Shown here piece after piece: positions 1 to 64,000 of a stretch of DNA of 64,000 nucleotides; positions within the stretch are counted from its first letter, which is position 1; every line of letters starts with the position of its first letter. The DNA is from Lichenicola cladoniae (GTDB lineage Bacteria > Pseudomonadota > Alphaproteobacteria > Acetobacterales > Acetobacteraceae), in the NCBI RefSeq assembly GCF_013201075.1, contig NZ_CP053708.1, positions 4,035,501 to 4,099,500 of the forward strand. Direction: 5' to 3'. A model generated the notes under the pieces. That model saw nothing but the letters and a program-made list of their open reading frames with translations. It did no database searches and had not been told where the DNA came from. The position numbers and the translations under genes were made by a program.

Positions 1-236
1 TTCGAGGTCGCGGGCGTCTGCTCGGCGATGAAGCGCCCGCTGACCGTCGAGGTAGGCTCGGTTTCCGCCAGCGAGGCGGCCTGCGGCGCCTGCTGGGTCG
101 CGACACCGGGAAAAGCCTGGCCCTTTACCTGGATCTGTTCGGCCTCAGACGTGGTTTGAGCCGCTGCGTGTTCGTAAGATTGCAGTGCCAGCAAAAGACT
201 GATGGTACAACCGGTAAAAAGATGGGAACTGCGCAA
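1..236 (-). CDS. TonB-dependent receptor, N-terminal part only (runs off the left edge)
   Basis: The minus-strand frame from 236 to the window edge reads as a signal peptide (hydrophobic stretch ISLLLAL, then HAAAQ as a likely cleavage site). A linker follows, then a segment (EPTSTVSGRFIAEQTPATS) that resembles the start of the plug domain of outer-membrane TonB-dependent receptors in acetic-acid-type bacteria. Such receptors import siderophores, cobalamin or oligosaccharides with TonB energy. Only 78 codons lie in the window, so the ligand cannot be guessed. The frame has no ATG after its last upstream stop; I used the TTG at 236. An ATG at about 255 opens another frame that stops at 145, so a recent frameshift near the start is possible. 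Family call moderate, start weak. Confidence 0.5.
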   Translation of the reverse strand, partial: MRSSHLFTGCTISLLLALQSYEHAAAQTTSEAEQIQVKGQAFPGVATQQAPQAASLAETEPTSTVSGRFIAEQTPATS

Positions 237-639
237 CTGTTTGTCTTTCTGACATCAAGCTGACGCCGCTTTGCCGGACAAGACATGGTTTGTCGTGTGA
301 CGTTCTGATGAAGCTGCGGATCGATGAGAAATTGGAGGGCGGCCCGCGCAAGCCTGGATGATGCTACCGGCGTGCACTGGCCTGGGTCGAAGCGATCCTC
401 GTGGCTGTCGCTGGCCACAGGACCGGTCGTCGTGTGTCGTGCGACACGATGTTGTGTAACGCGGTCTTGGCAATATCGACGTCGATGTTGCGGGTGGGTT
501 GCGCGGCCGAAGCGCTCGATGCGGCGGGCTGCACGGTTTGGCTGCACTCAACCCACAATGTTCAAATACCGGGTTGGCACCCGGTTCGGTCGTAAGGACC
601 GCCGACCCGTGCTTCTTTGCGTAGCCTGAGCCGGCGCTG
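237..639. other. Gene-free stretch upstream of the TonB-dependent receptor
   Basis: About 400 bases lie between the receptor start and the next gene. Open frames here on both strands are rich in Arg, His and Cys codons and have no recognisable ribosome binding site or domain, so I regard them as chance frames. The stretch probably contains the receptor promoter, but I see no clear Fur box, hairpin or other named element. Confidence 0.4.
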
Positions 640-858
640 CTATCGGGCCGAGGCTTTGGGTATCCTGTGGCCGCCGGTCGGATCTGTCCCGACAGCCACG
701 GCGTCGGCCGGCGGGAGCGTCACGATCCGGAACCCGGCTGTTGCCAGCGCCTTGACGACGTCATCGGCGACATCTTCGAAAGTGGCGTCCCGATACTCGA
801 AGTCGGCCAGGGCGGTCGCGATGATGCCCCTTGCGGTTACCAACCCTTGCTTGCCCAT
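640..858 (-). CDS. Small conserved-looking hypothetical protein (72 aa)
   Basis: The 72-residue frame begins with ATG at 858, preceded by GGGAGG at a normal distance, which decides this start over longer in-frame extensions. The product begins MGKQGLVTARG, has an acidic middle (FEYRDATFEDVADDVV) and a hydrophobic, proline-containing end (FRIVTLPPADAVAV). It has no signal peptide or membrane segment. I do not recognise the family. It is divergent from the BON-domain gene, and the 175-base gap between them holds a perfect FNR-type box at 926-939, so the two genes are probably co-induced under low oxygen. Confidence 0.6.
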   Translation of the reverse strand: MGKQGLVTARGIIATALADFEYRDATFEDVADDVVKALATAGFRIVTLPPADAVAVGTDPTGGHRIPKASAR

Positions 859-925
859 GAACAACCTCCCGCCACGCCACATCGACCGTGGAAATTCATA
901 CTCGGCCGGTTGCGGCCAAAATGGC

Positions 926-939
926 TTGATCCAGATCAA
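926..939. promoter_or_regulatory. Perfect FNR/FixK-type box between the hypothetical gene and the BON gene
   Basis: The site is TTGAT-CCAG-ATCAA, an exact match to the FNR consensus TTGAT-N4-ATCAA. Its centre is about 101 bases upstream of the BON gene start (1034) and 74 bases upstream of the start at 858. Either promoter could therefore be a class II site (centre near -41.5) with a 5' leader of about 35 to 60 bases. The same 14-mer occurs at 2856-2869. Confidence 0.75.
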
Positions 940-1033
940 GACGGCCCATGCCGGGTGCGACCATGCTGTCCTTGGTTGAAGTGCATGGCTGCTTCGAGCG
1001 GTGCAGTTTTCGATCGGCACTCCGGGAGGCATC

Positions 1034-1684
1034 ATGTCCAGCGACAGGAAATTGCAACAGGCGGTTCTTGCGGAACTGATCTGGGAGCCGAGCGTCACCG
1101 CCGGCCATATCGGCGTCACCGCGGATGCGGGCGTCGTCACCTTGACCGGTCGTGTCGAGACCTACGCCCAGAAGCACGCCGCCGAGACATCGGCGCGCAG
1201 CGTGAGCGGCGTCAAGGCCGTGGCGGACGAGATCGAGGTGAAGCTGCCGTTCGATGCAAGCCGTACCGACGAGGATATCGCGTCGGCGGTGCTCGAGCGC
1301 TTCGCGTGGAACGTTTCCGTGCCTCAGGACCGGGTCAAGGCGACGGTCGAGCACGGGTGGCTCACCCTGACCGGCGAGGTCGACTTCTTCTTCCAGAAGA
1401 AAGCGGCGGCCGAGGACGTACGCAGTCTGCACGGCGTCGTGGGCGTCAGCAACCAGATCACCATCAAGCCGAGGGTCGACACGTTGAACCTCGGCGACGA
1501 CATCATGCACGCCCTGCACCGCTCCTGGTTCTTCGATCCGCAGACGGTCCAGGTCAGCGCGGAAGGCGGCAAGGTCAAACTCACCGGAACGGTGCATACG
1601 CCGCATGAACGTCAGGTGGCGGCCGCCACGGCATGGGCGGCACCCGGAGCGACCGGGGTAGAGAACAACATCTCCATCCAGTAA
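1034..1684 (+). CDS. Triple BON-domain protein
   Basis: This 216-residue protein is built almost wholly of three BON domains, roughly residues 3-70, 77-142 and 148-216. Each shows the pattern 'hydrophobic-V-x-L-T-G-x-V' (VVTLTGRVET, WLTLTGEVDF, KVKLTGTVHT). BON domains bind phospholipid or help stabilise membranes, and multi-BON proteins are commonly stress- or hypoxia-induced. There is no signal peptide, so this copy appears cytoplasmic. The start ATG at 1034 has GGGAGG just upstream and is preferred to an in-frame ATG at 1001. A perfect FNR box lies upstream at 926-939. The precise role is unknown. Confidence 0.88.
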   Translation: MSSDRKLQQAVLAELIWEPSVTAGHIGVTADAGVVTLTGRVETYAQKHAAETSARSVSGVKAVADEIEVKLPFDASRTDEDIASAVLERFAWNVSVPQDRVKATVEHGWLTLTGEVDFFFQKKAAAEDVRSLHGVVGVSNQITIKPRVDTLNLGDDIMHALHRSWFFDPQTVQVSAEGGKVKLTGTVHTPHERQVAAATAWAAPGATGVENNISIQ

Positions 1685-1749
1685 CGGGTCGGCCAGAGCC
1701 GGGACCGCAAGGTCCCGGTCGGTGCTGCTCGCGGCCCCGGTGGCGCTGG

Positions 1750-2784
1750 TCAGCGATCGGAGAACTCGAGGACCACGCGCGCCGCCACGTCGCCCCGTTC
1801 GAGGCGCTCGAAAACCCGGTTGATTGCCGAGAGCGGCTGCAGCTCGACATGCGCCCTGACCTTGCCCTGGGCCGCGAACTGCAATGCCTCGGCCATATCC
1901 TGGCGGGTGCCGACGAACGAGCCGCGGACGGTGATGCAGTTCGCCACCACGTCGAACAACGGCAGCGGGAACTCGCCGGGCGGCAACCCGACCAGCACGC
2001 AGGTGCCGAGCTTGCGTGTCATGCCGACCCCCTGGCGGATGGCGGTCAGCGACGGGGCGGTGACCAGCACACCATGCGCACCGCCGCCGATATGCTGCCG
2101 GAGGATGGAAGCCGGGTCGCCGGTCTTCGCATTGATCGTGAGGTCGGCGCCAAGCCCTGTCGCCTGGTCGAGCTTGCCATCGTCGATGTCGACGGCACAC
2201 ACGTTCAGCCCCATCGCCTTGGCATACTGGATCGCCAGATGGCCCAGGCCGCCGGCGCCGGAAATCACGATCCATTCGCCCGGTTTGGCCTCGGTCTCCT
2301 TGATGCCTTTGTAGGTGGTGATGCCGGCACAGATGATCGGCGCAGCATCGATGGCGGATAGCCCGTCCGGAATGTGGGCGACATAGTCCGGATCGGCCAG
2401 GATATACTCCGCGAAGCCGCCGTTCCTGGTATAGCCGCCGAACTGCGCCTCGGCACACACGGTCTCCCACGCCTTGAGGCAGTATTCGCAATGGCCGCAG
2501 GCCGAATAGAGCCATGGCACGCCAACGCGATCGCCCAGCCTGACATTGGCGACGCCGGAACCGAGCGCCACGACACGACCGATGCCCTCGTGACCCGGGA
2601 TGAACGGCGGCGTCGGCTTGAGCGGCCAGTCGCCGCGTGCCGCATGCAGGTCAGTGTGGCAAACGCCGCAGGCTTCCGTCTTGACCAGGATCTGCCCCGG
2701 CCCGGGTGACGGGATCTCGCACGCCCGGAGCACCAGCGGCTCGCCAAACCGTTCGACGAACGCGGCCTGCATCCTGTTTGTCAT
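1750..2784 (-). CDS. adhP: Zinc-dependent alcohol dehydrogenase, AdhP type
   Basis: This 344-residue cytoplasmic enzyme interconverts primary alcohols (ethanol, propanol) and aldehydes with NAD. Catalytic-zinc ligands are visible: Cys42 in ACGVCHTD, His65-Glu66 in PGHEGIG, and the Cys in ICAGIT. The structural-zinc quartet is Cys96, 99, 102 and 110. The Rossmann motif is GAGGLGH. Length is normal for the AdhP group. The ATG at 2784 has AGGAG upstream. A perfect FNR box lies at 2856-2869, which fits a fermentative or low-oxygen role of recycling NADH. It stands alone, convergent with the BON gene. Confidence 0.93.
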   Translation of the reverse strand: MTNRMQAAFVERFGEPLVLRACEIPSPGPGQILVKTEACGVCHTDLHAARGDWPLKPTPPFIPGHEGIGRVVALGSGVANVRLGDRVGVPWLYSACGHCEYCLKAWETVCAEAQFGGYTRNGGFAEYILADPDYVAHIPDGLSAIDAAPIICAGITTYKGIKETEAKPGEWIVISGAGGLGHLAIQYAKAMGLNVCAVDIDDGKLDQATGLGADLTINAKTGDPASILRQHIGGGAHGVLVTAPSLTAIRQGVGMTRKLGTCVLVGLPPGEFPLPLFDVVANCITVRGSFVGTRQDMAEALQFAAQGKVRAHVELQPLSAINRVFERLERGDVAARVVLEFSDR

Positions 2785-2855
2785 GAACCACTCCTGTCTG
2801 GATCGACGCGCGCGCGACGCCTGAGGCGTTATCCCTCGACGTCCGTCAGCCTACG

Positions 2856-2869
2856 TTGATCCAGATCAA
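2856..2869. promoter_or_regulatory. Perfect FNR/FixK-type box upstream of adhP
   Basis: TTGAT-CCAG-ATCAA, identical to the box at 926-939 including the four spacer bases and the following G. Its centre is about 79 bases upstream of the adhP ATG. If bound at -41.5, transcription would begin near 2821 and leave a leader of about 37 bases. Confidence 0.75.
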
Positions 2870-2911
2870 GCCACCTGTTCCTCCTGCCGGAACGCGACCG
2901 TCGGAACATCT

Positions 2912-3490
2912 CTAGAAATGGCGCTCGTAGATCTTGATGACGTCGCCGGGCTTCACGTAGCTCTGTGGCAACAGCCGGCCGATCGTCACATGCTCGCCGT
3001 CATGGCGTTCGACGTAGGCATAATCCTCGACCGCACGGTAGGTGTAGCCACCGGCCAGTGCGACCGCCATCAGCAGGGTCATCGAGGGCTGGTAGGCGTA
3101 CTGGCTCGGCTTCACCACCTCGCCGAGGATCGCCAGCGGCCGGTAGGCGGACACCTCGACCGACACGTTCGGATGACGAAGCAGGTGTTTCTTTTCCAGT
3201 TCCGCCGCCATCTCGGCCGCGAATTCGGCTGTCGTCAGGCCCTGTGCCTGGAGATCGCCGAGAAGCGGCACAGTGACCGTGCCGTGCTCATTGACCGCGA
3301 AATCGGTGCTGAGCTGATCCTGCCCGTAGGTGATGACCCGGATCTGGTCTTCCACGCCCAACTGGTAGTTATGCGGATCGTAGGGCGGAAGCAGCGGCAG
3401 ACTGGCGCCTTGCGAGCATGCGCCGAGCGTGACGAGGACCAGCGTCGCCAGCGACGCCTGCCTGATCCGAGTGTTCGAGGAACGAGCCAT
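2912..3490 (-). CDS. GumB-type polysaccharide export lipoprotein
   Basis: This is a 192-residue outer-membrane polysaccharide export protein of the Wza/GumB family. The N-terminus is a lipoprotein signal (TLVLVTLGAC, lipidated Cys). A poly_export domain follows (YQLGVEDQIRV...VPLLGDLQAQGLT) and then one SLBB-like segment (GEVVKPSQYAYQPSMTLL). It is much shorter than Wza and matches the short xanthan-type GumB. It would form the outer-membrane exit for the EPS with the GumC-like protein at 24086-26299. I chose ATG 3490 because AAGG sits six bases upstream; ATG 3496 and TTG 3529 also exist. It follows the beta-barrel gene with a gap of about 35 bases. Confidence 0.88.
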   Translation of the reverse strand: MARSSNTRIRQASLATLVLVTLGACSQGASLPLLPPYDPHNYQLGVEDQIRVITYGQDQLSTDFAVNEHGTVTVPLLGDLQAQGLTTAEFAAEMAAELEKKHLLRHPNVSVEVSAYRPLAILGEVVKPSQYAYQPSMTLLMAVALAGGYTYRAVEDYAYVERHDGEHVTIGRLLPQSYVKPGDVIKIYERHF

Positions 3491-3525
3491 CTGCATCCTT
3501 ATCGGGAAAATCGGGGTCAGGTCGG

Positions 3526-4833
3526 TCAAAACGCGAAGTGCAGGCCGACGAGGAACTCATTGGTGGTAAGGCTATCGGTCAACACGCTGTTCTGGGTGGA
3601 GAAGTCGTAGTTCGCGGTGATGGACAGCGACCGGTTCAGCAGCCATTTCATGTTGAGGCCGACGCCATAGATCGTCTGGTTGGATTGCTGCTGGTTGAGC
3701 GGCGTGTTCTGCAACTCGATCGGCGTCGACGAGTAGTTGGCGTTCTGGATCTGTGTATAGGCGCCGAAGGTCAGGTTGCGGAGATAGGCGTGCTGCAGCG
3801 ACAGGCGCGCGGAGGTGTAGGTGAAACCACCGACATTCTCGAAACCGCTATCCTCGATGCCGTTCTGGACCGCAAGCGAGATCGTGGTCAGCTGGGTCGG
3901 CAGCCAGCTGAGCTCGAGCTGCGCGATCGGCGAGTCTATATTTCCATAGACGTCGGAGCGGTAGCTGCGTCGCTGGTAGCCGACCAGCGCGCGAAGCCGT
4001 ATCGGTCCGGACAATCCGAAATCGATGCCGGCCATGACCGCGCCGCCTAGCGAATCCCGGCCCGGCAGGCCGGCCAGTTTCTGCTGATAGGCGATGTCAG
4101 TGCCCTGTACGACCAGGAGCAGGGTTTCGCCCGGTGCCATTTCGTAACGACCAGCAACCGATCCGGTGAGCAGCGTACGATCGCGATACGCCTGGCTACC
4201 GATGCCGGTGTCGGATCCACCGCCGAACCGATACTGGGTGACGAGCAGTTCCGGGATCAGCGTCAGCCGGTTATGCAATGCGGACGAATAGCTGATGCCG
4301 GCACTGTCGACCTGGTAATGAACCGGCCTGATGCTCAGGAGTGCTCCGATATCGGTCGAGATCTGGTAGAGATCGAGATGGTTGTAGGACACGCCCAGCT
4401 TGTCCCGACCAAGATCGTAGACGCCGCCGGCGGTGGCGGTCCAGCTGGTCTGATCCTGGATACTACGTTCCGGATAATGGACGTCGATGACGGTCATTCC
4501 CGCGTGAAGCTGGTTGCGGGCCCAGTCTGATACGATCGACGCAGAACCTGCATCGATGAACACCGCACTTGCATGCCCGTTCGGCACCGCATCCGCGTTG
4601 CTGTCATAGCCGCCGGATGCCGAGATTTCCCCGTCGATCCGGGCGGTGCCCAAATGGATACCATAAGGCGCGTATTCGTCGAGGTCATGCGCGCGAACCT
4701 GGTCCGCGCCGGTCGTACCATAGGCGGCGCCGAGCGGAGGCAGATAGGTATCGATGACCTGTGCACGGGCTGCATCCGGTCGCAGGAGACCGGTCATGGC
4801 GATAACGACCACCATCGCAGGAAACGCGGACAT
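3526..4833 (-). CDS. Outer-membrane beta-barrel protein of the EPS locus
   Basis: This protein of about 435 residues has a signal peptide (MSAFPAMVVVIAMTGLL...AARAQ) followed by many alternating amphipathic strands. It ends in Phe (VGLHFAF), the usual C-terminal signature for BAM-dependent barrels. It resembles the outer-membrane beta-barrel proteins (BBP2-like) that accompany GumB/GumC export genes in Acetobacteraceae and rhizobia. Its likely role is an accessory porin or export partner; the exact function is not established for the family. ATG 4833 puts the signal peptide at the N-terminus. TTG 4854 would add seven residues, and no strong ribosome binding site decides between them. It lies immediately upstream of the gumB-like gene. 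Confidence 0.75.
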   Translation of the reverse strand: MSAFPAMVVVIAMTGLLRPDAARAQVIDTYLPPLGAAYGTTGADQVRAHDLDEYAPYGIHLGTARIDGEISASGGYDSNADAVPNGHASAVFIDAGSASIVSDWARNQLHAGMTVIDVHYPERSIQDQTSWTATAGGVYDLGRDKLGVSYNHLDLYQISTDIGALLSIRPVHYQVDSAGISYSSALHNRLTLIPELLVTQYRFGGGSDTGIGSQAYRDRTLLTGSVAGRYEMAPGETLLLVVQGTDIAYQQKLAGLPGRDSLGGAVMAGIDFGLSGPIRLRALVGYQRRSYRSDVYGNIDSPIAQLELSWLPTQLTTISLAVQNGIEDSGFENVGGFTYTSARLSLQHAYLRNLTFGAYTQIQNANYSSTPIELQNTPLNQQQSNQTIYGVGLNMKWLLNRSLSITANYDFSTQNSVLTDSLTTNEFLVGLHFAF

Positions 4834-5078
4834 TGATTTGTAAGCATCGGACAAGCAACACCATCCTAACCGCGATGCATTCGGCTTCGATCTCGAGAGT
4901 AGAGTTTGTTATCATATCGGATCGTTCATGAATAGCGCTCTATGGATATTCCTGGTCGATAGTTTTGCTCTGGCGCGACCGCACCACGGCTTGATAAACA
5001 CGCAGGAGATAGTCGCAGCACCGGCCGATCGCCTGGCATGGCAGGGCGGAACATCCTGCAACAGCATGGAGAAAGCAC
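4834..5078. promoter_or_regulatory. Divergent intergenic region (export genes / small secreted protein)
   Basis: This gap of about 245 bases separates the minus-strand export pair from the plus-strand secreted-protein gene. Part of it (about 4890-4960) is AT-richer than its surroundings, as expected for back-to-back promoters. I cannot assign individual promoter elements. Confidence 0.35.
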
Positions 5079-5516
5079 ATGTCGGAACCACGGGATGGAA
5101 ACGGAATGAAATGTCTCCTACCGGGCCGTCTTGGCCTGATGGCCGGCCTCGTCGCGATCGGACTGGCTTCGGCAGCAGCCGCACCCGACGATCCGGTGGA
5201 TAATCAAGCCGATGCGCCCGCGTCCGCGACGTCCGCGCCGCCGGGACGCGCTCTCTGGTGCGGAGTGACCGATCCGTTCTCCAATCGATACTTTGTCAGC
5301 GATGTCGCGATGGGTAGCGGCAGCGCCATGCATGTCTCCGCATATGGGAGCAGGTTCAGCCGGGCTGTCGGCCGGCGTCTCAACAAGGTGCTGCCGAGCC
5401 GCGCGTCGATATGCCGGTCCGCCCCCGACGAACATACGGCATCCGCCGCCCGGTCAGCGGCGATCCGGGCCGCCCGGGCCGCGCATGACGAGATCGTCGT
5501 TGTCGGCGTGTTCTAG
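5079..5516 (+). CDS. Small secreted hypothetical protein (145 aa)
   Basis: The frame starts with ATG at 5079 preceded by GGAGAAA. It encodes a hydrophobic export signal (LMAGLVAIGLASAAAA, cleavage likely before PDD), a short Pro/Ala linker, and a mature region containing WCGVTDPFSNRYFVSDV and an Arg/Ala-rich tail. I do not recognise the family. It contains three Cys, two of them in the mature part. The last 63 bases overlap the 3' end of the convergent acyltransferase gene (5454-6659), an unusual arrangement that lowers confidence in its full length. Its position suggests a periplasmic or secreted accessory of the EPS locus, but nothing in the sequence proves that. Confidence 0.5.
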   Translation: MSEPRDGNGMKCLLPGRLGLMAGLVAIGLASAAAAPDDPVDNQADAPASATSAPPGRALWCGVTDPFSNRYFVSDVAMGSGSAMHVSAYGSRFSRAVGRRLNKVLPSRASICRSAPDEHTASAARSAAIRAARAAHDEIVVVGVF

Positions 5517-6659
5517 GACGGGGACAATTTGGGGGTCCGGCAGCCGCATCTCTCCAATCGCGACGAACGCCGCATTGAGGACGCGTCTCACTGCCGGCTC
5601 CAGAACGTAGGCAATCAGCACCGCCACGATCTCGCACAGGCCGATCGCGGCAACCGCCGCCACGAGGTAGGGGCAGCCAAGCCCGATCAGCACGTCCCGC
5701 AAGAGTTCGCCAAGATCCTCATGGATCAGATAGAGCGGATAGGTGGACAGGCCGGCGACCCGGATGCAGCGCAGCAACGGCGCCGGCAGGCGTGCGATTC
5801 TGCCGCGCCATGCTGTGGAGGCCACGAGCACGGCGCAGGCGCCAAGCCAGATCAGGATCGGGACCAGCCACACCGTGCCAAGTTGGACCGGGGCCGGCAT
5901 CAGCGCGACGAGCTCCGCCGACCGGCAGGCGATCTCCAGGGGCGCCATGGCAAGGGCCAGCGCCCAGCCGGCCGCTCCGCGACGGCTGAGTCGTCGCTCC
6001 GACCAGAGCCAGAGATAGATCCCGAACGCGAAGTAGATCCCGTGCCGGAGCAGCAGCACGTTGCGCCAGCCATAGCCGAACTCGAGCAGGGGCTGGTTGA
6101 TGATGCCGGCAACCTGGCACGCATAGAAGCAGAGATAGAGCGCGCTGGCGATGCAGAGCACCGTGGTGAGTTTCTCGATGCGGTCGATTCGCCCGGCAAG
6201 CAGGATGCAGAAGACTGCGCCGTAGAACACGATCTCGATCGGCAGGGTCCAGTAGGCGGATGCGATGAATGGCCCGGTCGGTAACAGCATCAGGGACGCG
6301 CCGAGCCGTGCGAACAGGCCGATGCTCAATCCCGACAGTCCCCTGACATGAAACACCACGACCAGGAAGCTGATGATCGTGCATACCCAGGCCGCGGGAT
6401 AGAGGCGGAGGATGCGGGATTTCACGAAGCGCATCGGGGTGGTGTTGCTGGCCGAGCGGGCGATGACAAAGCCGGACAGCACGAAGAATATCTCGACGCC
6501 GATCCAGCCGAACCACGAGATCGTCGACGTGCTCTTATTGAGCCAGGTCAGGTGGAACATCGCCACCAACACCGCTGCGGCAAAGCGCAGGATATCCGCG
6601 CCATAGATGTAGCCCGACCCGGCCTGGCGCTTTATCCTCATGTCGGAACCGGCCATCAT
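5454..6659 (-). CDS. Membrane acyltransferase, acyltransferase-3 family
   Basis: This 401-residue integral membrane protein has about ten hydrophobic segments. It begins with a family-typical YGADILRFAAAVLVAMFHLTW, in which the His is the conserved catalytic residue, followed by GVEIFFVLSGFVI. Members of this family O-acetylate or O-succinylate cell-surface sugars; in EPS loci they decorate the repeat unit on the lipid carrier. Its ATG overlaps the stop codon of the giant RTX gene upstream (ATGATG over TGA), so the two are translationally coupled. It is the last gene of the run 14206 to 5454. Acyl donor and target sugar cannot be told from sequence. Confidence 0.9.
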   Translation of the reverse strand: MMAGSDMRIKRQAGSGYIYGADILRFAAAVLVAMFHLTWLNKSTSTISWFGWIGVEIFFVLSGFVIARSASNTTPMRFVKSRILRLYPAAWVCTIISFLVVVFHVRGLSGLSIGLFARLGASLMLLPTGPFIASAYWTLPIEIVFYGAVFCILLAGRIDRIEKLTTVLCIASALYLCFYACQVAGIINQPLLEFGYGWRNVLLLRHGIYFAFGIYLWLWSERRLSRRGAAGWALALAMAPLEIACRSAELVALMPAPVQLGTVWLVPILIWLGACAVLVASTAWRGRIARLPAPLLRCIRVAGLSTYPLYLIHEDLGELLRDVLIGLGCPYLVAAVAAIGLCEIVAVLIAYVLEPAVRRVLNAAFVAIGEMRLPDPQIVPVLEHADNDDLVMRGPGGPDRR

Positions 6660-9600
6660 GTGCTGAGGAAGATGCTGTGGCTCAGGTCGCCGGTGTAGTT
6701 GGCCAGCGTGACCTCAAGGCTTGTTCCGAAGGACGAGAGATTGATGACCGTCTGACCGCCGGTCTGGGTGTAGTGGCCGCTGAGCGAGGCCGCGCCGGTC
6801 AGACCCTTGATATGATCCCAGACCAGCATGTCTCCCTGCGACGGCAGGAAATCCAGGATGCTCACAATTCCGGCGATGGCGCTGATGTCGAACTGGTCGG
6901 CGCCGGGGCCGCCGATCAGCGTGTCGTTGCCACCGCCGCCCATCAGCACGTCGTTGCCGGCGCCGCCATTGATGATGTTGTTGCGGGTGTCGCCGATCAG
7001 CAGGTCGTTGCCGCTGCCGCCAACGATGTTGACGGTGGCGGACGAGATCGTATTCACGGTTCCGCCGGGCGTCCCGGCCCGGATCGGCTGCTGCGCCAGG
7101 ATCGCGGCAAAGAAGTTCTGCGCCATCAGGCCGTAGCCGACATCGTTCGGGTGGGTCCCGTCGAAAATCAGGTCATCCGTGGTGATGTTGCTCATGTCGA
7201 CCAGCACGACCTTGTCGCCGGCGGCCTGCTCCTGCTTCACCATCGTCGCGATCGCGGTGTTGAGTGACGATTCCGTGGTGGTGGAAACCGCGGTCAGGGG
7301 CGTCACCGTGCCGATATAGATCTGGGTCGCGGCGTTGGCAGCGCTGATCTTGTCGATCATGCTGGTGAGGTTGGCGATCGTGGTTGCCTGGGCGATACCC
7401 TGCAGGAGGTCGTTCGCACCGGCCTCGAGCAGCACGGCCCCGGGTTGCTGGACCGCGAGCAGGTCGGGCAGCTTCGCCAACAGTTGGGCGGTGGTGAAGC
7501 CCGGATATCCGGCATTGTCGCCGTCCGGCAGGGTCGCCGGGCCATCGACCTGGTCGCCGACGAAGTTGACCAGCGCCTGGTCCGTCACGAAACTCTGCCA
7601 TAACGGCCCGCGGTAGCCCTGGTCGGTCGTGATGCCCTGCACCGACCAGTCGGCGGCGATCCAGCCATGCGTGATTGAATCCCCGAATGGCATGATCTTC
7701 AGCGGTACGGTCCACTGGCCGGTCGCAAGGTTCGCGACGACGCCGGCCGTGGTCGATTGCAGGTTCAGGGCCGGGCCAGCCTGGCCGGCATCGGTCCCGG
7801 TCACGGCGACGTCCAAGGTCGATCCGGGCGTCACCACGCTGCTGGTCGCGCTGGTAATGCTGACCGCGGCGCCGGTGGTGGCGACATAGGCGTCCGGAGT
7901 GGCTCCTGGATTGAGTTCTGCGCCCCAGAACTCGAAGCTTCCGGTCGTTGACTGGGTAGCGCTGTGCATGAGCGCCACGTTCGACGCGCCGTTGGCATCG
8001 CCGACGATCACCCAGCTCAGGCGTTGCCAGGCGGTCGTCGCGACCGCCGCCTGGGTGTAGCTGAGGTTCGGGGCTGCGCTGTAATAGTTGAAGGCGAAGT
8101 TCGCGTTGCCGCTGATCAGCCTGACCCAGACGCTGAAGGTGTATTGGCCCGAAACAATGCTGAGATAGGCGATCCCTGAGCTCGCACTGGTCAGGGTTAC
8201 GATGTCCGCAGTGGCGGCACCGCCGTTCGGGCCCGGGTCTACATTGGCGGTGATGGAAGGCGTGGTTCCTCCGGACTGAGCAAACCTGGTCCACACTGCA
8301 TTGTCGAAGGCTTCTGACTGGGTAATGAGGTTCTGGTTGACGACGGTCCCGGTCACGGTGTGTACGCGTCCGTCGGACACCGTATAGACGAAAACATCGT
8401 GCTCGATCTCGCCGCCGACCAGGGCCTGCTCCAGCAGCCCGCTGTTCAGCGTGTAGGTGTATTGGCCGTTCGCCTGCACGACCATGGTTCCATAGATGCC
8501 GACGATGGTCGTGCTGCCGCTGATGGTCTGGCTGTTGACCGTGGAGACCGACAGGACGATCCCGGTCGCGTCGGTGTCGTTGGAGAGCAGTCCGCCGGTG
8601 GCCGGAACCTGGCTTCCGACGGCAATGCTGGCGGTGTCCGGATTGGCGACCGGCACCGTACCGGTGACGGTTACCGAGAGCGTGGAGGTGACCACGATCG
8701 GCGTGGTCACGGTTGCGGTGGTGTTGATGGCGGTGCCGGTGGTGGCGACGTAGGTCAGCGGAGCAGCGCCCGCGTTCAACTGCGCGCCCCAGAACTCGAA
8801 GGTCCCGGCGGTGCCCTGGCCAGCCCCGAGCATCAGCGCCACGTTGGACCCGGCATTGCCGCCGCCGGTGAAGGTCCAGCTCAGGCGCTGCCAGAGGCTG
8901 GTCGCGGTGGCGGTCTGCAGGCCGTCGGCACCGCTGGCGCCGTTATAGTAGTTGAAGCTGAACGCGCCGCTGCCGCTGACCAGGCGGACATAGACGCTGA
9001 AGGTGTATTGCCCGGATACATTGGTTGTCGTGTAAAGGCCGGAGCTGGCGCTCGACAGGGTCACCGTGTCGGCGGTGCTGGCCGCACCGGTCGGGCCGGG
9101 ATCGGTGTTGGCGACGATAACAGGTGCCGTACCGGAACCGCTGAAGCTGCTCCAGTTCGCAGCATTGAACGCTTCGGACTGGGTGATGAAGTTCTGCTGC
9201 AGCTGGCTCGATGTCTGGGTATAGGCCTGCCCATCGGAGATCGTGTAGGTGAACTTGTCGACCGCCAGTTGCTGGTTCGCCAGCGCGCGCACGTTCGCCT
9301 GGGTGTTGGCCAGCGTGTAGGTGTACTGGCCGTTCGCCTGGATCACCATGGTGCCGTAGACGCCGACGATGGTGGTCGCGCCGCCGATGGTGACGCCGTT
9401 GACCGCGGTCACCGACAATGCGAGCCCCGACGGGTCGGTATCGTTGGCCAGCACGTTGCCGGTCGTCGTCAGCGGGCCGTCCTCGGTGACGCCGGCCGCG
9501 TCGGCAACTGCAGTCGGCGGTGTGTTGGTCCCGGCCCCGATGACCGTAACGGATAGGGCCGCGCCGAAACCGGTGTCGTCGGTGCTGGTCGTTGTCGTGT

Positions 9601-11275
9601 TGATCGTGCTGCCCGTGGTTGCATTATAGGCGAGCGCCGTAGCGCCGGAGTTCAACTGCGCGCCCCAGAACTCGAAGGTTCCCGCCGTGCCCTGGCCGGC
9701 CGCAAGCATCAGCGCCACGTTGGACGAGGCGTTTCCGCTGCCGGTGAACGTCCAGCTGAGCCGCTGCCAGACACCGGTCGCGGTGGCCGTCTGCAGGCTG
9801 CTGACGTTGCTGGCGGCATTATAGTAGTTGAAGCTGAACGCCCCGCTGCCACTGATCAGGCGGGCATAGACGCTGAAGGTATATTGTCCGGAGACGCCGG
9901 TAGTTGTGTACAGGCCCGAGTTGGCGCTCGACAACGTCACCTTGTCGGCGGTACTCACAGTGCCGGACGGGCCGGGATCGGTGTTGGCGACAATGACCGG
10001 CGCGGTGCCTGAGTTTGCAAAGCTGGTCCAGCTCGAACTATCGAAAGCTTCGGACTGGGTGATCAGGTTCTGCTGAAGCTGGGTGATCGTCTGGGTATGG
10101 GTCCGTCCATCCGAGACCGTGTATGTGAATTGATCGGTCGCGGTCTGGCCGCTCGACAGGCCGAGCACGTTGGCCTGGCTGTTCGCCAGCGTGTAGGTGT
10201 ACTGGCCGTTCGCAAGGATCACCAGCGTGCCGTAGATCCCGACGATGGTAGTCGTTCCGCTGATCGAGATGCCATTGACCGAAAGGATGGAAAGCGGAAG
10301 CCCGGCACCGTCGGTGTCGTTTCCCAACACGTTGCCGGTCGATGTCAGCGTGCCGTTCCTGGTGACCGATGCCATATCGGCGACCGCCACCGGCGCGCTG
10401 CCGCTGACGGTCACCGAGAGCGCGGAGGTGACCACGACCGGCGTGGTCACGGCTGCGGTGGTGTTGATGGAGGTGCCGGTGGTGGCGACGTAGGTCAGCG
10501 GAGCCGCACCCGCGTTCAGCTGCGCACCCCAGAACTCGAAGGTCCCGGCGGTGCCCTGGCCAGCCCCGAGCATCAGCGCCACGTTGGACCCGGCATTGCC
10601 GCCGCCGGTGAAGGTCCAGCTCAGGCGCTGCCAGAGGCTGGTCGCGGTGGCGGTCTGCAGGCCGTCGGCACCGCTGGCGCCGTTATAGTAGTTGAAGCTG
10701 AACGCGCCGCTGCCGCTGACCAGGCGGACATAGACGCTGAAGGTGTATTGCCCGGATACATTGGTTGTCGTGTAAAGGCCGGAGCTGGCGCTCGACAGGG
10801 TCACCGTGTCGGCGGTGCTGGCCGCACCGGTCGGGCCGGGATCGGTGTTGGCGACGATAACAGGTGCCGTACCGGAACCGCTGAAGCTGCTCCAGTTCGC
10901 AGCATTGAACGCTTCGGACTGGGTGATGAAGTTCTGCTGCAGCTGGCTCGATGTCTGGGTATAGGCCTGCCCATCGGAGATCGTGTAGGTGAACTTGTCG
11001 ACCGCCAGTTGCTGGTTCGCCAGCGCGCGCACGTTCGCCTGGGTGTTGGCCAGCGTGTAGGTGTACTGGCCGTTCGCCTGGATCACCATGGTGCCGTAGA
11101 CGCCGACGATGGTGGTCGCGCCGCCGATGGTGACGCCGTTGACCGCGGTCACCGACAATGCGAGCCCCGACGGGTCGGTATCGTTGGCCAGCACGTTGCC
11201 GGTCGTCGTCAGCGGGCCGTCCTCGGTAACGCCTGCGGCGTCGGCAACTGCAGTCGGCGGAGTCGTGCTCGCCAT
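6656..11275 (-). CDS. Giant type-I-secreted protein: VCBS-like repeats, SGNH hydrolase, RTX
   Basis: This 1539-residue protein has no N-terminal signal peptide. Four units of about 290 residues each combine a cadherin/VCBS-like half (VLANDTDPSGLAL, GTMVIQANGQYTYTL) with an inserted jelly-roll-like half (ITQSEAF...GTFEFWGAQL) that could bind sugar. Units 1 and 3 are almost identical. An SGNH/GDSL hydrolase domain follows at about 1190-1400: FGDSITHG near 1198, GANDLL, and DGTHPND with the catalytic Asp/His near 1372. Short calcium-binding RTX nonapeptides (GGSGNDLLIG, GGAGNDVLMG) lie near 1420, then a C-terminal export region. RTX proteins leave by type I secretion, but no transporter genes are seen here. 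Likely a cell-surface or matrix-bound esterase/deacetylase. It starts three bases after the upstream GT87 gene. Confidence 0.9.
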   Translation of the reverse strand: MASTTPPTAVADAAGVTEDGPLTTTGNVLANDTDPSGLALSVTAVNGVTIGGATTIVGVYGTMVIQANGQYTYTLANTQANVRALANQQLAVDKFTYTISDGQAYTQTSSQLQQNFITQSEAFNAANWSSFSGSGTAPVIVANTDPGPTGAASTADTVTLSSASSGLYTTTNVSGQYTFSVYVRLVSGSGAFSFNYYNGASGADGLQTATATSLWQRLSWTFTGGGNAGSNVALMLGAGQGTAGTFEFWGAQLNAGAAPLTYVATTGTSINTTAAVTTPVVVTSALSVTVSGSAPVAVADMASVTRNGTLTSTGNVLGNDTDGAGLPLSILSVNGISISGTTTIVGIYGTLVILANGQYTYTLANSQANVLGLSSGQTATDQFTYTVSDGRTHTQTITQLQQNLITQSEAFDSSSWTSFANSGTAPVIVANTDPGPSGTVSTADKVTLSSANSGLYTTTGVSGQYTFSVYARLISGSGAFSFNYYNAASNVSSLQTATATGVWQRLSWTFTGSGNASSNVALMLAAGQGTAGTFEFWGAQLNSGATALAYNATTGSTINTTTTSTDDTGFGAALSVTVIGAGTNTPPTAVADAAGVTEDGPLTTTGNVLANDTDPSGLALSVTAVNGVTIGGATTIVGVYGTMVIQANGQYTYTLANTQANVRALANQQLAVDKFTYTISDGQAYTQTSSQLQQNFITQSEAFNAANWSSFSGSGTAPVIVANTDPGPTGAASTADTVTLSSASSGLYTTTNVSGQYTFSVYVRLVSGSGAFSFNYYNGASGADGLQTATATSLWQRLSWTFTGGGNAGSNVALMLGAGQGTAGTFEFWGAQLNAGAAPLTYVATTGTAINTTATVTTPIVVTSTLSVTVTGTVPVANPDTASIAVGSQVPATGGLLSNDTDATGIVLSVSTVNSQTISGSTTIVGIYGTMVVQANGQYTYTLNSGLLEQALVGGEIEHDVFVYTVSDGRVHTVTGTVVNQNLITQSEAFDNAVWTRFAQSGGTTPSITANVDPGPNGGAATADIVTLTSASSGIAYLSIVSGQYTFSVWVRLISGNANFAFNYYSAAPNLSYTQAAVATTAWQRLSWVIVGDANGASNVALMHSATQSTTGSFEFWGAELNPGATPDAYVATTGAAVSITSATSSVVTPGSTLDVAVTGTDAGQAGPALNLQSTTAGVVANLATGQWTVPLKIMPFGDSITHGWIAADWSVQGITTDQGYRGPLWQSFVTDQALVNFVGDQVDGPATLPDGDNAGYPGFTTAQLLAKLPDLLAVQQPGAVLLEAGANDLLQGIAQATTIANLTSMIDKISAANAATQIYIGTVTPLTAVSTTTESSLNTAIATMVKQEQAAGDKVVLVDMSNITTDDLIFDGTHPNDVGYGLMAQNFFAAILAQQPIRAGTPGGTVNTISSATVNIVGGSGNDLLIGDTRNNIINGGAGNDVLMGGGGNDTLIGGPGADQFDISAIAGIVSILDFLPSQGDMLVWDHIKGLTGAASLSGHYTQTGGQTVINLSSFGTSLEVTLANYTGDLSHSIFLST
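8787..9487 (-). repeat. Copy B of a 701-base perfect direct repeat inside the RTX gene
   Basis: This block is identical, by line-by-line comparison, to 10527-11227, at an offset of exactly 1740 bases (580 codons). Similarity with a few mismatches continues on both sides. It encodes most of repeat unit 3 of the giant protein. The lack of even synonymous changes indicates a recent duplication or ongoing gene conversion. Confidence 0.95.
10527..11227 (-). repeat. Copy A of a 701-base perfect direct repeat inside the RTX gene
   Basis: Partner of 8787-9487, encoding most of repeat unit 1. Recombination between the copies would delete exactly 580 codons in frame, so the protein could change length without losing its hydrolase or export signal. 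This region is also at risk of assembly collapse. Confidence 0.95.
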
Positions 11276-11278
11276 GGT

Positions 11279-12688
11279 CTAGATTTTAGCCGGCAAGCGC
11301 GCGGACTCGAAAACCGGGAGCGGCAAAGCGCGGGCAATAAAGGCCTGGCGCCGCTGCTCGGCGTTGACGGTCACGGCGATGATGGAGAGCCAGAGTACGC
11401 AGCCCAGGAAATAGGTCGATGTGCCGATCCGCTCATGGAATACCGTTACGGCCGGGACTACGCCGGTCGGGAACATGACTGGCAGGCTCACCAGCAGCGT
11501 CGCAACGAGGCAGGCCACCAGGGAAGCGGGCGATGTGCCGACGCCGGACGACCCCGCGGTGAAGCGACCGCCGATGAAGAAGGCAATCGGGATCAGCATC
11601 CAGGCATAGTAATGCGTCCAGGAGAGAGGGCTGGTCAGGAGTGCCAGGCAGATCACCAGCATGAACTCCAGGTCGACGGGATCGGGAGATGCCATCGACG
11701 GTTTCTTTCGCGGCGTTTGCATGGTGCGGAGGCAGACCAGCACCGTGGTCAGATAGAGCGCCACGGAAACCAGGGTGCAAACCAGGGTCTCGGCCCGGCT
11801 CAGGGGGAGAAGATGCCAGTCGAACAGCGCCGGCGCAGGCGTGCGCAGCCGCAGGACGAAGCTCTGGAGCGACTGCACATTGAACGAAGCCAAGGAATGG
11901 CCGCTGAACTGCCTGACCGCGACGTCGAACCACACCGCATGAAGGGCCAGCCCGAATACCACCAGCGACACCGAACCCGCCACCAGCAGGGTCATTCCGA
12001 AACCGGCCGCGGCGCTCCACTTCCGCCGGACGACGAAGTACAACCCGAACAGAAGCAGGGGCAGCTTCAACAGCGCGGCCGAGGCAAGCAGCGAGCCGGC
12101 GAGGCCATGACGGCCGCGACGAATCAGCACCAGGCCACCGATCAGGCAAGCCAGCACGATGTGGCTCGTGTTGCCTTCCTTCACGCTGTAGAGAAGCGGC
12201 CCATTCATGGCGAACAGCAGGATAAACAGGTGGCTGCGCCAACCTGTGAGCCCGGCAATCCGGATCAGCAGCATGCAGGACAGTATGAGTCCGACGATCC
12301 CGCACAGCAGAAACACACCTGCGGATAACACGACCGGGAGCAGTGCGAATGGCGTGAACAGCCAGGCGACGATCGGAATATTGACGAACCCCGTAACCCC
12401 TTTCTCGATCAGGGGTCGCAGCGACTGGCCATGGATGACCATCGAACCGGCGGGATAATAGGCGATGCGGTAGTCGGCGAACACGAGGTGCGGCTCGCTG
12501 ACGAACAGGATCGCCATCGACAGCACCAATGCCGCCAGGACGACGACGACCCAGACCGGCTGGACGTCCTCGAGGATGCTCCGGACCGCGCGAAAGCCTG
12601 ATCCGGACCGCCTCACCACGCGACCGGCCAAGGATAGATCCTCGCACAGAGCCGGATCGCGCAGGTCGGCTCGGACCGGCTTGTGCAT
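11279..12688 (-). CDS. GT-C membrane glycosyltransferase, GT87 (DUF2029) family
   Basis: This 469-residue protein has about ten membrane segments and a large loop after the first one carrying FADYRIAYYPAG and HGQSLRPLIEKG, the usual site of the GT-C acidic motif. Family members use polyprenyl-phosphate sugars as donors and act on the periplasmic side; the GT87 reference enzymes are mycobacterial mannosyltransferases such as PimE. It lies 27 bases after the HAD-UbiA gene and 3 bases before the giant RTX gene, in one apparent operon. Pairing with a UbiA-type donor synthase suggests it uses that enzyme's polyprenyl-phospho-pentose; this is inference. Acceptor unknown. Confidence 0.82.
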   Translation of the reverse strand: MHKPVRADLRDPALCEDLSLAGRVVRRSGSGFRAVRSILEDVQPVWVVVVLAALVLSMAILFVSEPHLVFADYRIAYYPAGSMVIHGQSLRPLIEKGVTGFVNIPIVAWLFTPFALLPVVLSAGVFLLCGIVGLILSCMLLIRIAGLTGWRSHLFILLFAMNGPLLYSVKEGNTSHIVLACLIGGLVLIRRGRHGLAGSLLASAALLKLPLLLFGLYFVVRRKWSAAAGFGMTLLVAGSVSLVVFGLALHAVWFDVAVRQFSGHSLASFNVQSLQSFVLRLRTPAPALFDWHLLPLSRAETLVCTLVSVALYLTTVLVCLRTMQTPRKKPSMASPDPVDLEFMLVICLALLTSPLSWTHYYAWMLIPIAFFIGGRFTAGSSGVGTSPASLVACLVATLLVSLPVMFPTGVVPAVTVFHERIGTSTYFLGCVLWLSIIAVTVNAEQRRQAFIARALPLPVFESARLPAKI

Positions 12689-12715
12689 GACCGACCTATC
12701 ATGCGCCGCGCGCGG

Positions 12716-14206
12716 TCAAAGATAGGCCGCGACGAGAATGGTAAAGCAGGTTCCGAGCGTCAGCAGGCTGACCCGGTCGCGCACAGCGAAGATGATCGGA
12801 TCCTCGGTGACGAACCTGCGATGGGTCATCAGCATCATCCGTCCGGTCCAGTACATGATCACCGGGCACATCAGCCAGAGAACCCTCGGCTCGCGGTAGA
12901 GAACGTGCACCGCCGGCGACGAGATATACAGGGCGAGCACGGTGACCGCGTTGAAGCCGCACACGGTGGCCATGGTCGCCACGATCTGCAGGTCGCCGAT
13001 CTTGTAGTTCCGGTTGGTCGGATCCGACAGCCCGAGATCCAGGCGAACCGCAAGCTCGGCATAACGCTTGATCAGAGCGAGGGACATAAAGATGAACATC
13101 GAGAAGCCGAGCAGCCACTCCGAGAGGACGACGTCGATCGCCACGCCGCCGGCAATCACGCGGATCGAATACAGCGCGGCGAGCGTGACGACATCGACCA
13201 GCATCTTGCGCTTCAGCACGAACGAATAGGCCGTGGTCAAAGCGTAGTAGCCGCAGAGCACGGCAAAGAACGCAGGCGAGACGAACCATCCGATCGCCAT
13301 CGATGTCGCCAGCAGGACCGGCATCAGCGCCACCGCCTGGCCGAGCGGGATCGCGCCACAGGCCAGCGGTCGGAGATGCTTGGTCGTGTGGCTTCGGTCG
13401 GAGCGGAGATCGACGAGATCGTTCAGCAGGTAGACGCTCGACGCGCAGAGCGAGAACGCGACAATGCCGAGCAGGGCGTGGACAAGTGCCGTCAGCTGGA
13501 ACAGGTGCGCAGTCATCAGCGGCACCAGCAACAGGCCGTTCTTGACGTATTGATGGACGCGAAGAAGACGAAGCCATGATTTTAGGGTCGGCGTGCGCTC
13601 CGGCAGATGGACGGCGTGCGAATGCATCTTGTCGAGCGCATGCCGCGTGCGCGCCGAGGTCCTGACGGCGATCGCCGAGGCGGCAACCTGCCACACATCG
13701 AGATCGGCCTTGTCGTTACCGATATAGTCGAAGCCGTGCGCGCCGAACTTCTCGACCAGCAGGTCCGCCTTGCGACGTCCCGACAGGTTCCGCTCGCTGT
13801 CCGATCCCATCCAGCCGTCGAACAGGCCGAGATGATCCGCGACGGACTTCACCAGCTGCTCGTTGGAGGCGGATGCGAGATAGACAGGCCGGCCAGCCTG
13901 CCTCGCCTCTTCGATGATCGATATCACAGCGGGATCGTAGGGAAGGAACTCCGGATCGAAGCTGCTGATCGAGGCGAGTCTCGCCTTCAACGCAGCCTTG
14001 CCGTGGCCCAGGGCGCCGATCGCGCCGATCGCCTGCAGCGGATGCTGTCCGGCTGCATCGAAGAATGTCTCGAGCAGGAGGTCGGACTTGATGAGCGTGC
14101 CATCGAGGTCGACGACCAGCGGTGTTGCAATGACGGATACATCACGAAGTAAAACGGAAGTCGGAGCGCTGGTTACTGAGACCTCCTGGAACGGCATTGC
14201 GATCAT
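12716..14206 (-). CDS. HAD phosphatase-UbiA prenyltransferase fusion (polyprenyl phosphoribosyltransferase-like)
   Basis: This is a two-domain protein of about 496 residues. The N-terminal HAD domain (about 28-190) has all four motifs: VVDLDGT (nucleophile Asp), ASASN, RRKAD and IGNDKADLD. The C-terminal UbiA domain (about 200-496, nine or so membrane segments) has NDLVDLRSD and KHLRPLACG, the metal-pyrophosphate motif as found in decaprenyl-phosphate phosphoribosyltransferases. Known relatives transfer phosphoribose from PRPP to a polyprenyl phosphate, and a HAD phosphatase then removes the 5-phosphate. One polypeptide here could do both. A PRPP synthetase gene lies in the same locus (27536-28468). 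ATG 14206 was chosen; GTG 14236 is an alternative. It is divergent from the SMR-type gene. Confidence 0.85.
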   Translation of the reverse strand: MIAMPFQEVSVTSAPTSVLLRDVSVIATPLVVDLDGTLIKSDLLLETFFDAAGQHPLQAIGAIGALGHGKAALKARLASISSFDPEFLPYDPAVISIIEEARQAGRPVYLASASNEQLVKSVADHLGLFDGWMGSDSERNLSGRRKADLLVEKFGAHGFDYIGNDKADLDVWQVAASAIAVRTSARTRHALDKMHSHAVHLPERTPTLKSWLRLLRVHQYVKNGLLLVPLMTAHLFQLTALVHALLGIVAFSLCASSVYLLNDLVDLRSDRSHTTKHLRPLACGAIPLGQAVALMPVLLATSMAIGWFVSPAFFAVLCGYYALTTAYSFVLKRKMLVDVVTLAALYSIRVIAGGVAIDVVLSEWLLGFSMFIFMSLALIKRYAELAVRLDLGLSDPTNRNYKIGDLQIVATMATVCGFNAVTVLALYISSPAVHVLYREPRVLWLMCPVIMYWTGRMMLMTHRRFVTEDPIIFAVRDRVSLLTLGTCFTILVAAYL

Positions 14207-14314
14207 ATTGACACGCTGTTCCGACGGCTCAATCACTCATAAGGATTAACTAAATCTACGAGCAGACATCATTCTGACTTTGCAATATAGTTGGCTCTCA
14301 GGAACGAGATTGAC
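14207..14314. promoter_or_regulatory. Divergent promoter region, HAD-UbiA / SMR transporter
   Basis: A short, AT-rich gap (about 14225-14300) between back-to-back genes, which must carry both promoters. It includes AAGGATTAACTAAATC near 14241, a loose partial match to the GGATTAG half of the dyads at 27315 and 33333. I can place no -35/-10 with confidence. Confidence 0.4.
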
Positions 14315-14686
14315 ATGAAAACTACCACTTTTGGATTAATACTATTCAGCGTGACCTTGTCGGCACTGGCGCAGGTGAGCTTCAAGCTCGGCGTCTCTGG
14401 CCGGACGGGGCAAACGGTGCCGGACGGCCAATCGCTGCTGGCATCCTTTCTCGCGATGGCAACGCCGGGCGTGATCGGCGGCCTGGTTCTCTATGGGTTC
14501 GGCACGCTGCTGTGGCTGCAGGTTCTCGCACGCACCAGTCTGTCGCAGGCCTATCCGTTCGTCGGTCTCGGCTTCGTGCTGACCTCGCTGTTCGGTGTCT
14601 TCCTGTTCGGCGAGACCGTCACGCCGCTGCGCGGCAGCGGGATCCTGCTGGTCACGATGGGGATCTACGCCATCGCGCGAAGCTAA
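14315..14686 (+). CDS. SMR/EamA-type small membrane transporter (flippase candidate)
   Basis: This is a 123-residue protein with four membrane helices: the first contains LSALAQVSFKLGV, then GLVLYGFGTLLWLQVLARTSLSQAYPFVGLGFVLTS, and a last helix GILLVTMGIYAIA. It resembles the half-size EamA/SMR proteins that act as dimers. EmrE exports cations, while ArnE/ArnF flip undecaprenyl-phosphate-aminoarabinose. Being divergent from a polyprenyl-phosphoribose synthase and next to an EPS acyltransferase favours a lipid-linked-sugar flippase role over drug efflux. ATG 14315 is preferred to a TTG at 14291. Confidence 0.75.
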   Translation: MKTTTFGLILFSVTLSALAQVSFKLGVSGRTGQTVPDGQSLLASFLAMATPGVIGGLVLYGFGTLLWLQVLARTSLSQAYPFVGLGFVLTSLFGVFLFGETVTPLRGSGILLVTMGIYAIARS

Positions 14687-14759
14687 AAGGGACTACGCCG
14701 TCCACTCTCCGGTCATAGCGTCGCCTGCCCCGCACCAGTCCTGGAAATAGGCCTCTTTC

Positions 14760-15821
14760 ATGACAGCGACGAAAATGCACAGCCTCGATCTGAACGACCG
14801 CGTCGACGCGGATCCCTCCGGAGTCGCTATCCGCCCGGTCGTCGAGCCTCGGAAGATCAAGCCGAAGCCGCCCCGCAACGAAGGTATCGACGCCTTCCGA
14901 TATGTCTGTGCGGCAGTGGTGATCCTGTTCCACACGTTGCCGTCGAAGCCGCCTGTACCGGTCTGGGCTGCAGATCTTGCGACGATCTGTTTCATCGCCG
15001 TCCCGTTCTTTTTCGTCTCGAGCGGCTACTTCCTGCACGCTGCCGATCGATTCAATATCGGGCTTGTCGTCCGGCCTCTGCGTCGTCTCCTCCCGATCTA
15101 CCTGTTCTGGATGCTGGCGTACGGTCTGCTCCTGAAGCTCTTGCCGGTACATGCCTGGTCCTTTTCCGCGCGGGACCTGCTTTGGGGTGGGCCGGCCTAC
15201 CATTTATGGTTCATACCGGCACTCGCCCTGGCGCTGGCATTTGTCGGGGTCGGGATGAGCACGGTCGGGCCGAAGCTCACCGGTATCGCCTGTCTGCTGC
15301 TCGCATGCATCGCAGTGACCCGCGGCGCCTACCATGATGTGCTTGGCCTTGCCGGAACGGCGTCCACCCATGACGGGCAGCTCGCGGCGCCGCTTTACAT
15401 CTATATCGGCATGATGATCAGTCGATATCCAGTCGCCATCAGTTGGCGGTGGTGGGCTGGGCTGACTGCACTCGGCGTCACGCTGGCCTTCACGGAGAAC
15501 AGGCTGATCATCGGGGTATCGGGCACGCCCATGTTCCTGGGGCACGATGTTCTCGTCTCGATGTTTCCCCTCGGGGCGGTCGCGTTCATGCTCGCCAGAA
15601 CCATCCCGAGATCCTGGTTCATCAGTGTCCTTGCACGCCTCGGTCAGGTCAGCCTCGGCGTCTACTTCGTGCACCTGTTCATCGTCTGGCTGCTTCTGCC
15701 CTATATAGGCAACGACAGTCCCTTTCGGGTCATCCTGCTGACCTCCCTGGTAATTGCTCCTTCTACGGGCCTGAGTTTCCTGCTGCAGCGGATCCCGGGA
15801 CTTCGGCCGTTCGTACTCTAG
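14760..15821 (+). CDS. Membrane acyltransferase, acyltransferase-3 family
   Basis: This 353-residue protein has a hydrophilic N-terminal tail of about 40 residues and then roughly ten membrane segments. NEGIDAFRYVCAAVVILFHTL carries the family His, and AVPFFFVSSGYFL is the second hallmark. It probably adds acetyl or a similar group to a sugar of the EPS repeat unit. It follows the SMR-type gene by 73 bases on the same strand and is convergent with the GT87 gene ending at 15858. It is clearly distinct from the acyltransferase at 5454-6659, so the locus has two acylation activities. Confidence 0.88.
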   Translation: MTATKMHSLDLNDRVDADPSGVAIRPVVEPRKIKPKPPRNEGIDAFRYVCAAVVILFHTLPSKPPVPVWAADLATICFIAVPFFFVSSGYFLHAADRFNIGLVVRPLRRLLPIYLFWMLAYGLLLKLLPVHAWSFSARDLLWGGPAYHLWFIPALALALAFVGVGMSTVGPKLTGIACLLLACIAVTRGAYHDVLGLAGTASTHDGQLAAPLYIYIGMMISRYPVAISWRWWAGLTALGVTLAFTENRLIIGVSGTPMFLGHDVLVSMFPLGAVAFMLARTIPRSWFISVLARLGQVSLGVYFVHLFIVWLLLPYIGNDSPFRVILLTSLVIAPSTGLSFLLQRIPGLRPFVL

Positions 15822-15857
15822 AGATCTTTTCGATACAGGCGCCGGTTGTCAGCGTGT

Positions 15858-17249
15858 CTATCGCGCCGCTCGCGGTGCCGCCGGTCTCGAGATCGAGACC
15901 AGCACGCCGAGCAACAGCAACGCGCCGATGAACACATAGGATTGCAGGACGTTCAGCCAAGTGGTGCTGAACAGGTTCAGGATCTGCAGGTTGGAGCCCA
16001 CCAGACACCAGGAGGTGATCAGCATGCCGACAACGATACGGGAATGGGGCACCGAACGCTGTGACAGGATCATGCAGACGGCAACGATATAGATCGGCAG
16101 GACGATGCCGTAATGCTGTTCCCAGGCGATCGGCGACGCCATGGTGAAGCACAGGCCGCCGATCGACAGGTCGATCAGTCCCGGACGATGGCGGCGCCCG
16201 AGCAGTGCCAGCGTGAACGGAATTGCGGCGAGCAGCAGTCCGCTCAACAGCGTCGGCCAATAGACCGCAGCCAGGAACGGCGGGAAATCGTCGGCATGCC
16301 AGTGCAGGTTGTCGCCGTTCGACAGCAGCCGGTTCATCAGACCGTTGACGGACTGGTTGGCACGGAAAGACTCGCCGTGCCGGGACAGGTAGGACAGCAC
16401 GTCGAGATAATGGATATGGCTGGCAAGGCCGTATCGCGCCACGGACACCATCAGGGCCGCCGCGATCGTCGCGGCAAGGCCGGACGCGAAACGCTGCTCG
16501 CGCCAGAGCAGCGCCCAGGGGAGCAACAGCCCGAGCTGCGGCTTGATCGTGCAGGCAAGTCCGATCGCGATGCCGGCGGCGATCTTCCGGTCTTTGCTCC
16601 AGAGCAGCAAGGCGCCGGTGAACAGGCAATCGATCCAGAGCTGGATCTGCCCGATCGTGAAGCCATAGATGACCGGCCAGAACACGAAGCAGAGCGCACC
16701 GACCAGGACGGCGAGCCGGACGGGCGCCTGCTCGACGAGCGCGGAGGCCGCACCGCGCCGGACGATTTCGCGACACAGCAGGATGCTACCCGCAATGTTG
16801 AGCAGGAACACCCCGGCATTCACCCAGTTCAGCGTCGTGGTATCGATCCGGATGAGGTGACGCAGGCCGTCGATCCAGAGCAGGCTGGTCGGCGGATACT
16901 GGAATTTCTCGTGCAGATCGAAGAACAACGTCGCATACAACGTGTCGCCGTGCGGACCACGGATGAAGTCGAACGCACGGATCATCGGCGCCCAGGAATC
17001 GCTGCGCGTGCTGGGCGAGACGAATCGCACCAGGGCGGCAAGCGCCGTGACCACAGGATTGCCGGTGGAGATACCTCCGAGTGCCAGATTACCGAGCCAG
17101 GCGGCGACACCCAGCACGAGCGGCAACCCGAGCATGAGCAGCAGGGCGCGGGCGAGCGCCGCCGCGTGCCGATCCGGCCATGCGACGAGGCGGGACAAGC
17201 CCCTTGCCGGCGCGGATACCGCCAGGGCGACGGCGGGGGAGGTTTTCAT
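15858..17249 (-). CDS. GT-C membrane glycosyltransferase, GT87 (DUF2029) family
   Basis: A 463-residue polytopic membrane protein. The extracytoplasmic loop after the first helix holds FFDLHEKFQYPPTSLLW, typical of GT87-like proteins, and later helices include TIKPQLGLLLPWALL, also common in the family. It should transfer a sugar from a polyprenyl-phosphate donor in the periplasm. It is the last gene of the eight-gene EPS operon. Its ATG at 17249 sits in ATGA, overlapping the stop of the GT39-like gene, which fixes the start despite a longer open frame upstream. Confidence 0.85.
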   Translation of the reverse strand: MKTSPAVALAVSAPARGLSRLVAWPDRHAAALARALLLMLGLPLVLGVAAWLGNLALGGISTGNPVVTALAALVRFVSPSTRSDSWAPMIRAFDFIRGPHGDTLYATLFFDLHEKFQYPPTSLLWIDGLRHLIRIDTTTLNWVNAGVFLLNIAGSILLCREIVRRGAASALVEQAPVRLAVLVGALCFVFWPVIYGFTIGQIQLWIDCLFTGALLLWSKDRKIAAGIAIGLACTIKPQLGLLLPWALLWREQRFASGLAATIAAALMVSVARYGLASHIHYLDVLSYLSRHGESFRANQSVNGLMNRLLSNGDNLHWHADDFPPFLAAVYWPTLLSGLLLAAIPFTLALLGRRHRPGLIDLSIGGLCFTMASPIAWEQHYGIVLPIYIVAVCMILSQRSVPHSRIVVGMLITSWCLVGSNLQILNLFSTTWLNVLQSYVFIGALLLLGVLVSISRPAAPRAAR

Positions 17250-18838
17250 GGGGACTGCTCCGCAGCGGGGACAATGATCGCGCCGGTCTTGGCTCGAAGC
17301 ACGACGGTGCGTGACAGATCGATCGGGCCGAGTGCCCGTCTCGCGGCGTCGCGCACCAGGCGGTCGTTGGTATCCGGATCGTGGCCGGGCCAGAGCAGAT
17401 GCTCGACCCAGAGGATATCGCCGCATGTGCTGGTGGAATTGGGTGGCCGGAAGGTTGCCAGCCCAGCCGCCTGGACAGCGAAGCCGTGGCGGTCGCCGAG
17501 ATAGCGATAGGCCTGCGACAGGACCGCCGCCTCGTTCGGCAGCGTGCCCGGATACAGGAACTGGAATGCCTCGACCCTGGTGGCCGGGCATCTTGTCACC
17601 GCGCCGGCGATCAGTTCGGCCGTGGCATTCCAGCGCGGCTCACGCACCAGCTTCAACCCGGACACGGCGATGAAGGCCGCGGCATTGGCAAGCAGCAGCA
17701 CGAAGCCCCAGCGTCTGTCGAACAGGATGTCCTTCGCGAGAATGGCCAGGCCGCAGACCATCGCCGCCGAGCAGAGCACCAGATAGCGGTCGATGATGAT
17801 CGGCGTCTGGAGATTGATGCCGAGCAGGACCAGGGCGGAGCCTGCCGCGAGGCCCGCGAAGATCAGGCCGATCTGCCGATCCCTGCCGATCCCTGCATTT
17901 GGGCGGCCTGCCCTGCGTCCGAGCGTCAGGATCGCCGCAACGACGGCGATAAGGCTGCAGCCCACTCCCTTCACGAACGAGCCGGCCACGATCGTGACGG
18001 CCTCGCGCACTCCGGTCTCGATCCAGAAATGCCCGCCGGTACGCCCGAGCAGCTGGTGCAACTGGAACATCGTGGTCACGGCCAGCGGGATCGTCGACAG
18101 GAACCCGGCCACGCAGAACAGCACGGCGAGCTGCCTCTGCCGGAAGGCCAGCGCGGCCAGCATCAGCCCGGCCAGGCTGATCAGTGCCACGATCGCCGTC
18201 ACGAAGTGCAGGTTGACGAGCAGCACGCTGGTCACCAGCAGCGCACCGGCCGCCACCCGGCGTGCGGTGGTGCTCAGCTCGAGCTCTCCGCTCAGGAGCG
18301 CGTAACCCGAGCCATAGAAGACCAGCCCGAAGCAGAACTGCGCGAAATAGGACCGGTATTCGGCGAGATACGCGGTCATGAAATAGGAGGAGAAGGCCAG
18401 CACGGCGTAGGTCGCGAGGAACCGGCGCGCACGCGGCCATTCCATGGCCGCATACACGAACGCACCCAGCAGGCCGAGCAGCGGCAGCAGGTTCTGCAGT
18501 CGCCGGATCGTCACCTCCGGCCCGAGCAGACCGGCCAGCAGGCGCGAGAAGGCGGAAAACGCGGGCGGATGAACGTCGGTCAGCCAGCGCTCCTGCAGCG
18601 CCTGCTGCCACGGTATCGTCGGGTCGGTGGCCCAGAGGGTCCAGAACTCGTCCAGCCACGGTCCGCGCGTCAGCGCAGCGGCGACGCCGACTGCAATGGA
18701 CGCGACCACGAGGACGAGGGTCGCGACGATGGCCCAGGCGGGAGGCCCGGCCAGGACGCTCGAACGCGAAGCATTCGACTCTGTCACCGACACTTCGGAG
18801 TTACGCCTCAGGCGCTCGGTCAGGATCTGGTCAGACAT
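17246..18838 (-). CDS. GT39/ArnT-like membrane glycosyltransferase
   Basis: This protein of about 530 residues has some eleven membrane helices. The first extracytoplasmic loop contains RGPWLDEFWTLWATD, where Asp-Glu is the catalytic acidic motif of GT-C enzymes of the PMT/ArnT type. The C-terminal 120 residues form a soluble domain. It should transfer a sugar from a polyprenyl-phosphate carrier to the EPS or another surface acceptor. The start at 18838 overlaps the flippase stop by eight bases. The stop overlaps the next gene (ATGA). Confidence 0.85.
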   Translation of the reverse strand: MSDQILTERLRRNSEVSVTESNASRSSVLAGPPAWAIVATLVLVVASIAVGVAAALTRGPWLDEFWTLWATDPTIPWQQALQERWLTDVHPPAFSAFSRLLAGLLGPEVTIRRLQNLLPLLGLLGAFVYAAMEWPRARRFLATYAVLAFSSYFMTAYLAEYRSYFAQFCFGLVFYGSGYALLSGELELSTTARRVAAGALLVTSVLLVNLHFVTAIVALISLAGLMLAALAFRQRQLAVLFCVAGFLSTIPLAVTTMFQLHQLLGRTGGHFWIETGVREAVTIVAGSFVKGVGCSLIAVVAAILTLGRRAGRPNAGIGRDRQIGLIFAGLAAGSALVLLGINLQTPIIIDRYLVLCSAAMVCGLAILAKDILFDRRWGFVLLLANAAAFIAVSGLKLVREPRWNATAELIAGAVTRCPATRVEAFQFLYPGTLPNEAAVLSQAYRYLGDRHGFAVQAAGLATFRPPNSTSTCGDILWVEHLLWPGHDPDTNDRLVRDAARRALGPIDLSRTVVLRAKTGAIIVPAAEQSP

Positions 18839-20147
18839 TGCGCCGGCACTCCCGTGCGAAAAGGAACGCAGCCGCGGCAAGGCCCGCGATCGCTCCGGTC
18901 AGTACTGCGGCTGCAGCACCGGGCGCGCCGGCACGGGGGATCAGCGCGAGGGCGGCGATCCCGACGCCGACGCTGCCGACCATGTGCGGCAGATAGGCAT
19001 CGCGAAAAATGCCGCTGGCCTTCATCGCGCTGGTCAGCATGCCCTCGATGCCGTTGAGCGCGTAGCTCAGCAGGAACACCGGCATCAGCCAGGCGCCGGC
19101 ATCGAACTTGCCGCGAAACACCAGGTGCATGACCGGACCAGCCACGAACCCGGCGAGCACCACGATCGGCAACGCCGCGGCGGCGTAGAACAAGGCGCGC
19201 TGCAGCACGGTCCGGCGCAGCGCGCGCGTACTACCCCGGCCGCGGCGACCGAAATCGACAATCCAGGTCGCCATCAGGGCGCTGTTCAGCTGCACCACCG
19301 GCGCGTTGAGCGTGACCACGGCGCGGGTCCCGGCGACGCTGGCCAGCCCCTGGAACAGGGCCAGCACCACATAGATCCCGTCCGAGCGTACCCAGGAAAA
19401 CCCGGCGGATGCGCTGCCCCAGGGCACGAACGGCGACGTCGCACGGACCAACTCCGCCATCCGGTACGGGCGACCCGGTACGGTCCTCGACAGCAGGATC
19501 GCGCAGATGATCGTCGCGCAGACCAGGCTCCAGCCGCTCATCACCACCCAGAGGGCGAACCAGCTGATCGCGCCGGCGAAATACAACACCCAGGCGGTCG
19601 CCGTTGCCGCAAAAAGATAGAGCAATCCGACCAGCGCCGAGATCGCCGCGGTCAGGAAGGCCAGGCACAGGCGACGCGCGGTCGCCAGGGTCAGCAGCGC
19701 GCAGCCGCAGCCGATCGCGGTGGCGACGCCGAGGCCGAGATCGGGCCGGCCGAGCAGCGTGCCGGTCAGCCAGGCGAGCGCGCCCAGGACCGATGCAACG
19801 GCCAGGAGGATGAGATGCGCCCGGACCAGGGTGGTGATGTAGGACCGGAGCCGATCCGGTGCGATCCGTGCGGATTCGACCAGCAGCGGCTCGACGACGA
19901 CATACCAGTGCAGGACGCTGAGCAGGATGAAGCCGGAGAAGGTGATGCCGAAGCGACCGTACTCGACCGGCGTGAGCCAGTGCGCGAACAGCACGTTGAG
20001 AACCAGGTTGGTCAGGGCGAACACTGCCTGGTCGGCCATCAGCCAGCCATACTGGCGCGTCGCCTTCAGCCACAGCTTGGCCGCCGGCCGCTCGGGCGCG
20101 ACGATGGACTGCATGGACACGAACTCCGACAGGTCTTTCATCGGCAT
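18831..20147 (-). CDS. Wzx-type polysaccharide flippase (MOP superfamily)
   Basis: A 438-residue protein of twelve to fourteen hydrophobic segments of the polysaccharide-transporter type (FALTNLVLNVLFAHWLTPVEYGRFGI near the N-terminus is characteristic). It would flip the completed undecaprenyl-diphosphate repeat unit to the periplasm for polymerisation. Its first ATG overlaps the stop of the glycoside hydrolase gene (TGATG), and a second in-frame ATG follows two codons later. It lies within the overlapping operon, flanked by the hydrolase and the GT39-like gene. Confidence 0.88.
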   Translation of the reverse strand: MPMKDLSEFVSMQSIVAPERPAAKLWLKATRQYGWLMADQAVFALTNLVLNVLFAHWLTPVEYGRFGITFSGFILLSVLHWYVVVEPLLVESARIAPDRLRSYITTLVRAHLILLAVASVLGALAWLTGTLLGRPDLGLGVATAIGCGCALLTLATARRLCLAFLTAAISALVGLLYLFAATATAWVLYFAGAISWFALWVVMSGWSLVCATIICAILLSRTVPGRPYRMAELVRATSPFVPWGSASAGFSWVRSDGIYVVLALFQGLASVAGTRAVVTLNAPVVQLNSALMATWIVDFGRRGRGSTRALRRTVLQRALFYAAAALPIVVLAGFVAGPVMHLVFRGKFDAGAWLMPVFLLSYALNGIEGMLTSAMKASGIFRDAYLPHMVGSVGVGIAALALIPRAGAPGAAAAVLTGAIAGLAAAAFLFARECRRNV

Positions 20148-21337
20148 CAGGACCGGCAGAGGCGAAGCGATGTCGCAGCCGAGTTCGAAGCACCACAGCC
20201 CTCGACGAGATCGTGGTCGATCCCCCAGCCGCCTTTATATTCCCAGACGGTCCAGCCCATCCCGGCACTTTCCAGCTTGGCGCGCACGATGCCCAGCCAT
20301 TTCGCACGTGCATCGCGCGGAGTGGCGTTGTTGAACACGCCGAACTCGGTCGAGACCACGACCGCGCTGTTGGTCCGGCTCCATGCGGCGGCGAGGTCGA
20401 TCTCCCCGGTCATCAGCCCGGCATCGTGGAAATTGTCGCCATACCAGGCAAGTTGGGACCGGAGCGAAGGGTCCGTGCCGGCCGCAACCGCGGCGACGTT
20501 ACCTGCCTTCGCCGGAAACTCCAGCGACCGGATGGTCCCGTAGCTCGGCACCGACCAGGACGCCGCCTGATGCGTGAAGATCATCGGCGTATAGAAATGG
20601 AACGTGTAGGCAACGTTACGGTCGGCAAGTGGCGGAAGGGCAGACAGCGCCGCCGCAGTGCTCCAGGGGCTCGCCGTCGCAATTACCGTGTTTGCCGGCG
20701 CGACCGAGCGGATTGCCTGCAGAATATCCGCCTGCATCGCCGCCCACTGTACGCCGTCGGGCAGCTTCGGCTCGTTCAGCATTTCGAAGAAAACATGGTC
20801 CGGCGAGGCGGTCGCGTAGCGCGCAGCGAGCTGGCGCCAGACGAGCTTGAGCCGCGTGGCGATCTGCTCGGTCGTCCCGCCTTCGGGCTGCAGGTTCTCG
20901 AACGGATGCAGGTCGATGATCACCCCGAGGTCGGCGGCGACCGCGGCACAGACGGTACTGTCGAGGCGCCTCAGCACCGCAGCCTGCCAAGCCGGGGGCA
21001 CCGGGGCGAACACCAGCGGGGAGACAGGGACGCGGATATGCCTCACCCCGCTGCGCCGGAGACGCGCGAACACGCCCGGCAGATCCGGCTCGCTCCCATC
21101 GACGAACAGGTCGGTCATGTTGACGCCCCGGGAGAGACGGTCGCGGCGGGACTTCGGAATGCTGTCGAGCGCCGGCCGGACAGCGGTGGGCGTGTCGGCG
21201 AGGCAGGTCAGCGGCGCCGGGATGGTATTCGCCGTGGCAGCCCGGCCCGGTTCGGCCGAAGCGGCAAGACCGAGGACCAGCGTGGCGACGACCGAGGCAA
21301 ACGCCATTGCGCGTAACCGGACGCACGCTGAACTCAC
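20147..21337 (-). CDS. Secreted glycoside hydrolase family 5 (endoglucanase-like)
   Basis: This protein of about 396 residues has a signal peptide (AFASVVATLVLGLAASAEPGRA). The GH5 barrel carries the general acid/base in FFEMLNEP (Glu189) and the nucleophile in VVVSTEFGV (Glu331); IIDLHPFEN and FHFYTPMIFTHQ are further family marks. GH5 enzymes cleave beta-1,4-linked glucans or mannans. Located between a glycosyltransferase and the flippase in the EPS operon, it probably trims or releases the polymer in the periplasm, as the cellulase in cellulose operons does. GTG 21337 overlaps the upstream stop (GTGA); ATG 21307 is a shorter alternative that keeps the signal. Confidence 0.9.
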   Translation of the reverse strand: MSSACVRLRAMAFASVVATLVLGLAASAEPGRAATANTIPAPLTCLADTPTAVRPALDSIPKSRRDRLSRGVNMTDLFVDGSEPDLPGVFARLRRSGVRHIRVPVSPLVFAPVPPAWQAAVLRRLDSTVCAAVAADLGVIIDLHPFENLQPEGGTTEQIATRLKLVWRQLAARYATASPDHVFFEMLNEPKLPDGVQWAAMQADILQAIRSVAPANTVIATASPWSTAAALSALPPLADRNVAYTFHFYTPMIFTHQAASWSVPSYGTIRSLEFPAKAGNVAAVAAGTDPSLRSQLAWYGDNFHDAGLMTGEIDLAAAWSRTNSAVVVSTEFGVFNNATPRDARAKWLGIVRAKLESAGMGWTVWEYKGGWGIDHDLVEGCGASNSAATSLRLCRS

Positions 21338-22467
21338 TCGGCTAGGCTCTTGGCGACGACAGGTTCGGCCGCGTCGCCGAGGGCCGGATCGTAGCCCGGC
21401 AACACCGGCTGTTCCGAGCAGAACGTTTCGTAGTCGCTGGAGGTGCGGAGCAGCCCCGGCCTGGTCAGGTCCACGCTCGACCGGTAGCGGCGGCTTTCGG
21501 GATGGGCAAAGCACAGGTTCGGATCGCCCTTGAGCGCCGACGCATAGCGGCCGTATTCGGAACCGCCATCGAAATGCTGGCCCTGTTCCAGAGCCTTGAT
21601 GACCCGCCCATGGAAATCGGAAAAGAACTTGTAGTGCAGCAACACGCCGGTGATCGGCGCAAGCCGCAGCGGGGTCGTCTTGTGGTTGCTGATCCAGCGC
21701 CGGCCGGGCGCCCCGAGAATGAGCGGCATCTTGGACAGCAGCGGCGGCGACGTGGTTCCGCCGAGCCAGCTTTGCATCGCCAGGGCGCGCCCGATCCGGC
21801 TGTCGCGCAGCTTCTTCAGGCCACGCGGCACGGCATAGCCGTAGGCCCCGGACCTGGCGAACCGCGGATAGAACTGCCGGAGGCGGGGACCGCCGACGAC
21901 CTCGGAGGGCGGAAACGGCGCTGCGCCGAACGGCCGCTTCAACCTGGGGCGGAACCGGTAATCGACATCGAACAGCGGGCACACGTCGTTGAAGCGTTCG
22001 CCCCGGAGATAGACGGCCTCCGACACGGGAACAGGCGAATACATGTCCAGCATGAAGGCGAAGACGCCTTCATAGCCGTTGCGTTCGAGATAGTCGCACA
22101 GCTTCGGAAGCGGCAGCTTCTCCACGTTCGGATAGACCAGCAGCTCGTCCGCATCCACGAACAGGCACCAATGGCCGGGGCCGTAGGCTTCCAGCAGCGT
22201 GTTGATCCAGTCCATTCCGAAGTTGGCGCCGCCGAAATCCGCGCTGGTCGTGAAGACCGAGCAGTCCGGCTGGACACGCAGGTAGTCGGCGCTGGAATCG
22301 GTCGAGCGGTCATCGATGATGAAGAACCACTGCACGCCGAGCGAGCGGTAGTACGACAGCAGGTAGGGCAGACGATCGGCCTCGTCCCGCACGCACAGGA
22401 AGGCGCGGCATTGCCGCCCCTGCCCGGGAGGCAGCCGATTTGTCAGGGCGCGTAGACCGGTCAGCAT
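21334..22467 (-). CDS. Glycosyltransferase family 2 (GT2_4-like)
   Basis: A 377-residue soluble protein. FLCVRDEADRLPYLLSYYRSLGVQWFFIIDDRSTD is the typical opening of the GT-A fold in this subgroup, and CLFVDADELLV supplies the DxD motif that binds nucleotide-sugar and metal. A long C-terminal half includes LLHYKFFSDFHGRV. It acts in the cytoplasm, adding one sugar to the growing lipid-linked unit; donor and linkage are not evident. The start ATG 22467 overlaps the polymerase stop (TGATG); a GTG one codon earlier is possible. Confidence 0.87.
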   Translation of the reverse strand: MLTGLRALTNRLPPGQGRQCRAFLCVRDEADRLPYLLSYYRSLGVQWFFIIDDRSTDSSADYLRVQPDCSVFTTSADFGGANFGMDWINTLLEAYGPGHWCLFVDADELLVYPNVEKLPLPKLCDYLERNGYEGVFAFMLDMYSPVPVSEAVYLRGERFNDVCPLFDVDYRFRPRLKRPFGAAPFPPSEVVGGPRLRQFYPRFARSGAYGYAVPRGLKKLRDSRIGRALAMQSWLGGTTSPPLLSKMPLILGAPGRRWISNHKTTPLRLAPITGVLLHYKFFSDFHGRVIKALEQGQHFDGGSEYGRYASALKGDPNLCFAHPESRRYRSSVDLTRPGLLRTSSDYETFCSEQPVLPGYDPALGDAAEPVVAKSLAE

Positions 22468-24089
22468 CACGTCATCCTATCGAGCGCAGGTTCGTCGCCA
22501 CCGAGGTTGCTGATGACGATGCCGCCGAACAGCGTCAGCAGACCCAGCGCGTAGGGTGAATAGGCCTCTTCCTGGAAGAAGCCATTGGCCAGGATGACGG
22601 CGATCGCGATGAACAGCGTATCGGTCGGCCTGGTCATGATGCCGCGACCACCACCGGCCTGCAGTTTCCTTTTGAACCCGGCGAAGATCGTGATGAAGAT
22701 CGGCAGGTAGACGACCACCACCGCGACGCCCATCTGGTAGAGCAACACGCCGACGGCACTCTCGAGCGCGAAATCGACGCCGAGCTTCTGCCAGGTCGCC
22801 CAGTCCAGCCCTCCGACTCCCAATGCCGAGAGGTTTCCGCCGACGCCGATGCCATGACCTTGCGGCGTCGACATGAAACCATGCAGGCCGCCCAGGAAGC
22901 CGATGACATGGAAATCGGAGTTGGCGATGCCGGTGCGGATGCCGAACCCGACATAGGCGACCAGCAGCACGACGGATGCCAGCAGGACCATGAGCCGGTT
23001 GCGCGTGACGATCCACAACGTCGCGAGACAGATGGTTGCCAGCAGCATCAGGAGCGGGCCCTTGATGCCCGCCATCACCAGCAGGGCGATCGCGAGGAAG
23101 ACGATCTCGAACCGGCGAAGAGTCATCGCCACGATCGCGGTGACGCCGACCACATAGGCGTAGCTCACCGCATGCATGTTCGGTCCGAAGCTGCGGATCG
23201 AGAGATGATCACCGGATCCGCCGGTAATGTTGAACCAGGTGACGATACGCGCCCGCACCAGTTCGTCGACGCTGCGCATGATGGGGCCGGTTCCGTCGGG
23301 CAACGCGTTCTTGAAGTTCCAGAAATCGATCGCGCCGATCGCCTGGTAGTACTCGACGGGAACGACCAGCTCCGCAAGATCGACGGCGACGCCGAACACG
23401 ATCGAGACCAGGAAGATGATCGCGAACGTCCGGTAGCTCCACCGGCGGCCAAGGTCGAGCCCGACCAGGAGTGCCAGCAGCATCGCCGAACTGTTGCGCA
23501 GGTAGGTGATGGCCGAACCCGGGGACGATTTCAGCATTCCGTAGGCGGTGTAGGCGAGCATCACGACGATCGCGATGCAGATCCAGCGTGTCAGGATGGT
23601 GGCGGTGCTGCCGGCGCCGCCCGGTCGTGCCATGCGGATGAAGGCCACGGCCGACAGGCAGACGACTGCCGCGAACGCCAGCCCCTGAACCGTCTGGAAG
23701 GCGGCATGGTCGAGGCCGAACCGGGAGAATACGGCGAGGAACCAGTTCTGGTAGAGCAGCACCTGCAGGAAGACCGTCGCCCCGGCGAGCGGGCGTTTCG
23801 CGAACAGCACCAGCAGCCCGGTCAGGCCGAAAATCAGCGCCACCGAGCCGAACGCGCAGACGAGCAGCATCTGCATGCCGAGCAGCACGAACGAAGCGAG
23901 CTGCCACATCACCGCATACCGGAGCGCCTGCCCGGTGGACATCTCCACGACCCGGCCGGTCGAGACCCATTGCGTCGAGACCGGGTAGCCGGCCCAGGCC
24001 TCGGCCATGCGCCTGGTTTCCGCGCGGCTGGTCGTCGGGCGCGGGGCCGGCCTTATCAAGGCTTCCCGAGGGAGCGTGCGAAGGCTCAT
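22467..24089 (-). CDS. EPS polymerase candidate (Wzy-like membrane protein)
   Basis: A 540-residue protein with a hydrophilic N-terminus of about 55 residues, about a dozen membrane segments and a large periplasmic loop (around residues 245-305: FWNFKNALPDGTGPIMRSVDE...SFGPNMHAVSYAY). This layout is that of O-antigen/EPS polymerases or ligases, which have little sequence conservation. Position, between copolymerase and GT2 in an operon with a flippase and lacking another polymerase candidate, supports Wzy. The start overlaps the upstream stop as ATGA. Confidence 0.7.
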   Translation of the reverse strand: MSLRTLPREALIRPAPRPTTSRAETRRMAEAWAGYPVSTQWVSTGRVVEMSTGQALRYAVMWQLASFVLLGMQMLLVCAFGSVALIFGLTGLLVLFAKRPLAGATVFLQVLLYQNWFLAVFSRFGLDHAAFQTVQGLAFAAVVCLSAVAFIRMARPGGAGSTATILTRWICIAIVVMLAYTAYGMLKSSPGSAITYLRNSSAMLLALLVGLDLGRRWSYRTFAIIFLVSIVFGVAVDLAELVVPVEYYQAIGAIDFWNFKNALPDGTGPIMRSVDELVRARIVTWFNITGGSGDHLSIRSFGPNMHAVSYAYVVGVTAIVAMTLRRFEIVFLAIALLVMAGIKGPLLMLLATICLATLWIVTRNRLMVLLASVVLLVAYVGFGIRTGIANSDFHVIGFLGGLHGFMSTPQGHGIGVGGNLSALGVGGLDWATWQKLGVDFALESAVGVLLYQMGVAVVVVYLPIFITIFAGFKRKLQAGGGRGIMTRPTDTLFIAIAVILANGFFQEEAYSPYALGLLTLFGGIVISNLGGDEPALDRMT

Positions 24090-26299
24090 CGCGCGGCGAG
24101 TCCAAGGAGCTGATGATACTTCCGGCCATGCCGCAGCATCGCCTGGGACGTGGCATCGCCATATTTGGCATGCTTGGCCAGGTCGACCTGCGAGACCACC
24201 ACCTGCAGGCCACGTGCCCGGATATCCGAGAGTTGCCGGAGTGCCGCCTTGATCGCCGACGCAGGAGTGTGACCCCAGCGGACCAGCAACAAGGTGGCTT
24301 CCACACTGGACGCCAGCAGCCCGGCATCGGAACTGACCAGCATCGGTGGGGAGTCGAGGATCACCAGGTCGTACTCCGCCTCGGCCTGCGCCATGAAGCG
24401 GTCGAAGGGCATCTGCGTCAGCAACCGGATCGGCGCCCTGTCCGCACGTCCGGCGGTAATGATGTCGAGGTTTGGAAGATGCTTGATTGCCGCATCGTTC
24501 ATCGTGACATCGCCGCGGATGATGTCTGCGAGCCCGGCGGCGCCGGCGTGCTGGCCGACCGTCGTGGTGAGCGAGGACCGGTACAGGTCGGCATCGACGA
24601 TCAACACGCGCTGGCCGCGTTCGGCGGCGGCCATTCCCAGCAGCCGCGAGCAGGTCGTCTTGCCTTCACGCGGCACCGCGGACGTCACCAGAACGCTGCG
24701 CGGAAGCTTGCCGTCCTGCGACCCGGCGAGACGCGCCCAGAGCACTGCCGCAGCATCCTGCAGCGTCTCCTGCTGCCGTTGCTCGGAGTGCCGCCGCAGA
24801 AAGGGGACGATGCCGAGCGGGCTGAAGCCGAGCAGCCGCTCGAAGCTCTCCGGTGTCCTCAGGCCTTTCGCCAGCATCTCACGCAGGGCGACCGCCGCCG
24901 AGGCCATGATGAGCCCGAGCACCAGTCCGGCCAGCACGATCAGGCTGCGATTGGGGGATGACGGACGGTCCGTGGGAACAGCCCAGGACAGCACCCGCAC
25001 ATTGATGCGGGGGAAGTTGAACTGGGGATCGGTCTCTTTGGAGCGCGTCAGGAAGGTCTGGTAGAAGGCGCTGTCCACCGCGGCCTCGCGCTCCTTGGCC
25101 TGCAGCCCGGTCTGGAGCGTGTCGGCCTGCTCGACGTGCAGACGGGCCTCGGCCATGCGTGCCGCCGTGGCGGCCCGGCTTGCCGACGCCATTTCATTGG
25201 CGCTCTGCAGGCTATGGATCAGCCGGCTCGTCTCGGCGGCGATCTGCGATCGGATGTCGCGGATCCGGGCATCGATCCCGATCTCGATCGGATGCGCATC
25301 GCCCAGCTGCGAACTGAGTTCGGCATTCTCCACGGTGAGCCGCGCTTCCTGCGCCCGAAGCTGCTGGATCACCGGGGAGTTCAGGACGGTGGAAACCTGT
25401 TGCGGTCCGGCACGGCTCGCATCGGCCAGCGCGACCGCGGCATCGGTCTGCCGGGCTTGGGCCGCGGTGAGCTGGGTGCTGACTTCGCCCACTTCCTGCT
25501 CGACGAGCAGCGAGTCTCGGCTGCGAAGCAACCCATGCTGGGTCTTGTACAACCCGACCGCCGCCGATGACGCGTCGGCCTTGTTCTTGAGCACGAGGAG
25601 CCGCTGGTCGATCCAGCTGTTTGCCAGGCGGGTCTGCTCGTCACGGATCCGCCCATGCTCGGCCATGTAGAGGTCGGCCATCGTGTTGACGATCGCAGCG
25701 GCGGTACGAGGATCGCCCGAGGTGAAGGCGATGCGGATCGCACGAGCCCGGCCGAGCGGGCCGACCACGAGGTGATTCTTGATGGACGCAACCACGTCGT
25801 TCATCGCCCGGTGGCCCGGTGCGACGGGACGCGCAGCTGCCCAGGAGGCAGGAAGCCTGTAGCCGAACAGGGCGGTCGGCATCGCCTCGAGCAGGCCGTG
25901 GCGAAGGGCCGGATTGAACTCAGGATTATCGACCAGCTTCAGCCGGTTGGCGACCTGCTCGATGAACTCGCGCGAATACAGTATCTCGAGCTCGGTGGCG
26001 ATCGCTTCCGCGTCCGCTCTGGTGTCGGTCAGCATCTCGTTCAGCGTGACCGCCTCCGGCTGGCTGGTCTCGATCACGACGGTGCTGGAGGATGTATATT
26101 GTCCCGGCAGATACTTCGCGACGACGACGCTGCTAGCCGTAACCAGCAGCAGCGTGGCCGCGAACACGTACTTGTGCCGTGCCACGACGCGATAGATGTC
26201 GCGCGGGATGCTGGTCTCGGTTGCCAGAAGCGGTGACTCCGCACGCCACGAAAAATCCGAGAGCGGTATGGAGTTCGGCGCGAGCATCTTGGATGGCAT
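24086..26299 (-). CDS. GumC-like polysaccharide copolymerase fused to a CapB-type ATPase
   Basis: The 737-residue protein begins with a Wzz domain (first membrane helix near 35-58, long coiled-coil periplasmic part, second helix near 440-465). It ends with a cytoplasmic P-loop ATPase: Walker A VPREGKTT, Walker A' VLIVDADLYRS and Walker B YDLVILDSPP. It controls chain length and bridges to the outer-membrane GumB-like protein. Unlike classical BY-kinases it has no clustered C-terminal tyrosines (the tail ends KYHQLLGLAAR), so tyrosine autophosphorylation may be reduced or absent. It is coupled upstream (TGATG) to the WecG-like gene and downstream (ATGA) to the polymerase. Confidence 0.9.
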   Translation of the reverse strand: MPSKMLAPNSIPLSDFSWRAESPLLATETSIPRDIYRVVARHKYVFAATLLLVTASSVVVAKYLPGQYTSSSTVVIETSQPEAVTLNEMLTDTRADAEAIATELEILYSREFIEQVANRLKLVDNPEFNPALRHGLLEAMPTALFGYRLPASWAAARPVAPGHRAMNDVVASIKNHLVVGPLGRARAIRIAFTSGDPRTAAAIVNTMADLYMAEHGRIRDEQTRLANSWIDQRLLVLKNKADASSAAVGLYKTQHGLLRSRDSLLVEQEVGEVSTQLTAAQARQTDAAVALADASRAGPQQVSTVLNSPVIQQLRAQEARLTVENAELSSQLGDAHPIEIGIDARIRDIRSQIAAETSRLIHSLQSANEMASASRAATAARMAEARLHVEQADTLQTGLQAKEREAAVDSAFYQTFLTRSKETDPQFNFPRINVRVLSWAVPTDRPSSPNRSLIVLAGLVLGLIMASAAVALREMLAKGLRTPESFERLLGFSPLGIVPFLRRHSEQRQQETLQDAAAVLWARLAGSQDGKLPRSVLVTSAVPREGKTTCSRLLGMAAAERGQRVLIVDADLYRSSLTTTVGQHAGAAGLADIIRGDVTMNDAAIKHLPNLDIITAGRADRAPIRLLTQMPFDRFMAQAEAEYDLVILDSPPMLVSSDAGLLASSVEATLLLVRWGHTPASAIKAALRQLSDIRARGLQVVVSQVDLAKHAKYGDATSQAMLRHGRKYHQLLGLAAR

Positions 26300-27177
26300 C
26301 AGGGTATTGCTCCGGTTCCTATTGCGTCCCTCGATGGCAACTCGATTGACTGGGATGGCCTGATCTCCGTGAGGCGATCGGACCTTCTACGCAACGACAT
26401 TTGACAGGCCGCGAGGACGACAGCCACGACAAAGGGTGGGTAGTCCAGAAGGTAACGGCGCCACAGGCGCCGAGGCTCCTTCGCAAGCCGGTAGGCCCAG
26501 CGAAGGTTCAGCCTGTCGATCCAGGCCGGATAATAGTCCATTCCGCCGTTCAGCTGGTCGAGATATCCGCCACAGGTAAAGCCGCAGCCCGTCCAACCCG
26601 CGCCCTTGAGAGCGAGCAGCATCTTCTCCTGGTGATCCGACCCCATCCCGCAGATGACGATGTCCGGATCGAGCGCGACCAGCTTCCGCGTCCTGACATC
26701 GGTGTCGCCGTAGCCGTGGAATGCACCGACGAACCGGAGCATTGGAAACGCGTCGGCGAGCCGCTGCATCGCCTGTTCCGCCGAACCCGGCTCTCCGCCG
26801 ACGAGCGCTACGGTATAGCCGTACTGCTCGGCCAGACCGAGCAGCTTCGGAGCGAGGGACGTCGTGTCGAAGCTTATCCTGGCCGCCGGGATATGGTGGA
26901 TCAGCCGGACGGCAAGGCTCAGCCCTGATCCGTCGGGAAGGACCGCATCGAACGCGGCAAGCCGGTCGGCATAACCTGGCCGGCTGGTTGCGACTGCGCA
27001 CGAGGACGGATTGACGAACGTGACCAGATACGGCGTTCGCGAAGCGAGATTGCGCGCGACGGCATCGAGAACGCCTGTTGTATCAAAGGTCGCGTCGACC
27101 GGTAAACCGAGGGTCCGCGTTCGACGCAGGCCGGACACGGAACCCGATGCGGTCTGCGTTGTTATGATGTCCAACAT
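26299..27177 (-). CDS. WecG/TagA/CpsF-family glycosyltransferase (GT26)
   Basis: A 292-residue protein of the GT26 fold. Marks include TFVNPSSCAVA, DAVLPDGSGLSLAVRL (family DG motif), ALVGGEPGSAEQAM, ICGMGSDHQEKML and the C-terminal RLAKEPRRLWRRYLLDYP. Relatives are WecG, TagA and GumM. They add the next sugar to an undecaprenyl-diphosphate-linked unit at the inner face of the membrane. The start ATG 27177 is fixed by AGGGA seven bases upstream; a longer in-frame extension to 27255 has no such site. It is the first gene of the eight-gene operon. Confidence 0.9.
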   Translation of the reverse strand: MLDIITTQTASGSVSGLRRTRTLGLPVDATFDTTGVLDAVARNLASRTPYLVTFVNPSSCAVATSRPGYADRLAAFDAVLPDGSGLSLAVRLIHHIPAARISFDTTSLAPKLLGLAEQYGYTVALVGGEPGSAEQAMQRLADAFPMLRFVGAFHGYGDTDVRTRKLVALDPDIVICGMGSDHQEKMLLALKGAGWTGCGFTCGGYLDQLNGGMDYYPAWIDRLNLRWAYRLAKEPRRLWRRYLLDYPPFVVAVVLAACQMSLRRRSDRLTEIRPSQSIELPSRDAIGTGAIP

Positions 27178-27535
27178 CGTCGTCCCTGGCTTGAAAAGAA
27201 CCGGCGTCCGCTCATCGCGATGGACGCACAGGCCGACTGCACAGAGACCACACATCAGTTCGGAATCGTCGGGCGATAAAGGCGCATAATCCTATGCACT
27301 TTATGTCGCGTGGCATCCCTATGGATTAGGCCACACGCGCTTCCTGACGGCTGCGCGCGCCGGAACCATGGTCCGTCTATTATTTTCCGGACATCGATAC
27401 CGAATCACGATTGTCATTTCGATGAGTCAACTGCTACGGAATGCGTCGATATGACCCCATGTAAAGCGGCGTCTTCTTCGTCGCGCCGGATGGCGTAGCA
27501 AAACGCATCCGGCCAGGAACAGGACACCTCGATCC
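27178..27535. promoter_or_regulatory. Divergent promoter region with two dyads (EPS operon / prs)
   Basis: A gap of 358 bases between the EPS operon (minus) and the PRPP synthetase gene (plus). It contains GCATA-ATCC-TATGC at 27284-27297 and a larger dyad at 27310-27334, whose core (27315-27329) matches one at 33333-33347. No coding frame here is convincing. The location fits binding sites for a regulator that controls both transcription units. Confidence 0.5.
27315..27329. promoter_or_regulatory. Candidate operator: ATCC-CTAT-GGATTAG dyad
   Basis: Inner arms ATCC/GGAT are separated by four bases; outer arms GTGGC (27310-27314) and GCCAC (27330-27334) extend the dyad. The core differs from the one at 33333-33347 at only two of 15 positions. 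Both lie in divergent gaps of the EPS locus, so they may bind the LuxR-type regulator encoded at 29158-30183. Confidence 0.4.
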
Positions 27536-28468
27536 ATGAAGATCGTCGCAGGCAACGGAAATATCCCTCTTGCCCAGGCCGTGGCTTCCGCGCTGGAGCT
27601 TCCACTGACCAAGGCGATCGTCCGGCGGTTCGCCGACATGGAGATATTCGTCGAGATCCAGGAAAACGTCCGTGGCCAGGATGTCTTCGTGATCCAGAGC
27701 ACGTCCTATCCGGCGAACGACAACCTGATGGAACTGCTGATCATGCTGGACGCGCTCAGGCGTGGCTCGGCGCGCAGGATCACGGCGGTCATTCCGTATT
27801 TCGGATATGCCAGGCAGGACAGGAAGTCGTCGCCGCGCAGTCCGATCAGCGCGAAGCTGGTCGCGAACCTGCTGACCGAGGCAGGCGCAAACCGGATCCT
27901 GACGCTGGACCTGCATGCCAGCCAGATCCAGGGCTTCTTCGATATCCCGGTCGACAACCTCTATGCGGCGCCGCTGTTTGCCGAAGACGCCAAGAAACGC
28001 TTTCTCACGCGCGAGATGATGATCGTGTCGCCCGATGTCGGCGGTGTGATTCGGGCCCGGGAGCTCGCGCGACGACTGGAAACCGATCTCGCGATCATCG
28101 ACAAGCGTCGGGAGCGGGCGGGAGTGTCCGAGGTGATGAACGTCATCGGCGACGTTTACGGCCGGGACTGCATCCTGGTCGACGATATCTGCGACAGCGG
28201 CGGAACACTCTGCAACGCGGCGGCGGCATTGCAACGCAACGGTGCAAGATCCATCAATGCCTATATCACCCACGGCGTCCTGTCCGCGGGTGCTGTCGAA
28301 CGGGTGGCGTCCTCGGTGTTCAGCATGATGACCATCACCGACAGCATCGTCGCGACGGAAGCCACCCGGACGGCGTCGAACATCAGGCAGGCAACGATCG
28401 CGCCACTGCTTGCAGAGGCCATGCGTCGCATCGCCGACGAGAGCTCGGTCAGTTCGCTGTTCGACTAG
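27536..28468 (+). CDS. prs: Ribose-phosphate pyrophosphokinase (PRPP synthetase)
   Basis: A 310-residue cytoplasmic enzyme that makes PRPP from ribose 5-phosphate and ATP. Marks are [10 protein letters not shown] near the N-terminus, [18 protein letters not shown] (ATP-binding flexible loop), [12 protein letters not shown] with catalytic His, and the PRPP loop DDICDSGGT, in which the usual DTGGT reads DSGGT. PRPP normally feeds nucleotides, His and Trp, but it is also the donor for polyprenyl phosphoribosyltransferases such as the one suggested at 12716-14206. It lies divergent from the EPS operon, an unusual setting. ATG 27536 follows an AGGA some distance upstream. Confidence 0.95.
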
Positions 28469-28514
28469 CCGGCTGCTCCAAGAATATACGGCCAAGGTCG
28501 GGATAAGGAAGATC

Positions 28515-29120
28515 ATGGATTTCGCTGCAGCAGGATCCTCGTCGGTGCTCGAGCGTCTCTACGCGCGAACCCTTGCTCTCGCAGCCACGAGACGAGCGCC
28601 TCTGTGGCTGGCGTTGATCGCGGTGGCCGAGGGCAGCTTCTTTCCGGTCCCGCCGGACGTCCTGCTGATCCCGATGGTGCTGGCGCGACGGGATCTGGCC
28701 TGGCGCCTTGCAGGATTATGCACGCTGGCCAGCCTGTGCGGCGGAACCATCGGCTGGCTCATCGGCGCGGAGGCAATCCGACTGGCGGCTGGCGTCATCC
28801 ATTTCTATCATGCGGAGGCCGCACTCGCGCTCTACGTGCACCGCTTTGCCCAGTACGGGTTCAGCGTCATTCTCCTGAAGGGTCTCACTCCAATACCCTA
28901 CAAGATCATCGCGATTGCTGCCGGGGCTGCCCACTACAGCCTGCCCCTGTTCCTGCTGGCCAGCCTGATCACCCGTGGGTTCCGCTTCTTCCTGCTTGCC
29001 GGGCTGCTCCATCGCTTCGGCGCACCGATCCAGACATTCATCGAGCGCCGGCTGACGATCCTCGCACTCGGGTTCGCAATCCTGATCGTGGCCGGCATCC
29101 TGGTAGCTGTGCGTGTGTAG
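28515..29120 (+). CDS. YqaA/DedA-like VTT-domain membrane protein
   Basis: A 201-residue protein with about five hydrophobic segments and the family signature GSFFPVPPDVLLIPMVLARR followed by LKGLTPIPYKIIAIAAG and LASLITRGFRFFLLAGLL. VTT/DedA proteins move lipids across membranes; two DedA subgroups were recently shown to recycle undecaprenyl phosphate. Lying 46 bases after prs in an EPS locus, it could recycle the carrier lipid or flip a lipid-linked sugar. ATG 28515 has AAGGA upstream and is preferred over a longer frame from 28410. It is convergent with the LuxR-type regulator. Confidence 0.82.
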   Translation: MDFAAAGSSSVLERLYARTLALAATRRAPLWLALIAVAEGSFFPVPPDVLLIPMVLARRDLAWRLAGLCTLASLCGGTIGWLIGAEAIRLAAGVIHFYHAEAALALYVHRFAQYGFSVILLKGLTPIPYKIIAIAAGAAHYSLPLFLLASLITRGFRFFLLAGLLHRFGAPIQTFIERRLTILALGFAILIVAGILVAVRV

Positions 29121-29157
29121 GGCGTGGCCGACGGGGGTGTTTACGACGGCGTGCCCG

Positions 29158-30183
29158 TCACATCGGCAGGGAACTGATCGCGGCGGCCATCGAAGGCAGG
29201 ACCGCGACGATCTCGGACGGGATGGACTGCTGCATGAGCAGGCCGTCTTCGACCGAAAGGTCCGTCCGCAGGGACAGCGCAGCAAGCGCCGGGTCGGCAA
29301 CTCCTTGGCGAGCGGTCATGGTCTGGTTGAGACCCCAGATCGCGGCCTGGGTGCGATTGCTTACGTTGATCTTCCGGAGCAGCCCCTTGATGTGGACCTT
29401 GACCGTCGCTTCCGCGATGTCGAGCCTGCGGGCGATCATCTTGTTCGCGCAGCCCTCGACGAGACACTGCAGGATCTGCGTCTCCCGGTCCGAAAGGCCG
29501 AGGTTGCGCGCAACGACCGGGCGGGTCCGGTCGAGGAGCGACGCTGCATCGGCGGCCGCGAACACGCCGGCACAGACGATGGTTTCCTCGCTGCCAGGCA
29601 GGGGTGCCGTCGGTTGGACAAACCGCGTATGAGTTGCCACGACGGCTCGACGATCCGGCATGGCTTGCGCGTCCCACACCGTCATATCGCCGAATTCGCG
29701 ACAGGCCGCGAACACCTCGGACGCCACCGCGAGCGGCAGAACATGCTGGCCAAGCATGACCAGGATCAAAGCGGCCCGGAATGCCTCGCCGGAGATATCC
29801 TTCAGGATAATCCCATCCACTCCGCACAGCACGGCCGCGACCAGGTCGGCCGGGGTGCACGCCGGCATCAGGAGGACGATCTTGGTCCTGGGATCGCGTT
29901 TCCGGGTGGCGCGGATCGTGGCGAGCTGCGGCTCGACGCTGCGTTGCGGATCGAGGCTGCAGATCACCATGTCGACCGGATCGTCCTCAGCCCGGTTGGC
30001 CGTGACGAACGCCTCGTCGATGTCGGCGGTCGCGGCAACGACATGGAACGAAGAGCCGTGAAGGATACCGGTCAGTCCCTCCCTGAACAGACGGGTGTTG
30101 TCGACCAGGATCACCTCGTAACGATCGGTACGTCGTGGGGTGGGGAGCATGATCGCGGTTGCACCTCCAACGAGGGTCTTCAT
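29158..30183 (-). CDS. LuxR/FixJ-type transcription regulator with degenerate receiver
   Basis: A 341-residue protein. The N-terminal receiver-like domain (about 22-145) keeps the conserved Lys (GIILKDIS), but the acid pocket reads VDN and the phosphoacceptor Asp is replaced by Ser76 (DMVICSLDP). A linker and a C-terminal LuxR HTH (about 230-295: LSDRETQILQCLVEG, TVKVHIKGLLRKI) follow. It probably regulates the surrounding EPS genes without classical phosphorylation. ATG 30183 has GGAG upstream. The gene is monocistronic, with a 15-base dyad about 95 bases upstream (30277-30291) that may be its own operator. Confidence 0.88.
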   Translation of the reverse strand: MKTLVGGATAIMLPTPRRTDRYEVILVDNTRLFREGLTGILHGSSFHVVAATADIDEAFVTANRAEDDPVDMVICSLDPQRSVEPQLATIRATRKRDPRTKIVLLMPACTPADLVAAVLCGVDGIILKDISGEAFRAALILVMLGQHVLPLAVASEVFAACREFGDMTVWDAQAMPDRRAVVATHTRFVQPTAPLPGSEETIVCAGVFAAADAASLLDRTRPVVARNLGLSDRETQILQCLVEGCANKMIARRLDIAEATVKVHIKGLLRKINVSNRTQAAIWGLNQTMTARQGVADPALAALSLRTDLSVEDGLLMQQSIPSEIVAVLPSMAAAISSLPM

Positions 30184-30639
30184 AAGCGGCTTCTCCAGAT
30201 GGTGTCGGGCATGCGTCCGGCAGATGCATGTACCGACGGTCGGCTTCAGGCAGTGTCGGTTTTCAGATGATAGTTTTACGATCGAATCGTAATAACATGG
30301 TCTATTCGGATGCTTTGATTGAAAGCCGACTAAGCAAGTCAACGGGATGTGACCGTCTGTGGAAGTCTATCGCGAGGTATAGATCCGCTTTGCGTTTCGA
30401 TTCTTCAATGACGTTCTTTTCTGTAACCTAGAATTTCTTAAGGTCCGCAACTTGTTACGAGATCGCTTCATCAACTAGGATGTCGTCAGTCATTCTGACA
30501 AGAACTAATTCAAAGTTGATGGTTTATTAGCGAATAAGCTACTCGACGCTTAGGTGGGGCGTGCTTTGCCTTTAAAGGCTCGCTCGGCGGCCACAGCCGG
30601 TCGCTCAGTGAGCCGGAACCGCCCGGCAGACTGGTGCGC
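30184..30639. promoter_or_regulatory. AT-rich regulatory gap upstream of the LuxR-type gene
   Basis: About 455 bases without a gene, conspicuously AT-richer than its surroundings between roughly 30250 and 30560. It holds the promoter of the regulator and the 3' flank of the priming transferase. Visible elements are the dyad at 30277-30291 and the 12-base palindrome GCCTTTAAAGGC near 30568. A small RNA or an H-NS/MucR-like silencing site could lie here; neither is proven. Confidence 0.45.
30277..30291. promoter_or_regulatory. Perfect dyad TACGAT-CGA-ATCGTA upstream of the LuxR-type gene
   Basis: A 15-base perfect inverted repeat about 95 bases upstream of the regulator start, embedded in AT-rich DNA (GTTT on one side, ATAAC on the other). 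Size and symmetry suit a LuxR- or TetR-type dimer. It is unlike the ATCC-N4-GGAT dyads found in the divergent gaps. Confidence 0.4.
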
Positions 30640-32157
30640 CTAGTACGCCTGACGGTGGAACAGGACGCCGAAGGCGGTCTGGATGATGATCCTGAGGTCG
30701 AACATCAAGGACCAGCGCTGGATATAGGCAAGGTCGAACTCGATACGTTTCTGCATCTTTTCCAGCGTATCGGTCTCGCCGCGTAGCCCGTTCACCTGGG
30801 CCCAGCCGGTGATCCCCGGCTGCACGCGATGCCGGCCGAGGTAGTCGTCGATCAGGGCCGCATACTGGGCATTGTGGGCGATCGCATGCGGACGCGGCCC
30901 AACCAGCGACATCTCCCCACGCAGCACGTTGAAGAGCTGCGGCAATTCGTCGAGGCTGGATTTCCGCAGATACCGGCCCAGCCGGGTCACGCGCTGGTCG
31001 TTTCGGGACGCCTGGATCACTTCCGCATCGTCCGGGATCGGCCGGTGCACCATGCTTCGGAATTTGTAGACGGTAATGGGGTTGTTGTTGAAGCCGAGGC
31101 GCTTCTGCCGGAACAAGGCCGGACCCGGGCTGTCGAGCCTGACGGACGCGGCGATCAGCAGCATCACCGGCGAGAGTGCCGCCAGCATCAGGCATCCGAG
31201 TATCAGATCCTCGAGCCGCTTGAAGACGACGTCCCAGCCCGGCAGCGGCCTCCGGCAGACCACGAGCGTCGGATTGCCCATCATCAGTTCGGCCTGGCAA
31301 TGTGGGCCCACGAATGCCGGCGGCAGCAACGGGCACAGGCGTACCGTGGTCGGGATGCTCGACAGTTTCCGCAAGGTCTCCTGGAGCATCGGACTGCCGG
31401 GCCAGGAGGTCGTCACCACCACATCGTCGATACGGAACAACTGGGACAGCGCGATCAGGTCATCGACCGAGGACACGCGGGTACCCGGCGTCGGCGGGAC
31501 CGCCGAGGCGGAAAAGACCCCGAGCAGCCGGGCCTCCCGGGTGGAATCGTGCTGGAGCTGCTGGGCGAGAACATGCCCGGTGCCGTCCAGGTCGACGACC
31601 GCCACCATCCTGGCGAACCGCCCCTGCCGGCGCCAGCGTCCGAGCTCGCGCACCGCGAAGATTCGCACCAGGCTCAACCCGGTCAGGCCGATCGCGAACC
31701 ACAACGCGACCCATAGGCGGGGGTAGGTCGCGGAAATCCGCAGCAGGTAGGCTGCGACCAGCAGCATGACGATGGTCAGCGTCCAGCTCCGGAGCACCTC
31801 GATCAGCTGGGACGACAGCCGCGCCGTGGTTTCCCGCGCATCGACCGTGCCTCCGTGCATCAGCTTGAACATGATGAGGATGGCGAGACTGGCGGCGGTG
31901 CCGACATGCAGCATCGGGAACACGAGACCGAAGCGGATGAGCGACGCCACCGCGCAGGCAAGCCCGATGACGATCGCGTCGCCGACGACGACAATCCCCT
32001 TGAAGAACCTGACCGGATCGAGCGACGAGGTCAGCGCGCGTGCATCCGCCTGCGCATCGTGCCATTCCGCACCATCGTGCAGCCGGTGCTGCGGCGCCCG
32101 GTGGGCCATGTTGACGACCATGGAGTCGGCCGGCATCGAATTGAGATGAGTGCGCAT
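30640..32157 (-). CDS. Priming glycosyltransferase: undecaprenyl-phosphate hexose-1-phosphate transferase (GumD/WcaJ type)
   Basis: A 505-residue polyisoprenyl-phosphate hexose-1-phosphate transferase. The N-terminal half has about five hydrophobic segments and a nucleotide-binding-like region (RMVAVVDLDGTGH). The C-terminal catalytic half has KRLEDLILG, DSPGPALFRQKRLGFNN, KSSLDELPQLFNVLRGEMSLVGPRPHA and RHRVQPGITGWAQVNG, and ends HRQAY like its homologues. It attaches the first sugar phosphate (glucose in GumD/WcaJ) to undecaprenyl phosphate and so starts EPS synthesis. It follows the next glycosyltransferase by eight bases. Several in-frame ATGs exist near the N-terminus; I kept 32157. Confidence 0.93.
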   Translation of the reverse strand: MRTHLNSMPADSMVVNMAHRAPQHRLHDGAEWHDAQADARALTSSLDPVRFFKGIVVVGDAIVIGLACAVASLIRFGLVFPMLHVGTAASLAILIMFKLMHGGTVDARETTARLSSQLIEVLRSWTLTIVMLLVAAYLLRISATYPRLWVALWFAIGLTGLSLVRIFAVRELGRWRRQGRFARMVAVVDLDGTGHVLAQQLQHDSTREARLLGVFSASAVPPTPGTRVSSVDDLIALSQLFRIDDVVVTTSWPGSPMLQETLRKLSSIPTTVRLCPLLPPAFVGPHCQAELMMGNPTLVVCRRPLPGWDVVFKRLEDLILGCLMLAALSPVMLLIAASVRLDSPGPALFRQKRLGFNNNPITVYKFRSMVHRPIPDDAEVIQASRNDQRVTRLGRYLRKSSLDELPQLFNVLRGEMSLVGPRPHAIAHNAQYAALIDDYLGRHRVQPGITGWAQVNGLRGETDTLEKMQKRIEFDLAYIQRWSLMFDLRIIIQTAFGVLFHRQAY

Positions 32158-32165
32158 GGACCGGA

Positions 32166-33176
32166 TCAGCCGAGCTTAGTGACCGGTGGTGCCGCGAAGA
32201 TATTCGGCTCGGCACGGCCGGGCGATTTGCGGGCCTCGATGACCATCTCGATTGTCCGCACCAAGCGTGTATCGAAACGATGCCGTTCCAGCCGGCGGAT
32301 CCGCGCGCGCGCCTCATGACGCATATCGTCCAGCGTTTCGGTCGAGCGGGTCATGATATGGGTGAGCGCGGCAAGCAGGCCAGTCGGCTGCTGGCTGTCG
32401 AACGCGATGCCGCTGACCCCGTGCTCGAGCACTGCGCTGTCGACGCAGCGATGCTGGTCGAAGATCACGATCAGGCCGCTTGCCATCGCTTCCGCAAACA
32501 GGCCGCTGGAGAATTCGTCGTGCGAAAGGCCGTCGATCAGGATGCCGGATCGACCGAACTCCCGGGCAGCCTCGACATTCGTCATCGGGCCCGGAAAGGA
32601 CTGGAGCAGATTAGGCGGCAGCGACTGGGCGGCCAGCACGCCCTGGAGGTCGCCGCTGCCAATCCAGCAAACGTCGATACGGCGATCCGGATGATGCTCG
32701 GCCCACAGCGCGGCACTCTGCAGGATATGGAGCGCGTTGCCCGCGGGGCGCAACTCGCCACGGACCACGATCCGGTAGGCGTCGCCGGCATCGCGTCGCG
32801 GCGACTGGCCGAGGAACGCATCGAATTCGTAAGGGCCCGGCATGTTGAACACGGCAGCACTCGAGCCACGTGCAACGGCAATGGCTGCCGCCGTCGACTC
32901 GTCGGTGGTGAACACCGCATCGGCAAGCCGCAGCGCCGCACGCTGGACGAGTTGCCAGGGTCTCGGTGCACCCGTCGACCAGACCAGCAGCGTTGCCCGC
33001 TGGTTCAGGAAGCGGTGGAGGATGGCGGCGGATGCCGACAGCTTCGGCTTCCCGACAAGCAGCACGGGCCGGCGCAGGCGCATCGAAACCAGCAGCGGAA
33101 TCGTTATGGTGTCATAACTTCCAGGAGCCGCCTCGAAGCGCAGGTTCCGGACAGGCGTGGCCGCGGTTTGTAGCAT
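32166..33176 (-). CDS. GT4-like glycosyltransferase
   Basis: A 336-residue soluble protein of the GT-B fold. The second Rossmann half shows YRIVVRGELRPAGNAL, VCWIGSGDLQGVL, and GILIDGLSHDEFSSGLFAEAMASGLIVIFD, where the E-x7-E-like motif (EFSSGLFAE) binds the nucleotide sugar. It probably adds the second sugar after the priming step, as gene order suggests. ATG 33176 is supported by a strong AAGGAG. It forms a two-gene unit with the priming transferase. Confidence 0.8.
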   Translation of the reverse strand: MLQTAATPVRNLRFEAAPGSYDTITIPLLVSMRLRRPVLLVGKPKLSASAAILHRFLNQRATLLVWSTGAPRPWQLVQRAALRLADAVFTTDESTAAAIAVARGSSAAVFNMPGPYEFDAFLGQSPRRDAGDAYRIVVRGELRPAGNALHILQSAALWAEHHPDRRIDVCWIGSGDLQGVLAAQSLPPNLLQSFPGPMTNVEAAREFGRSGILIDGLSHDEFSSGLFAEAMASGLIVIFDQHRCVDSAVLEHGVSGIAFDSQQPTGLLAALTHIMTRSTETLDDMRHEARARIRRLERHRFDTRLVRTIEMVIEARKSPGRAEPNIFAAPPVTKLG

Positions 33177-33426
33177 GACGCACTCCTTCGTGGCCCGGCG
33201 TATCGAGGTTCGACACGTTCTGTGCAGAGTTCCCTAGCATGGAGAAACTCCGAAACCTGTCGTTCCATCGGCGTTAGTCCGGTTGATACGGCGATGGAGT
33301 CCGTGGTGCGCAACCAAGGCTGCAGGGCTTCTATCCTTGTGGATTAGCCCCCGTCGGTCGCCGACGCTGGTGACACCTCCGGATGCGGCGTGCCACCCTG
33401 TCCGGCATGCAGGGGATGAACCGCCG
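33177..33426. promoter_or_regulatory. Divergent promoter region with EPS-type dyad
   Basis: A 250-base gap between the GT4-like gene (minus) and the EEP-family gene (plus). It contains the dyad at 33333-33347 with extended arms. I found no gene in it. Confidence 0.45.
33333..33347. promoter_or_regulatory. Candidate operator: ATCC-TTGT-GGATTAG dyad
   Basis: The core matches 27315-27329 at 13 of 15 positions. Outer arms GGGCT and AGCCC extend the symmetry. It lies about 160 bases upstream of the GT4-like gene and 80 bases upstream of the EEP gene. See the partner site for the proposed regulator. Confidence 0.4.
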
Positions 33427-34044
33427 ATGTTGATCCTGAGCTGGAACCTGCTGATGCGCGCAGGGGCGGGAACCGAAGATATTTGCCGGCTGGTCGACAC
33501 CCATCGCCCCGATCTCGTGCTGCTTCAGGAGGCCACGACCGCGATCGATCGTCTTCCCGAACTGCTCGGCGGACAGTACGTCCGCCGGGCCATGCCGGGA
33601 CGCAGCCATGGGCTGGCAGCCTGGAGCGAGAGCCCGTTCACGACCGAGACGGTCTCACTGCCGGCGGCCGGACGGCTCGATATCCCGGTCCCGATCTTCC
33701 GGTCGATCGCGCCCCGGATCGCACTGGTGGTCCGTATCCCCGGAGTGGACATCGCAAACGTGCATCTCGATCACGGCCAGTGGGCCAACCGGCGTCAGCT
33801 CCGGCATCTCCTGGTATCCTGCCCGGGGATCGGCATGGTGATCGGTGACTACAACGCGCTCGGGACCACCACCCTTCCCGGCTTCTCCGATGTCGGACCG
33901 CGACGCCCGACCCATACCGCCTACGGCGTCATACCGGTCAGGCTCGACCGATGCCTCTCTCGTGGCGGGCAGGTCGCGCGTTCGACCGCGCTGGCACGCG
34001 GCAACTCCGACCATCGCCCGATCCTGGTCGGGTTCGCCGCCTGA
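33427..34044 (+). CDS. Endonuclease/exonuclease/phosphatase (EEP) family protein
   Basis: This is a compact, 205-residue, leaderless metal-dependent phosphodiesterase/phosphatase fold. Catalytic landmarks are SWNLL (Asn), VLLQEA (Glu), NVHLDHGQ, IGDYNALG (Asp/Asn) and NSDHRPI (Asp-His). Substrates in this family range from DNA to sphingolipids and inositol phosphates, so the target is open. It is divergent from the EPS glycosyltransferases and shares the gap that holds the dyad, suggesting co-regulation. Similar short EEP proteins sit near EPS genes in related bacteria, but their role is unproven. ATG 33427 follows AGGGGA. Confidence 0.8.
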   Translation: MLILSWNLLMRAGAGTEDICRLVDTHRPDLVLLQEATTAIDRLPELLGGQYVRRAMPGRSHGLAAWSESPFTTETVSLPAAGRLDIPVPIFRSIAPRIALVVRIPGVDIANVHLDHGQWANRRQLRHLLVSCPGIGMVIGDYNALGTTTLPGFSDVGPRRPTHTAYGVIPVRLDRCLSRGGQVARSTALARGNSDHRPILVGFAA

Positions 34045-34162
34045 GCTCGTCCGGCAGTGCGGTTTGACACGGGATTGCACTCAGGCAGCATTGCAGGGAC
34101 GCCGGTAGCGACCTCATCCCCGAAATGGGGGTGGACCCGAAATCCGGCCGAGGACGGCAGGC

Positions 34163-34540
34163 ATGAGCGACGAACAGCAGTATGACGACGATGACGGCCC
34201 GACCGCGAGCCTGATCGAGACGACGGCGCTCGAACTGAGCGACAAGGCCGACTGGCGCCGAAAGAAGGCGCAGCAATACCCGGACGACGAGCGCAACCTC
34301 GATGCTGCCGAGCTGCTGGATCGGCTGGCCGGCGAGGTGCTGGCGCTCGAGGGATTGCCGGCTGCCGGGACCTTCGAGACGGAGTACGAGGCGATCTTCG
34401 CCGACGATGACGACCACCGGCCCCGGGAGATCATGCGGCTGTGGGCCGAGTACCGGGCGGGCATCGGGTTCCGGATCTTCCCGGACACCGGCGAGGGCAT
34501 CCTCCGGGATCTGATCGAGCTGGCCAGGTCCGCGCCATAG
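34163..34540 (+). CDS. Acidic hypothetical protein (125 aa)
   Basis: A leaderless protein with a strongly acidic N-terminus (DDDDGP) and a mostly helical body (DAAELLDRLAGEVLALEGL...REIMRLWAEYRAGIGF). The start ATG 34163 has AGGACGG upstream, and codon use matches neighbouring genes, so I regard it as real. Family not recognised; no membrane segments or catalytic motif seen. It lies between the EEP gene and a DUF2945 gene on the same strand. Confidence 0.65.
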   Translation: MSDEQQYDDDDGPTASLIETTALELSDKADWRRKKAQQYPDDERNLDAAELLDRLAGEVLALEGLPAAGTFETEYEAIFADDDDHRPREIMRLWAEYRAGIGFRIFPDTGEGILRDLIELARSAP

Positions 34541-34652
34541 AGGGTCGGGGCCTCCCCCTAGCGACTTACGGGTCTTAAATTTGGTGCCGGATCCGGTCAA
34601 ACCGGATGGCACGTCCATGAGTTCTGGATCGGTAACATACCGGGAGGCTGCC

Positions 34653-34862
34653 ATGGCTCCGTCCATGAAGAAGGGCGACAAGGTCAAGTGGACGTCGGCG
34701 CAGGGCGAGATCGAGGGGACGGTCGAGAAGACCGTGACCAGCACCACCAAGATCAAGGGTCATACTGCCAAGGCGACCAAAAAAAAGCCGGAGATCTTGG
34801 TCAAGAGCGACAAGAGCGGCAAGCAGGCGGTGCACAAGCCGGACGAGCTAAAGAAGCGTTGA
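34653..34862 (+). CDS. DUF2945 / Tudor-like small basic protein
   Basis: A 69-residue lysine-rich protein: KKGDKVKWTSAQGEIEGTVEKTVTSTTKIKG followed by KPEILVKSDKSGKQAVHKPDELKK. This is the 'hypervirulence-associated protein Tudor domain' (DUF2945) family, widespread in proteobacteria, of unknown function; the fold suggests nucleic-acid or peptide binding. ATG 34653 has GGGAGG six bases upstream, which decides it against an in-frame extension from 34581. A run of seven A occurs inside the gene (about 34780-34786), a possible slippage site. Confidence 0.85.
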   Translation: MAPSMKKGDKVKWTSAQGEIEGTVEKTVTSTTKIKGHTAKATKKKPEILVKSDKSGKQAVHKPDELKKR

Positions 34863-34883
34863 TCGGCGATCGGGCGACCATCG

Positions 34884-36125
34884 TTGAGCGGGCAACTTAC
34901 CCTCGATGACCTCCGGGCCCTCGACGAGCGCGATCCGCTCGCGTCGCGGCGCGCGCGGTTTCGGCTGCCTGCCGACGGCGTGTATCTCGACGGGAACTCA
35001 CTCGGGGCGCTGCCGCGAAGGACGCCTGCCGCGGTAGCGGACCTTGTCGAGAACCAGTGGGGCCGCGATCTCATCTCGAGCTGGAACGGCCACGACTGGA
35101 TCGGCATGCCGCAGCGGCTCGGCGGGCTGATCGCGCCGTTGATCGGCGCACGGGCCAGCGAGGTCATCGCCTGCGACACCACCTCGACCAACCTGTTCAA
35201 ATTGATCTGCGCCGCGATGACGGCACAGCCGGGCCGGCCTGTCGTCCTGTCCGAGCCGGGGAATTTTCCGACCAACCTCTATATGGCGCAGGGCGCGGTC
35301 GGACTGCTCGGCGACCGGGTGCTCCGAACCGTGCCGGTCGACGAGATCGCAGGCGCCATCGACGAGAGCACGGCGCTCGTGATGCTGACGCACGTGCATT
35401 ACAAAAGCGGACGAAAGCTCGACATGAAAGCCTTTACCGCAGCAGCACATGCGAAGGGCGCGCTCATCCTCTGGGATCTCAGCCATAGTGCGGGAGCGGT
35501 GCCGCTCTGGCTCGACCGCAACGACGTCGATCTGGCGGTGGGCTGCGGCTACAAATATCTCAACGGCGGCCCCGGTGCGCCGGCCTTCCTGTTCGTGGCC
35601 GACCGGTTGCAGGAGCGGCTCCACTCCCCCCTGCCCGGCTGGATGGGACACGACGCGCCGTTCGCGTTCGAGGACGAGTTCCGGCCGAGCGCCGGGATCC
35701 TCCGGTTCCTGTGCGGCACCCCGTCGGTGATCGGCATGGCCGCGCTGGAAAGCGGGCTGAAGGAGTTCGACGACGTGGATCTCGATGCGCTGCATGCCAA
35801 GGCGACGGCACTGGGCGGCCTGTTCATCCGGCTGATGGATCAGCGATGCGATGGCTTCGGGTTCGAACTTGCGTCGCCACGTCGAGGCGAGAGCCGTGGA
35901 AGCCATGTCTCCTACGCGCATCCCGAGGCCTACCCGATCTGCCAGGCGCTGATCGCACGTGGCGTGGTGGGTGACTTTCGTGCGCCGGATCTGCTTCGGA
36001 TGGGGTTTGCGCCGCTCTATACGAGTTATGCGGACGTCTGGGTCGCGGTCGAGACCCTGCATGCGGTGATGCACGAGCGGGCCTGGGACAGCGACATGTT
36101 CCGCACCAGGGCGCGGGTAACCTGA
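34884..36125 (+). CDS. kynU: Kynureninase
   Basis: A 413-residue PLP enzyme that cleaves kynurenine to anthranilate and alanine (or 3-hydroxykynurenine to 3-hydroxyanthranilate). Diagnostic segments are YLDGNSLGALP, EPGNFPTNLYM, WDLSHSAGAVP, the PLP lysine in GCGYKYLNGGPGAPAF, and LPGWMGHDAPFAFE. Length is normal. The only in-frame start upstream of conserved sequence is TTG 34884, as a stop lies at 34860-34862, so initiation is probably weak. It stands 21 bases after the DUF2945 gene. Tryptophan dioxygenase (kynA) and formamidase (kynB) are not in the window. Confidence 0.93.
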   Translation: MSGQLTLDDLRALDERDPLASRRARFRLPADGVYLDGNSLGALPRRTPAAVADLVENQWGRDLISSWNGHDWIGMPQRLGGLIAPLIGARASEVIACDTTSTNLFKLICAAMTAQPGRPVVLSEPGNFPTNLYMAQGAVGLLGDRVLRTVPVDEIAGAIDESTALVMLTHVHYKSGRKLDMKAFTAAAHAKGALILWDLSHSAGAVPLWLDRNDVDLAVGCGYKYLNGGPGAPAFLFVADRLQERLHSPLPGWMGHDAPFAFEDEFRPSAGILRFLCGTPSVIGMAALESGLKEFDDVDLDALHAKATALGGLFIRLMDQRCDGFGFELASPRRGESRGSHVSYAHPEAYPICQALIARGVVGDFRAPDLLRMGFAPLYTSYADVWVAVETLHAVMHERAWDSDMFRTRARVT

Positions 36126-36175
36126 ATAGCCCGCGGACGGCGTTCTCTCAGTTTGAAAACGCCGTCCGGGCGGGA

Positions 36176-36394
36176 TCAGCCGCCATGCGAGCGGGCAACG
36201 ATACCGTCGATGTCCGAACGGCTCATGCCCATGTCGGCCAGCTCGCGGTTCGAATACTGGTTGAGCTCCCAACGAAGGCGGCTGCGTGCGCGGCGACCGT
36301 CGATGCTGGTGCGGACGCGGGCCATCGCATCGCGAACGATCATCGGCAGGTTGGTGTCGGTGCGGGTCTCGGTAAAGGTTGTGGTGTGAGCCAT
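36176..36394 (-). CDS. DUF1127 small regulatory-type protein
   Basis: A 72-residue protein. The C-terminal part (RWELNQYSNRELADMGMSRSDIDGIVARS) is the DUF1127 arginine-rich motif. Short DUF1127 proteins in alphaproteobacteria influence RNA turnover and phosphate or stress physiology; this one has a longer N-terminal half than the shortest forms. ATG 36394 has GAGGGA upstream. It is divergent from the sorbosone dehydrogenase gene with a gap of about 107 bases. Confidence 0.88.
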   Translation of the reverse strand: MAHTTTFTETRTDTNLPMIVRDAMARVRTSIDGRRARSRLRWELNQYSNRELADMGMSRSDIDGIVARSHGG

Positions 36395-36501
36395 CGAAGT
36401 GGTCCCTCGGTTATGGTGCAGTGCAATATAACTCAACCAGCCAGCGGTGCAAGCTGTTTTTGTGCGCCGCACAATAATTCCAGGACGCAGGGTCGATCGA
36501 C

Positions 36502-37920
36502 ATGAATGCGAGATACGCTGCCCTCGGGTTGGTCGCCGCCCTGGTGCCGATCGGTCCCGCATGCTCTGCGCTGGCCCAGTCCGCGGCTGCGGCATCCGGC
36601 CAGGTCCTAACCGGCCAGGCTGCCTACAGCGACTGGCGCCACGACGCCCCCGGCACGCGCCGCCGACTGACACCGGCCGACATGCCGGCCCCTTATGCAA
36701 GCCGCTCCGCCAGCAACACGCCGTCGTTGGTCGATCCGCCGGCCGGCGCCCTGCCGAAGGTACCAGCCGGGTATACGGTCGCCCCGTTCGTCACCGGCCT
36801 CGAGAACCCGCGCATGGTCCGGGTTGCCCCGAACGGCGACATCTTCGTCGCCGAAACCACGCCGGGCCGCATCCGCATCCTGCGCGCGGCCGATGGCGCC
36901 ACACGGCCGGACCGGAACGAGGTGTTCGCGCGCGGCCTCGACGAGCCGTTCGGCATCGCCTTCTATCCGCAGGGGCCGGCTCCGAAATGGGTCTACGTGG
37001 CCACGATCAACTCGGTGGTGCGATTTGCCTACAACTCCGGCGACCTGAAAGCGGCTGGCCCGCCAGAGACCGTCGTGGACCGGATCTCGTCCACGGTCGG
37101 CTACCACACCACGCGTGACGTCCAGTTCAGCCGGGACGGAACCCAGATGCTGGTGTCGGTCGGGTCGGGCTCGAACGTCGCCCAGGGCATGCCGGCCCAT
37201 GATCAGGACTGGGTGCGCCAATGGGACGCAAGGACCCTGCCCGGCGCCGCATGGGGTGGCGAGACCGACCGGGCGGACGTGCTGGCATTCGATCCGGACG
37301 GGCACAACCGTCACGTCTTTGCCGCCGGACTGCGCAACTGCGTCGCCCTGGCGGTTCATCCCCGGACCGGCGACCTGTGGTGCGCCACCAACGAGCGCGA
37401 CGGACTGGGTGACAACCTGGTCCCGGACTATGTGACCAGGGTCCGTGCCGGGGCATTCTATGGATGGCCGTGGTTCTATATCGGCGCCAACCAGGATCCG
37501 CGGCATGCCGGCGAACGGGCGGACCTGGCATCGCGCACGACCATCCCGGACGTGCTGATCCAGCCGCATTCCGCGCCGCTCGGGATGACCTTCTACCGGT
37601 CGGTGCCGGGTGGCGCGGCCACCTTCCCGTCGGATGCGGACGGGGATGCGTTCGTCGCCCTGCACGGCTCCTGGAACAGGTCCAGGCGCACCGGCTACAA
37701 GCTCGTCCGCCTGCGGCTGCATGACGGGGTTCCGGACGGCGAGTACGAGGATTTCATGACCGGTTTCGTGGCCGACGACGACACTGTCTGGGGTCGGCCG
37801 GTTGGCGTGGCCGAGGCCCATGACGGCGCGCTGCTGGTGACCGAGGACGGCAACGGAACGATCTGGCGCGTCGGACATGCCAGCGAACACCAGCCGGCAG
37901 GGTCGGGCAAATTGCCCTGA
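36502..37920 (+). CDS. PQQ-dependent sugar dehydrogenase, sorbosone dehydrogenase family
   Basis: A 472-residue protein with an export signal (LGLVAALVPIGPACSALAQS) and a six-bladed propeller with GSDH-family marks: GLENPRMVRVAPNGDIFVAE, ARGLDEPFGIAFYP, WGGETDRADV, GLRNCVALAVHP and LHGSWNRS. Such enzymes oxidise aldose or sorbosone-type sugars in the periplasm using PQQ (or heme c in fusions) and pass electrons to the respiratory chain. No heme c motif (CxxCH) is visible, so electrons must leave via a partner. Exact sugar not deducible. Confidence 0.9.
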   Translation: MNARYAALGLVAALVPIGPACSALAQSAAAASGQVLTGQAAYSDWRHDAPGTRRRLTPADMPAPYASRSASNTPSLVDPPAGALPKVPAGYTVAPFVTGLENPRMVRVAPNGDIFVAETTPGRIRILRAADGATRPDRNEVFARGLDEPFGIAFYPQGPAPKWVYVATINSVVRFAYNSGDLKAAGPPETVVDRISSTVGYHTTRDVQFSRDGTQMLVSVGSGSNVAQGMPAHDQDWVRQWDARTLPGAAWGGETDRADVLAFDPDGHNRHVFAAGLRNCVALAVHPRTGDLWCATNERDGLGDNLVPDYVTRVRAGAFYGWPWFYIGANQDPRHAGERADLASRTTIPDVLIQPHSAPLGMTFYRSVPGGAATFPSDADGDAFVALHGSWNRSRRTGYKLVRLRLHDGVPDGEYEDFMTGFVADDDTVWGRPVGVAEAHDGALLVTEDGNGTIWRVGHASEHQPAGSGKLP

Positions 37921-37923
37921 CGG

Positions 37924-38493
37924 TCAGCTCCGCAGCGGGCGACTCAGGAACCGGGAACCGGCCAGCCCGAAACGCCACTCGGTCGCGATCCCTTTGGTGA
38001 TCCCGATCCGCGGCCCGCAGGCGACGTCCACCTCCTCCGCAGCCGGCAGCAACGTGAACGGCGGCGCTGCCAGCGACCGACCATCGAGTGTTCCCGTCAC
38101 GTCCAGGGCCTGGCACAGGCGGCCCGGCCCCCGGCACAGGTCGCGCACGGCAACCGCTCCCCGACGCGCCTGCATCACCGCGATCCCGGTCTCCGGTTCC
38201 AGCGCCCGGATCAGCACGGCACTCCCGGGCTCCGGTCCGCACACCAGGTTCAGGCACCAGTGCAGCCCGTACGACCGATAGACGTACGCATGCGCCGGCG
38301 GCCCGAACATCGCCGCGTTGCGGGCGGTCGGGCCCTTGCAGCTATGCGATGCCGGGTCGGCCCGATCATAGGCCTCGGTCTCGACCACCAGCCCGCCGAC
38401 ACCGTCCACGAACAGCCGCATCCCGATCAGGGCCCGCGCCACCACGGGGGCCGGCCGGTCGAACAGCCGCATGTCGGGCCTGAGGTCCGTCAT
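37924..38493 (-). CDS. mpg: 3-methyladenine DNA glycosylase (AAG/MPG family)
   Basis: A 189-residue repair enzyme that excises alkylated purines. Landmarks are VVETEAYDRADPASHS (catalytic Glu region), GPPAHAYVYRSYGLHWCLNLV, AVLIRALEPETG and DLCRGPGRLCQAL. It is cytoplasmic. ATG 38493 begins MTDLRPD and is preferred over a longer low-quality extension. It is convergent with the sorbosone dehydrogenase gene (3-base gap) and divergent from the membrane glycosyltransferase. Confidence 0.93.
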   Translation of the reverse strand: MTDLRPDMRLFDRPAPVVARALIGMRLFVDGVGGLVVETEAYDRADPASHSCKGPTARNAAMFGPPAHAYVYRSYGLHWCLNLVCGPEPGSAVLIRALEPETGIAVMQARRGAVAVRDLCRGPGRLCQALDVTGTLDGRSLAAPPFTLLPAAEEVDVACGPRIGITKGIATEWRFGLAGSRFLSRPLRS

Positions 38494-38565
38494 CGAGCGC
38501 GCAGGTGGTGGCGGCTGTCGAACCGTGCCACAGAGGATTGGCGCATTCGGCGACCTAAGGAAAAC

Positions 38566-40059
38566 ATGCAACACGGCTCGACAACGTTCGACAGGCTGAT
38601 GCTCGCCGGGCTTGCGCTTCTTGGTTTCCTGCTCCTGGGACCTGTCCTGACAATCCCATTGCACATTCCGATCAATTACAACGAGGGCTGGAACGCCGGC
38701 TTCGACACGCGTGCGGTCATTCCCGGTTCCGGCCCGCTCTATCCCGGCGCCGGCAGTTTCGTGTTCAACAACTATCCGCCGCTGGGGTTCTTCATCGTCG
38801 GTGCCGCCGGACGCTTCCTGTTCGGTGACATGATCATCGCCGGCCGGGTCGTATCGCTTCTGGCCTTGCTAGCCGCTGCCGGGTGCATGGGCCTCTCGAT
38901 ACGCCGGCTCGGTGGAACCACACGATCGGCGATAGCAGCCTCGTTGCTGCTGATGCTGTTCGCCTGCAGTTTCTACCGGACCTACGTCGCCATGGACGAT
39001 CCGCAGTGGCTCGCACATGCGATGATGCTCGCCAGCCTGGCGGTTCTGTTGCGTGGCGGAACCCTCACCGGAGCCGAGCCTGGAGCCCTTTCGCTCAGCC
39101 GAACCAGCCAGGTGGCGGCGGCAGCGCTGCTGATGGTCGCCGGCGGCTTCGTCAAGCACAACCTCGTGGCGCTTCCCTTGTCGGTGACCCTGTGGCTGAT
39201 CTGGCTGAACCGCCCGATTGCGATCGTCTGGGTAATCGCCGCCGCAACCGGCATCGGTCTTGGGCTCGGTCTCATGCACGGGCTGTTCGGTTCGGCCGCC
39301 TTCACCGACATCGTGCATCATCGCCGGATCTTCCGGGTGCATCTGCTGACGCATTCGATCAGCCGGCTGGCACCATTGCTACCGGCAGCCGCGATCATCT
39401 GCATCATGTTGCGCCGATGCCGTGCCGGACACGGAGCGGTGCTGATCGCATTGTTCGCCGCCATCGCCCTGGTGACCGGAGTCGTGCAGCGAATGGGCGA
39501 AGGCGTTTATTACAACGCGCATTTCGAGACCGTCATCGCCGTGTGCCTCGGCTTCGGCGTGGTGCTGGCTCCGGCTTTCGACAGGCCGCTGCAGTGGCGC
39601 CGCTGGCGGTTCGGACCCGGAGCCCTGCTCGTCGTTGCGGCTCTCCCGATCATCGGCGCAACACCCTGGCACCTCCCCCTCGCCTGGCACGACATTTCCG
39701 ATCGATCCGCGCGGCAGGCGGCTTGGCAGCCGCTCGTCACCCGGATCGCCGGCACCGACGGCGTTGTCGGCTGCGAGATGTTGTCGCTCTGCTACTGGGC
39801 CGGCAAAGCATTCACGGTCGATGTCTTCAACCTGACCCAGGACGCGATCAGCGGCGGATCGGCCCACAACTTCCAGGCAATGGTCGCGCGGCGCGGGTTC
39901 GCGCTCTTCCAGTATGATCCGAAAGCCTTTCTCCACACCGATGCAGTGCGCAAGCTGGGCTACGATCCGATCATGGGAGCGTTCGCCGGCCTCTATACCC
40001 GCGTCGGAACCGGCCCGATGGGCGTAGCGCTCCTGGCACCAGCGGATGCGGCCCGATGA
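38566..40059 (+). CDS. Membrane glycosyltransferase-like protein (GT39/GT83-like)
   Basis: A 497-residue protein with about eleven membrane helices and a first extracytoplasmic loop INYNEGWNAGFDTRAV, in which Asn-Glu-Gly-Trp occupies the place of the acidic GT-C motif; FVFNNYPPLGFF follows. A soluble C-terminal segment (about 385-497) follows the helices. It probably uses a polyprenyl-phosphate sugar, but acceptor and pathway are unknown. It stands alone, away from the main EPS locus. AGGA precedes ATG 38566. Confidence 0.7.
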   Translation: MQHGSTTFDRLMLAGLALLGFLLLGPVLTIPLHIPINYNEGWNAGFDTRAVIPGSGPLYPGAGSFVFNNYPPLGFFIVGAAGRFLFGDMIIAGRVVSLLALLAAAGCMGLSIRRLGGTTRSAIAASLLLMLFACSFYRTYVAMDDPQWLAHAMMLASLAVLLRGGTLTGAEPGALSLSRTSQVAAAALLMVAGGFVKHNLVALPLSVTLWLIWLNRPIAIVWVIAAATGIGLGLGLMHGLFGSAAFTDIVHHRRIFRVHLLTHSISRLAPLLPAAAIICIMLRRCRAGHGAVLIALFAAIALVTGVVQRMGEGVYYNAHFETVIAVCLGFGVVLAPAFDRPLQWRRWRFGPGALLVVAALPIIGATPWHLPLAWHDISDRSARQAAWQPLVTRIAGTDGVVGCEMLSLCYWAGKAFTVDVFNLTQDAISGGSAHNFQAMVARRGFALFQYDPKAFLHTDAVRKLGYDPIMGAFAGLYTRVGTGPMGVALLAPADAAR

Positions 40060-40092
40060 CCGACGAAGCTGCCTTAGCAGGACGCTTGAAGG

Positions 40093-40125
40093 CTTCCCCA
40101 ACAACAGATGATGTTGTGTGGGAAG
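40093..40125 (+). terminator. Stem-loop after the membrane glycosyltransferase gene
   Basis: CTTCCCCAACAACA and TGTTGTGTGGGAAG pair almost fully around a GATGA loop, 33 bases after the stop codon. No T-tract follows, so it is either a weak intrinsic terminator or an mRNA 3'-end stabiliser. Confidence 0.45.
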
Positions 40126-40186
40126 GATACCATGAAGCTACGGTCCGATCCGCCTTATTCGAGGCATGCTTTTGATCGCTTGCGCA

Positions 40187-40291
40187 GTCATATGACCGGT
40201 TCATGACCGCGGGCGCGGTCATTTTGTTGATTTCTACAATGGCCATGCTATATGGCCGCGTCCACGGTCATAAACCCTTTTCATGACCGTG
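40187..40291. promoter_or_regulatory. Three ATGACCG operators upstream of hipBA
   Basis: Three inverted repeats share the half-site ATGAC(CG). They are GTCATATGAC (40187-40196), ATGACCGC-GGGC-GCGGTCAT (40203-40222) and CACGGTCAT-N11-ATGACCGTG (40263-40271 with 40283-40291). They end 24 bases before the HipB start. This spacing of repeated dyads matches the cooperative autorepression known for HipB-type antitoxins. Confidence 0.7.
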
Positions 40292-40314
40292 ATTGCAGTC
40301 AAAGAGAGACAGCC

Positions 40315-40644
40315 GTGTCGCCTCGCCCCTACTCTCGACTGACAACAGACGCGCTGAAACTGCTGAGCGCCCAAGTGCGTCTGGCGCGCAAGCAGCGCGG
40401 CATGACGGAACTGGAGCTCGCCGAGCGGGCGGGCATCGCCCGCAGCACGCTCCAGCTGATCGAGAAGGGCGATCCAAGGGTGGATATCGGCTTGGTTTTT
40501 GAAGCAGCCACCCTGGCGGGCGTCACACTGTTCATAGCGGAGGCCTCAAGCTTTGGGCCGCAGATCGAACGGCTGGAGGACAAGCTAGCGCTTTTGCCAC
40601 GCTCAATCAGGCGGCCCAAAGGGGCAGTGAACGATGAATTCTGA
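40315..40644 (+). CDS. hipB: HipB-type antitoxin / repressor
   Basis: A 109-residue protein with a Cro/C1-type HTH at about 17-70 (LSAQVRLARKQRGMTELELAERAGIARSTLQLIEKG) and a short charged tail (RSIRRPKGAVNDEF). It should bind the dyads upstream and neutralise the kinase encoded next. GTG 40315 has a GAGAGA upstream; a longer in-frame ATG at 40252 would run through the operators and is rejected. Its last eleven bases overlap the hipA start. Confidence 0.87.
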   Translation: MSPRPYSRLTTDALKLLSAQVRLARKQRGMTELELAERAGIARSTLQLIEKGDPRVDIGLVFEAATLAGVTLFIAEASSFGPQIERLEDKLALLPRSIRRPKGAVNDEF

Positions 40645-41902
40645 TCAGGCACCCTCGCCTGACGAAGTGTTCGTCTGGATCTGGTTGCCGGATGCGGTGG
40701 CGCCCATCGTAGCGGGACGGGTGGTCCGGGACGGCCAGTTCTACAGCTTCAACTACGGCCAGTCCTACCTGGCGCGTCGGGATGCGATAGCGATTCATCT
40801 TCCCGAGCTGCCACTCCGGCGAGGCGCCATCGTGCCTGGGCCACCCCTGGCCATGGCCGGGTGCCTGCGCGATGGCGCGCCTGATGCCTGGGGACGGCGG
40901 GTGATCATCAACCGGCTGACCGGCCTCATGGGTAATGCCGCGCGCGATGTCGATTTCGACGAGCTGACCTTCCTGCTGAACTCGGGGTCAGACCGGTCAG
41001 GGGCGCTGGATTTCCAGGCCTCAGCCGAGATCTACTCCCCGCGAGAGCAGGCCAGCGCCACACTCGAGGAACTGCTTGAGGCTGCGGGCTGCGTCGAGCG
41101 GGGTGAGCCGATCCCAGCCGGGTTGGATCGGGCCCTGTTTCACGGGAGCTCGATTGGCGGGGCCCGGCCGAAGGCGCTGATCGAAAATGGTCAGGACAAG
41201 TTCATCGCCAAGTTTTCGGCGACCAACGACACTTATGCCGTCGTGAAGGCCGAGTTCGCGGCCATGCGGCTGGCCGCCCGGGTCAACCTGAACGTGGCTG
41301 CGGTTCAGTTGGTCCAAGCCGCCGGCAGGGATGTGCTTCTGGTGAAGCGGTTCGACCGCGCACTTAGCCACGGGGGCTGGACACGTAGCGCGGTCGTTTC
41401 GGCCCTGACCTTGTTCGGACTGGACGAGATACAGGCGCGATGGGCCAGCTATGGCGACCTGGCCGACCTCATCCGCGCCAGGTTCTCAAATCCCCAGGAC
41501 ACCCTGCACGAACTGTTCGCGCGCATGGTGTTCAACGTGCTGGTCGGCAACAACGACGACCATGCGCGGAACCATGCGGCCTTCTGGGATGGAAGGTGGC
41601 TGGCCTTGACGCCGGCCTATGACATCTGTCCGCAGGCGCGCACGGGAAGAGAGGCCAACCAGGCAATGTCGATCGACGGAGATGACCGGCGCAGCCGGCT
41701 GGAGACATGCCGCAAAGCGGCGGCGCGATTCCTTCTCAGCGATGCCCAGGCGCGCGGCGTCATCGACAACCAGATCACTGGAATTCGCGACGGATGGGAC
41801 GCGGTCTGCGAGGAGGCGGACATGAGTGCGGTGGACCGGGCGTTCCTGTGGGAGCGGCAGTTCTTGAACCCCTACGCGCTCGAGGGCTACTCGATCGTCT
41901 GA
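40634..41902 (+). CDS. hipA: HipA-family serine/threonine kinase toxin
   Basis: A 422-residue kinase-fold toxin. Marks are GRRVIINRL in the N-subdomain, the P-loop-like GSSIGGARPKALI, KFIAKFS (ATP-binding Lys), the catalytic loop NVLVGNNDDHARNHA, and the metal-binding Asp in PAYDICPQ. E. coli HipA phosphorylates glutamyl-tRNA synthetase and causes persistence; the target here is unknown. It is translated from an ATG overlapping the hipB end, so levels are coupled. All catalytic residues seem intact. Confidence 0.9.
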   Translation: MNSDQAPSPDEVFVWIWLPDAVAPIVAGRVVRDGQFYSFNYGQSYLARRDAIAIHLPELPLRRGAIVPGPPLAMAGCLRDGAPDAWGRRVIINRLTGLMGNAARDVDFDELTFLLNSGSDRSGALDFQASAEIYSPREQASATLEELLEAAGCVERGEPIPAGLDRALFHGSSIGGARPKALIENGQDKFIAKFSATNDTYAVVKAEFAAMRLAARVNLNVAAVQLVQAAGRDVLLVKRFDRALSHGGWTRSAVVSALTLFGLDEIQARWASYGDLADLIRARFSNPQDTLHELFARMVFNVLVGNNDDHARNHAAFWDGRWLALTPAYDICPQARTGREANQAMSIDGDDRRSRLETCRKAAARFLLSDAQARGVIDNQITGIRDGWDAVCEEADMSAVDRAFLWERQFLNPYALEGYSIV

Positions 41903-42222
41903 GATATCTTGATGCTTGAGCTGCCGAGCGGTCGATTGGAAGTCGGTAAGCCACGACTGGGATTGTGCGGCCCCGCCACGTTTGTTCGCAGGGGAGAAAC
42001 CAGCAGTCGGCGCTGGCCCACGACGCACACGCCAAGGAGTCAGAAGCAGGCCAGATCGCGATACTGAGTTGGCCGAAGCTCCAGTAGATCGGAACGATTG
42101 GCGTCGAAGCTGGGCAGCTTCAGCGTCAGGTGCTTCGCCTCGTCCCGGTTCGCCTCCAGCCGGATCGCAGCGCGCTCAACGGTCCGGGGGAAGCAGCGCC
42201 CCGGACCATAACGATAAGTCTG
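41903..42222. other. 320-base non-coding stretch after hipA
   Basis: No intact gene. The right-hand part contains a frame fragment listed separately (42040-42207). The left part shows no domain-like translation, hairpin or repeat that I can support. Confidence 0.5.
42040..42207 (-). pseudogene. Possible decayed 3' gene fragment
   Basis: A minus-strand frame of about 55 codons without any start codon ends at a TGA (42042-42040). It translates with protein-like composition: RAAIRLEANRDEAKHLTLKLP, then LELRPTQYRDLACF. It may be the tail of a gene whose front was lost when the hipBA block arrived. Family not recognised, and a chance frame cannot be excluded. Confidence 0.25.
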
Positions 42223-42822
42223 TTACTGCGCCTTCTTGAACAAATCCTGGAAGATCAGCTGGCCCCAAACGCCGTCGCGTGCCTGCACCAGTGCGCCACC
42301 CTCGTTGAGCTTTCCCAGCTTGACGGGTGCGAACCCGAGTTGTTTGGCCAGGGCCGCCACGGGAGCGATCGCGTCCTCATCGTCGCTCGACAGAAAGACC
42401 ACCCTGTGCCCGCCCCCGGCGGCCGGATCGGTAGCCAGGGTGGCTGCAATCAGGTGGTTGAAGCCTTTCACCAGCCTGGCGCCGGCGAACGCCTTCGCGA
42501 CGAACGCGGAGGACGGGAGACCGTCCAGCTCCTCCGGAGAAACTAGCGTGTTCATCGCATCGATGAGCGTCTTGCCTTTCCAGCTTGGCAAGGCTTTCGC
42601 AACCTCGGGATGCTCCCCGAACGGGACCGCAAGGATGATAGTGTCGGCCTCGAGGGCATCCCGCAGTGACCTGGCGACGACCGTGGGTCCGATCGCTTGT
42701 GCCTGGACCTGTAGTGCCTCGGGCGGTCGGCGTCCGGCGACGGTCACGTCGATGTTTTTGCGGGCGAAGGCGTGGGCCAGGGCCTGACCTATCTTGCCGA
42801 AACCTATAATCGCGTAGCTCAT
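42223..42822 (-). CDS. F420-dependent NADP reductase-like dinucleotide-binding protein
   Basis: A 199-residue Rossmann protein: MSYAIIGFGKIGQALAHAFARKNIDVTVAGRRPPEAL, LAVPFGEHPEVAKAL and LIDAMNTL, then VKGFNHLIAATLATDPAAGGGHRVVFLSSDDEDA. It belongs to the NADPH:F420 oxidoreductase-like group (COG2085). In proteobacteria these proteins probably act on NADP-linked substrates rather than F420; the substrate is unknown. ATG 42822 with GGAG upstream is preferred to the longer frame. It lies about 150 bases downstream of the SDR gene, on the same strand. Confidence 0.82.
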   Translation of the reverse strand: MSYAIIGFGKIGQALAHAFARKNIDVTVAGRRPPEALQVQAQAIGPTVVARSLRDALEADTIILAVPFGEHPEVAKALPSWKGKTLIDAMNTLVSPEELDGLPSSAFVAKAFAGARLVKGFNHLIAATLATDPAAGGGHRVVFLSSDDEDAIAPVAALAKQLGFAPVKLGKLNEGGALVQARDGVWGQLIFQDLFKKAQ

Positions 42823-42969
42823 AATACTTCTCCGTTCGATGTTGATATTGTTTTCCCCGCCCATAGCGGCGCTGGGTTATTCGTTTTGCTGCACAGCGAC
42901 TTCTCGGGATCTTCAGACCGCAAGCTTGAGCGATGCGGGTCATCCGTTCGCGCGGCGATCCGGCGCGAC

Positions 42970-43704
42970 CTAGATGGCCGAGGTGCCGCCATCGACATAC
43001 AATTCCACCCCGTTCACGAAGCTCGAATCGTCCGAGGCGAGAAACAGCGCGACCGTCGCGATTTCCTCGGGTCCACCCATTTTCCCGCGCGGGACCAGCG
43101 ATTCGAAATATCGCATCGTCGCCTCGTCGAAGAGTTGCTCCTGAATGGGTGTGGCGATCTGCCCCGGGCTCAGCACGTTCACCCGGATATTCCTGCCCTT
43201 CAGTTCGTTCAGCCACCCGCGTGCAAATGCGAGCAACGTCGCCTTGCTCGCCGCATAAACACTGAAACCGGGAAAGCCTTTAATCGAGGCAATCGACCCG
43301 GTCATCAGGATCGATCCGCCATCGTTGAACAGCGGCAGCGCCTTCTGAACCGTGAACAGCGTGCCGCGCGCATTCAGGTTGAAAGCCGCATCGAAATGCT
43401 GCTCGGTAATCTCGCCCAGTGGGACCGATTCGCCCATGCCGGCGCTGGCGTACAGGATGTCGATCTTGCCCTTCTCCCGCTTCACCGTATCGAACAGGCG
43501 GTCGAGGTCGTCGAGATTGGACGCGTCGCCACGCACGCCGGTCACGTTCCGGCCGATCAGCGTGACGGCCTCGTCCAGCGCCTCCTGTCTCCGGCCCGTG
43601 ATGAAAACGTAGGCGCCTTCTTCAACGAACCGCCTGGCGCTCGCCAGCGCCATGCCGCTCGATCCACCGGTGATGACTGCAACCTTGCCGTCAAGCTTTC
43701 CCAT
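42970..43704 (-). CDS. Short-chain dehydrogenase/reductase (SDR)
   Basis: A 244-residue classical SDR. It shows the cofactor site VAVITGGSSGMALASAR, with Met where Ile is usual, then ITGRRQEAL (Arg pair suggests NADPH), YASAGMGE in place of NNAG, the catalytic Ser in LMTGSIAS, and YAASK with Tyr and Lys. It ends in VDGGTSAI. Reaction unknown. It is divergent from a LysR regulator, the usual arrangement for a LysR target. ATG 43704 has GGAG upstream. Confidence 0.92.
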   Translation of the reverse strand: MGKLDGKVAVITGGSSGMALASARRFVEEGAYVFITGRRQEALDEAVTLIGRNVTGVRGDASNLDDLDRLFDTVKREKGKIDILYASAGMGESVPLGEITEQHFDAAFNLNARGTLFTVQKALPLFNDGGSILMTGSIASIKGFPGFSVYAASKATLLAFARGWLNELKGRNIRVNVLSPGQIATPIQEQLFDEATMRYFESLVPRGKMGGPEEIATVALFLASDDSSFVNGVELYVDGGTSAI

Positions 43705-43973
43705 GACTTCTCCATCCGTCTCTGGTTTGTTCGGGGGAGGCCCCGAGACCCTCAACTTGGGTCCGCCGGGATCAGGCATTGAGTGCGACGGCGCGCACAT
43801 CGGTGGTGCGAAATCGATCCGGCCTGGCGACCGACCCCAGGCGCGACGATCGGTGTTCACCATTCGGAACTGGGCCAAGCGTGTCGCCGTGGGCCATGAC
43901 GACCGCCCACACCGTCGCTCGATGTGCTAGATGCAGGCTCTGGAAGGCGCACCCCGCGGTGCCTGATTGCACC
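43705..43973. promoter_or_regulatory. Divergent gap, SDR / LysR regulator
   Basis: A 269-base gap expected to contain the LysR binding region controlling both genes. I see no unmistakable T-N11-A palindrome. Open frames extending from the flanking genes into it lack ribosome binding sites. Confidence 0.45.
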
Positions 43974-44870
43974 ATGATCGACTGGGATGACGTTCGCTTC
44001 TTTCTTGCCGTCGCACGCGGCGGCTCGGTGCGGGCTGGCGCCGGGCGCCTCGCGGTGAATCACTCGACCGTGCTGCGACGCATCGCTCAGCTCGAGGAAC
44101 GCCTCGGGGCGAACATGTTCGAAAAGCTGCCTTCGGGCTACCGCCTGACGGAAGCGGGCGAGGAAGTCCTCGAGCTCGCGAAGCAGATGGAAAAGTCATC
44201 GCACCAGCTGGAAACGCGCGTGTTCGGTCGCGACCAGAGCGTGCGCGGTCTTCTGCGGGTGACGTTGGCACCGACCCTCGCGACACACCTGCTCATGCCG
44301 GACCTAGCCGACTTCGCGCGTCTGCATCCGGACATCGAGATGGAAATCCTGTCCTCCGGCGAGCTGGCAAATCTGACCAACCGGGAGGCCGATGTCGCAC
44401 TCCGCGTCGTTTACGACCGCAAGACCCTGCCGCTCAATCTTCACGGCCTGAAGGGACCGGAGCTGTTCGGCGGCGTCTACATGTCCCGCGACCGACTGGC
44501 CGCGTGGCATGCGGGTGCGCCGGATCCCATCCGGTGGATCGTCATAAGCATCCATGGCATCCCGGACTGGGCCCGCGAGGGTGAGTTTCGCACCACTGGG
44601 GTTCCGTTCAGGACCACGGACAGCGAGGCGCAGATCGTTGCGGTACGGCAAGGGCTCGGGATGACGGCACTGCCGTGCTTCGTCGGAGATGCCGACCCCC
44701 TCCTGGCGAGGGTGCCGGGCACCGACCTGCACATGCATGGGACGCTCTGGCTTCTCACGCAGGGGGAGACACGCAAGACGAAGCGCGTAGGGCTCTTTAC
44801 CGAGTTCGTATCCCGCAGGCTCGCCGCCTACGCGCCATTGCTCGCGGGCCTGTCCGTATCGCACGACTGA
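43974..44870 (+). CDS. LysR-family transcription regulator
   Basis: A 298-residue protein. The N-terminal winged helix is clear: DWDDVRFFLAVARGGSVRAGAGRLAVNHSTVLRRIAQLEERLGANMFEKLPSGYRLTEAGEEVLE; a C-terminal effector domain follows. The N-terminus matches the subgroup starting 'DWDDLRFFLAVAR', often adjacent to oxidoreductases. Start ATG 43974 begins at MIDWDD; the open frame upstream is ignored. It probably regulates the divergent SDR and the reductase-like gene. Confidence 0.92.
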   Translation: MIDWDDVRFFLAVARGGSVRAGAGRLAVNHSTVLRRIAQLEERLGANMFEKLPSGYRLTEAGEEVLELAKQMEKSSHQLETRVFGRDQSVRGLLRVTLAPTLATHLLMPDLADFARLHPDIEMEILSSGELANLTNREADVALRVVYDRKTLPLNLHGLKGPELFGGVYMSRDRLAAWHAGAPDPIRWIVISIHGIPDWAREGEFRTTGVPFRTTDSEAQIVAVRQGLGMTALPCFVGDADPLLARVPGTDLHMHGTLWLLTQGETRKTKRVGLFTEFVSRRLAAYAPLLAGLSVSHD

Positions 44871-44993
44871 GACGGAGCAGGTCGCCGGCGATGCTTGCAG
44901 CGGACATCCCGGTTTAGGGCCTCGAAGTTATTGATCGCCGTCCCTGGAACGGATTGGCAGGGCCTGCGTCACGGTGGACACCAAGCCCAATAC

Positions 44994-45017
44994 GAGAAAG
45001 GCCGCCTTGCGGCGGCC
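44994..45017 (-). terminator. Rho-independent terminator of tRNA-Gly
   Basis: On the minus strand GGCCGCC-GCAA-GGCGGCC is followed by TTTCTC, a stable GC stem with a short T-run. It lies about 35 bases after the tRNA 3' end. Confidence 0.8.
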
Positions 45018-45051
45018 ATCTCACAACGCTTTGACTTCCATACGGAAGTTT

Positions 45052-45126
45052 TGGAGCGGGCGATGGGATTCGAACCCACGACCCCAACCTTGGCAAGGTT
45101 GTGCTCTACCCCTGAGCTACGCCCGC
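45052..45126 (-). tRNA. tRNA-Gly (GCC)
   Basis: Acceptor arms GCGGGCG and CGCCCGC pair perfectly. The D-arm begins TAGCTCAGGGGTAGAGC, the anticodon loop reads TTGCCAA within an AACCT/AGGTT stem (anticodon GCC), the T-loop is GGTTCGAATCC, the discriminator is T and CCA is encoded. Total 75 bases with CCA. The 3' end points toward the hipBA/SDR/LysR block. A protein-like frame on the opposite strand here is spurious. Confidence 0.97.
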
Positions 45127-45308
45127 GCTCCGCGGTGGCCGGCTTTTAAGATGCTTCTCGAACCGATGCAAGAGGGATGCTGCACGTGGACATGAACGGC
45201 CGGAACAACGCGACCTGAAGGCTCCGGCTTGCGCCCGGCCCGGCGGGCGACAATGTTATTGCCGAACGGCGCGACGAACGTCGCGCGCAGGCCAGGATCA
45301 TCAACTCC

Positions 45309-46346
45309 ATGGATTACATCATCGGCCAGCCCCGACCAGGTCAGCCTTCCGGCAACACATCGCGCCCGGCCAGGTCCGGTCCGGACGATGGGCTGATCGG
45401 CTCGGCTCCCGTTCCGGTGCCCGGTGCCGGCACCGGCACCGGCACCGGTGGTGATGCCGAGATCATCATGGATAGCGACCAGCGCACCTTCATGGCCGAC
45501 GTCATCGAGGATAGCCGCCGGGTGCCGGTACTGGTCGATTTCTGGGCGACCTGGTGTGGTCCCTGCAAGACACTGACCCCGGCGCTGGAGAAGATAACCC
45601 GCGCCGCCGGCGGCCGCATCAAGCTGGTCAAGATCGATATCGATGCCAACCGTGCCCTGGTGTCGCAGCTGTCGCAGCTCGGGCTGCCGCTGCAGTCGGT
45701 ACCGACGGTGGCCGCGTTCTGGCAGGGCCAGATCCTCGATCTGTTCCAGGGCGCGCTGCCCGAGAGCGAGATCAAGCGGTTCGTCGAGGCGCTGCTGAAA
45801 GCAGCAGGCGGTGCGATGCCGTCCGCCGACCTGCTCGCCGAGGCCCGGCTGGCCCTGGAAGAGGGGCGCCTCGAGGAAGCTGCAGGCGCATTCTCGGCTC
45901 TGCTCGAGGAGGAGCCCGAAAACCCGGATGCATGGGGTGGGCTGATCCGCACGCTGCTGGCGCTGGGCGACGAGGAGCAGGCCAAGGCGGCTCTGGCCGA
46001 GGTGCCGGCGAAGTTTGCCGATCACGCTGAAATTGCCGGCGCGCGCGCGGCCCTTACGCTGGCCGAGGAAGGCCGGCGCGTGGTCGACGAACTGGATGGC
46101 ATCCGCACCCGGCTTGCGGCAGATGCGGACGACCATGCGGCGCGCTACGAGCTCGCCACCGGGCTGAACGCGAGCGGTCAGCGTGCCGAGGCGGCCGAGG
46201 CCTTGCTTGAAATCCTCAAGCGGGATCGCACCTGGAACGACGGCGCGGCGCGGCTGCAACTGATCAGGTTCTTCGAGGCGTGGGGCTTCGACGAACCGGC
46301 GTCCCTTTCCGCGCGTCGCCGGATGTCGGCGCTGCTGTTCAGCTAG
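45309..46346 (+). CDS. Thioredoxin-TPR co-chaperone (YbbN/CnoX-like)
   Basis: A 345-residue protein. After an N-terminal tail of about 53 residues rich in Pro, Gly and Thr comes a thioredoxin domain (about 54-165) with an intact WCGPCK active site and the cis-Pro in QSVPTVAAF, followed by TPR-like helices to the end. Alphaproteobacterial members usually start MxYxIG, matching MDYIIG here, which supports ATG 45309 even though the ribosome binding site is weak. E. coli CnoX, the best-studied relative, protects proteins from chlorine stress and cooperates with GroEL. It is followed by the Lon-domain and Trm112 genes. Confidence 0.9.
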   Translation: MDYIIGQPRPGQPSGNTSRPARSGPDDGLIGSAPVPVPGAGTGTGTGGDAEIIMDSDQRTFMADVIEDSRRVPVLVDFWATWCGPCKTLTPALEKITRAAGGRIKLVKIDIDANRALVSQLSQLGLPLQSVPTVAAFWQGQILDLFQGALPESEIKRFVEALLKAAGGAMPSADLLAEARLALEEGRLEEAAGAFSALLEEEPENPDAWGGLIRTLLALGDEEQAKAALAEVPAKFADHAEIAGARAALTLAEEGRRVVDELDGIRTRLAADADDHAARYELATGLNASGQRAEAAEALLEILKRDRTWNDGAARLQLIRFFEAWGFDEPASLSARRRMSALLFS

Positions 46347-46378
46347 ATCACACGACTTCGGTAACAACGGAGCACCCG

Positions 46379-47122
46379 ATGGCGACCAGAAAGATGACCC
46401 GGCAGCTACCGCGTCGCGTACCGCGACTGCTGGACCTGCGCGTGGCCGGCCTTCCCTTCGAACTGCCGGTGTTCCCGATCGCGGGCGCATTGCTATTGCC
46501 CGGCGGCAAGCTGCCGCTCAACGTGTTCGAGCCGCGCTACCTGGCTCTGATCGAGGACGTGCTGTCCGGCGACCGGCTGTTCGGCATGATCCAGCCCAGC
46601 GTGAGCATGGCGGAACCGGATCCCGAAACGGCAGACGAGCCGGATACCGGCTCGGACGATGCGTCCACGCCGCTGTTCGGAGTCGGTTGCGTCGGCCGGT
46701 TGTCGTCGTTCGCGGAACGGCAGGATGGCACCTGCAGCATCAGCCTGACCGGGCTGGCCCGGTTCCGGGTCCGGCACGAGATCGAGGGGCTGCACGGCTA
46801 TCGTCGGCTCGCTGTAAACTATGAGGGCTTCGAGAAGGATCTCGATCAGGTCGGCGAGATCGACTTCGATCGCGAGGGGCTGCTCGAGTCGCTCCGCCGC
46901 TACTTCACCCATCGCGGTTTCGACGCCCGCTGGGAGGCGATCGAGCAGATGGACGACGAGACGCTGCTGACGACGCTGAGCATGATCTGTCCGTTGCCGC
47001 CGGCCGAGAAACAGGCGCTGCTGGAGGCCCCGACCCTGGCCGATCGGGCGCGTACACTGCAGGCGCTGCTGGAAATGGCTGGTCACGAGACCGAGGATGG
47101 CGGCAAATCGCACGCGGTCTGA
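46379..47122 (+). CDS. LON peptidase substrate-binding-domain protein
   Basis: A 247-residue stand-alone Lon N-domain protein: [34 protein letters not shown] is the signature, then [20 protein letters not shown] and [11 protein letters not shown]. No protease or ATPase domain follows. It probably recognises damaged or unfolded proteins; in alphaproteobacteria it commonly lies beside the YbbN-like gene, as here. ATG 46379 has GGAG upstream. It is 32 bases after the thioredoxin gene. Confidence 0.92.
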
Positions 47123-47168
47123 CGGACACGCCGAATTCGACCTCCAGGCCTACCGACGGGATTGCAAA

Positions 47169-47372
47169 ATGACAGACGTTCCAACCCAGCCACGCCCTGC
47201 CCCGCTCGATCCGAGGCTGCTGGAAATCCTGGTCTGCCCGATCACCAAGGGGGAACTGATCTACGATCGCGACGCCGGCGAACTGATCAGCCGGCAGGCT
47301 GGTCTTGCGTTCCCGATCCGCGACGGGATCCCGATCATGTTGCCCGACGAAGCGCGTCAGATCGCCGAATAG
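47169..47372 (+). CDS. Trm112-family zinc-ribbon-like protein
   Basis: A 67-residue protein: [47 protein letters not shown] is the family pattern (UPF0434/YcaR). Only the first of the possible zinc Cys is present, as in most bacterial members. Trm112 proteins activate methyltransferases in eukaryotes and archaea; the bacterial role is less clear. It is 46 bases after the Lon-domain gene, same strand. ATG 47169 fits the usual length. Confidence 0.93.
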
Positions 47373-47378
47373 AAGCGG

Positions 47379-47891
47379 CTAGCCGAGTGGTCCGAGGCGG
47401 AACGCAGCCGGATACGTGACGACGCCGTCCTCGCCATCCAGGGCGCCGGGCTGCAGCTCGAGCGCCATGAAGGCATCGCCTCCCCGGAATTGGGTGCGCA
47501 GGTGCCGCGCAAGTTCGGCGCCGAAACCGAAGCGCGGGTAGTAGGTCGGGTGGCCAAGCACGACCACCACAGCACACCCCTGCGCCCTTGCCGCATCCAG
47601 TCCTGCCTTGATCAGCTTCCCGCCAATCCCTGCACGTTGCAGGTCGGTCTGAACGGCCATCTCGGCCAGCGCAAGCGACGGTACCGGTCGGCCATCCACC
47701 TCCAGCCCTACGGTCGCGAACATGATGTGGCCGACGAGTTCGCCATCGTCGACCGCCACGAGTGCGATCGGCGTGACCCCGACCCGGCGCAACTCGTCGA
47801 TGAGCTCGGCTTCGTAGTTGCCGATGAAGGCCTGGCGGTAGAGCAGCCCGACCAGGGCGTGATCGTCCGGTAGCTCTGGGCGTATTTCCAT
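47379..47891 (-). CDS. GNAT-family N-acetyltransferase (YhbS-like)
   Basis: A 170-residue acetyltransferase. ALAEMAVQTDLQRAGIGGKLIKAGLDAAR contains the acetyl-CoA loop (Q-x-x-G-I-G), and GHPTYYPRFGFG is the YhbS-type C-terminal signature. The target may be a small molecule or tRNA/protein N-terminus. It is convergent with the Trm112 gene (6-base gap) and follows nothing obvious upstream. ATG 47891 is used; a GTG one codon earlier is possible. Confidence 0.9.
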   Translation of the reverse strand: MEIRPELPDDHALVGLLYRQAFIGNYEAELIDELRRVGVTPIALVAVDDGELVGHIMFATVGLEVDGRPVPSLALAEMAVQTDLQRAGIGGKLIKAGLDAARAQGCAVVVVLGHPTYYPRFGFGAELARHLRTQFRGGDAFMALELQPGALDGEDGVVTYPAAFRLGPLG

Positions 47892-47934
47892 CACACGGGT
47901 GACCCTGCCAGCGAGGTCGACGGCCCATCCGGTA

Positions 47935-49038
<1,104 letters not shown>

Positions 49039-49047
49039 GTGCGGCTC

Positions 49048-49863
49048 CTACTTTACGGCGCCAAAGGTGAGCCCCTGGACGAGCTGCTTCTGGCTGAACC
49101 AGCCAAAAACCAGGATCGGTGCGACTGCCATCGTGGACGCAGCCGACAGCTTGGCGAAGAACAGGCCCTGTGGCGATGAGAACGAGGCGATGAAGGCAGT
49201 CAGTGGTGCTGCCTGCGAGGATGTCAGGTTGAGGCTCCAGAACGCCTCGTTCCAGCACAAGATGAGGGAAAGCAGGCCGGTCGAGGCGATGCCGGGCAGT
49301 GTCAGCGGCAGCAGCAGGTGCCAGACCTCGCCCCAGGTGTTGGCGCCATCCATCCGCCCGGCTTCCAGGATCTCCCGCGGGACCTCCTTGTAGAAGGTGA
49401 ACAGCATCCAGACGACGATCGGCAGGTTCATCAGCGCATAGATCGCGACTAGGCCGGTCCTGGTGTCGAGCAGGCCGGTGGAGCGGAACAACAGGTAGAT
49501 CGGCACAAGCACACCGACCGGTGGCAGCATCTTGGTCGACAGCATCCAGAGCAGCGTGCCGCGCGTGCGGTGGGTCGGATGGAACGCCATGGAGTAGGCG
49601 GCCGGGATCGCGAACGCTAGTGCGAGCACACTGCCGCCGACCGACACCACGACGCTGTTGAAGGCGAACGAGAGATAGTCCGCGCGTGCGAACACGTCGC
49701 GATAGGCATTGAGGGTCGGGGTGAACAATAGGCGCGCGGTGATCGCGTCGGTCTCGCTCTTGAAGCTGGTGACCACCATCCAGAAGATCGGGAAGAACAA
49801 CACGATCGCCACGGTCCAGCCGAGTACGGCGATCAGGGTGCGTCGTCCGAGACTGTCAGTCAT
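49048..49863 (-). CDS. Sugar/polyol ABC transporter permease (SmoG/MalG-like)
   Basis: A 271-residue protein with six membrane helices and the cytoplasmic EAA loop EAGRMDGANTWGEVWHLLLPL that contacts the ATPase. A KMLPPVGVLVPIYLLFR stretch is typical of polyol permeases. It starts two bases after the partner permease ends and ends nine bases before the ATPase gene. Confidence 0.93.
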   Translation of the reverse strand: MTDSLGRRTLIAVLGWTVAIVLFFPIFWMVVTSFKSETDAITARLLFTPTLNAYRDVFARADYLSFAFNSVVVSVGGSVLALAFAIPAAYSMAFHPTHRTRGTLLWMLSTKMLPPVGVLVPIYLLFRSTGLLDTRTGLVAIYALMNLPIVVWMLFTFYKEVPREILEAGRMDGANTWGEVWHLLLPLTLPGIASTGLLSLILCWNEAFWSLNLTSSQAAPLTAFIASFSSPQGLFFAKLSAASTMAVAPILVFGWFSQKQLVQGLTFGAVK

Positions 49864-49865
49864 GG

Positions 49866-50780
49866 CTAAACCTCCAGCCTGCGTGCAACGCTTCGAACCA
49901 GGAAGATCGCGACGATGTTGGCAAGGATGATCGCCACCACGCCGCCCGCGGAGGCGCCGCCGATATCGAACTGCAGCAGCGCCCTGGAATAGATCAGGAA
50001 GGCCAGGTTGGTGGTGGCGTTGCCCGGTCCGCCGGACGTGGTCACGAAGATCTCGGCGAAAATGGTCAGCAGGAAGATCGTCTCGATCATGATCACCACG
50101 CTGATCGCCCGCGACAGATGCGGCAGCGTGATGAAGAAGAACTGTGCGATCACGCCGGCGCCGTCCATGCGGGCCGCCTCACGCTGTTCCTGATCGAGCG
50201 ACTGCACCGCGGTCAGCAGGATGAGCAACGCGAAAGGCAGCCATTCCCACGAAACGATGGTGATGACCGATGCCAGCGGATATTGCGCGAACCAGTCCAC
50301 CGGCTGCAGCCCGAACGTATGCGCGACGACACCGAACACGCCGTAGATCGGGTGCATCAGCAGGTTCTTCCAGAGCAGCGCACTCACCGTCGGCATGACG
50401 AAGAACGGCGAGATCGCCAGCACCCGGGCGACGTTGCGGCCCGGGAACGGCTGGTTGAACAGCACGGCCAGCAAGGTGCCGAGGCCGACGGTGATGACTA
50501 GCACCGCAACCAGCAGCACCATCGTATTGCGCAACGACACCCAGAAGTTCGGGTCGGTCACGAGGTAGGTGTAGTTGTCGAGCCCGGCAAAGCCATGAAC
50601 CGACGGATCGAGCAGGTTGTAGAACCTGAACGAGAACCAGACGGTCATGACCAGCGGGACGATCATCCAGATCAGCAGGACCCCTACCGATGGCATGACC
50701 AGCCAGCTTCCGGGGCGCCTCGCGGCTACCGTGGGCGCGGCGGTGCCGCCCATCACGTTCTCGCCTGCCGATGCCGCCAT
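49866..50780 (-). CDS. Sugar/polyol ABC transporter permease (SmoF/MalF-like)
   Basis: A 304-residue protein with six membrane helices and the EAA loop EAARMDGAGVIAQFFFITLPHL. An N-terminal tail of about 28 residues precedes helix 1. It forms the channel with the MalG-like partner. It follows the binding-protein gene by 11 bases. An in-frame ATG nine codons inside (MGGTAAP) is an alternative start. Confidence 0.93.
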   Translation of the reverse strand: MAASAGENVMGGTAAPTVAARRPGSWLVMPSVGVLLIWMIVPLVMTVWFSFRFYNLLDPSVHGFAGLDNYTYLVTDPNFWVSLRNTMVLLVAVLVITVGLGTLLAVLFNQPFPGRNVARVLAISPFFVMPTVSALLWKNLLMHPIYGVFGVVAHTFGLQPVDWFAQYPLASVITIVSWEWLPFALLILLTAVQSLDQEQREAARMDGAGVIAQFFFITLPHLSRAISVVIMIETIFLLTIFAEIFVTTSGGPGNATTNLAFLIYSRALLQFDIGGASAGGVVAIILANIVAIFLVRSVARRLEV

Positions 50781-50791
50781 GTCCGGTTATC

Positions 50792-52129
50792 CTACTTCTT
50801 CGGGTAGCCAGCCTGGTTCATGACACGAGCCGTCGAATACTGCGCAGTCTTTAGCGCCTGGTCCACGGTGCTCTGCCCGGTCAGCACGCCGGCGATGGTC
50901 TGGCCGACCTGCGTACCGATGCCCTGGAACTCAGGAATGGCAACGAACTGCCCGCCCGTGTAGGGACGAGGCTCCTTGGTCTGTCCCTTGGAGTTGGCGG
51001 AACCGATCGCGCGCTGCACGAAGCCCGCGAACGGGGCGACGGCCTTGTATTCGGGGTTGTCGTAGGTGCTCTGGCGGGTGCCGGGAGGCACGGCCACCCA
51101 ACCGTTTTCCTTGGCGACCAGCGCCACGTATTCCTTGGACGTCGCCCAGGTTACGAAGGTACGCGCCGCATCCTTCTGCTTGGACGAAGCCGGGATGCCG
51201 AGGTTCCAGCTCCACAGCCAGGTCGGGCCGCCGGTGAAGCTGCCGGTCGGGATCGGGGCGAAACCGACCTTGTCGGAGACCTGCGACTGCTTCTTGTCAT
51301 AGAGCAGGCCGGCGGCGACCGTGGAGTCGATCCACATGCCACAGTGCCCGCTGGCGAACAGCGCCAGGGTCTCGTTGAAGCCGTTCGAGGAAACGCCGGG
51401 CGGACCATCGGCCTTGAGGATATCCGCGTAGTAGGTGATCGCGGTTTTCCAAGCAGGCGTGTTGATCGTGGGCTTCCAGGCCATGTCGAACCACTGGCCG
51501 CCCTCGGCATCGACCAGCGTTGTGACATAGGCCATATTCTCGCCCCAGCCAGGCTTGCCGCGCAGGCACATGCCGTAGATCTGGTTCGGCTTATCGGTGA
51601 TCTTGTCGGCGTATTCACGGATCTGCGCGTAAGTTGGCGCCTCGGCCATGGTGATGCCGGCCTTCTTGAACAGGTCGGTGCGATAGTAGGTCATCGCACT
51701 CTCCGCGTAGAACGGCAGCGCGTACAGCTTGCCCTCATAGGTCAGGCCTTCGGCCACCGGCTTCAGCAGGTCGGCGACATCGTAGGCGGCGGGGAGGTTA
51801 TCCATCGGCACCAGCCAACCCTGCTTGGCCCAGATCGGCACTTCGTAGTTGCCGATGGTCATGACGTCGAACTGGCCGGCCTGGGTGGCGATATCGGTAG
51901 TCACGCGCTGGCGCAGCACGTTTTCTTCCAGAACGACCCAGCGGACGTGGATGTCGGGATGTTCCTTCTCGAACACCGAGGAGAGCTTCTGCATCACCAC
52001 CATGTCGCCGTTGTTCACGGTCGCGACGGTGATCGTCGAGTCGGCATAGGCAGCCGAGGCGCCAGCCGTCCCCAGAACAGCGCTCAGCACTGCCGCGGCC
52101 GTCAAACGGCCGGAGATTCGAGTCGTCAT
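50792..52129 (-). CDS. Sugar/polyol ABC transporter substrate-binding protein (SmoE-like)
   Basis: A 445-residue periplasmic binding protein with a signal peptide (LTAAAVLSAVLGTAGASAAYA). The mature part resembles sorbitol/mannitol-binding proteins: TIGNYEVPIWAKQGWLVPMD, LPFYAESAMTYYRTDLFKKAG, YGMCLRGKPGWGENMAY and WSWNLGIPASSKQKDAA. It captures the polyol and delivers it to the permeases. GGGAGGG precedes ATG 52129. It lies 121 bases after the dehydrogenase gene, with room for its own promoter. Confidence 0.92.
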   Translation of the reverse strand: MTTRISGRLTAAAVLSAVLGTAGASAAYADSTITVATVNNGDMVVMQKLSSVFEKEHPDIHVRWVVLEENVLRQRVTTDIATQAGQFDVMTIGNYEVPIWAKQGWLVPMDNLPAAYDVADLLKPVAEGLTYEGKLYALPFYAESAMTYYRTDLFKKAGITMAEAPTYAQIREYADKITDKPNQIYGMCLRGKPGWGENMAYVTTLVDAEGGQWFDMAWKPTINTPAWKTAITYYADILKADGPPGVSSNGFNETLALFASGHCGMWIDSTVAAGLLYDKKQSQVSDKVGFAPIPTGSFTGGPTWLWSWNLGIPASSKQKDAARTFVTWATSKEYVALVAKENGWVAVPPGTRQSTYDNPEYKAVAPFAGFVQRAIGSANSKGQTKEPRPYTGGQFVAIPEFQGIGTQVGQTIAGVLTGQSTVDQALKTAQYSTARVMNQAGYPKK

Positions 52130-52250
52130 CTAACCCTCCCAGGGTATTTTATACCGAACGCCAGTTTCTGGCTTGAACCTGAACGTCTCACTCCGGAAGA
52201 AGCGCGTCAACGCCTGACATTCACGGCGGCGCCCGGCGAGCCACCCGGGG

Positions 52251-53300
52251 TCAGGACGGCATCGCGATCTGCAGCTTGATGTCGGTCGGACGGGCGGAGG
52301 CGGCGCGCTCGAAAGCCGTCACCGACTGCTCGAAGGCGAAGGTCTCGGCGATCAGCGGCTTGAGATCGACCCGTCCCGACGCGATCATGCCGATCGCGCG
52401 GTCGAACACGTTGGCATACCGGAACACCGTTTCGATCCGGATCTCCTTCGCCTGGGCGGATACGATATCGAAGGCCACCTTGTCGGGCGGCATTCCGACC
52501 AGCACCACGGTGCCGCCCGGACGGACACAGGCCAGCACGTCGTCATAGACCCGCGGGCTGCCACTGGCTTCCAGCACCACATCGGCGCCCCAGTCCGGAC
52601 CGCACAGGCGATCGACCACGCCACGCAACGGTTCGCGCGAGACGTTGACCGGGATCAAGCCGGGGTAGCGCGCCGCGATCTCGAGCTTCGGATCGACCAC
52701 GTCCGAAATCACCACGCGTCCGGCGCCGCTGCCGAGGGCCGCGAGCGCCACCATGAGGCCGATCGTGCCGCAACCCGTCACGACACAGGTATCGCCCGGC
52801 TTGATCGCGCCCTTGACCGCCGCCTGCACACCGATCGCGAACGGCTCGATCATTGCGCCCTCGGCGAACGACACGTTGTCGGGCAGCTTGTAGGTGTAGG
52901 CGGCCGGATGGACCACGAACTCGGTCAGGCATCCATGCACCGGCGGCGTCGCCCAGAAGCGCACGGCCGGATCGACGTTGTACAGGCCGAGCTTTGCCGC
53001 ACGCGAGTTCGGATCGGGGATACCGGGTTCCATGCAGACCCGGTCGCCGACGACCAGGTTGCGCACGTTCGACCCGACATCGCTGATGACGCCGGACGCC
53101 TCGTGACCGAGCACCATCGGCTCGCGCACCACGAACGGGCCGATATGGCCGTGGGTGTAGTAGTGGATATCGCTGCCGCAGATGCCGACCGTGTGGATAC
53201 GGATGCGGACATCGTCCGGGCCGAGCGTGGACGGCACCTCGATGTCACGAAGTGCCAGCACATGCTGCTGTTCGAGGACCAGGGAACGGGCGACGGTCAT
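52251..53300 (-). CDS. NAD-dependent polyol dehydrogenase (xylitol/L-iditol dehydrogenase type)
   Basis: A 349-residue zinc MDR enzyme. [16 protein letters not shown] carries the catalytic Cys, and [10 protein letters not shown] carries His-Glu. MEPGIPDP stands where many relatives have the structural-zinc Cys cluster, which is absent here. [15 protein letters not shown] is the Rossmann site. It oxidises xylitol, sorbitol or a similar polyol to a ketose, the first step after import by the adjacent ABC transporter. No kinase or regulator lies next to it. Confidence 0.9.
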
Positions 53301-53545
53301 GGTAGCGTGTCATCCTGCAGCCGATGAGTGCGCCACTAGACTCCCAAGCCGGCCTCCGCACAACACGTGAATCCCCGAGCGGATCGTATCCCCGGTTCAC
53401 CGTCCGGCACTGTCGAACATGGAAGGCACGTGCGATCTCCGCATGATCGCCTTCGACATGACGTCACTCCGTCGCTGGAGTACCGATGACGCGACACCGT
53501 GACGTTGGTTCGTCACGATGCCGGACCATGCCTAGGAGGCGAGCG
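53301..53545. other. Intergenic stretch between polyol dehydrogenase and ilvC
   Basis: A 245-base gap. It should contain the promoter of the polyol genes and the end of the ilv operon; a perfect hairpin at 53498-53517 lies on the ilvC side. No gene seen. Confidence 0.5.
53498..53517 (-). terminator. Hairpin downstream of ilvC
   Basis: CGTGACG-TTGGTT-CGTCACG, a perfect seven-base stem, begins 28 bases after the ilvC stop. No T-run follows, so termination strength is uncertain. Confidence 0.45.
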
Positions 53546-54568
<1,023 letters not shown>

Positions 54569-54606
54569 TCATTCTCCTCGATGGAAACTGTATGGATCAA
54601 ATCACT

Positions 54607-54634
54607 ATGACTTTGGACTTCTATCCGAAGTCAT
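54607..54634 (-). promoter_or_regulatory. Hairpin between ilvN and ilvC
   Basis: ATGACTTTGGA and TCCGAAGTCAT pair over 11 positions (one G-T type) around a six-base loop, 24 bases downstream of the ilvN stop. It may stabilise or partly terminate transcripts and so set the ratio of ilvC to ilvBN. Confidence 0.5.
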
Positions 54635-54657
54635 GAGTGTGATCGCTAAAACATCGT

Positions 54658-55173
54658 CTAGATCGTCTTGCTGCCGCGGGCGATCGCGGCAACGCCGGTA
54701 CGGGAAACCTCGACCAGCCCGAGCGGGCGCATCAGGTCGATGAAGCTCTCGATCTTGTCGGTGGCGCCGGTCAGCTCGAATACGAAGCTGCCGACGGTGG
54801 TGTCGACCGGCCGGGCCCGGAAGGCGTCGGCGATGCGCAACGCCTCGGCCCGAAGTTCACCGGTGGACACGACCTTGATCAAGGCCATTTCCCGAGCGAC
54901 GTACGGCCCGATCTGGGTCAGGTCCGACACTTTGTGAACCGGCACCAGGCGGTAGAGCAGCGCCTTGATCTGCTCGATCACCATCGCGGTGCCCGACGTG
55001 ACGATGTTGATGCGCGACTTGTTGCCGCCATCCTCGACCGGCGCCACGGTCAGGCTTTCGATATTGTATCCGCGCCCGGAAAACAGCCCGATCACGCGTG
55101 CGAGCACGCCGCTCTCGTTCTCCACCAGAACCGATATCACCGCAGAGATCTGCGGCTCCTCCTGAGGACTCAT
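54658..55173 (-). CDS. ilvN: Acetolactate synthase small (regulatory) subunit
   Basis: A 171-residue subunit with an N-terminal ACT domain (ISVLVENESGVLARVIGLFSGRGYNIESLTVAP) and the C-terminal half typical of IlvN (ALIKVV...GSFVFELTGATDKIESFIDLMRPLGLVEVSRTG). It activates IlvB and confers valine feedback. The start is uncertain. ATG 55173 gives the usual N-terminus but lacks a clear ribosome binding site. ATG 55209 has AGGAGG only two bases away and would add 12 hydrophobic residues. Confidence 0.94.
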   Translation of the reverse strand: MSPQEEPQISAVISVLVENESGVLARVIGLFSGRGYNIESLTVAPVEDGGNKSRINIVTSGTAMVIEQIKALLYRLVPVHKVSDLTQIGPYVAREMALIKVVSTGELRAEALRIADAFRARPVDTTVGSFVFELTGATDKIESFIDLMRPLGLVEVSRTGVAAIARGSKTI

Positions 55174-55257
55174 CAAAATAACCCAGAGTGCGACAGCGCC
55201 TACGCGCATCGCCTCCTTCCAAGCGGTTCACAAGGGGCGACTGCCCTTTGGCGGGGT

Positions 55258-55276
55258 GAAGGGGCGGAGCCCCTTC
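55258..55276 (-). promoter_or_regulatory. Hairpin between ilvB and ilvN
   Basis: GAAGGGGC-GGA-GCCCCTTC, a perfect eight-base GC-rich stem just after the ilvB stop. A weaker stem (CAAGGG/CCCTTTG, 55231-55250) follows it. These two elements occupy most of the 77 to 113 base gap and may regulate subunit ratio. Confidence 0.55.
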
Positions 55277-55286
55277 GCTAACCGTA

Positions 55287-57122
55287 TCAGACGAGCATCA
55301 GCCCCTCATCGGTAATCCGCGCCGCCTGCTGGCTCTGGTCCGGCCCGAGGATCATCTGGTTATGAGCGGCACCGGACGGGATCATCGGATAGCAGTTCTC
55401 GTGTTCGTCGACACAGATGTCGGCGATGACCGGCCCGTCATGCGCCAGCATCCGGCGTATGACGTCATCCAGTTCACCAAGATTGGTCGCGCGCATGCCG
55501 GTCGCGTGGAACGCGTCCGCGAGCTTAACGAAATCCGGCAGTGCCTCGCTGTAGCTTTCGGAATACCGGCTTCCGTGCAGCAACTCCTGCCACTGGCGAA
55601 CCATGCCCATGTAGCGGTTGTTCAGGATGAACAGCTTCACCGGCAACCGGTACTGGGCGATCGTGCCGAGTTCCTGGATGTTCATCAGGGTCGAGGCCTC
55701 GCCGGCGATGTCGATCACCAGCGCGTCCGGGTTGGCCACCTGCACGCCGACCGCCGCCGGCAATCCATATCCCATGGTCCCGAGACCGCCGGAGGTCATC
55801 CAACGGTTCGGCTTCTCGTACTGGAAGTGGGTCGCGGCCCACATCTGGTGCTGCCCGACCTCGGTGGTGACGAAGGTGTCGCGGCCGGTCTCGCGGGACA
55901 GGTCGTACAGCCGGCGGATCGCGTGCTGCGGCTTGATGATGGCGCTCGGCGACGGGTCCTGCTTGAAGGCGAGACTATCGATGGCGCGCCATCCGTCGAT
56001 CTGGCGCCACCAGGCAGCCAGTGCCTCGCGATCGCTTGCGGCCGGGCCCTGCTGCCAGGCCTCGATCATCATCTCGATGGCGAGCCCGGCATCCCCCACC
56101 ACCGGGATGTCGACGCGCACGATCTTGTTGATCGAGGAGGCATCGATATCGACATGGATCTTGGTCGAGTCCGGCGAGAACGCATCCAGCCGGCCGGTGA
56201 CGCGATCGTCGAAGCGGGCGCCGATATTGATCAGCACGTCGCAGCCATGGGTGGCGAGGTTGGCTTCGTAGGTCCCGTGCATGCCGAGCATGCCGACGAA
56301 CTGCGGGTCGGTGGTCGGGTAGGCGCCGAGCCCCATCAGGGTCGAGGTGCAGGGAAAACCGGTCATCCGCACCAGCCGGCCCAGCGCCTCCGACGCCTGG
56401 GGCCCCGAGTTGATCACGCCGCCGCCGGTATAGAACAACGGGCGCCTGGCGCGTTTCATCGCCGCCACGGCATCGGCGATCGCCTCGCGGGCCGGTTCGC
56501 GGGACGGGCGATAGGAGCGGTGCGGGGCCGTCGATGCTGCGACGTAGGTGGCCGGGCCGACCATGATGTCCTTGGGCAGGTCGACCACCACCGGTCCTGG
56601 CCGGCCGCTGCGGGCGACGTAGAACGCCTCGTGCACGGTGCGGGCAAGGTCGCCGGGACGCTTGACCAGGTAGTTGTGCTTGGTGGCGGGCCGGGTGATG
56701 CCGGTGGTGTCGGCCTCCTGGAACGCGTCGTTGCCGATCATGTGGGTCGGCACCTGGCCGGTCAGGCAGACCAGCGGGATCGAGTCCATCAGCGCGTCGA
56801 CCAGGCCGGTCACCGCATTGGTGGCGCCTGGGCCCGAGGTCACCAGCACCACGCCGACACGGCCGGTGGAGCGTGCATAGCCCTCGGCCGCATGCACGGC
56901 CGCCTGCTCGTGACGGACCAGGATGTGGCGAATGGAATTCTGCTTGAACAGCGCGTCGTAAATGGGCAGCACCGCGCCGCCGGGGTATCCGAAGACGATT
57001 TCGACCTGCTGCTCCTGGAGAACACGGAGAAGAACCTCGGCGCCGTTCATGATCGGCGTGCTGATCGCGTGCCCGTCATGGGCTGCGGTCCGGCTGTCCT
57101 TGAGGTTCATCGATGCGTTCAT
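55287..57122 (-). CDS. ilvB: Acetolactate synthase large (catalytic) subunit
   Basis: A 611-residue TPP enzyme that condenses two pyruvates or pyruvate with 2-oxobutyrate. FGYPGGAVLPIYDAL and the catalytic Glu in RHEQAAVHAAEGYAR mark the N-domain. A FAD/ubiquinone-oxidase-like middle domain and the TPP/Mg motif follow. The motif reads AGEAS...LNN, with Glu where GDG/GDAS is canonical. ATG 57122 has GGGAG seven bases upstream. It lies 67 bases after miaA on the same strand. Confidence 0.97.
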   Translation of the reverse strand: MNASMNLKDSRTAAHDGHAISTPIMNGAEVLLRVLQEQQVEIVFGYPGGAVLPIYDALFKQNSIRHILVRHEQAAVHAAEGYARSTGRVGVVLVTSGPGATNAVTGLVDALMDSIPLVCLTGQVPTHMIGNDAFQEADTTGITRPATKHNYLVKRPGDLARTVHEAFYVARSGRPGPVVVDLPKDIMVGPATYVAASTAPHRSYRPSREPAREAIADAVAAMKRARRPLFYTGGGVINSGPQASEALGRLVRMTGFPCTSTLMGLGAYPTTDPQFVGMLGMHGTYEANLATHGCDVLINIGARFDDRVTGRLDAFSPDSTKIHVDIDASSINKIVRVDIPVVGDAGLAIEMMIEAWQQGPAASDREALAAWWRQIDGWRAIDSLAFKQDPSPSAIIKPQHAIRRLYDLSRETGRDTFVTTEVGQHQMWAATHFQYEKPNRWMTSGGLGTMGYGLPAAVGVQVANPDALVIDIAGEASTLMNIQELGTIAQYRLPVKLFILNNRYMGMVRQWQELLHGSRYSESYSEALPDFVKLADAFHATGMRATNLGELDDVIRRMLAHDGPVIADICVDEHENCYPMIPSGAAHNQMILGPDQSQQAARITDEGLMLV

Positions 57123-57189
57123 TTCGTGCTCCCGCCGCGGAGGCTGGCTACCTTTAACCGGGCCAGGGGTGGCCACGGAGGGCGTTGCT

Positions 57190-58179
57190 CTAAGCCCCGG
57201 CAGCCTGGGCGTCAACGGCGTTCAGAACAAATGATATAAATTCGTCGTCGGTTCTTTCCATTTGTTGCGTCATAACTGATATGCGGTTGCTGATAATAAG
57301 GGTCCGTTCGGACGGCGCCAGCGCGTGATGAGCAAACCAGGTCGCCTGCCGCTTGGTGTATTGCCCTTGCGACAACACCGCCCGCCGCCCGGCCTCGGCA
57401 AGGCCGAGCTCGCCGCGCAGGCAGGCCGCCAGTTCGGGCACGCCGTGTGCACGCATCGCCGGGAGCGTCGGCGGCAGGTCCTGCTCGAGCAGGGCCGCCA
57501 CCTCGTCCAGCGCACCGGTCTCGATCATCCGGCCGAAACGGGCCTCGATGGCGGCGCGAAGCACGTCGCGCGGAGGATCCAGCCTGATCGCGATGAACCG
57601 GCAAGGCGCCGGCGGCAAGCCGGGCGAGACGCGCCATTCGGCAATCCCGCGGCCGGTGCCGGACCAGACTTCCCAGGCACGCGCCAGTCGCTGGCCGTCG
57701 GACGGGCGCAGCATCCGCGCGCTGTCCGGATCGACCAGGGCCAGGCGTTGGTGCAGGGCTGACGGACCGATCTCGTCCAGCAGGGCACGCGCTTCCCGGC
57801 GGGCGGTATCGCCGGCGTCCGGGATCAGCGAGAGGCCATCGGTCATGGCGCGCAGATAGAGCCCGGTGCCGCCGCACAGGATCGGCAGCCGCCCGGCATT
57901 CCAGGCTTCCTGCATGGCGCCGAGTGCGGCGGCGCGCCACCAGGCGACGCTGCCGGGCATCGCGGCCGGCCTGATGCCGTAGAGGGCGTGTGGCGCCAGC
58001 GCCTCCTCGTCCGGCGTCGGCCGGGCGGTCAGGGTGCGGAGTTCGTGATAGACCTGCATCGAATCCGCGTTGATGACGTTACCACCCATGACCTGGGCCA
58101 GTCGGAGCGCCAGGGCGGATTTGCCGCTGCAGGTTGGGCCTGCGACGATTAAGCAATGATTTGCAGCTAACGGTTGCAT
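57190..58179 (-). CDS. miaA: tRNA dimethylallyltransferase
   Basis: A 329-residue enzyme that adds the isoprenyl group to A37 of tRNAs reading UNN codons. It shows the P-loop VAGPTCSGKSALALRLA, NADSMQVYHELRTLTARPT (catalytic Asp region), CGGTGLYLRAMTDGL and YTKRQATWF near the end. A 3' tail of about 30 residues after the conserved part is unremarkable. ATG 58179 is used; ATG 58200 in frame (MRQGEP) is also possible. It is divergent from serB, 72 bases apart, and heads the ilv operon. Confidence 0.95.
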   Translation of the reverse strand: MQPLAANHCLIVAGPTCSGKSALALRLAQVMGGNVINADSMQVYHELRTLTARPTPDEEALAPHALYGIRPAAMPGSVAWWRAAALGAMQEAWNAGRLPILCGGTGLYLRAMTDGLSLIPDAGDTARREARALLDEIGPSALHQRLALVDPDSARMLRPSDGQRLARAWEVWSGTGRGIAEWRVSPGLPPAPCRFIAIRLDPPRDVLRAAIEARFGRMIETGALDEVAALLEQDLPPTLPAMRAHGVPELAACLRGELGLAEAGRRAVLSQGQYTKRQATWFAHHALAPSERTLIISNRISVMTQQMERTDDEFISFVLNAVDAQAAGA

Positions 58180-58251
58180 GGCTGGTTCGCCTTGCCTCAT
58201 CTCACCATCCCTGCCACACGCCGACCGACAACAGGCCAGCCCCCTTACGTC

Positions 58252-59142
58252 ATGACATTGCCTTATACACTCACGCTCGTTGCACAACGCGAAGCGGGCC
58301 TCCTGACCGCCTCCATGGTCGAGCAGGCGCGCGAACTGGTTTCGGGGCAGCCTGCGGTAGTCCTGTCCGAGGGCGAGGCGGTCGACATCCCCTGCCCTGC
58401 GCCAGCACCCGGACAGCCCGGCCTGGATGCGACCCGCGCCAGCTTCATGGGCCAGGCGGTCGATGTGCTGCTGACCCGCTCGCGCGGACGTCGCAAGGGC
58501 CTGCTGGTGGCGGACATGGACAGCACCATCGTCAGCAGCGAGACGCTGGACGAACTGGCGACACGCGCCGGCGTCGGCGAGCAGGTCGCGGCGATCACCC
58601 GGCAGAGCATGAACGGCGAGATCGACTTCGCCGCCGCGCTGCGCGAGCGGGTGAAGCTTCTGAAGAAGCTGTCGGTCACCGCACTGGAACAGACCTGGGC
58701 CGAGACCAAGCTCACGCCCGGCGCGCGCACCCTGGTCGCCACGATGCGAGCGCACAACGCCACCACGGCGCTGGTGTCGGGCGGCTTCACCTGGTTCACC
58801 GAGCGGGTGGCTGCGGTGTGCGGCTTCGATATCCATCATGCGAACCAGCTCGGCATCCAGGGCGGTCGCCTGACCGGGTCGGTCGCGGAACCGATCCTGG
58901 GGCGTGAAGCCAAGCTGGAGTCGCTACGCAGCCTGGCCGGGTCGCGCGGGCTGCGCCTGGCCGCGACGCTGGCGGTCGGCGACGGCGCCAACGACCTCGA
59001 CATGCTGCGCGAAGCCGGGGTCGGCATCGCCTTCCATGCCAAGCCGGTGGTTACCGATGCCATCGCCAACCGCGTCGACCATGCCGACCTGCGGGCCCTG
59101 CTGTTCGCGCAAGGGTATCGCGCTGCGGACTTCAGCGAATGA
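58252..59142 (+). CDS. serB: Phosphoserine phosphatase
   Basis: A 296-residue cytoplasmic HAD phosphatase, the last step of serine synthesis. It has an N-terminal ACT-like region of about 85 residues, then VADMDSTIVSSETLDELA (nucleophile Asp), LVSGGFTWFTERVA, and VGDGANDLDMLREAGVGIAFHAKP. The start at 58252 gives the expected length. Its stop overlaps the next start (ATGA), so it is coupled to the metallophosphoesterase gene. Confidence 0.95.
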   Translation: MTLPYTLTLVAQREAGLLTASMVEQARELVSGQPAVVLSEGEAVDIPCPAPAPGQPGLDATRASFMGQAVDVLLTRSRGRRKGLLVADMDSTIVSSETLDELATRAGVGEQVAAITRQSMNGEIDFAAALRERVKLLKKLSVTALEQTWAETKLTPGARTLVATMRAHNATTALVSGGFTWFTERVAAVCGFDIHHANQLGIQGGRLTGSVAEPILGREAKLESLRSLAGSRGLRLAATLAVGDGANDLDMLREAGVGIAFHAKPVVTDAIANRVDHADLRALLFAQGYRAADFSE

Positions 59143-59969
59143 CCCGCCTTTGGGTGATGTCGGATCTGCATCTCGAGGCGGTGCCGTATCCGCAGGCCTT
59201 TCGGCCGCCGCGCCCCGATTTCGACGTTCTGGTCGTGGCCGGTGACGTGTTCCAGGGCGATGCGGGCCACGCCCTGCGGATCGTGGCCGCGCTGGCCGAC
59301 GGCCGGCCCTCGGTGTTCGTGATGGGCAACCATGAATACTGGAACGGCTCGGTCCTCGCCGACCTGCAGCCGGCCCGGGACGAGGCCGCGCGGCTGGGCG
59401 TGACGCTGCTCGAGGGCGACGAGGCGGAAGTCGCCGGGATGCGGTTCCTCGGTGGAACGCTCTGGTCCGACGGATGGCTGGGCGGTCACGCGACGGTAGC
59501 CGGCGCCCTGACCGGGGAGCCGATCGACATCGCCGCCGGGGTCGAGGGACACCGGCTGCTCACCAATTCCGATGCGGCCCGGCTGCATGGGCTGTTGCGC
59601 ACACGGCTCGAGGCCCAGCTGCTCGATGACCGGCGCACCCGCGATCACGACGCGAGGCCGGTGGTCGTGGTCACGCATCATGCACCGCATCCGCTGTGCA
59701 TGCCGGAGCACCTGTGGGGAAGCTGGGCGGCCGGCAACTCCGCGTCGGACCTGTCCCACCTCACCGACACCGGGGTCGTGGATCTTTGGATCCATGGCCA
59801 TACCCATCGGACCCAGTCGTTCACCAGGCCCGGCGGCACCCGGATCGTGACCAACGCCGCCGGCCCGCGGGCCGCCAACCTGGATTTCCTGGACGACTTG
59901 GTGCTGTCCGTGATCCCATCGAACGACAGGTCGGTCGCCCGCATTCGCGCCGTGGCCGCCGCCTGCTGA
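59139..59969 (+). CDS. Calcineurin-like metallophosphoesterase
   Basis: A 276-residue phosphoesterase with the full two-metal set: MSDLHLE, VVAGDVFQGD, GNHEYW, VTHHAPHP and IHGHTH. There is no signal peptide, so it works in the cytoplasm. The substrate is unknown; the family covers nucleotides, nucleic acids and phosphoproteins. It overlaps serB by four bases. Confidence 0.9.
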   Translation: MTRLWVMSDLHLEAVPYPQAFRPPRPDFDVLVVAGDVFQGDAGHALRIVAALADGRPSVFVMGNHEYWNGSVLADLQPARDEAARLGVTLLEGDEAEVAGMRFLGGTLWSDGWLGGHATVAGALTGEPIDIAAGVEGHRLLTNSDAARLHGLLRTRLEAQLLDDRRTRDHDARPVVVVTHHAPHPLCMPEHLWGSWAAGNSASDLSHLTDTGVVDLWIHGHTHRTQSFTRPGGTRIVTNAAGPRAANLDFLDDLVLSVIPSNDRSVARIRAVAAAC

Positions 59970-60011
59970 CCTGAAACCAATTGCCGCGCCGGGCTTCGGC
60001 TGGAGGCGCCG

Positions 60012-61220
60012 ATGCCGACCCTGAGCCAGCAGCTTCTCGCCAAGGAAGCGAAGTACGGCGCCAGCAACTACAAGCCACTCGACGTGATGCTGTGCCGCGG
60101 CGAGGGCGTCTGGGTTTGGGACCTGGACGGAAAGCGCTACCTCGATTGCCTCTCGGCCTATTCGGCGGTCAACCAGGGCCATTGCCATCCGCGCATCCTG
60201 GCTGCACTGACCGAGCAGGCATCGAGGCTCACCTTGACCTCCAGGGCGTTCCACAACGACCAGCTCGGGCTGTTCTACGAGGAGCTCTGCACCCTCACCC
60301 GCTCCACGCGCGCGCTGCCGATGAACTCCGGCGCGGAAGCGGTGGAGACGGCGCTGAAGGTGGCACGCAAATGGGCCTACCAGGTCAAGGGCGTCCCGGC
60401 CGACCAGGCGGAGATCATCGTCTGCGATGGTAATTTCCATGGCCGCACCCTGTCGGTGGTCAGCTTCAGCACCGACGAGCCGTCCCGTCATGGCTTCGGC
60501 CCGTTCACGTCGGGCTTCCGGATCATCCCGTACGGCGACGCCGACGCGCTGGAAGCGGCCATCACCCGCAACACCGCCGCCTTCCTGGTCGAGCCGATCC
60601 AGGGCGAGGCGGGCGTCATCATCCCGCCGGCCGGCTACCTGGCGCGGGCGCGGGCACTCTGCACCGAACATGACGTGCTGCTGATCCTGGACGAGATCCA
60701 GACTGGCCTCGGCCGCACCGGCGCGTTGCTGGCCGAGGAGCATGAGGGGATCGAGGCGGACCTGACGCTGATCGGCAAGGCGCTGTCCGGCGGCTTCTAT
60801 CCGGTCTCGGCGGTCCTGAGCCACGACGCGGCGATGGGGGTCCTGAAGCCCGGGGAGCATGGCTCCACCTTCGGCGGCAACCCACTTGCCTGCGCGGTGT
60901 CGCGCATGGCGCTGAAGGTATTGGTCGAGGAGGGCATGATCGAGAATTCGGCCCGCATGGGCCGGCGCCTGCAGGACGGGCTGGCGGCGATCCAGACCGG
61001 GGTGGTGCGCGAGGTGCGCGGGCGCGGGCTGATGATCGCGATCGAACTCGATCCGGCAGCCGGCGGGGCCCGGCGGTTTTGCGAGCATCTGCGCGACCAG
61101 GGGATCCTGTGCAAGGAGACCCATACGAACACGCTGCGGGTAACGCCGCCGCTGGTGATCGATACGGACACGGTGGACTGGGCACTGGACCGGTTCAGCC
61201 GGGTCCTGTCCGCCGCATAG
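60012..61220 (+). CDS. rocD: Ornithine--oxo-acid aminotransferase
   Basis: A 402-residue class III PLP aminotransferase: [64 protein letters not shown], and the PLP lysine in [15 protein letters not shown]. These match ornithine delta-aminotransferases, which form glutamate semialdehyde from ornithine. It links arginine breakdown and proline metabolism. It stands 42 bases after the phosphoesterase gene, on the same strand. Confidence 0.95.
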
Positions 61221-61232
61221 CGGGCCGGGGGA

Positions 61233-61634
61233 TTATTGGTTGCCGGTTGCCTGCGGCAGCAGATCCTCGACCGGATCATTGGCGTGGCGCAGATGCCAGA
61301 GGCGCTCGTAGGCCGCGATCATGCCTTCAAGCGATCGCCGCGAGGCCGCGTGCGACCCGGAATAGGGTCCGGGGTTCTGCGAGCCTGGCTGAGTGCCGCC
61401 ATGCTGCAGCAGCACCACCTCCAGGATCTGCAGGAGGCTTGCTGCGACCTCGAGATCGACCAGGTCACAGGCCTGGTGGACGGCGACGAGGATCCGCTCC
61501 GGGAGGCGGCGATGCTGGCGCGGGATGACCGCCTGCGGGTTCCGGGTGGGTCTCCTGATGTCGCGCACCGGCAGGAGATGGATATCGTCCGATACCGGAC
61601 CTCCATCGTCGAGCCATGGTTGATCAACTCTCAT
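61233..61634 (-). CDS. Hypothetical protein, conserved-looking (133 aa)
   Basis: A leaderless protein with a basic, Pro-rich start and a helical part: RRLPERILVAVHQACDLVDLEVAASLLQILEVVLL, then RRSLEGMIAAYERLWHLRH. This helix-helix pattern looks like a small conserved family of Acetobacteraceae that I cannot name. An equally long frame exists on the plus strand; the minus frame is preferred because its composition is protein-like and its helices amphipathic. It is convergent with rocD (12-base gap). Confidence 0.6.
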   Translation of the reverse strand: MRVDQPWLDDGGPVSDDIHLLPVRDIRRPTRNPQAVIPRQHRRLPERILVAVHQACDLVDLEVAASLLQILEVVLLQHGGTQPGSQNPGPYSGSHAASRRSLEGMIAAYERLWHLRHANDPVEDLLPQATGNQ

Positions 61635-61760
61635 GCCTAAAATCCCGTACGAGCTGCCAGCGCCGCGCTGACACCCGTTATTATATCGTTATACCCCTAA
61701 CATTCTGTTAGAAAAGGGCATTGATGACATTTCGATCAGAAACGTCACCGGCTTGCTGCA

Positions 61761-61784
61761 GAGGCCACTCGCCCGAGTGGCCTC
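61761..61784 (-). terminator. Strong hairpin downstream of the HPF-CSD gene
   Basis: GAGGCCACTCG-CC-CGAGTGGCCTC, an 11-base perfect GC-rich dyad 23 bases after the gene's stop on the minus strand. No T-tract is seen, but the stability and place suggest transcript termination or 3'-end protection. Confidence 0.6.
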
Positions 61785-61806
61785 CTGGCCTGCCGAGCCT
61801 CGATTT

Positions 61807-62382
61807 TTAGGCGTGTCTGGCTGCCAGCCGCACTTTGACAGCAACTGGCCCGGTTCCGCTAATTTCCGGGACGTAATGTACGGCATCGCCCCGTTTCAGC
61901 GCCTCGAAACGACCGCTGGTCACGCTGTCGCGGTGGAAATAAAGCTGGGTGCCGACATTATCGATCAGGAAGCCGTGGTCGGCACCCGGCTCGATCAGCG
62001 CGATCTGGCCGGCCAGGGCATCGGCACTGGTGGACGGTGCGCTGGCATGGTCGATCTGCTTCGCCTTGTAGGATTCGAGCTGCTTCTCGGCCGCCTTGAA
62101 GGCTTCCCGCAGCGAACTGTAGACGTCCGGATGAGCGTGGCGCTCCCTGGCGTGATGCGGTTCCCGTGATACGACAAGGTCGCGGCCCGGCACCGACAGC
62201 GTCACGTGGACCTCGAACAGGTTGCCGGTCTGGTGCTGCTGGTGCAGCGCCTCGACCGAGACGCGGCATCCGGTCAGATGGCCGTAGCGAACTTCAAGCC
62301 GCCTGACCTGGCGCCTGATCTCCGCCTCGACGGACTCGGAGGCCTGCAGGTTGTGGAAGGCGATCTCGAGCGGACGATCCAT
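61807..62382 (-). CDS. Ribosome hibernation factor-like protein fused to a cold-shock domain
   Basis: A 191-residue protein. Residues 1-105 form an HPF/RaiA domain (LEIAFHNLQASESVEAEIRRQVRRLEVRYGHLTGCRVSVE...FEVHVTLSVPGRDLVV). Residues 130-190 form a cold-shock-like OB fold (GQIALIEPGADHGFLIDNVGTQLYFHRDSV...GDAVHYV), with most RNA-binding aromatic positions changed. It probably binds the decoding centre of idle ribosomes. It replaces the dimerising tail of long HPF. GAGGGA precedes ATG 62382. Confidence 0.88.
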   Translation of the reverse strand: MDRPLEIAFHNLQASESVEAEIRRQVRRLEVRYGHLTGCRVSVEALHQQHQTGNLFEVHVTLSVPGRDLVVSREPHHARERHAHPDVYSSLREAFKAAEKQLESYKAKQIDHASAPSTSADALAGQIALIEPGADHGFLIDNVGTQLYFHRDSVTSGRFEALKRGDAVHYVPEISGTGPVAVKVRLAARHA

Positions 62383-62513
62383 GGTTTTTCCCTCGAACAT
62401 TGGCGTCCGCCGGGACCGGTCTCGCCGGAGGCGGACGTTCGTCTAACAACACATTGTACGAACCGGCGGTTTTGACAACGCCCGATGTTCGACGCGGCAG
62501 CCTATCGCGCCGA

Positions 62514-63380
62514 TCAGGAGAAGACGATGGTCTTGCGCCCGTTGAGAATGACTCGATCGTCGAGGTAGGTATGCACGGCACGCGCCAGCACCCGGCGCTC
62601 GATGTCGCGGCCCTTGCGCACCAGATCCTCCGGCGTGTCGCGATGCGAGATTCGTTCCACGTCCTGTTCGATGATCGGTCCCTCGTCCAGGGCGGCGGTG
62701 ACGAAATGCGACGTCGCGCCGATCAGCTTCACGCCGCGCTCGTGCGCCTGGTGATACGGCCTGGCACCCTTGAAGCCGGGCAGGAACGAGTGATGGATGT
62801 TGATGCAGCGGCCGAACAGCTTTGCTGCAAGCCCGTCCGACAGGATCTGCATGTAACGCGCCAGCACCACGAGGTCGGTGCCGGTTTCCTGCACCAGGCG
62901 CCAGATCCCGGCTTCCTGCTGCATCCTGGTCTCGCGGCTGACCGGCAGCATGTGGAACGGGATATCGCCGATCGTCGCCAGCCCGTACGTCTCGCGCGGA
63001 TAGTTGGAGACGATGGCGCAGATATCCATCGGCAGCTCGCCGGTGCGCCAACGATAGATGAGATCGTTCAGGCAATGGTCCGGACGCGATGCCAGAATCA
63101 TGACCCGCCGCCGATCGGCCTGGCTGCGCAGGCTCCAGTGCATCGAGAAATGCGCCGCCACCGCATCGAAGCCGCGGCGCAGATCCTGGATCGACCCACC
63201 CGCATGATCGACGACCGCGAACACCACGCGCATGAAGAAGCGCCCGGTCTCGAGATCGTTGAACTGCTGCGCATCCAGGATATTGCCGCCGCGCTCGAAC
63301 AGGCAGGCCGTGGTTGCGGCGACGATCCCCGGCGCATCGGCGCAAGAGATCGTCAGCACGAACGAATGCGACGGAATCAT
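62514..63380 (-). CDS. purU: Formyltetrahydrofolate deformylase
   Basis: A 288-residue enzyme hydrolysing 10-formyl-THF to THF and formate, balancing the one-carbon pool. It has an N-terminal ACT domain ([36 protein letters not shown]). The formyltransferase domain carries [32 protein letters not shown] (catalytic His) and [20 protein letters not shown] (catalytic Asp). ATG 63380 begins at MIPSHSF; an upstream extension lacks conservation. It lies just upstream (for the minus strand, downstream) of nrdB's 3' end. Confidence 0.95.
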
Positions 63381-63390
63381 GCCGACAGTA

Positions 63391-64000
63391 TCAGGCGGGA
63401 ACGGCAGTCGATGCCTGCCAGTCGGCGCCGATCGAGGCGGTGAACGCCTCTTCCCAGGTGCCTGTCGTAGAGGCCCGGCTGTATTCGGTGGAGCGGTTCT
63501 CGAAGAAGTTCGCGTGTTCCACCGCATTCAGCATGTCGTCGAGCCAGGGCAGCGGATTGCTCTCGATGTTGTAGAGCGGATCGAGCCCGAGCTGCATCAA
63601 GCGGCGATCGGCCACGAAGCGGATGTAGGTTTTCACCTGGGCGGCATCGAGACCTTCCACCGGCCCGAGCTCGAAGGCGAGATCGATGAACGCGTCCTCG
63701 TGATGCACGATGGTGGCGCAGATCTCGGTCAGTTCGGTGCGGAGCTGCTCGGTCCAGATTTCCGGATTCTCCTGGATGAACACCCGGAACAGGCGGATCA
63801 CCGACAGGCAATGCAGCGTCTCGTCGCGCACCGACCACGTCACGATCTGGCCCATGCCCTTGAGCTTGTTGAAGCGCGGAAAGTTCAGCAGGATCGCGAA
63901 CGATGCGAACAGCTGCAGACCCTCGGTGAAGGCGCCGAACGCTGCCAGCGTCTTGGCGATCTCATGCTTGTTCTCGACCGAGAACCCCTGCATGTAATCG
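63391..64000 (-). CDS. nrdB: Ribonucleotide reductase beta subunit, C-terminal part (runs off the right edge)
   Basis: The frame is open to the window edge, so the N-terminal part is missing. The visible 203 codons carry [19 protein letters not shown] and [18 protein letters not shown], in which Glu and His residues are ligands of the di-iron centre. The C-terminus contains [23 protein letters not shown]. Class I subunit beta houses the radical used for deoxyribonucleotide synthesis with NrdA. It ends 10 bases before purU starts. Confidence 0.95.

Follow-up and report, generated by a model that had tools for sequence, protein, structure and literature searches.

A probable pentofuranose EPS locus with its own PRPP synthetase gene in Lichenicola cladoniae

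We analysed a stretch of 64,000 nucleotides from Lichenicola cladoniae (contig NZ_CP053708.1; hereafter the window) that holds an EPS locus. All the genes that an earlier, sequence-only reading had named for this locus are present. They are given below with their neighbours by position in the window; G205 is a genome from another genus of the same family.

2912..3529 (-): polysaccharide export protein (Pfam Poly_export), which bounds the EPS locus on one side
5454..6659 (-): acyltransferase, 44% identical to the acyltransferase of the G205 locus
6656..11275 (-): 1539-aa cadherin-like/GDSL/RTX protein, 58% identical to the 1539-aa protein of the G205 locus
11279..12688 (-): glycosyltransferase GT87a (Pfam GT87)
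12716..14236 (-): HAD phosphatase fused to a UbiA-type polyprenyl-phosphate phosphoribosyltransferase (NF006088)
14291..14686 (+): SMR/ArnF-like small membrane protein, candidate flippase; likely ATG at 14315; weak profile matches
14760..15821 (+): acyltransferase (Pfam Acyl_transf_3)
15858..17258, as scanned (-): GT87b, a second GT87 glycosyltransferase (Pfam GT87)
17246..18880 (-): putative membrane protein with no Pfam or NCBIfam family match
22467..24089 (-): ORF with no Pfam match, standing where a Wzy polymerase would be expected; labelled by position only
24086..26299 (-): Wzc-type protein (Wzz, GNVR and AAA_31 domains)
26299..27255 (-): WecG/TagA/CpsF family glycosyltransferase (NCBIfam)
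27536..28468 (+): second class I PRPP synthetase, prs (three Pfam domains, NF002320)
28515..29120 (+): VTT/DedA-like protein downstream of prs (weak Pfam match)
29158..30342 (-): LuxR-type regulator (family match); G205 also has a LuxR-type gene downstream of prs
30640..32157 (-): initiating bacterial sugar transferase (family match), which we take to be GumD-like
32166-33176: GT1-type glycosyltransferase match, 21.7 bits, below the cut-off of 26.4

The fusion had first been placed at 12716-14206. The gene is there, although its open reading frame begins with a GTG at 14236, and 14206 marks an ATG ten codons in. The protein matched NCBIfam NF006088 with 623 bits (cut-off 351), and the next families were decaprenyl-phosphate phosphoribosyltransferases (145 bits for DPPR synthase, then 140 and 123). 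A general prenyltransferase model scored 55 bits, and the heme, chlorophyll, geranylgeranyl and 4-hydroxybenzoate-type models only 20-28 bits; the UbiA domain did not have its best match among the quinone or heme models, in line with the phosphoribosyltransferase type originally proposed for it. In PDB the protein matched the Rv3806c-type structure 8j8j (E 5e-29), and Foldseek, run with a predicted model (pLDDT 89), ranked 8j8j and 8j8k at the top and other UbiA folds lower. From this profile, PDB and fold evidence, we assign the UbiA domain to the decaprenyl-phosphate phosphoribosyltransferase type rather than to the quinone and heme enzymes. It is highly improbable that it is an ordinary quinone, heme or lipid prenyltransferase unrelated to pentose transfer: although it matches Pfam UbiA (63 bits), the genome has two further UbiA genes, which reach 211 and 185 bits with this profile and are better candidates for such roles. 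The motifs of the fusion, described earlier as intact, proved to be so. A DLDGT motif with the HAD nucleophile Asp lies at residue 43, and D43, D45, N272, D273, D276, D280, R391 and E394 occupy invariant columns in an alignment of 32 sequences. These columns match the residues tested by Kelly et al., namely N, D, D and D at spacing 0, 1, 4 and 8, R and E three apart, and the HAD Asp.

The GT87a gene lies 27 bp downstream of the fusion gene. Both GT87a (76.5 bits) and GT87b (67.8 bits) exceeded the Pfam GT87 cut-off of 25, so the GT-C label given to 11279 and 15858 held as GT87; the same label for 17246, which matched no Pfam or NCBIfam family, is left without profile support. The open frame of GT87b extends to 17591, where it overlaps the neighbouring gene. 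HAD-UbiA was present in 12 of the 13 family genomes that bear GT87a, as against 67 of 286 others (Fisher p 6e-7), and GT87a was within 5.4 kb of it in seven of the 12 co-occurring genomes. A homologue of GT87b was found directly 3' of HAD-UbiA in Methylobacterium soli, L080. We consider GT87a the best candidate for the pentofuranosyltransferase and GT87b the second. Since the closest PDB match of GT87a is 9dm5, a "Mannosyltransferase" (E 8e-6), and its predicted structure (pLDDT 45) was left unused, these comparisons do not constrain its donor.

Divergent from the fusion gene, the ORF at 14291-14686 had ArnF as its best NCBIfam match (47 bits, cut-off 99) and reached 27.3 bits on Pfam EamA (cut-off 28.2). 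Both scores are below cut-off, and the proposed assignment as an SMR flippase candidate is therefore plausible but weak. A home-made SMR profile matched in 7/80 other HAD-UbiA loci, five strongly (several of them seeds of the profile) and two weakly; further homologues occur in L215, L221 and L231. The VTT/DedA-like gene announced after prs corresponds to a real ORF, although its Pfam match (30.3 bits) falls short of the cut-off of 33.9. We considered this ORF as an undecaprenyl-phosphate recycler and dropped the idea, since that role is described for one of three DedA subfamilies only (PMC10127716).

The chemistry of such a pathway is already published: Kelly et al. (2024) assayed a HAD-UbiA fusion and the GT-C enzyme that acts with it, and suggested a small protein as the flippase; both reactions of the homologous fusion protein were demonstrated (PMC11127046). 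As described there, the three-component pentofuranose side-chain system of Citrobacter youngae O1/O2 has, as here, a HAD domain N-terminally fused to a UbiA-type phosphoribosyltransferase with identical catalytic residues, and its small predicted flippase and GT-C partner would correspond to the weak SMR-like candidate and the GT87 enzymes of the window (PMC11127046). Its ribose serotype O1 likewise has a locus with no epimerase gene. The two differ in that the window has an EPS-type locus with a Wzc-type protein and a sugar transferase, whereas the C. youngae O antigen is ABC-exported, and in that a GT87 adjoins the fusion in place of a GT136 enzyme (PMC11127046). A further difference is the second prs of the window, as "prs" and "PRPP synth" have no match in the main text of PMC11127046. 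The mycobacterial decaprenylphosphoryl-arabinose pathway, whose UbiA-type phosphoribosyltransferase Rv3806c is the nearest solved structure to our fusion, also uses PRPP as donor and ends in GT-C enzymes (PMC11127046), as we propose for the window; its phosphatase is a separate, unrelated enzyme, in contrast to the fused HAD domain. The Azorhizobium noeCHOP genes, which serve arabinosylation of the Nod factor, can be likened to our locus by description, and a D-arabinose precursor was proposed for noeC, noeH and noeO by similarity to mycobacterial proteins (PMC2443382).

With regard to the sugar, a DprE1-like query gave only a 28% partial match over 168 residues in the genome, so that the absence of DprE1 noted for the window extends genome-wide to the lack of any convincing candidate; in G205 and G157 the same query found 43-52% identity over most of its length. 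D-Ribofuranose is therefore the likeliest product, and, unlike in mycobacteria, no arabinose would be expected. The ALO profile also had no match in the genome, but this is a weak test: ALO does not recognise the DprE1-like query, the profile matched in 3/14 control genomes, and the sole match of the DprE1-like neighbour L077:11782-13188 is FAD_binding_4. The scan of 22 locus ORFs, several of which match no family, showed no oxidoreductase, epimerase or dehydrogenase family; DprE2 was looked for within this set. The product could instead be arabinofuranose or xylofuranose if epimerase genes lie at other sites in the genome. Arabinose-type loci seem to be common in the family, as 26 of 74 downstream ORFs at 47 other HAD-UbiA loci match FAD_binding_4 (DprE1-type by position) and 15 match short-chain dehydrogenases (DprE2-type by position). 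Set against the poor DprE1 match, the ALO result and the families of the scanned ORFs, we consider this alternative unlikely here.

The unusual element of the locus is the second prs. Its product, correctly named as a PRPP synthetase, is full-length in its domains, with three Pfam domains above cut-off and 481 bits on NF002320 (cut-off 297), and its gene is flanked on both sides by EPS genes (2912-3529, 24086-26299, 26299-27255 and 30640-32157). The genome search suggested earlier revealed another class I prs elsewhere, so the window gene is not the only copy. Compared with four congeners, the other copy is 92-94% identical and the window copy 76-78%; the window prs is thus unlike the copy conserved in congeners. 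In the best prs tree the extra copies of the window and of G205 stood apart, with the G205 copy inside its own genus (support 98/93). AU tests rejected neither a single clade of the two extra copies (p 0.32) nor a grouping of the window prs with its own genus (p 0.11).

The proposed check of co-occurrence gave a mixed outcome. On one contig stretch of G205 we found an extra prs, LuxR, GT87a, GT87b, SMR, HAD-UbiA, a Wzc-type protein, an acyltransferase and the 1539-aa protein, with the prs 7 kb from the fusion, the SMR gene and the two GT87 genes. The gene set thus recurs in one other genus, but the link between prs and HAD-UbiA is rare in the family scan, where an extra prs was seen nearby in 2 of 79 HAD-UbiA genomes. 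At 80 other HAD-UbiA loci no prs was found near the fusion, although only 49 of them have both 10-kb flanks, a span that would miss a 13-kb spacing. Two further HAD-UbiA genomes have an extra prs, G077 on another contig among F420-type genes, and the fragmentary G281 as pieces that have no placement. In the class scan, the two other two-prs genomes were absent from the HAD-UbiA set. The excess of HAD-UbiA in two-prs genomes was not significant when the genome of the window was left out (p 0.056), or when G281 was left out as well (p 0.17). Of the two extra prs genes outside the window that could be placed, one would lie within 15 kb of HAD-UbiA by position alone with p about 0.011, or 0.022 with the two unplaceable copies counted as unlinked, the 15-kb limit having been picked after the data were seen. 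Plasmid records with prs (87) and with HAD-UbiA (82) had no accession in common among the 60 of each listed. Four plasmid prs neighbourhoods (H1, H8, H14 and H16) had no HAD-UbiA annotated; three resemble ordinary housekeeping settings and one adjoins a phosphoribosyltransferase gene. Among the papers listed in the literature searches, whose coverage stops short of supplements and most subscription papers, we found no report of prs in a pentofuranose locus.

These data also bear on whether prs belongs to the pathway. It lies 13.3 kb from HAD-UbiA and on the opposite strand, where prs and the VTT gene are apparently transcribed as a separate unit. Between prs and GT87a of G205 lie LuxR and an integrase-core gene. 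The pathway could thus be real and prs a passenger, either a duplicated or acquired copy in a variable EPS locus or one serving nucleotide-sugar or general nucleotide demand; the 80 loci with no prs link and the F420-type setting in G077 are consistent with this. Against it stand the two genera in which an extra prs and HAD-UbiA are no more than 15 kb apart, and the window prs itself, which keeps its active-site motifs. We regard a passenger prs as a credible but lesser possibility.

We read the locus as a variant of the known pentofuranose system, found in an EPS locus and new in having its own prs. It is probably a pentofuranose EPS module that has its own PRPP supply and attaches the sugar, most likely D-ribofuranose, outside the cytoplasm. 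The locus's own synthetase would raise PRPP, from which the UbiA domain would transfer phosphoribose to polyprenyl phosphate; the fused HAD domain would strip the 5-phosphate, the SMR-like protein may flip the polyprenyl-phosphate-ribofuranose, and a GT87 enzyme, GT87a before GT87b, would move the ribose onto the polymer. More tentatively, within this Acetobacteraceae-type family certain EPS loci may have become self-sufficient for PRPP, an extra prs having been recruited, perhaps twice, to fuel extracytoplasmic ribofuranosylation through GT87, so that decoration spares the PRPP of nucleotide synthesis.

If this proposal is true, the recently defined pentofuranose pathway would extend to the EPS loci of an Acetobacteraceae-type family, and GT87 would be a further transferase family for polyprenyl-phosphate-pentofuranose. 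Precursor supply, in the form of PRPP, could then be part of a polysaccharide locus, and an extra prs beside HAD-UbiA in a genome with no DprE1 would be a marker that predicts ribose-bearing EPS.

Profile scans of the ORFs placed the EPS locus at about 2.9 to 32-33 kb of the window, with the following contents.

Left part: an export protein, a beta-barrel protein and an acyltransferase
6656-11275: 1539-aa cadherin-like/GDSL/RTX protein
11279-12688, minus strand: GT87 enzyme (GT87a)
12716-14236, minus strand: HAD-UbiA, a HAD phosphatase fused to a UbiA-type polyprenyl-phosphate phosphoribosyltransferase
14291-14686, plus strand: SMR-like gene, divergent from HAD-UbiA together with an acyltransferase gene
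15858-17258, minus strand: second GT87 enzyme (GT87b)
Minus strand: ORFs without family match, a GH5 cellulase-family gene (20147-21316), a GT2-type enzyme, a Wzc-type protein and a WecG/TagA-type enzyme
27536-28468, plus strand: prs, class I PRPP synthetase
28515-29120, plus strand: VTT-like gene
Right part: LuxR-type regulator, initiating sugar transferase and a weak GT1-type match

The prs gene is flanked by EPS genes on either side. Beyond 33.2 kb, none of the seven scanned ORFs was EPS-like (phosphatase/nuclease-type, kynureninase-like, glucose/sorbosone dehydrogenase, HipA-like at 40634-41902, LysR-type and two unmatched). The 1539-aa protein, which may be secreted as an esterase acting on the EPS or as a matrix protein, has a counterpart of equal length and 58% identity in an EPS locus of another genus (L216:7933-12552).

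The assignment of the UbiA domain to phosphoribosyl transfer, and not to quinone or heme synthesis, held up. Among NCBIfam profiles, the fusion matched NF006088 at 623 bits, followed by three decaprenyl-phosphate phosphoribosyltransferase models (123-145 bits) and a general prenyltransferase model (55 bits); heme, chlorophyll, geranylgeranyl and 4-hydroxybenzoate-type models scored 20-28 bits each. Its closest PDB sequence was the decaprenyl-phosphate phosphoribosyltransferase 8j8j (E 4.8e-29). The AlphaFold model (32 input sequences; mean pLDDT 89, disorder at residues 1-35) gave 8j8j and 8j8k as top Foldseek matches (E 9e-11 and 7e-10; target TM-score 0.80-0.81), then archaeal UbiA enzymes (E ~1e-6; TM-score 0.65-0.74), while the HAD domain matched phosphoserine-phosphatase-like HAD proteins. 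The residues replaced by Kelly et al. in Citrobacter ORF15 have equivalents in the window fusion, equally spaced and in invariant columns of the 32-sequence alignment. According to that study (Kelly et al, 2024; PMC11127046), a homologous HAD-UbiA fusion converted PRPP to polyprenyl-phosphate-ribofuranose in assays, which also showed use of this product by a GT-C enzyme; the flippase is a prediction only, the pentose identity is altered by an epimerase, and the strategy is described as widely used. Because of these assays, the fusion-based polyprenyl-phosphate-ribose chemistry at the core of the claim is already published.

The GT87 enzymes are likely the pentose transferases of the pathway. 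In a sample of 299 family genomes, GT87a homologues (E 1e-30 or better) occurred in 13, and HAD-UbiA (E 1e-70 or better) in 12 of these against 67 of the 286 others (Fisher p 6e-7), the 13 genomes not being independent as they represent only six genera; the sole exception was G209. The two genes lay less than 5.4 kb apart in seven of the 12 (G000, the window's genome, and G129, G185, G205, G240, G260 and G271), on separate contigs in G081, G150, G194 and G273, and far apart on one contig in G087. In Methylobacterium soli (L080), HAD-UbiA is followed by a GT87b homologue. SMR-like genes accompanied HAD-UbiA in seven of 80 loci, these being the top-scoring among at least 585 (five strong and two weak matches to a home-made profile, some of the five being its seeds).

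Ribofuranose is the simplest prediction for the product. The DprE1/DprE2 epimerase pair of the arabinose route had been reported missing from the window, and the genome search likewise found no convincing DprE1: a DprE1-like query (L077:11782-13188) gave a best match of only 28% over 168 residues (E 6e-8) in the window's genome, and 52% and 43% identity over most of its length in G157 and G205. The ALO profile also had no match in the window's genome, a weak test since the query itself lacks an ALO match, and the pentose argument is carried by the query, not by this profile. None of the 22 scanned locus ORFs matched oxidoreductase/epimerase families, several matching nothing. Elsewhere, downstream genes were read in HAD-UbiA loci of named genomes: the 80 top-scoring loci, out of at least 585, included 49 with full 10-kb flanks, and a simple gene caller handled 47 of these (L115 and L129 were left out). 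The next two same-strand downstream places held 74 ORFs, with matches to FAD_binding_4 (26), short-chain dehydrogenases (15), GtrA (8), Epimerase (5), GT87 (1) and Multi_Drug_Res (1); given the first two counts, arabinose-type loci seem to be common. G205 has two HAD-UbiA loci, L233 (C32) with a DprE1-like gene and L216 (C25) with an extra prs, possibly arabinose-type and ribose-type systems side by side.

The search for a second prs in the window's genome was successful, giving two class I genes. The copy outside the window shares 92-94% identity with those of four congeners, against 76-78% for the window copy, which sits on a long branch in another part of the family tree, grouping with its own genus not being rejected (p 0.11). 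G127, G183 and G225 (genus g124) each had a single prs, 83% identical to the window's (top among the matches listed) and ~37 kb from HAD-UbiA.

Two prs matches at E 1e-90 were found in five of the 299 family genomes (G000, G077, G205, G208 and G281); 20 had no match, so incomplete assemblies may hide second copies. In G205, the extra prs lies 7 kb from HAD-UbiA (36-38% identity to the window's), in a stretch with LuxR, GT87a (43-44%), GT87b (38%), SMR (53%), acyltransferase (44%) and 1539-aa protein (58%) genes, a GT4-type gene, an epimerase-family gene and a Wzc-type protein. The extra prs of G077 (L217, G077:C73, 9463-10395) lies among F420-type genes, on a different contig from HAD-UbiA; a NAMPT-like gene is close by, presumably a PRPP consumer, making this another spare prs near such a gene. 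The second copy of G208 is on a 4-kb contig and the two pieces of G281 stop at contig ends, so neither is placeable; the former (L218, G208:C87) clusters with prs genes from different families of the class (82% identical to that of G039), which suggests horizontal transfer or contamination. On a Pseudohalocynthiibacter plasmid (L247), prs immediately follows a phosphoribosyltransferase-family gene, with many transposases around.

HAD-UbiA was present in four of the five two-prs genomes against 75 of the 294 others (p 0.018; 0.056 without the window's genome, 0.17 without G281 too). By position, one of the two placeable extra copies outside the window lay less than 15 kb from HAD-UbiA (p ~0.011; 0.022 with unplaceable copies counted as unlinked), a test with a single genome behind it and a distance limit picked after the data were seen. 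The positional argument is the stronger of the two. Co-occurrence in related EPS loci, which the sequence-only reading had put forward, was thus seen in G205 but in none of 80 other loci (the top-scoring among at least 585; full 10-kb flanks in 49). A scan of 385 genomes of the class found HAD-UbiA-type matches in 32 (28 above the curated cut-off) and two prs at E 1e-100 in three, the window's genome being the only HAD-UbiA bearer among them; 80 of the 385 had no prs match at that threshold. Trees did not separate one from two origins of the window and G205 copies. The link of an extra prs to HAD-UbiA is rare, occurring in two genera, and any functional role is putative.

Overall, the window locus very probably codes for a polyprenyl-phosphate-ribose pathway of a known type that serves an EPS, its core chemistry being already in print (PMC11127046). 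The new element is the extra prs in the EPS locus, for which a dedicated PRPP supply is the best reading, with others possible.
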